Source of the DNA: a virus
Reading direction: 5' to 3' (one strand)
DNA length: 20,507 nt
IMG/VR virus record: IMGVR_UViG_3300035661_001523
Span: 1-20,507 of that record
How positions within the stretch are numbered: the stretch's first letter is position 1; each line of letters opens with the position of its first letter. Shown here piece by piece: positions 1-20,507 of the stretch. The notes beneath the pieces are model-generated. The model was not told the origin of the DNA and did no database searches. It saw nothing but the letters and a program-made list of their open reading frames with translations. A program made the position numbers and the translations under genes.

Positions 1-2287
1 CATTAAAATTACCAGCTATTAATGCGGTCATAGTATTAAAATTAACTTTTGCGTCAATAATTTCACCATACATTTTAGGTAATTGTCCTGCCTTGTCTAA
101 AAGTACTTGTTTAACGTTTTGAGCACCACCGTATAAATAAGGATAGCTCGAACCTCCCGGGCCATAAATAAGAGGAACTTCATCATCAACAATATGCAAC
201 GGGTTAACATTGGGAATCAAGATAAAAGCACCATCAGTCCAATCAGTATCTTTAACATAACTATATTTAGATATTATATTTTTAGGTACTCCAGAAACAT
301 ATAATAACCTACAACTGTATGATTTTCTAATTCTGGCTTCCTCATACTGTTTTTTTAGAGTGCTTATGACTTCTTCAGACTTACCGGAATCTACAGCAGC
401 TTTAAAGTTTTTATATGCCACATATGCATCAGAACTTGGAGAAGAGAGTTCTTTTGCCATTTTAGAATTAGATACTGGATACCATCTACATTGAATTTTA
501 GATACTAACGCCTCAATAGTATCTTTAATAGCTCCACTATTCATACGTAACGGAGGATGTTGATCGTTTAAAAAGAAAGTCTTAGTAAATAGAGAAGGAG
601 ATTCAGAATATATAGTTTTTAGTGTATTACTAACATAACCAGCATCTTTATCGGCATATCTTTTAATAATTGCTACTACTGATGGTGTTTCTTCTTTTGT
701 GGTAGCAGAACCATCAGAAAATATCTTAATTACATCTGTTCTGAGAGAGGGATTTACAGTACCTAGTGGAAAAGTAGGACCATTATTTCTTATAATAAAA
801 CTACATACATCATCTAATATACTAAGCGCTGTAAGGGGCCCCTCGTGAAGATCAACCCAATCAACTAACCAATTAATAGCACCATCATAAGAGAAAGGGT
901 GCAGAAACCATGAAGTAGCACCATCAGGATTCTCAGCTGCCCACATCTCGGAATCCCTGAATTGGGAATAACTTGGATCATCGTTGTAATGAGTATTCAT
1001 AAATAATGCGATATATTGATTACTAGATGACTTTAAATCACGTATAAATCGCAATACTTGTAGATCTTGCTCATGTTTTTTAGCACTAACTTCATGGCCA
1101 ATTGATTGCCAACCAAAATCACGTTCATGGGCACCTGTAACCACAAGATAGTTTTTTACAAGTTGTAGTTTAGTAGCCTTAGACAAATACGGTAGTGCTG
1201 AATCAGTGAGACTAACCTCAGTTGCTGCGGATGCATTAACTACAGTAGATCCTTGTAGGGAATTTGAGGTAGTTATAGTTACCCCATTCTTTGTTAGTCC
1301 AGTAATACTTCCTGTTGTCTTCTGTTCTTCCGATTGAAGTTTATTAGCGAGAGCATTTAAGATAAGTAAATCCTGAGAATCTTTTGGATCTAACTGGTTA
1401 AAATCAGGATTATCGGGTATGCTATCTTGAGCATCTCCCATAAAATCGTCTAAAGTTAATAGTCGAATACCCAATCCTCTTTCTAATAAAAGACGTAATT
1501 GATTTTGAGGATAATCTCCAACTATAGCAAAATCAGCTGATGTATTTTCATATATTGCAGATCCAGTATCTTGTAAAGTGAGAGTAAATATAGATCCCTG
1601 ATGTTCTACACTCGGATCAGTCATAGCCACATTCATTACTAAAAAATCAATTTTAGGAGTTAGTAAAGTAGAACCCCTAGGATTAGAATTATCCCCTTGA
1701 GGAGATGCTATATTCCAACCAAACCTTACTGACAGAGTAGGAAGACCATCAGCAGATTCCAAATTAGAGGTAAAATCGTATAAAAAGCTAAGAAAATCTA
1801 AAGGATCCCTAGAAAATAAAGACATAGTGCCTCTAATAGTTCCTAAAGGTCCTCCAAAAGCCATATCTAAGTTCATATCTTTAAATAGAACATCTAAGCT
1901 AGGTAAAGAAAACTCATCTGGAGGGGTAGTAGTATTAGAAGTGGTAGTATTATTAGAAGGGGTAGTAGGAGTAGTAGTTACTTGAATATTATCTGTTTGA
2001 CCCTGCTTTATTACCATCACACCATTAATCCATACATCTACATGCGGAGTTCTAACATTATAAGAAGGAAGAACTGGATTACCCGTCTTATTTTCAATCT
2101 TAGAAGCATCCTGTTGGGTTTTAATCCAGTCTTTGGGATCCATAAATCTTCCCAAAATTGTATCAATAAGTTTTATATTATTATCTGTAATACCTATATA
2201 ATCTCTGTTAGGATTGGAATTAGCTTCTTTAAATGAAGCCTGAAAGGTTTTCCATGAAGCAGTAATAGGATCATTGTTAGTAGTCAT
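1..2287 (-). CDS. Large baseplate hub-like protein, C-terminus beyond window
   Basis: An open frame with no stop runs from ATG at 2287 to the left edge, giving at least 762 codons; the C-terminus is missing. I do not recognise a family with certainty. Residues about 1-100 are mixed polar. A Thr/Asn-rich linker follows at about 104-123 (TTTPTTPSNNTTTSNTTTPP). At about 185-245 comes a beta-rich segment with VRFGW, then FLVMNVAMTDPS and SIFTLTLQDTG, a pattern seen in gp27/gpD-type tail hub barrels. The start is fixed by a 4-nt ATGA overlap with the upstream gene, which implies translational coupling. Its position after tube, sheath and a CIS-tube-like gene supports a baseplate or hub role. The product assignment is inference; a tail fibre or tape-measure role is less likely because there is no long coiled coil in the visible part. 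Confidence 0.5.
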   Translation of the reverse strand, partial: MTTNNDPITASWKTFQASFKEANSNPNRDYIGITDNNIKLIDTILGRFMDPKDWIKTQQDASKIENKTGNPVLPSYNVRTPHVDVWINGVMVIKQGQTDNIQVTTTPTTPSNNTTTSNTTTPPDEFSLPSLDVLFKDMNLDMAFGGPLGTIRGTMSLFSRDPLDFLSFLYDFTSNLESADGLPTLSVRFGWNIASPQGDNSNPRGSTLLTPKIDFLVMNVAMTDPSVEHQGSIFTLTLQDTGSAIYENTSADFAIVGDYPQNQLRLLLERGLGIRLLTLDDFMGDAQDSIPDNPDFNQLDPKDSQDLLILNALANKLQSEEQKTTGSITGLTKNGVTITTSNSLQGSTVVNASAATEVSLTDSALPYLSKATKLQLVKNYLVVTGAHERDFGWQSIGHEVSAKKHEQDLQVLRFIRDLKSSSNQYIALFMNTHYNDDPSYSQFRDSEMWAAENPDGATSWFLHPFSYDGAINWLVDWVDLHEGPLTALSILDDVCSFIIRNNGPTFPLGTVNPSLRTDVIKIFSDGSATTKEETPSVVAIIKRYADKDAGYVSNTLKTIYSESPSLFTKTFFLNDQHPPLRMNSGAIKDTIEALVSKIQCRWYPVSNSKMAKELSSPSSDAYVAYKNFKAAVDSGKSEEVISTLKKQYEEARIRKSYSCRLLYVSGVPKNIISKYSYVKDTDWTDGAFILIPNVNPLHIVDDEVPLIYGPGGSSYPYLYGGAQNVKQVLLDKAGQLPKMYGEIIDAKVNFNTMTALIAGNFN

Positions 2288-3690
2288 TTCTTACCCAGCA
2301 GTTTAGAGATCTTAGCACCGTATTTGTTATTAATAATACCTGTAACGGATGCGGTCAATCCTGAAGTAATTTCACCCATAGCTGCTGACTTATATCCCCC
2401 ACTTGAATCTACAGATATTCCCAAACTTGTCAAATATTGGGAACTTGTATGTTTTGAATCGTCAATAACAATTCGTTGATTATTAGTTAATACATTACCC
2501 GGATAAGAACCTGAAGCTCTAAAAGTATCTCTGGTAGTTATATCTCCCCACACTTGATTACTAACTATATCTTTATTAGAATATCCACTATCAGATTTAT
2601 AATCAATCATGCCACCGTTCCAACCAGAGGACATAATATCTTCAGCATATTGGACACCATTAAGCTCACTTACAACAGTAAATGAAAAGGTAACTTCATA
2701 GATATACGGAGCATGAGATGGAAGCTGTACTTGGGTCTTTTTTGTAAAATAAGTAGTACTGTCTGCTTGATTTAAAAAATTTTTGCTGGTAAATTGTTGC
2801 TTAGTATTGGCGGAAGAGATCCACCAAGGTCCCTTATAGTCTATCTTAACATCATTAACAACACAACGTAAATGCTTCCATTCACCAATCTTAATTTCTA
2901 CTGGTGATGGCATTAAATGATACTTAGACGGAGTAGTTAAAGCCAATAAACGATTACTTAAATTTAACTTATCATTATGATCTTCTGGATTAACTGAGAA
3001 GAAGATACCAGTAAGACTAAAAGAGACGGAACCAGAATTAGCGTAAATTTGAATGGGCTCTGGACGGCCATAAAAATTCTGAGGGGTCCATGTAGCAGAT
3101 TTACCAAAACTAATAGTATCCGGTGTAGAATCAAATACAATATAAAAAGGCTTTATATTACCGGGATTAGATATATCAATATTAAATTGAGTTTTTATAA
3201 TAATGGGAATAAAATTTTTAGTGTAGTCAATGGAAAAATTAGCATGTGGAACAGTATTAAGATTCTGATTTCTAATAAAATCTATAGCTCCATCCAAAAT
3301 AGATGCTTGATCCCCGGTTAAATTTCCATGTCTGCGTAAAAAAGTACCCAGTCTAAAGTCAGAAAGTACTTGTAAATCAGTCTTGAACCCAGATGGTAAT
3401 GCTCTTGATATACCGTTAATTAAAGCCTGTCCTACTCCAGGAGTTGTAGTAGAGTTTAGAGATTCTGGGGAGGTATATTTACTATAATCAAAGTTACTAC
3501 TAAGATTACCCACACCACCAGCACCACTCCAACCATTAGGACTTTTTGAGGGTGTCGGTACATTTGAAGGTATTGATGGTAATGGAGATTGTATATTAGT
3601 AAATGAAGGAGAAGAAACTATAGCTCCTAAAGTATCAGCAGAAGGTTGTACCGGAGCAGATTGGATTTTTCCTGGGAATAAATCGGACAT
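2284..3690 (-). CDS. Baseplate/tail protein with CIS-tube-like domain
   Basis: A 468-residue protein. Residues 1-60 are Pro/Ser-rich and probably disordered. Residues about 178-340 look like the contractile-injection-system tube-initiator fold (CIS_tube, Afp7/PVC7 type, related to gp53-like baseplate proteins): FYIVFDSTPDTISFGKSATW, then GRPEPIQIYANSG, SFSLTGIFFS, a Pro-containing VEIKIGEW segment, a VNDVKIDYKGPW strand and a closing YEVTFSFTVV. In that family the protein joins hub and inner tube. No LysM domain is evident in the C-terminal 120 residues. The start has AAGGG seven nt upstream and lies 17 nt below an AATTAAATA promoter box. It follows the sheath terminator and overlaps the next gene by ATGA, so the two form their own transcription unit. 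The domain call rests on pattern recognition only. Confidence 0.55.
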   Translation of the reverse strand: MSDLFPGKIQSAPVQPSADTLGAIVSSPSFTNIQSPLPSIPSNVPTPSKSPNGWSGAGGVGNLSSNFDYSKYTSPESLNSTTTPGVGQALINGISRALPSGFKTDLQVLSDFRLGTFLRRHGNLTGDQASILDGAIDFIRNQNLNTVPHANFSIDYTKNFIPIIIKTQFNIDISNPGNIKPFYIVFDSTPDTISFGKSATWTPQNFYGRPEPIQIYANSGSVSFSLTGIFFSVNPEDHNDKLNLSNRLLALTTPSKYHLMPSPVEIKIGEWKHLRCVVNDVKIDYKGPWWISSANTKQQFTSKNFLNQADSTTYFTKKTQVQLPSHAPYIYEVTFSFTVVSELNGVQYAEDIMSSGWNGGMIDYKSDSGYSNKDIVSNQVWGDITTRDTFRASGSYPGNVLTNNQRIVIDDSKHTSSQYLTSLGISVDSSGGYKSAAMGEITSGLTASVTGIINNKYGAKISKLLGKK

Positions 3691-3707
3691 TACATTTCCC
3701 TTGTATG

Positions 3708-3716
3708 TATTTAATT
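3708..3716 (-). promoter_or_regulatory. Candidate late promoter box for the baseplate unit
   Basis: On the minus strand the sequence reads GAATTAAATACATAC. The box AATTAAATA is identical to those before the sheath, tube and 403-residue protein genes, and resembles the T4 late promoter TATAAATA. Seventeen nt separate it from the ATG at 3690, enough for a start site just before the AAGGG ribosome binding site. Promoter function is inference. Confidence 0.5.
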
Positions 3717-3788
3717 CAAAATAAGGGCACGATCCATTAATACCTACGAAATCCCAACGAGAACTATTAAGAGGAACTAACTAAAAAA

Positions 3789-3810
3789 GCGGCCCTTTTT
3801 ATTGAGCCGC
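3789..3810 (-). terminator. Intrinsic terminator after tail sheath gene
   Basis: On the minus strand a seven-pair GC-rich stem (GCGGCTC with GGGCCGC, one T-G pair) encloses an eight-nt AT loop. It is flanked by AAAA and a TTTTTT run, so the stem can extend by A-T pairs. It lies 26 nt beyond the sheath stop codon. The A-tract on the other side could let it work in both directions, but no plus-strand gene is seen. Confidence 0.85.
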
Positions 3811-3835
3811 TTTTAATAGAGTAGTAATTAGATTA

Positions 3836-6451
3836 TTAAGCTAAACTCACTCCGCCACCTTGGTTCTGAATAAGGTAGGTCTCAATTAGTATTTCCGCTG
3901 TCTTTGTAGGAATTAAACTAATATTCATTCTTAGTTCATTGTTTTCGCGGACAAGAGGAGTATTAACATTAGGACCAACATCTACAGTGTATTCTGAAAT
4001 AGCTCCACGACGAAGATGATCCTCTAGAACACTCTCAGCCAACTGCTTAAGCTTCTGAGCGGTAATAGAATCACCAGGCTCAAATTCATAGGAACGTGAG
4101 GCAGAAGCAATAATCTTACGAAGTTTAAGAAGAAGTCTACGAACATTAACTCGATCAAGAGCAGTGGTAGCAGACTGAAGAGTTCTCTGACCCTTTATAT
4201 AAATACCAGCACCAGCCTCAGAATGAATTGGGTTAATCTGGTTTAGAGCAAGAACATCTCTGTCACCCTGTGTTAAATTACGTTCTACAGCAAGAGCTTC
4301 AGTTAAAGAACCGCGAGTACGACCAGCGGGAGCATAGAATACATCTGAAACCTGATCAGTATATGCGTATTGTGCAGCAACTAGACCAGTGGGAGGAACA
4401 AAGATGTCCTTCTTATTAGTAGAATCAGTAATCTTAACCCAGGGATAATACATGGCCGCATAGGAACTGTTAAGATTTAGAATGTTCTTGCGATAATTAA
4501 CCACATTCTGAACACTTAGACCAAAAGGAGAATCGATTAAAGCAATAACATCACCACGTTGTTCAGCAAGAGCAGTCATTGCCTTAGCTACAGAGGGATC
4601 TGCTGACCATCCAGGAACAGAAAGAACGTTAATATCAATCATTTCTGGGTTAGCAAAGGCATAAATACCGGTACGAGCTGACTCAGTACCAATAATATCA
4701 TTCTTAGTTACTACCGTTCCAGCAGAGCCACCAGAGAGATAATCCGTTAAGGTAAGATCATAACCACTAGCGCCCAATACAACTGTGAAACCAGTAGCAG
4801 CACCCTGGCCAGTCTCAGAACTTACGAGAACAGGAGTGTGTACAAGGCCATCACTTAGAAGGACGCTAGGAGTTACAATACCAGTAGTAATATCGACTGA
4901 ATCTGTAGTTGAATAGTCAATTTTTAGAGAAACTCTTCGTGATGAAGAAGTAACCTTTGATTGAATACTTTCAATAGTGCCATCAAACTGTTCAACAAGA
5001 GTAAAGTCAGCTAATCGGTAGGAAGAAGAAGGAATACTAGCGGAATTAATACGCTCATATACCTTTAGAGTATATAACTGTTGCTGGGTAGTAGTTACAT
5101 TAGCGGTATCTAAGGAGAGAGTAACTGCTGTATCACTAGCATCAGCATCACCAAGACTTGTAATCTTGATAATAGTAGGTACATAAATAGAACCAGCTGA
5201 TTCCATTTTCCAGGTAGGACGGTAAGCTGATGTAGTGAACTTACCAGAAAGGGATTGTGGTAGAACGGTTAATCCAGTTCCAACATAATTAGGATAGGTT
5301 GAGATACCAGAAAATCCAGGGAGGACAGAATCTACATGAACTTCAATTACGTTAGCAAGGGAGTCAAGAAGAGTTGAAACACTCTGAATTCCACCGTTAG
5401 CAGAACCGATTCCAAAGGTTCCACCGGCTAACTGGAATTTGATAACTCCAAGCCAAGCAGTTAACTTGGGATAAGAAGAAGTTGCAGAGGCAGCTACATT
5501 ACAGGCGGAAAGAAGGCATGAAATGGCAGCAGCTATTAGATCAAGATTGTAAGAAGATTCTGCTGCCACTAGAGGAAGGGTAATAGTTAAATCTGCAGGG
5601 GCTACACCAACTACAGAAAGAGTGGTTTCTAACTGACTATAATCATTAACTTTTAATGCAGCTAATAGAGCAGTATTCTTGACTCCGGAAGCAGCAATTT
5701 TTATGACCTGGGAATTAGCACAAATACCTAAACTAATGGTAGAAGATACAGCAGCGCCAGTAGAAACAATAGAACCTACAGCATAGGCAGTAGCGGGAGA
5801 ATTGTTCGAAGTAAATGAGGAAACTGGAACCTTAATTGCAGGAGAGCCAGCATTGTCTATAACAGAGGTAATAGTAGCAGAAGTACCTTTACCAGCTCCA
5901 AGGGAAACAGTGAAAATGTTACCAGTAATAGCACCAGGAGTTGATACAAAACTGGCCATATCAGCACCTAATTTACCATTCGCAGGTGCAGTTTGAGCAG
6001 AATCAGTAAAGTTAAATCCAGGAATAACAGTGCCGGCATCTAATTTAACTACTTTATTAGCACCAGTGACCCCAATAGAATCAGAGAGGGTAAAAGTGAG
6101 TTCAGTTGCACTTTGACCCGTAAGAACCCAGTCACCAGCATAATTAGAATAGCCAGAAGGTAAAATGAAAGCATCCTTAGCTGTCTTAGCATCTGAAGGG
6201 CTTACACGATTTACCCAAAGAAAGTTTCCCTTCTTAAGATAAGAAGCAGCAGCATAGCCCATGTAATGCTTTGAGCTAATACCACCAAAAATATCATTAT
6301 ATTCCTGTGGAGAAGTAATTAGAACGGGAGTATTAGTAGGTCCAATTTCTGAAGTGCCTACTAGCCCGAGAATTGTAGAAGATAAGTCACTTACGTACTG
6401 GCTTAAATCCTTTTCTACTGAATAAACACCGGGAGAAACGAACGTGGTCAT
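3836..6451 (-). CDS. Contractile tail sheath protein (gp18-like)
   Basis: An 871-residue sheath subunit; the polymer surrounds the tail tube and contracts to drive it into the host. The N-terminus (TTFVSPGVYSVEKDLSQYV, then LVGTSEIGPTNTPVLI and EYNDIFGG) is the typical sheath start. The C-terminal core from about residue 595 is also typical: NPEMIDINVLSVPGW, RGDVIALIDSPFG, the PWVKI/FVPPTGLVAAQYAYTD segment, YAPAGRTRG, LNQINPIHSEAGAGIYIKG and DRVNVRRLLLKLRK. The 659-residue T4 protein is about 210 residues shorter; the excess lies in a Ser/Thr/Ala-rich middle at about 90-590, likely surface domains. AAAAGGA lies eight nt before the ATG. The gene sits alone between terminators, with an AATTAAATA box 59 nt upstream, as expected for a highly expressed virion gene. 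Confidence 0.95.
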   Translation of the reverse strand: MTTFVSPGVYSVEKDLSQYVSDLSSTILGLVGTSEIGPTNTPVLITSPQEYNDIFGGISSKHYMGYAAASYLKKGNFLWVNRVSPSDAKTAKDAFILPSGYSNYAGDWVLTGQSATELTFTLSDSIGVTGANKVVKLDAGTVIPGFNFTDSAQTAPANGKLGADMASFVSTPGAITGNIFTVSLGAGKGTSATITSVIDNAGSPAIKVPVSSFTSNNSPATAYAVGSIVSTGAAVSSTISLGICANSQVIKIAASGVKNTALLAALKVNDYSQLETTLSVVGVAPADLTITLPLVAAESSYNLDLIAAAISCLLSACNVAASATSSYPKLTAWLGVIKFQLAGGTFGIGSANGGIQSVSTLLDSLANVIEVHVDSVLPGFSGISTYPNYVGTGLTVLPQSLSGKFTTSAYRPTWKMESAGSIYVPTIIKITSLGDADASDTAVTLSLDTANVTTTQQQLYTLKVYERINSASIPSSSYRLADFTLVEQFDGTIESIQSKVTSSSRRVSLKIDYSTTDSVDITTGIVTPSVLLSDGLVHTPVLVSSETGQGAATGFTVVLGASGYDLTLTDYLSGGSAGTVVTKNDIIGTESARTGIYAFANPEMIDINVLSVPGWSADPSVAKAMTALAEQRGDVIALIDSPFGLSVQNVVNYRKNILNLNSSYAAMYYPWVKITDSTNKKDIFVPPTGLVAAQYAYTDQVSDVFYAPAGRTRGSLTEALAVERNLTQGDRDVLALNQINPIHSEAGAGIYIKGQRTLQSATTALDRVNVRRLLLKLRKIIASASRSYEFEPGDSITAQKLKQLAESVLEDHLRRGAISEYTVDVGPNVNTPLVRENNELRMNISLIPTKTAEILIETYLIQNQGGGVSLA

Positions 6452-6510
6452 GTTTAAATCCTTTTAATGGCTATAAGTATTACTAAAACTTAATTATTGT
6501 AACTCACACA

Positions 6511-6519
6511 TATTTAATT
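6511..6519 (-). promoter_or_regulatory. Candidate late promoter box for tail sheath
   Basis: The minus strand reads CAATTAAATATGTGTGAG. The AATTAAATA core begins 8 nt after the tube terminator hairpin and ends 59 nt before the sheath ATG. This close terminator-then-box arrangement recurs at 16161-16204 and 18730-18775, which argues against chance in AT-rich DNA. Confidence 0.55.
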
Positions 6520-6526
6520 GCAAAAG

Positions 6527-6564
6527 ATTACCCCAGGTTACTTTTTTTATAACACTGGGGTAAT
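6527..6564 (-). terminator. Hairpin terminator after tail tube gene
   Basis: A perfect ten-pair stem, ATTACCCCAG with CTGGGGTAAT, encloses an 18-nt loop in which GTTA and TAAC can add four more pairs across a one-nt bulge. The run after the stem on the minus strand (CTTTTGC) is only moderately T-rich. It lies 25 nt beyond the tube stop codon and just before the sheath promoter box. Confidence 0.75.
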
Positions 6565-6589
6565 AGTAAGAAAGGACCCAACCAAGAAG

Positions 6590-7093
6590 TTATACCCCTG
6601 CTGATAATACTAACTTTGCTTCGTCAATAGAAACGGAGAGAGAAACTTCCTGAACCTGATCACCAGTCTTCCAATCAAGAGCCTGACGAGTAATACTGGT
6701 GGGGAAACAACCAACAAGTAGCCAACTTTCAACTACCGAGTGATCCGGACCATACATAAGTAAAGTAAGATTGCGCTTGTATTGGCCAGGAAAGCCCATT
6801 AATGACGTATTAATGTCATATACTTGTTTCCACCAGTCATCAATCTTTCGGCCAGCCTTGTTATCAACGAAGTCATAGAATTTGAAGTCAACCTTATCAA
6901 ACTTAATCTGAGCGCCAGCTACTTTATACACATTATGCATGCGTGAAATAGGAGTCTCACCAACAGTAAAGGTGGGGATGCTTGCACTATGACAAGTTAG
7001 ACGTAGATCATCGTCAGAAAATAAAACCTCGAACCTATTGAGTGCTTTTGGAAGTTGAACGTTAGAAGTCCAACCCATTAATCGTTCGCTCAT
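6590..7093 (-). CDS. Tail tube protein (gp19-like)
   Basis: A 167-residue inner tube subunit, a normal length for T4 gp19-type proteins. Visible features are the N-terminal MSERLMGWTSNVQLPKALNR, the strand FEVLFSDDDLRLTCHSASIP that leads into the tube barrel, the PISRMHNVYKVAG segment, VDFKFYDFVDN with the following WWKQVYD helix, and the C-terminal strand VQEVSLSVSIDEAKL. AGAGGA stands six nt before the ATG. A promoter box lies 37 nt upstream and a hairpin 25 nt downstream, so the gene is probably its own transcription unit, next to the sheath gene as in most myoviruses. The promoter and leader overlap the end of a decayed endonuclease-like frame (7114-7257). Confidence 0.92.
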   Translation of the reverse strand: MSERLMGWTSNVQLPKALNRFEVLFSDDDLRLTCHSASIPTFTVGETPISRMHNVYKVAGAQIKFDKVDFKFYDFVDNKAGRKIDDWWKQVYDINTSLMGFPGQYKRNLTLLMYGPDHSVVESWLLVGCFPTSITRQALDWKTGDQVQEVSLSVSIDEAKLVLSAGV

Positions 7094-7113
7094 TGTAAAT
7101 CCTCTAAAAATAT

Positions 7114-7257
7114 TCAGTAACTACATACTATATTTAATTCATTTTCTTTTGCTTTGTCTAAAAGAAAGTTATCGAGAGTAGTCAATTCAGTATACGGTAC
7201 CTCTATAAGTTTAATTCCGTTAATTTTACAGTATTCGTTTCTGTATATAAAAACCAA
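7114..7257 (-). pseudogene. 3' remnant of an endonuclease-like gene
   Basis: Between in-frame stops lies a 47-codon frame with no start codon or ribosome binding site. Its product contains YRNEYCKINGIKLIEVPY followed by TELTTLDNFLLDKAKENEL. The pattern (R/K)NxYCKxNGIKLIxVPY resembles the C-terminal signature of phage nucleases of the Vsr-like/EDxHD or related PD-(D/E)xK folds, where KxxYCxxNxIxLIRIPY is typical. Just upstream another frame reads GFYIQKR, which would continue this motif if a frameshift were repaired. The catalytic part is absent. I infer an endonuclease gene that once sat between the repeat array and the tube gene and decayed, leaving its end. The family assignment is tentative; chance coding is possible but the motif is rather specific. 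Confidence 0.42.
7131..7139 (-). promoter_or_regulatory. Candidate late promoter box for tail tube
   Basis: The minus strand reads GAATTAAATATAGTATG, with the AATTAAATA core 37 nt before the tube ATG. It is embedded in the decayed frame at 7114-7257, where it encodes ELNIV near the C-terminus. Confidence 0.55.
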
Positions 7258-7322
7258 TCACTGGCTCTAAATATTCTCTAATGACAGTTAAATATTGTGG
7301 CTTATTTAGTTGTTTTACCACA

Positions 7323-7478
7323 TTATTCCCCAGATTCAATTCCCATATCAGCATTATCAAAGGAAATACTCTTCTTTTTATTTGGTATTACTTTAGTAGC
7401 ATGTTGAGGAGATTTTGTCCCTTTTATAGCCTTATAAAAATCTTTTTTAGTTAGTGGCTTCTTTTTCTTGTTAGTCAT
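7323..7478 (-). CDS. Small lysine-rich hypothetical protein (51 aa)
   Basis: I do not recognise this protein. The first 36 residues are strongly basic (MTNKKKKPLTKKDFYKAIKG, then a KKK run near residue 34). The last 15 are acidic (DNADMGIESGE), so a nucleic-acid or partner-binding tail is imaginable but unproven. AAAGG stands four nt before the ATG. The gene begins 7 nt after the last repeat-family gene, whose stop and AAAGG box match the array's standard junction up to the point where TCAT replaces TTAAATACAA. It is therefore probably the last gene of that operon. It has no repeat unit itself. Confidence 0.6.
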   Translation of the reverse strand: MTNKKKKPLTKKDFYKAIKGTKSPQHATKVIPNKKKSISFDNADMGIESGE

Positions 7479-7485
7479 ATGACCT

Positions 7486-8184
7486 TTATAATCCAAGATC
7501 TTCTTTTATTCTTGGTTGTAATTCTTTTGGTACAAACCATAATGCCCCACCACGTTGTTTTACTGCGGCCATACATATATTGTAATCACGTAATTCTGGT
7601 GGTACCAAAGCTAATGCAAGACTATTTTGTTTTACTGCAACTAAACATATATCTCTATACTCAGGTAATTCTTTTGGTACAAATTCTAATGCTCTACCAT
7701 TTTGTTTTACTGCAGCCATACATATATCATAATCACGTAATTCTTTTGGTATCTGCTCTAATTCCACACCATTTTGTTTTACTACAGCCATACATATATC
7801 TTTATACCCAGGTACTTCTTTTGGTACATACTGTAATGCATAACTATCTTGTTCTACTGCGGCCATACATATATCTTTATACCCAGGTACTTCTTTTGGT
7901 ATATACTGTAATGCATGCATATTTTGTTTTACTGTGTCTATACATATATCTTTATACTCAGGTAATTCTGTTGGTACATACTGTAATGCATACATATTTC
8001 GTTTTACTGCAGCTATACATATAGTATAATCACGTAATTCTTTAGGTACAGACTTTAGTGTATAACCACCTTGTTTTACTAAATCTAATTCAATAGAATA
8101 TATTTTATTCTTTATGGAACTTGGTAGTCTATTTCTGTATAGACTATATATATGATTAAAATAATCTATATCTATTTTTTCCAT
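7486..8184 (-). CDS. DUF4116-like repeat protein, array copy 11
   Basis: 232 residues, last in transcription order. After the cap (MEKIDIDYFNHIYSLYRNRL to about residue 34) come eight units. Types run A-B-B-B-A-B-A plus the terminal unit, where A carries ELRDYxxC (24 residues) and B carries ELPEYKDIC (25 residues). Units 3 and 4 have the variant EVPGYKDIC back to back, suggesting a local unit duplication. Unusual substitutions cluster here (NMYAL, NMHAL, GVELEQ), so this is one of the more diverged copies. It ends KEDLGL. The 51-residue ORF follows after 7 nt. Function unknown. Confidence 0.85.
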   Translation of the reverse strand: MEKIDIDYFNHIYSLYRNRLPSSIKNKIYSIELDLVKQGGYTLKSVPKELRDYTICIAAVKRNMYALQYVPTELPEYKDICIDTVKQNMHALQYIPKEVPGYKDICMAAVEQDSYALQYVPKEVPGYKDICMAVVKQNGVELEQIPKELRDYDICMAAVKQNGRALEFVPKELPEYRDICLVAVKQNSLALALVPPELRDYNICMAAVKQRGGALWFVPKELQPRIKEDLGL

Positions 8185-8190
8185 TTGTAT

Positions 8191-9033
8191 TTAACCTTTA
8201 TAGAATCCAAGCTCTTGTTTTATTCTTGGTTGTAATTCTTCTGGTACAAACTCTAATGCATAACCATTTTGTTTTACTGCTGTTATACATATATTATAAT
8301 CACGTAATTCTTCTGGTACATATTCTAATGCATAACCATTTTGTTTTACTGCTGTTATACACATAGTAGAATCACGTAATTCTGGTGGTACATATTCTAA
8401 TGCCCGCCACTTTTGTTTTACTGCTGTTATACACATAGTATAATCACGTAATTCTTCTGGTACAAACTCTAATGCAAGACCATTTTGTTTTACTGCTGTT
8501 ATACACATATTATAATCACGTAATTCTTTAAGTACAGACTCTAATGCCTCACCATTTTGTTTTACTGCTGTTATACACATATTATAGTCACGTAATTCTT
8601 CTGGTACATACTTTAATGCATAACCAGTTTGTTTTACTGCTGTTATACATATATTATAATCACGTAATTCTTTAGGTACATGCCTTAATGCGTTACCATT
8701 TTGTTCTACTGCAGCCATACATATGTCATAATCACGTAATTCTTCAGGTATAATCTGTAATACATAACCATTTTGTTTTACTGCTATTATACATATATCT
8801 TTATACCTGGGTAGTTCTTCTGGTACAAATCCTAATGCCTCACCATTTTGTTCTACTGCGGTCATACACATATTGTAATCACGTAACTCTTTAGGTACAA
8901 AGCTTAATGTATAACTATCTTGTTTTACTTTATCTAATTCAATAGAATACATTTTATTCTTTATAGAACTTGGTAGTCTATTTCTGTATAGACTATATAA
9001 ATGATCAAAGTAATATGCATCTATTTTTTCCAT
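8191..9033 (-). CDS. DUF4116-like repeat protein, array copy 10
   Basis: 280 residues with ten units, second longest in the family. Only unit 2 is type B (ELPRYKDIC); units 3-9 are all 24-residue A units, many nearly identical (VKQNGYALEYVPEELRDYNI). This homogeneity points to recent expansion by unequal exchange. Unit 8 has VKQKWRALEYVPPELRDS, with Tyr replaced by Ser; the KWRAL core recurs in copy 5. The end reads LGFYKG because a small indel removes the usual stop and lets the frame run through the AAAGG box to the next TAA, placing the ribosome binding site of copy 11 inside this gene. Confidence 0.85.
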   Translation of the reverse strand: MEKIDAYYFDHLYSLYRNRLPSSIKNKMYSIELDKVKQDSYTLSFVPKELRDYNMCMTAVEQNGEALGFVPEELPRYKDICIIAVKQNGYVLQIIPEELRDYDICMAAVEQNGNALRHVPKELRDYNICITAVKQTGYALKYVPEELRDYNMCITAVKQNGEALESVLKELRDYNMCITAVKQNGLALEFVPEELRDYTMCITAVKQKWRALEYVPPELRDSTMCITAVKQNGYALEYVPEELRDYNICITAVKQNGYALEFVPEELQPRIKQELGFYKG

Positions 9034-9045
9034 TTTATTTAACCT

Positions 9046-9738
9046 TTATAATCCAAACTCTTGTTTTATTCTTGCCTGTAATTCTTTAGGTACAAACGCT
9101 AATACATCGCCATCTTGTTTTACTGCTGTTATACACATAGTATAATCACGTAATTCTTCAGGTACATCATCTAATGCAATACCATTTTGATTTACTGCTG
9201 TTATACACATAGTATAATCACGTAATTCTTCAGGTACATATCCTAATACCTCACCATTTTGTTCTACTGCAGCCATACATATATCATAATCACGTGATTC
9301 TTTAGGTATAATCTGTAATACATAACCATTTCGTTTTACTGCTATTATACATATATCTTTATACTCAGGTAATTCTTTAGGTACATAATATAATGCCTCA
9401 CCATTTTGTTTTACTGCGGTCATACATGTATCATAATCACGTAATTCTTTAGGTACAATCTGTAATACATTACCATTTTGATTTACTGCAGCCATACATA
9501 TATCTTTATGCTCAGGTAATTCTTTTGGCACAAACTGTAATGCAGCACCATTTTGTTTCACTGCGGTCATACATATATCATAATCACGTAATTCTTTAGG
9601 TACATGTGCTATTTCATAACCATTTTGTTTTACTTTATCTAATCCAATAGAATACATTTTATTCTTTATAGAACTTGGTAGTCTATTTCTGTATAGACTA
9701 TATAAATGATTAAAATAGCGTGTATTTATTTTTTCCAT
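9046..9738 (-). CDS. DUF4116-like repeat protein, array copy 9
   Basis: 230 residues, eight units in order A-B-A-B-A-A-A plus the terminal unit. The cap is MEKINTRYFNHLYSLYRNRL, sharing the INTRYF start with copy 1. Units 3 and 5 share the rarer VLQI(V/I)P core that also appears in copies 2, 4 and 10, a sign of unit shuffling between genes. Unit 5 has KESRDY in place of KELRDY. The C-terminal cap is KELQARIKQEFGL. The gap to the next gene is 12 nt, holding the standard AAAGG junction with one base changed next to the stop codon of this gene's upstream neighbour. Confidence 0.85.
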   Translation of the reverse strand: MEKINTRYFNHLYSLYRNRLPSSIKNKMYSIGLDKVKQNGYEIAHVPKELRDYDICMTAVKQNGAALQFVPKELPEHKDICMAAVNQNGNVLQIVPKELRDYDTCMTAVKQNGEALYYVPKELPEYKDICIIAVKRNGYVLQIIPKESRDYDICMAAVEQNGEVLGYVPEELRDYTMCITAVNQNGIALDDVPEELRDYTMCITAVKQDGDVLAFVPKELQARIKQEFGL

Positions 9739-9750
9739 TTTATTTAACCT

Positions 9751-10224
9751 TTACAATCCAAGTTCTTGTTTTATTTTTGGTTGTAATTCTTTAGGTACAT
9801 ACTTTAATGTAGAACCATATTGTTTTACTGCTGTTATACACATATTGTAATCACGTAATTCTTCTGGTACAAATTCCAATGCAAAACCATTTTGTTCTAC
9901 TGCGGCCATACATATATTATAATCCCATAAGTCTTTAGGTACATAATGTAATACCTCACTATTTTGTTTTACTGCAGCTATACATATATCTTTATACTCA
10001 GGTAATTCTGTTGGTACACCCTTTAATGCAAAACCATTTTGTTTTACTGCTGTCATACACATAGTATAATCACGTAATTCTTCTGGTACATACTTTAATA
10101 TAGAACCATGTTGTTTTACTTTATCTAATCCAATAGAATACATTTTATTCTTTATAGAACTCGGCAGTCTATTTCTATATATACGGTATATATGATGAAA
10201 ATACTCTATATCTATTTTTTCCAT
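9751..10224 (-). CDS. DUF4116-like repeat protein, array copy 8
   Basis: 157 residues, five units (A-B-A-A plus terminal). Unit 3 carries KDLWDY, a unique Trp in the otherwise invariant ELRDY position. The last 129 nt of the gene (9755-9883) are identical to the end of copy 6 (10807-10935), so the final unit and cap (QYGSTLKYVPKELQPKIKQE) are the same in both. Copy 8 exceeds copy 6 by exactly 24 residues, one unit. The cap has HHIYRIYRNRL where most copies read NH(L/I)YS(L/I)YRNRL. Confidence 0.85.
   Translation of the reverse strand: MEKIDIEYFHHIYRIYRNRLPSSIKNKMYSIGLDKVKQHGSILKYVPEELRDYTMCMTAVKQNGFALKGVPTELPEYKDICIAAVKQNSEVLHYVPKDLWDYNICMAAVEQNGFALEFVPEELRDYNMCITAVKQYGSTLKYVPKELQPKIKQELGL
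9755..9883 (-). repeat. 129-nt exact repeat, first copy
   Basis: The 3' end of array copy 8. By direct reading it is identical over 129 nt to 10807-10935 in copy 6, at an offset of 1052 nt. Confidence 0.9.
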
Positions 10225-10286
10225 TTGTATTTAACCTTTATAACCCAAGCTCTTCTATTATTCTTGACCGTAATTCTGGTGGTACA
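10213..10286 (-). repeat. 74-nt exact repeat at a gene junction, first copy
   Basis: Spans the end of array copy 7, the junction and the start of copy 8. Identical to 11193-11266, at an offset of 980 nt; the difference from 1052 is 72 nt, exactly one repeat unit. Confidence 0.9.
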
Positions 10287-10789
10287 AACTGTCGTAATAT
10301 CGAGCCATTTTGTCTTACTGCTGTTATACACATATTGTAATCACGTAATCCTTTAGGTACATCTATTAATGCTTTACCATTTTGTTTTACTGCAACTAAA
10401 CATATATCTTTATACTCAGGTAATTCTTCAGGTACATAATATAATGCAAGACCGTTTTGATTTACTGCGGTCATACATATATTATAGTCACGTAATCCTC
10501 TAAGTACATACTTTAATGCATAACCATCTTGGTTTACTGCAGCTATACATATATCTTTATACTCAGGTAATTCTTTTGGGACATATTCTACTGCAAAACC
10601 ATCTTGATTTACTGCGGCCATACACATATTGTAATCACGTAATTCTTTAGGTACAAACCGTAATGCATAACCATCTTGATTTACGATATCTAATCCAGTA
10701 GAATACATTTTATTGTTTATAGACCTTGGTAGTCTATTTCTATATATACTATATAAATGCTTAAAATAATATATCTCTATTTTTTCCAT
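10238..10789 (-). CDS. DUF4116-like repeat protein, array copy 7
   Basis: 183 residues, six units (A-B-A-B-A plus terminal). The first four begin VNQ rather than VKQ. Changes from consensus include RSINNKMYSTGLDIV in the cap, VLRGLRDY in unit 3 and VPKGLRDY in unit 5. The terminal unit has one extra residue (ILRQFVPPEL). Its 3' end and junction (10213-10286) are identical to those of copy 5, and the two proteins have the same unit order. That makes them products of one block duplication. Conservative swaps of basic for neutral residues suggest the copy is still under constraint. Confidence 0.85.
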   Translation of the reverse strand: MEKIEIYYFKHLYSIYRNRLPRSINNKMYSTGLDIVNQDGYALRFVPKELRDYNMCMAAVNQDGFAVEYVPKELPEYKDICIAAVNQDGYALKYVLRGLRDYNICMTAVNQNGLALYYVPEELPEYKDICLVAVKQNGKALIDVPKGLRDYNMCITAVRQNGSILRQFVPPELRSRIIEELGL

Positions 10790-10802
10790 TTGTAGTTAAC
10801 CT

Positions 10803-11204
10803 TTATAATCCAAGTTCTTGTTTTATTTTTGGTTGTAATTCTTTAGGTACATACTTTAATGTAGAACCATATTGTTTTACTGCTGTTATACACATATTGT
10901 AATCACGTAATTCTTCTGGTACAAATTCCAATGCATAACCATCTTGTTTTACTGCTGTTATACACATAGTATAATCACGTAATTCTTTTGGAATGTAATC
11001 TCCTAATATATACCCGTATTGTTTTACTGCGGTCATACACATATTGTAATCACGTAATTCTTCAGGTACATATGCTATTTCGTAACCATCTTGTTTTACT
11101 GCATTTAATCCAATAGAATACATTTTATTCTTTATAGAACTTGGTAGTCTATTTCTGTATATACTATATAAATGATTAAAATATGTACTATATATTTTTT
11201 CCAT
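10803..11204 (-). CDS. DUF4116-like repeat protein, array copy 6
   Basis: 133 residues and four units, the shortest member, with only A-type units. Unit 2 has one extra residue (GYILGDYIPKEL). The last unit and cap are shared exactly with copy 8. It shows how few units the family tolerates: cap, three full units and the C-terminal cap KELQPKIKQELGL. The cap begins MEKIYSTYFNHLYSIYRNRL and continues with the standard PSSIKNKMYSIGL. The ATG is preceded by the regular AAAGG junction. Confidence 0.85.
   Translation of the reverse strand: MEKIYSTYFNHLYSIYRNRLPSSIKNKMYSIGLNAVKQDGYEIAYVPEELRDYNMCMTAVKQYGYILGDYIPKELRDYTMCITAVKQDGYALEFVPEELRDYNMCITAVKQYGSTLKYVPKELQPKIKQELGL
10807..10935 (-). repeat. 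129-nt exact repeat, second copy
   Basis: The 3' end of array copy 6, identical to 9755-9883. The two diverge immediately beyond, at a base in the GxxL core of the preceding unit. Confidence 0.9.
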
Positions 11205-11266
11205 TTGTATTTAACCTTTATAACCCAAGCTCTTCTATTATTCTTGACCGTAATTCTGGTGGTACA
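11193..11266 (-). repeat. 74-nt exact repeat at a gene junction, second copy
   Basis: Spans the end of array copy 5, the junction and the start of copy 6. Identical to 10213-10286. Confidence 0.9.
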
Positions 11267-11766
11267 TACTTTAATGCCTCACCATCTTGTTTTACTGCAG
11301 CTATACATATAATATAATCACGTAATTCTCTAGGTACCGAAAATAATGCTCTACCATTTTGTTTTACTGCAACTAAACATATATCTTTATACTCAGGTAA
11401 TTCTTCAGGTGCAAAATATAATGCAAGACCGTTTTGTTTTACTGCAGCTATACATATATCATAATCACGTAATTCTTTAGGTACATACTTTAATGCCTCA
11501 CCATCTTGTGTTACTGCAACTAAACATATATCTTTATACTCAGGTAATTCTTCTGGTACAAACTGTAATGCCCGCCACTTTTGGTTTACTGCGGTCAAAC
11601 ACATATTGTAATCACGTAACTCTTCAGGTACAAATCCTAATGTAACACCATCGTATTTTACTGCGCCTAATCCAATAAAATACATTTTATTCTTTATAGA
11701 ACTTGGTAGTCTATTTCTATATATACTATATAGTTGATCAAAATAATACGCCTTTATTTTTTCCAT
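11218..11766 (-). CDS. DUF4116-like repeat protein, array copy 5
   Basis: 182 residues, six units (A-B-A-B-A plus terminal), sharing order and 3' end with copy 7. The cap departs from the rest: FDQLYS in place of FNHLYS, and MYFIGLGAVKYDG where others read MYSIGLDxVKQ(D/N)G. Unit 2 has NQKWRALQFVPEEL, matching the KWRAL core of copy 10. Both B units end in DICLVA. One unit reads YFAPEEL, with Ala replacing the usual Val before Pro. Terminal cap: PPELRSRIIEELGL. Confidence 0.85.
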   Translation of the reverse strand: MEKIKAYYFDQLYSIYRNRLPSSIKNKMYFIGLGAVKYDGVTLGFVPEELRDYNMCLTAVNQKWRALQFVPEELPEYKDICLVAVTQDGEALKYVPKELRDYDICIAAVKQNGLALYFAPEELPEYKDICLVAVKQNGRALFSVPRELRDYIICIAAVKQDGEALKYVPPELRSRIIEELGL

Positions 11767-11779
11767 TTGTATTTAACCT

Positions 11780-12550
11780 TTATAATCCAAGTTCTTGTTT
11801 TATTTTTGATCGTAATTCTGGTGGTACATCATCTAATGCAAATCTATCTCGTTTTACTGCTGTTATACACATATTATAATCACGTAATTCTTTAGGTACA
11901 AACCTTAAGGCACCACCATTTCGTTTTACTGCGGCCATACATATATCTATATACCCAGGTAATTCTTTAGGTACATGCTCTAATGCATAACCATCTTGTT
12001 TTACTGCGGTCATACATGTATCATAATCACGTAATTCTTTAGGTACAATCTGTAATGCATCACCATTTTGATTTACTGCAACTAAACATATATCTTTATA
12101 CTCAGGTAATTCTTCTGGTACATACTGTAATGCAAGACCATTCTTATTTACTGCGGCCATACATATATCTTTATACTCAGGTAATTCTTCTGGCACATAA
12201 TATAATGCGTTACCATTTTGGTTTACTGCTATCATACACATATTATAATCACGTAATTCTGGGGGTACAAATCCTAATGCATCCCTATCTTGTTTTACTG
12301 CAACTAAACATATATCTGTATACTCAGGTAATTCTTCAGGTACATACTCTAATGCAAGACTATTTCGTTTTACTGCAGCCATACATATATTATAATCACG
12401 TAATTCTTTAGGTACAAACTGTAATGCGGAACCATCTTGGTTTACTTCATCTAATCCAATAAGATACATTTTATTCTTTATAGAACTTGGTAGTCTATTT
12501 CTGTATATGAGGTATATATGATTAAAATAATACGTATCTATTTTTTTCAT
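11780..12550 (-). CDS. DUF4116-like repeat protein, array copy 4
   Basis: 256 residues, nine units in order A-B-A-B-B-A-B-A plus terminal. It begins MKKI rather than MEKI, as does copy 3. The codon change is a single base (plus-strand tttttcat against ttttccat), so the two copies probably share a recent ancestor at their 5' ends. Units 4 and 5 are consecutive B units differing at few positions. Three units start VKR and one VNK. It ends PELRSKIKQELGL, 13 nt before copy 5. Confidence 0.85.
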   Translation of the reverse strand: MKKIDTYYFNHIYLIYRNRLPSSIKNKMYLIGLDEVNQDGSALQFVPKELRDYNICMAAVKRNSLALEYVPEELPEYTDICLVAVKQDRDALGFVPPELRDYNMCMIAVNQNGNALYYVPEELPEYKDICMAAVNKNGLALQYVPEELPEYKDICLVAVNQNGDALQIVPKELRDYDTCMTAVKQDGYALEHVPKELPGYIDICMAAVKRNGGALRFVPKELRDYNMCITAVKRDRFALDDVPPELRSKIKQELGL

Positions 12551-12556
12551 TTGTAT

Positions 12557-13333
12557 TTAACCTTTTAATCCAAGCTCTTGTTTTATTCTTGATCGTAATT
12601 CTGGTGGTACATACTTTAATAGATTATCCTTTTGTTTTACTGCTGTTATACATATATTGTAATCACGTAATTCTGGTGGTACATAATATAATGCACCACC
12701 ATTTTGGGTTACTGCGGCCATGCATATATCTTTATACTCAGGTAATTCTTTAGGTACAGCATCTAATGCATAACCATCTTGAGTTACTGCGGCCATACAC
12801 ATCTTATAATCACGTAATTCTGGTGGTACACTTCCTAATGCCCTACCATCTTGAGTTACTGCGGCTATACATATATCTTTATACTCAGGTAATTCTTTAG
12901 GTACATGCTGTAATGCGTTACTATCTTTATTTACTGCGGTCATACATATGTTATAACCACGTAATTCAGGTGGTACAAAGCTTAACGCAGAGCCCTTTTG
13001 TGTTACTGCAGCCATACATATATCATAATTACGTAATTCTTCAGGTACAAGCTCTAATACATAACCATCTTGTGTTACTGCAGCCATACATATATCTTTA
13101 TACTCAGGTAATTCTGTTGGTACATACTTTAATGCATAGCCATATTGTTTTACTGCTGTTATACACATATTGTAATCACGAAATCTTTCTGGCACAGACT
13201 GTAATCCAATATTGACATAGTGTTTTACTAAATCTATATAAGTAGAATACATTTTATTGTTTATAGAACTTGGTAGTCTATTTCTATATATACTATATAA
13301 ATGATTAAAATAATATGTCTCTATTTTTTTCAT
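12557..13333 (-). CDS. DUF4116-like repeat protein, array copy 3
   Basis: 258 residues, nine units. It starts MKKIETYYFNHLYSIYRNRL. The first unit is the most diverged in the array: HYVNIGLQSVPERFRDY carries a two-residue insertion and RFRDY in place of ELRDY. From unit 3 on, VTQ replaces VKQ in five units, and A and B types mostly alternate. It ends LGLKG because a one-base change at the usual stop extends the frame into the AAAGG box; the next gene starts 6 nt later. Confidence 0.85.
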   Translation of the reverse strand: MKKIETYYFNHLYSIYRNRLPSSINNKMYSTYIDLVKHYVNIGLQSVPERFRDYNMCITAVKQYGYALKYVPTELPEYKDICMAAVTQDGYVLELVPEELRNYDICMAAVTQKGSALSFVPPELRGYNICMTAVNKDSNALQHVPKELPEYKDICIAAVTQDGRALGSVPPELRDYKMCMAAVTQDGYALDAVPKELPEYKDICMAAVTQNGGALYYVPPELRDYNICITAVKQKDNLLKYVPPELRSRIKQELGLKG

Positions 13334-13339
13334 TTGTAT

Positions 13340-13972
13340 TTAACCTTTATAGAATCCAAGCTCTTCTTTTATTTTTGGTTGTAATTCTGGTGGTACCTGA
13401 GATAATGCGTTAGTATTTCGTTCTACTGCAGCTATACATATATCTTTATACTCAGGTAATTCTTTTGGCGCGAACTGTAATGCATAACCATTTTGTTTTA
13501 CTGCTGTTATACACATATTATAATCACGTAATTCTTTAGGTACAATCTGTAATGCATAACCATTTTGTTCTATTGCAGCTATACGTATATCTTTATACTC
13601 AGGCAATTCTGTTGGTACAAACTTTAATGCAAAACCAGTTTGTTTTACTGCGGCCATACATATATCATAATCACGTAATTCTTTTGGTACATAATATAAT
13701 GCGTTACCCTCTTGTTCTACTGCGGTCATACACATATCTTTATACTCAGGTAATTCTGTTGGTACATACTCTACTGCATAACCACTTTGTTTTATTGCAG
13801 CTATACACATATTATAATCGCGTAATTCTTTAGGTACAAACTGTAATGCAGAACCATCTTGTTTTACTGCGTCTAATCCAATAGAATATATTTTATTCTT
13901 TATAGAACTTGGTAGTCTATTTCTATATATAAGGTATATATGATTAAAATACTCTATATCTATTTTTTCCAT
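13340..13972 (-). CDS. DUF4116-like repeat protein, array copy 2
   Basis: 210 residues, seven units alternating strictly A-B-A-B-A-B plus terminal. Unit 4 reads DIRIAA, the only internal unit of the array that lacks the conserved Cys. It ends LGFYKG like copy 10. Its start is unusual: only 2 nt separate the stop of copy 1 from this ATG, and the GGTTAAATAC part of the standard junction is missing, so no Shine-Dalgarno sequence is present. Translation may depend on termination-reinitiation from copy 1. Confidence 0.82.
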   Translation of the reverse strand: MEKIDIEYFNHIYLIYRNRLPSSIKNKIYSIGLDAVKQDGSALQFVPKELRDYNMCIAAIKQSGYAVEYVPTELPEYKDMCMTAVEQEGNALYYVPKELRDYDICMAAVKQTGFALKFVPTELPEYKDIRIAAIEQNGYALQIVPKELRDYNMCITAVKQNGYALQFAPKELPEYKDICIAAVERNTNALSQVPPELQPKIKEELGFYKG

Positions 13973-13974
13973 TT

Positions 13975-14901
13975 TTATAATCCAAGCTCTTCTCGTATTC
14001 TTGGTTGTAATTCTGGTGGTACAGAGTCGAATGCGTTACTGTTTTGTTTTACTGCTGTTATACACATATTGTAATCACGTAATTCTTCTGGTAGTACAAA
14101 TACTAATGCTGTACCATCTTGTTTTACTGCAGCCATACATATATCTTTATACTCAGGTAATTCTGTTGGTACATACTTTAATGCATGGCCATATTGTTTT
14201 ACTGCTGTTATACACATATTGTAATCACGTAATTCTTCTGGTAGTACATATCCTAATGCCGCACCATTTTGTTTTACTGCAGCCATACATATATCTTTAT
14301 ACTCAGGTAATTCTGTTGGTACATACCTTAATGCATGGCCATATTGTGTTACTGCTGTTATACACATAGTATAATCACGTAATTTTGGTGGTACAAACTG
14401 TAATGCATAACCCCGTTGTGTTACTGCGATCATACATATAGTATAATCGCGTAATTCTGGTGGTACAAAATCTAATGCAGCACCATTTTGTTTTACTGCA
14501 GCTATACATATATCTATATACCCAGGTAATTCTTCTGGTACATAATATAATGCTGCACAACCATCTTGTTTTACTGCAGCCATACATAGATCATAATCAC
14601 GTAATTCTTTTGGTATCTTCATTAATGCATAACCATGTCGTGTTACTGCAGCTATACATATATCTTTATACTCGGGTAATTCTTTAGGTACAAACTCTAC
14701 TGCATTACCATCTCGATTTACTGCTGCCATACATATATTATAATCACGTAATTCTTTAGGTACAGACGCTAATGCGTACCTATCTTGTTGGTTTACTTCA
14801 TCTAATCCAATAGAATACATTTTATTCTTTATAGAACTTGGTAGTCTATTTCTGTATATAAGGTATATATGATTAAAATAGCGTGTATTTATTTTTTCCA
14901 T
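13975..14901 (-). CDS. DUF4116-like repeat protein, array copy 1
   Basis: 308 residues, eleven units, the longest member and the first transcribed. I use ATG 14901 (MEKINTRYF), which matches the start of the other ten; a TTG five codons upstream is possible but unsupported. No Shine-Dalgarno sequence is visible before either. Units mostly alternate A and B. Indels appear in unit 1 (NQQDRYAL), unit 4 (GCAALYYV) and in units 8 and 10 (VLPEELRD, one extra Leu). Units 7-8 and 9-10 form a near-identical 150-nt tandem duplication. DUF4116 is the closest family I know: short helical repeats with LxYVPEEL and AVKQNG cores, function unknown. The 403-residue gene ends 22 nt upstream and the two are probably co-transcribed. 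Confidence 0.83.
   Translation of the reverse strand: MEKINTRYFNHIYLIYRNRLPSSIKNKMYSIGLDEVNQQDRYALASVPKELRDYNICMAAVNRDGNAVEFVPKELPEYKDICIAAVTRHGYALMKIPKELRDYDLCMAAVKQDGCAALYYVPEELPGYIDICIAAVKQNGAALDFVPPELRDYTICMIAVTQRGYALQFVPPKLRDYTMCITAVTQYGHALRYVPTELPEYKDICMAAVKQNGAALGYVLPEELRDYNMCITAVKQYGHALKYVPTELPEYKDICMAAVKQDGTALVFVLPEELRDYNMCITAVKQNSNAFDSVPPELQPRIREELGL
14080..14385 (-). repeat. 150-nt tandem duplication inside array copy 1
   Basis: Units 7-8 and 9-10 are near-identical B+A pairs (QYGHAL(R/K)YVPTELPEYK, then a unit with the extra Leu in VLPEELRD). Matching landmarks, for example the GCAGTAAAAC stretch at 14121-14130 and 14271-14280, are exactly 150 nt apart. Edges are approximate. Confidence 0.8.
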
Positions 14902-14923
14902 TTTATTCAATTTCAAAGAAATA

Positions 14924-16135
14924 TTACATATGTTCCAAAATAAACTTTTCTATATGTTTAGCCATTGTCTTATTATGGTTATTGGCATATGTTTCTAAAT
15001 ATCCTAAAAAGGTTGGAACAGTAAATAATTCTAATTCATCATTTGTTAAATCTCTTCCTCTGGTATTGTTTGTTAAATAAGACATTACAGAAGCTGCCAT
15101 AGTAGCATTTGATTCGGATTGAGAACCAACTGCCCCGTTAAGATCGCGAATAAGACTGGGAATTGAAACTGTATGTAATGCCCTGTATAGTGAAAGTAAA
15201 GATGCTTCGTCATAAACTTGTAATAGTTTAGAAGGAACTTTATTAAGTATAGTAGCCTCTGGATTCTTCTGGGCTGCTGCTAAAGGTGCTTTAAGCTCTT
15301 CTGGAATATACGATAACTTTTCACCTATTGAAGGGTCTATTGAAGCTAAACTGGGAAATAAAGAAGTAAACTTACTATTAGATTCAGTTCTACCGGAAGT
15401 TTCACTATTAAATACCTGACCGTCTGCTGGATTCCAAATAATTATATCTCCAGTTTCTTTTTTAGTGGATACCGCATATTTAGATTGCCCATGTTTTTGA
15501 AATACAAAAAAATCACCCTGGCCTAAATAATGTCTTACTTGAGCACCAGGAGCATCAAATCCAACACACCAATGAGTATTATGACGCTTATTTGAACATA
15601 ATAACTGTGCCGCCTTTGCCTGTATATCAGTATTACCCATAGGAACCTTCCAAAGACTCCACTCACCAAGCTCTAATATCTTTTTAGCACCTGCATTAAC
15701 ATGTGGCATCTCTTCATTGGATATTCCAATAACACTTTCTTTTTCGTTAACATTAACTTGTTGCTCTAATGCTTGTGTAGTTTTAAACCGAGGAAGATCT
15801 GTTATTTTAGCCTCATATGCCCGTTTTAACAAGGGAATAACACGAACTTCATCTTCATTAATAAGCCAACTAGGAGGAGTACTATATGCAGTATTTGCTA
15901 AAAATAGAGTATATTGTGCTGGACTTTGCTTATCTGGTGACAGCGATTCAAAATACTGTAATTGTTTTCTTAGCTCCTCGTCTGATACGGGAAGATTTTT
16001 ATTGGCCTGCTTCTCTGGTGAGTCAGGTAACACTGGCAGCTTAAACCGAGATTTAATATCTGTAACCAGTCTATTTGTAATAGCTTCTAATAAATAGGCA
16101 AATCTAATAAATTGTATTGGAGATAGTTTTTCCAT
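14924..16135 (-). CDS. Unknown protein with WC-motif domain and one degenerate repeat unit
   Basis: 403 residues from ATG 16135, which has GGAAGGA upstream. A longer frame reaches back to 16210 but would include a terminator hairpin and a promoter box, so I reject that start. Residues about 159-245 form a compact domain: WSLWKVPMGNTDIQAKAAQL, then NTHWCVGFD, HYLGQGDFFVFQK, KYAVSTKKETGDIIIWNPAD. This resembles the 'WC' domain of phage proteins allied to PcfJ-like families, whose function is not settled; I am not certain of it. Residues 274-305 (LSYIPEELKAPLAAAQKNPE and on to VPSKLL) align with the array's repeat core. The C-terminal 100 residues are helical. It heads the transcription unit containing the eleven repeat genes. 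Confidence 0.72.
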   Translation of the reverse strand: MEKLSPIQFIRFAYLLEAITNRLVTDIKSRFKLPVLPDSPEKQANKNLPVSDEELRKQLQYFESLSPDKQSPAQYTLFLANTAYSTPPSWLINEDEVRVIPLLKRAYEAKITDLPRFKTTQALEQQVNVNEKESVIGISNEEMPHVNAGAKKILELGEWSLWKVPMGNTDIQAKAAQLLCSNKRHNTHWCVGFDAPGAQVRHYLGQGDFFVFQKHGQSKYAVSTKKETGDIIIWNPADGQVFNSETSGRTESNSKFTSLFPSLASIDPSIGEKLSYIPEELKAPLAAAQKNPEATILNKVPSKLLQVYDEASLLSLYRALHTVSIPSLIRDLNGAVGSQSESNATMAASVMSYLTNNTRGRDLTNDELELFTVPTFLGYLETYANNHNKTMAKHIEKFILEHM

Positions 16136-16160
16136 ATATCCTTCCGGTTGATGTTCTATA

Positions 16161-16169
16161 TATTTAATT
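16161..16169 (-). promoter_or_regulatory. Candidate late promoter for the repeat-array operon
   Basis: The minus strand reads CAATTAAATATATAGAAC. The AATTAAATA core starts 9 nt after a terminator hairpin and ends 25 nt before the chosen ATG at 16135. No other copy of the box or strong terminator was noticed between here and 7478, so it may drive the 403-residue gene and all eleven repeat genes. Confidence 0.55.
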
Positions 16170-16178
16170 GAGTAAAAT

Positions 16179-16204
16179 AATAGATCCCATTGAAGGGATC
16201 TATT
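16179..16204 (-). terminator. Terminator hairpin after the 46-aa ORF
   Basis: A perfect ten-pair stem, AATAGATCCC with GGGATCTATT, encloses a six-nt loop and is followed by ATTTTACTC on the minus strand. The T-run is short, so termination may be partial. It begins 35 nt beyond the 46-aa ORF. Confidence 0.68.
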
Positions 16205-16239
16205 AACCAAGAGCTAATATTAACAAAATAAATGAGGGT

Positions 16240-16380
16240 CTAATCTGCTTGCTTACGCTGATTTAAGATTTCCTGTAACAACGGAGCAACTAAAGCCATA
16301 TTATTAGTATCAATAGCGTGTTGAAATATCTTATAGGCGGTATCAGTAATATATGCTTCTATTTTCCAATTAGGTTCCAT
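16240..16380 (-). CDS. Small hypothetical protein (46 aa)
   Basis: I do not recognise this protein. It starts MEPNWKIEAYITDTAYKIFQ and ends LLQEILNQRKQAD, and looks like a short, mainly helical, soluble polypeptide. The reading frame is credible because a near-perfect Shine-Dalgarno AAAGGAG lies four nt before the ATG, directly after the stop codon of the dNMP kinase gene, and because a terminator hairpin follows. It is the last gene of the sigma/HNH/kinase unit. Confidence 0.65.
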   Translation of the reverse strand: MEPNWKIEAYITDTAYKIFQHAIDTNNMALVAPLLQEILNQRKQAD

Positions 16381-16389
16381 AAAACTCCT

Positions 16390-17091
16390 TTAGCTGGGTA
16401 AGTAAAGTCCACTAGCAGTAATTCTAACACCAGATTCAATACCATTCTGTACTAATACATCATCAATCAATTCAATCTTTAAAGGTGATCCAGAAGGTCT
16501 ATAAGTGGGTGCAGTCTTGGTCATAAGGGTTAAAACATCACCAAACATAATATCTAATTTAGTATGGAACTCTTCAAGAGTACCATTGTTCTCAATAATA
16601 AAGTCATAACGCTCATAAGTATCCATATCTAATTCAGAAGCATGATTTAACTTATCATAATCAGCTCCTCTGGATAAACGGACCTCGTCAGAAGCTTGAA
16701 TTTTAATAACTGGAATATTTCGTTCTTTACAGGCATCCATTTCATTAGCAAAACGAGCGTCACCAATCATAACAGTCTTATCGGAATGATAGCATTCTAT
16801 GTCACCAAAAAGCTTATTGATCCATACATTAGGGTTCTTCGCTCGTCCATAGTCAGTACCTATATACTGTAGAAGACCTCTGTCTTTTTCAACAGGAAAT
16901 CCACAATATGTCTGAATTGTCTTACAAAGGGTATACAAAGGATCGGCAAAATTGATGACGAAAGCACTGTTATTAAAGTACTTCTCATTCAGATACTTCA
17001 TTGCTTCTTCTTTACCACTTCTCATTTTACCTGAAAAGGCCAATCTTAAGCTGCTTCCAGTACGTGAAGGCGGTAGAATAATGGAACTCAT
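16390..17091 (-). CDS. Deoxynucleoside monophosphate kinase (T4 gp1-like)
   Basis: A 233-residue P-loop kinase that would transfer phosphate from ATP to dNMPs and feed phage DNA synthesis. The phosphate-binding loop is FSGKMRSGKEEA (residues 19-30); Glu after the lysine replaces the usual Ser/Thr, while T4 gp1 has Asp there. Other family marks are FADPLY (48-53), LLQYIGTDYGR with NPNVW (73-90), IGDARFANEMD (109-119), HASELDMD (149-156) and YDFIIENNG near 162-170. The ATG overlaps the stop of the HNH gene as ATGA, with AAGGA six nt upstream inside that gene's last codons. The C-terminal 40 residues are not recognised. Confidence 0.82.
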   Translation of the reverse strand: MSSIILPPSRTGSSLRLAFSGKMRSGKEEAMKYLNEKYFNNSAFVINFADPLYTLCKTIQTYCGFPVEKDRGLLQYIGTDYGRAKNPNVWINKLFGDIECYHSDKTVMIGDARFANEMDACKERNIPVIKIQASDEVRLSRGADYDKLNHASELDMDTYERYDFIIENNGTLEEFHTKLDIMFGDVLTLMTKTAPTYRPSGSPLKIELIDDVLVQNGIESGVRITASGLYLPS

Positions 17092-17657
17092 AGAATATCC
17101 TTAAATGCGTCTTTAGTTGATTTAATAATAGCCGGATTAACAGTATATTTTTTAGTATTCTCGAAGACTATTTTTAGTAACTCATCAGAAGCAACGAGAT
17201 TAGAAGTACTTGTATTTCCAGAATGTGCTTCAAATATATGGCATTTCTCGCATAATGTAACTAAATTCTCTGGACATAAGCGGTATTGAGGATAGATACT
17301 CTTTCTCAATATATGATGAACATGAAGATTAGATTCAGCAGAACAAAAGACACAGTGATTATTATCTCTTTGTCTTATTTCCGCAAATAACTCTCTTGTT
17401 GCTTTATAATAAAATAACCTATCCTTAGTGGAACCAAAAGAATTGCTTTTATTTTTTTCTTTTTGTTTTAATCGCAATTCTCTAATTAAACAACCACATG
17501 AAGTAGTTCTTTGAAAGTCAGAACTTCTTACTGACACGACATTGCCACAAGCACAATGGCAAAGATAAGATCTCTTTTTCCTAGTTGTATCCAAGGCTAT
17601 TACTTTAAGTAGGCCATAGATCTTACCGATTCTATATATCATAAGATAGAGATACAC
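17088..17657 (-). CDS. HNH homing-type endonuclease with N-terminal zinc-binding domain
   Basis: 189 residues. The N-terminal part, GKIYGLLKVIALD (11-23), then CHCACGN (33-39) and TTSCGC (51-56), is the small Cys-rich module that often precedes HNH or AP2 domains in phage proteins and probably binds DNA. The HNH nuclease spans about 95-145: C102 and C105, HVHHI at 112-116, N131, and C136-C139-H140. All key residues are present, so it is likely active. GGAG lies three nt before the ATG at 17657; a Met at residue 6 is a weaker alternative. It sits between the sigma-like and kinase genes and is coupled to the latter, typical of a free-standing homing endonuclease inserted into an operon. Confidence 0.87.
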   Translation of the reverse strand: MYLYLMIYRIGKIYGLLKVIALDTTRKKRSYLCHCACGNVVSVRSSDFQRTTSCGCLIRELRLKQKEKNKSNSFGSTKDRLFYYKATRELFAEIRQRDNNHCVFCSAESNLHVHHILRKSIYPQYRLCPENLVTLCEKCHIFEAHSGNTSTSNLVASDELLKIVFENTKKYTVNPAIIKSTKDAFKDIL

Positions 17658-17693
17658 TCCACTACTATAGTTTCGGCAAATATAGTATAGATA

Positions 17694-18605
17694 TTAGTAG
17701 GTATTAACGTCCTCTTCATCAGTCATATCGTATCTTCCAGATTCTTGGTCATGTCCAAGAAGAACAGACTTAAGAATAGGAAGGTTAGCAGGAGTAACTA
17801 TTCGTCTTGACGTTGGGGCAGCAAGTCTGAGGACGGGTCTTTGTGGAGCTGGTGAGAATAATGGCTTAAGACGTTGGTGTATTTTACTAATAACTGTTGC
17901 CTCTATCCGGCGAACTCTGTCAGCAGTTAGTTGATGTTCCCTGGCTATATCGGAAGCATGTTTTCCTGCCAACAGAGCCCGAATTACTGATTGTTGCAAC
18001 GCTGGTAAAGTAGCAATAAATTCGTTAAGTGCATCTATTGTATCAGTATTAAAAAGAACTTCATCGGAATCTTCAGTTGTCAAATCTACCCAATCCCCAC
18101 CATGTAAGGGAGAAGTATGATTTAAGTGCCTAAACGATTTAGTATTAAATGAGGCATCTTTACTTCTCATATCATCCGACAAAGTACGCAAACAAAAGGA
18201 AATAAAGGATTTAGCAACAGTAGAAATATACTTTTCTCTGTTTCCAGCTACTATTTCAGGATTTACTAATAGGGTTTTTTTAATCCATTTTTCAAAACTA
18301 CGTCCTGGCAATAGCTTTAAAATTACTTCAGATGCAGCATCGTCCAAAAATTCTGTTTTGTCTATCCCCATTTTTAAACATGCTTTATGAAACAGGTTAT
18401 CATAATTTATTGAATTAACAGCAAAAGCATCATTACTAACTGGTGGTAGATTTAGTTCCGGTCTTTCTTTACTTAAAATTTCCATGGCCTGATTAATTCT
18501 CCATTCAATTAACGGAGTTGTAGATTCATTAGTAGTAATCCAAGCGAGAGGATCTGTCAGATTGTTAGTAACTTCATTTAGTTGCGATATTAAAGTCTTT
18601 TTCAT
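17694..18605 (-). CDS. Sigma-70-family-like RNA polymerase factor
   Basis: 303 residues from ATG 18605 (MKKTLISQLNEV); a start at 18641 is possible but has no ribosome binding site, while AGGGG lies ten nt before the chosen one. Residues about 75-150 contain FLDDAASEVILKLL and KYISTVAKSFISFCLRTLSD, consistent with a sigma region 2 helix bundle. Residues about 193-248 are a good region 4: LPALQQSVIRALLAGKHASD, then IAREHQLTADRVRRIEATVI with the helix-turn-helix. No region 1 or 3 is seen, so the layout is ECF- or gp55-like. In T4 the gp55 factor directs polymerase to late promoters. A similar role here, recognising AATTAAATA boxes, is inference. The C-terminal 55 residues are basic and probably flexible. 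Confidence 0.62.
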   Translation of the reverse strand: MKKTLISQLNEVTNNLTDPLAWITTNESTTPLIEWRINQAMEILSKERPELNLPPVSNDAFAVNSINYDNLFHKACLKMGIDKTEFLDDAASEVILKLLPGRSFEKWIKKTLLVNPEIVAGNREKYISTVAKSFISFCLRTLSDDMRSKDASFNTKSFRHLNHTSPLHGGDWVDLTTEDSDEVLFNTDTIDALNEFIATLPALQQSVIRALLAGKHASDIAREHQLTADRVRRIEATVISKIHQRLKPLFSPAPQRPVLRLAAPTSRRIVTPANLPILKSVLLGHDQESGRYDMTDEEDVNTY

Positions 18606-18729
18606 ATTAAAGTAGCCCCTATAGTTAATTCTAAAAGACATGAGCCGTTAGATACTTACCTTCCATGTTTGCTTTCCACAATCCCACAGGCGGAACTTTC
18701 CAAGTAATATGGTAGCTTCATATTCAGTA

Positions 18730-18738
18730 TATTTATTT
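18730..18738 (-). promoter_or_regulatory. Variant promoter box before the sigma-like gene
   Basis: The minus strand reads AAATAAATATACTG, an 8/9 match to AATTAAATA and a 7/8 match to the T4 late consensus TATAAATA. It begins 12 nt after the capsid gene terminator. It lies 124 nt before the sigma-like ATG, leaving a leader in which I see no clear gene or structure. Confidence 0.35.
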
Positions 18739-18749
18739 TAAGGCAAAGA

Positions 18750-18775
18750 AAAGGGAGCCATTTCTGACTCCCTTT
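18750..18775 (-). terminator. Intrinsic terminator after major capsid gene
   Basis: A ten-pair stem, AAAGGGAGTC with GGCTCCCTTT (one T-G pair), encloses a six-nt loop. It is followed by TCTTTGCC on the minus strand, extending the stem's own TTT into a T-rich run. It lies 29 nt past the capsid stop codon. Confidence 0.82.
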
Positions 18776-18804
18776 ACTTATATTTCACTTACAGTTTATA
18801 TCAA

Positions 18805-20445
18805 TTAACCGAATACAGTGGTGTCATAAAGGTTATTGACAGTTAGTACACCGAGACCATAGGAACCGTCGAGAAGCGGCTGATGATCGTACCTTTGTTG
18901 CAAACCGACGACAGAGCTGAAGATATCTCCAGAGCGTACATCAATTGAAGGAGGAGTAAGGTATGTCACAAAGGGGAAGTAAGCATAAGGAGCCTTAGCA
19001 AGATCCTTTGAAGAGAAGCCCATTAGAATACGATCTGAGAAGGGGAACTGAGGAGCCTTAGCAACGGTGAAGTTGTTTACGGTACCAAACTTATCAGCCT
19101 GGACATCGAAAGTACCCTGAGCCTTATGGTCAACAGAGTTCATGCGGAATTCCTGGGTATTCTGGAGTAGAGTAAAGACGTGAGGATGGGTAATAGCGAA
19201 CATACCCTCACCACGCAGGAAGTCAATGCTCATGTCATTGGCTAGATAGTTCATGCGGTGAACGAGTTCCTGGTTCTTCTGGAAAGTAGTACCATGGAAA
19301 GTAGTTGAAGGATACTTGGCATCATAAGCACTAGTCTTACCGGCATTATTCATCATGGCTAGCATGATTTCAAGGTCGATTTCAAGGGCCATTGATTCAG
19401 TCATACCTGAAACTAGTTCCTTCAGAGCGTCAAGCTTGCCTTCAGAGTAAGCTTCGAGATCCTGAATAGCTTCAGCAGAGATCTGAGCGAAGTTCTTACG
19501 GCTCTTAGCAACAGCATTGATAGTGCTCATCTTGAATGAGATTTCAGACATGTTAGCATTACGTTCCTGGTTGTATGAATAACCAAATTCATACTTATAA
19601 CCAGTGTAGTCAGTTGCAGCCTGACCGGGAGCCTGAGCTGAGAAGGCAGCAATAATAATAGCGTTATCACCAGCAGCAGGAGTCCAGGTAGGAGTTGCAC
19701 CAGTTACGGAACCAGTACCAGTAATGGAACCAGCAGCAACTAGGGTAGCGCCTGACTGAGTGGCAACTACTAGACGAACGCGAGGATCCACGTTAAGAAC
19801 AGCAGACACAACAATGCTATTAGGAACAAGAGCATCGCCAGCCACACCATTGGGGAAAGTACCGTAACTAAGAGCAGTAGCAGGTACCGCAGTGTTACTT
19901 GTAGGAGTGCGAAGTTCAGTTACCTTCTGTGAAGAGTAGAAGGCATCAAAGTTAGTGCCATTCTTATACTGCTTCTGACCAGCAGGGGACTTGAAACCGT
20001 AACCACTAGGATCGAAGAATTCGTCGCCAACACTTGAACCATCCTTAGCGGTATTCTTACTAAGACGGAAGGTCTGAATGAGCTGGGTAGGAACATCTAG
20101 CTGACGAGTTGCAATGAACTTGGTAGCTACAATCTGTGGGAATACACGAGTGATAATAGTGGGAAGCATTGCCTTGTTGTAACCACCAGCGCCTAGAGCA
20201 GTCTGACCAGAAGTCGTGGCTTCAGTTAGTGGACTCTGACGTGAAGCATACTGAAGCGACTTTACAGCGTGAAGTAGTACAGTATTACGGAAGTCCTTGT
20301 CAGCAATTACGCCCTCAAGATTTTCGTTAAAGGTCTTCCAGAAGGAAGCCTTACCAGCCTTTTTAGCAGCTTCTTCGTCTCGAGCAAGAATCTTACGAAC
20401 AACTTCCTCATGTAGGGGTTCTAAATTTCCGGGATTGTTAAACAT
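18805..20445 (-). CDS. Major capsid protein (gp23-like, HK97 fold)
   Basis: A 546-residue capsid subunit. The N-terminal 75 residues are charged and helical, as in scaffold-like delta domains. A candidate prohead protease site L73-T-E75|A76 fits the (L/I)xE consensus of T4-type processing and would leave 471 residues. The core begins MLPTIITRVFPQIVATKFIA and continues with the LIQTFRLSK strand. A Ser/Thr/Ala-rich insertion at about 200-285 is probably exposed. Then come EISFKMSTINAVAKSRKNFA and AEAIQDLEAYSEGKLDALKE, the classic gp23 spine-helix region. AGGAG stands nine nt before the ATG. G+C looks higher than in the repeat genes, as expected for a strongly expressed gene. The 62 nt upstream hold no exact AATTAAATA box. 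Confidence 0.93.
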   Translation of the reverse strand: MFNNPGNLEPLHEEVVRKILARDEEAAKKAGKASFWKTFNENLEGVIADKDFRNTVLLHAVKSLQYASRQSPLTEATTSGQTALGAGGYNKAMLPTIITRVFPQIVATKFIATRQLDVPTQLIQTFRLSKNTAKDGSSVGDEFFDPSGYGFKSPAGQKQYKNGTNFDAFYSSQKVTELRTPTSNTAVPATALSYGTFPNGVAGDALVPNSIVVSAVLNVDPRVRLVVATQSGATLVAAGSITGTGSVTGATPTWTPAAGDNAIIIAAFSAQAPGQAATDYTGYKYEFGYSYNQERNANMSEISFKMSTINAVAKSRKNFAQISAEAIQDLEAYSEGKLDALKELVSGMTESMALEIDLEIMLAMMNNAGKTSAYDAKYPSTTFHGTTFQKNQELVHRMNYLANDMSIDFLRGEGMFAITHPHVFTLLQNTQEFRMNSVDHKAQGTFDVQADKFGTVNNFTVAKAPQFPFSDRILMGFSSKDLAKAPYAYFPFVTYLTPPSIDVRSGDIFSSVVGLQQRYDHQPLLDGSYGLGVLTVNNLYDTTVFG

Positions 20446-20507
20446 CTATGTTATCTCCTGATAAAGTTAATTATTGTTTTTTTGTTGAAGTTGTGACAAA
20501 TTATTTT

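Follow-up and report, generated by a model that had tools for sequence, protein, structure and literature searches.

The window analysed here is the whole of IMG/VR record IMGVR_UViG_3300035661_001523, a 20.5 kb stretch of 20,507 nucleotides. On its minus strand the genes follow the order major capsid protein (Gp23), sigma-like factor, HNH endonuclease, deoxynucleoside monophosphate (dNMP) kinase, a small ORF, a gene here called gpX, an array of DUF4116 (PF13475) genes, tail tube, tail sheath and two further ORFs (Table 1). The phage is a T4-like tailed phage, with a Gp23 capsid, a gp18-type sheath and a gp19-type tube; the score of the tube for PF06841, 27.5 bits, falls slightly below the 28.2 cut-off. 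A preliminary description of this DNA placed the array between capsid and tail genes, which is correct in outline, but the genes from the sigma-like factor to gpX intervene. A terminator-like hairpin lies between gpX with its array and the genes upstream of them; four terminator-like sites were found versus 4.6 expected in shuffles, and the hairpin alone is no evidence. T4-type late promoters (TATAAATA) were not enriched, and promoter-like matches stayed at chance level.

Table 1 Features of the window, with positions in the 20,507-nucleotide stretch
Feature	Position	Strand	Remarks
Major capsid protein (Gp23)	18805..20445	-	PF07068, 103 bits
dNMP kinase	16390..17091	-	Upstream flank
Terminator-like hairpin	16178..16205	-	Between upstream genes and gpX + array
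gpX	14924..16135	-	403 aa from ATG; adjoins array
D1	13975..14901	-	308 aa, 10 units; first gene in array
D2	13340..13972	-	210 aa, 6 units; structure predicted
D3	12557..13333	-	258 aa, 8 units
D4	11780..12550	-	256 aa, 8 units
D5	11218..11766	-	182 aa, 5 units
D6	10803..11204	-	133 aa, 3 units; shares identical block with D8
D7	10238..10789	-	183 aa, 5 units
D8	9751..10224	-	157 aa, 4 units; nearest to second DUF4116 gene of L010
D9	9046..9738	-	230 aa, 7 units
D10	8191..9033	-	280 aa, 9 units
D11	7486..8184	-	232 aa, 7 units; last gene in array
Small Lys-rich ORF	7323..7478	-	51 aa; kept between kinase and tube in relatives
HNH homing-type endonuclease remnant	7094..7354	-	Start and end survive, middle deleted
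Tail tube protein (gp19-like)	6590..7093	-	Downstream flank; PHROG tube
Tail sheath protein	3836..6451	-	PF04984, 64 bits; PHROG sheath

The array (7486-14901) consists of eleven intact ORFs of 133 to 308 codons, arranged head to tail with gaps of 2-13 nt. They are paralogues, as first described, 64-71% identical to copy 1 (about 30% amino acid divergence), and they have in common an N-cap, MEKIxxxYFNHLYSIYRNRLPSSIKNKMYS, and a C-cap, VPPELQPRIKQELGL. Full units number 72 over the eleven genes, 46 of type A (24 residues, VPxELRDYxxCxxAVKQxGxALxx) and 26 of type B (25 residues, VPxELPEYKDICxxAVKQxGxALxx). Their number differs between genes as had been noted, but runs from 3 to 10, and the earlier range of 4-11 is obtained if the N-cap's partial unit is added. 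Most D genes are served by the same near-identical spacer with a ribosome-binding sequence, TATAAAGGTTAAATA.AATG, for which eight matches were found versus 0.08 expected by chance. Long plus-strand ORFs across this region arise from the antisense reading of the repeat.

The suggested family assignment was borne out by profile search. The window contains 49 PF13475 matches, every one inside the array (best E 2e-18), the three D proteins scanned score 91, 163 and 263 bits at a curated gathering cut-off of 24.9, and 14 control genomes gave no match; the D proteins thus belong to DUF4116, a family that carries no functional assignment. An alpha-solenoid has already been predicted for this family (PMC8078820), with which the fold of the array proteins agrees: an AlphaFold2 model of D2, based on an alignment of the eleven paralogues and the L010 gene, is a continuous helical solenoid with a mean pLDDT of 92.5 and two helices per unit, the first about 10 residues long and the second 6. 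The DUF4116 proteins of the array are accordingly modeled as alpha-solenoids of two-helix units, as the preliminary description had anticipated. With Foldseek, no solved relative of the D2 model was found at E < 0.001; LIC12234, a weak PDB sequence match (E 0.056), was not confirmed by the fold search. Matches among viral models (BFVD) are DUF4116 proteins, mostly from giant viruses, some of them carrying F-box or protein-kinase domain annotations. Fusions to F-box and kinase domains are typical of substrate-recognition modules.

Variation among the units is concentrated at a few positions. Nei-Gojobori counts over the 72 units, treated as independent although they are not, give a pooled pS of 0.225, whereas pN reaches 0.64, 0.57 and 0.44 at unit positions 20, 23 and 24, which are three of the six second-helix residues in the model. 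For these positions together the ratio of combined pN to pooled pS is 2.44 (gene-bootstrap 2.29-2.61), and since neutral pN should not exceed pS, this excess bears the mark of diversifying selection. At the core positions 2, 8, 11, 14 and 15, pN is 0.01-0.03, and most scaffold codons are nearly fixed (position 14 is GCA in all 46 type A units). As judged from codon counts, purifying selection acts on the scaffold of the unit, and positions 20, 23 and 24 are diversified beyond the synonymous level. The changes are unlike the adenine-only mutagenesis expected in the target of a diversity-generating retroelement: the variable codons here differ at all three bases, and E, K, Q, R and W are among the residues they specify.

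The same position stands out elsewhere: in four other DUF4116 sets, no residue varies more than the equivalent of position 20. Mycoplasmopsis cynos has four lipoprotein-like genes in tandem, where pN is 0.63 and 0.53 at the equivalents of positions 20 and 23, with a pS of 0.28; the position is again the most variable in units from Alistipes together with Pseudoalteromonas phage Slicky01, and in two arrays from other phages. In these arrays, pN at the position-20 equivalent exceeds pS in one, G100 (0.61 and 0.47), and does not in the other, G073 (0.58 and 0.62), the latter being the exception among four data sets analysed by codon, as the other three have pN > pS. Between D8 and the closest gene of L010, 7 of 12 variable residues differ (58%) versus 18 of 85 scaffold residues (21%). 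The adjoining tube is 98% identical in that comparison.

Two other readings of these positions have to be weighed. With its short helices and its two to three variable residues in each unit, the repeat recalls PPR and TAL repeats, and the D proteins might in the same manner read RNA or DNA; this we hold to be highly improbable, because six of the eleven D proteins are acidic (pI 5.1-5.5) and the variable residues, which include Tyr, Glu, Leu, Phe and Asn, form no small code-like set. Alternatively, the D proteins may themselves be what a bacterial defence or a rival phage recognises, their diversity serving as decoy or escape from recognition. A few diversifying positions combined with fast turnover would look alike in that case, but one changed copy would suffice for escape, and eleven different copies are more easily understood as a repertoire; we consider an origin in escape improbable.

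The array also carries marks of exchange between its members. Exact blocks are common to non-adjacent genes (129 nt in D6/D8, 69 nt in D5/D7 and 63 nt in D1/D3), and the nearest relatives of single units are scattered across the array, a pattern such as recombination and gene conversion would produce. In T4-like phages, anti-defence genes are known to be amplified through recombination, as described for tifA (PMC9391042), and the homing endonuclease SegB promotes the amplification of anti-defence genes (PMC13096335). Like the array, these amplifications are tandem copies in a T4-like phage beside a homing-endonuclease gene; they differ in being recent identical copies that raise dosage, whereas the array copies have diverged at selected positions. 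By analogy, an endonuclease-promoted route similar to that of SegB is plausible for this array.

Relatives of the phage were collected through capsid and tube searches of viral contigs. In contig 3300004805_000008, with tube, capsid and sheath 95%, 78% and 77% identical to those of the window, the kinase gene is followed by the small Lys-rich gene and then by the tube gene, without the array and without gpX. DUF4116 is likewise absent from 13 further relative contigs, some of which are short fragments (14 relative contigs in all). The nearest relative, L010 (tube 98% identical), has two DUF4116 genes, one with 2 units and one with 4, a copy number to be read with the qualification that L010 is a short metagenome contig in which a longer array may have collapsed. 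Its order is the last gpX codons at the contig start, the two DUF4116 genes, the small gene, a 567-aa HNH endonuclease, of which the window retains only a decayed remnant at 7094-7354, and the tube; a TnpB-like ORF lies nearby. The survey of copy numbers called for in the preliminary description thus yields 0, 2 or 11 among phages with 95-98% identical tubes. The array is an accessory insertion that sits cleanly between the kinase gene and a small conserved gene; gpX is the first gene of the inserted block, and the small Lys-rich ORF its downstream edge. The array is not an assembly duplication, because the D copies differ in about 30% of their amino acids. This, with the copy numbers of none and two in close relatives and an array of another lineage assembled in two datasets (see below), counters the earlier concern that the locus might be an artefact.

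For gpX, the start probably lies at 16135, past the hairpin; a longer ORF of 428 aa, beginning with TTG at 16210, overlaps the hairpin. The last codons of gpX adjoin DUF4116 genes in L010 as well. No sequence relative of gpX was found in phages, plasmids or viral contigs, and its structure model is poor (pLDDT 64) and gave no fold match. A weak resemblance to a common phage domain, here termed WCT, was seen at the (N/G)TxWC block (12.4 bits versus at most 9.2 in 3000 shuffles). In PHROG 17056, fusions of a WCT domain with DUF4116 occur in Salicola phage SCTP-2 (gp45) and Agrobacterium phage Atu_ph07 (AUZ95153); there the NTxWC domain and DUF4116 are parts of one protein, whereas gpX and the D genes are separate. 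A general partnership of the two domains was looked for and not found, DUF4116 occurring in 0 of 50 WCT-domain phage contigs. The first 30 residues of gpX resemble the array N-cap, which is suggestive only (15 of 5000 shuffles were equally good), and a degenerate DUF4116 unit near its end, above all 300 shuffles but at 3.1 bits, is not claimed. A functional link between gpX and the array is possible.

Beyond this phage, DUF4116 is present in 6 of 50,697 records of named phages, among them Slicky01, in which three small DUF4116 genes lie in tandem with their own caps. A scan of viral contigs with D10 as single-protein query found nothing, and a genome-contig scan returned one distant Spirochaetia protein. 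Larger arrays were recovered by scanning viral contigs for QTPEIC-type units and counting PF13475 matches: about 13 tandem capped genes in a 145 kb contig, both ends of which lie inside the array; 18 in a 181 kb contig; and 17 of those 18 again, with matching gene sizes, in a contig of 257 kb that belongs to a separate dataset, one gene being truncated where the stretch examined ends (IMG/VR 3300033149_003588, 3300028549_001062 and 3300028584_000450). A giant-virus origin of these contigs was rejected, as they have no NCLDV capsid and most have a terminase. The other phage arrays and Slicky01 resemble the array of the window in their tandem genes, shared caps and most variable position, with 2 to 13 units per gene, and differ from it in cap sequences, in their QTPEICLAAVKQNG-type units and in neighbourhood. 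On the evidence of these contigs, capped tandem DUF4116 arrays are established in several phage lineages, and not through one recent transfer, because the caps differ too much. As had been stated at the outset, no published phage system of such arrays was found in the DUF4116 literature searched, nor were hypervariable positions or capped multigene phage arrays described in it; the array is, with about 13 and 18 genes elsewhere, not unique.

These comparisons bear on a role in the virion, in which the solenoids would decorate head or tail or gauge length, their different lengths fitting different positions or variable cell surfaces. The D genes are co-oriented between the kinase/capsid and tube/sheath genes, the Mycoplasmopsis DUF4116 proteins begin like surface lipoproteins, so that the fold can evidently be displayed on a surface, and a DUF4116 gene of Atu_ph07 is found close to one with a capsid-protein annotation. 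Relatives that share the capsid and sheath and have a tube 54-98% identical, however, have no array or two copies, and the arrays of other phages lie away from virion genes, beside AAA/VWA, sugar-nucleotide, GmrSD-like and PRPP-synthase genes; moreover, a length gauge would need neither eleven lengths nor hypervariable residues. The ruler or decoration of the preliminary description is therefore not supported, and a virion role in general is unlikely, if not negligibly so. Still less credible is a selfish or neutral tandem repeat, i.e., a dispensable gene expanded by slippage and a homing endonuclease with no selected function. Repeats do recombine, and an endonuclease and the TnpB-like ORF are near in L010, but every one of the eleven reading frames is open, the scaffold shows purifying selection, the ribosome-binding spacer is kept in most genes, and capped arrays recur in unrelated phages, all of which makes such a repeat very unlikely.

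The explanation we favour, and to which we give about an even chance, is that the D genes form an accessory multigene family encoding soluble alpha-solenoid binders, a fast-evolving repertoire directed at host or rival-phage targets and expanded by recombination. The solenoid, the pN excess, the insertion, the shared blocks, the HNH gene and its remnant, the arrays in unrelated phages and the F-box/kinase fusions were counted for it. The variable residues would line a binding surface, making each gene a binder of its own specificity; inside the infected cell the D proteins would engage proteins of the host or of rival phages, most likely serving as adaptors for counter-defence or takeover; and new copies and unit orders would arise through recombination between repeats, perhaps promoted by an endonuclease. 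PADLOC gave stray weak matches only, with no convincing defence relation. Of the roles first proposed, the exchangeable host-facing or counter-defence adaptor fits best and is strengthened by the hypervariable positions, while its targets are ones that we infer. The uniqueness and virion placement of the array are less telling than was held, and its selection pattern and recurrence are more interesting.

The findings suggest a type of phage gene set not described before. Sets of 11, about 13 and 18 genes occur in phages unrelated to one another, so that they probably serve in a fast-changing conflict. More tentatively, and with some doubt, tailed phages may carry expandable, capped repertoires of modular binders whose specificity is determined by two to three residues in each 24-residue unit. 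Such a repertoire would be a phage counterpart of diversified repeat-protein receptors, with recombination and diversifying selection adapting it to changing host defences or rival phages. DUF4116 is widespread, and the present data suggest a role for it as a modular repeat for binding, in which the specificity residues can be identified; should the targets prove to be defence proteins, the arrays would be a source of new defence systems and binders.

Beside the tube gene, the window holds a remnant of an HNH endonuclease gene in which, relative to a single long ORF of L010 (the contig of the nearest relative), the middle is deleted and both ends are kept, and L010 itself carries, directly after its tube gene, a TnpB/IS605 OrfB-like ORF with no counterpart in the window. 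At the site corresponding to the sigma-factor-like gene, the close relative L012, which lacks the array, has a 163-aa ORF that matches none of the window proteins.

Coordinates of features in the window and in compared stretches
Feature	Location	Remark
Decayed HNH homing-type endonuclease gene	window 7094-7354	compared with 567-aa ORF of L010
TnpB/IS605 OrfB-like ORF	L010 3420-4445	likeness by eye, zinc-finger CxxC pattern
Sigma-factor-like gene	window 17694-18641	adjoins capsid gene
Tandem DUF4116 genes, at least 4	L032 6081-16759	Mycoplasmopsis cynos
Several DUF4116-like genes	L041 6777-11690 = MF360958 418776-423689	Salicola phage SCTP-2

Contig G073, a 145 kb phage contig, has both of its ends (L132 and L134) inside its DUF4116 array, as would result from circularity or from a break within the repeat. 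In three further phage contigs (G075, G100 and G107; stretches L135, L166 and L173), DUF4116 arrays occur together with a terminase match that continues across 1-3 in-frame TAA codons; a frame break, an intron or recoding of the codon would each account for this. An unnamed phage domain (L046-L131; pattern SCYYGxGTKWCT...YYxxxxK...YKxA) is very common, with at least 572 stretches in IMG/VR, and the one SCTP-2 member tested gives no Pfam match.

The DUF4116-like genes of SCTP-2 are strongly diverged and dispersed, with small unrelated genes in between. Those of Mycoplasmopsis cynos encode lipoprotein-like signal peptides, and their units are hypervariable at the same positions as in the window array; these two features, found in tandem genes, suggest that the Mycoplasmopsis cynos proteins are variable surface proteins.
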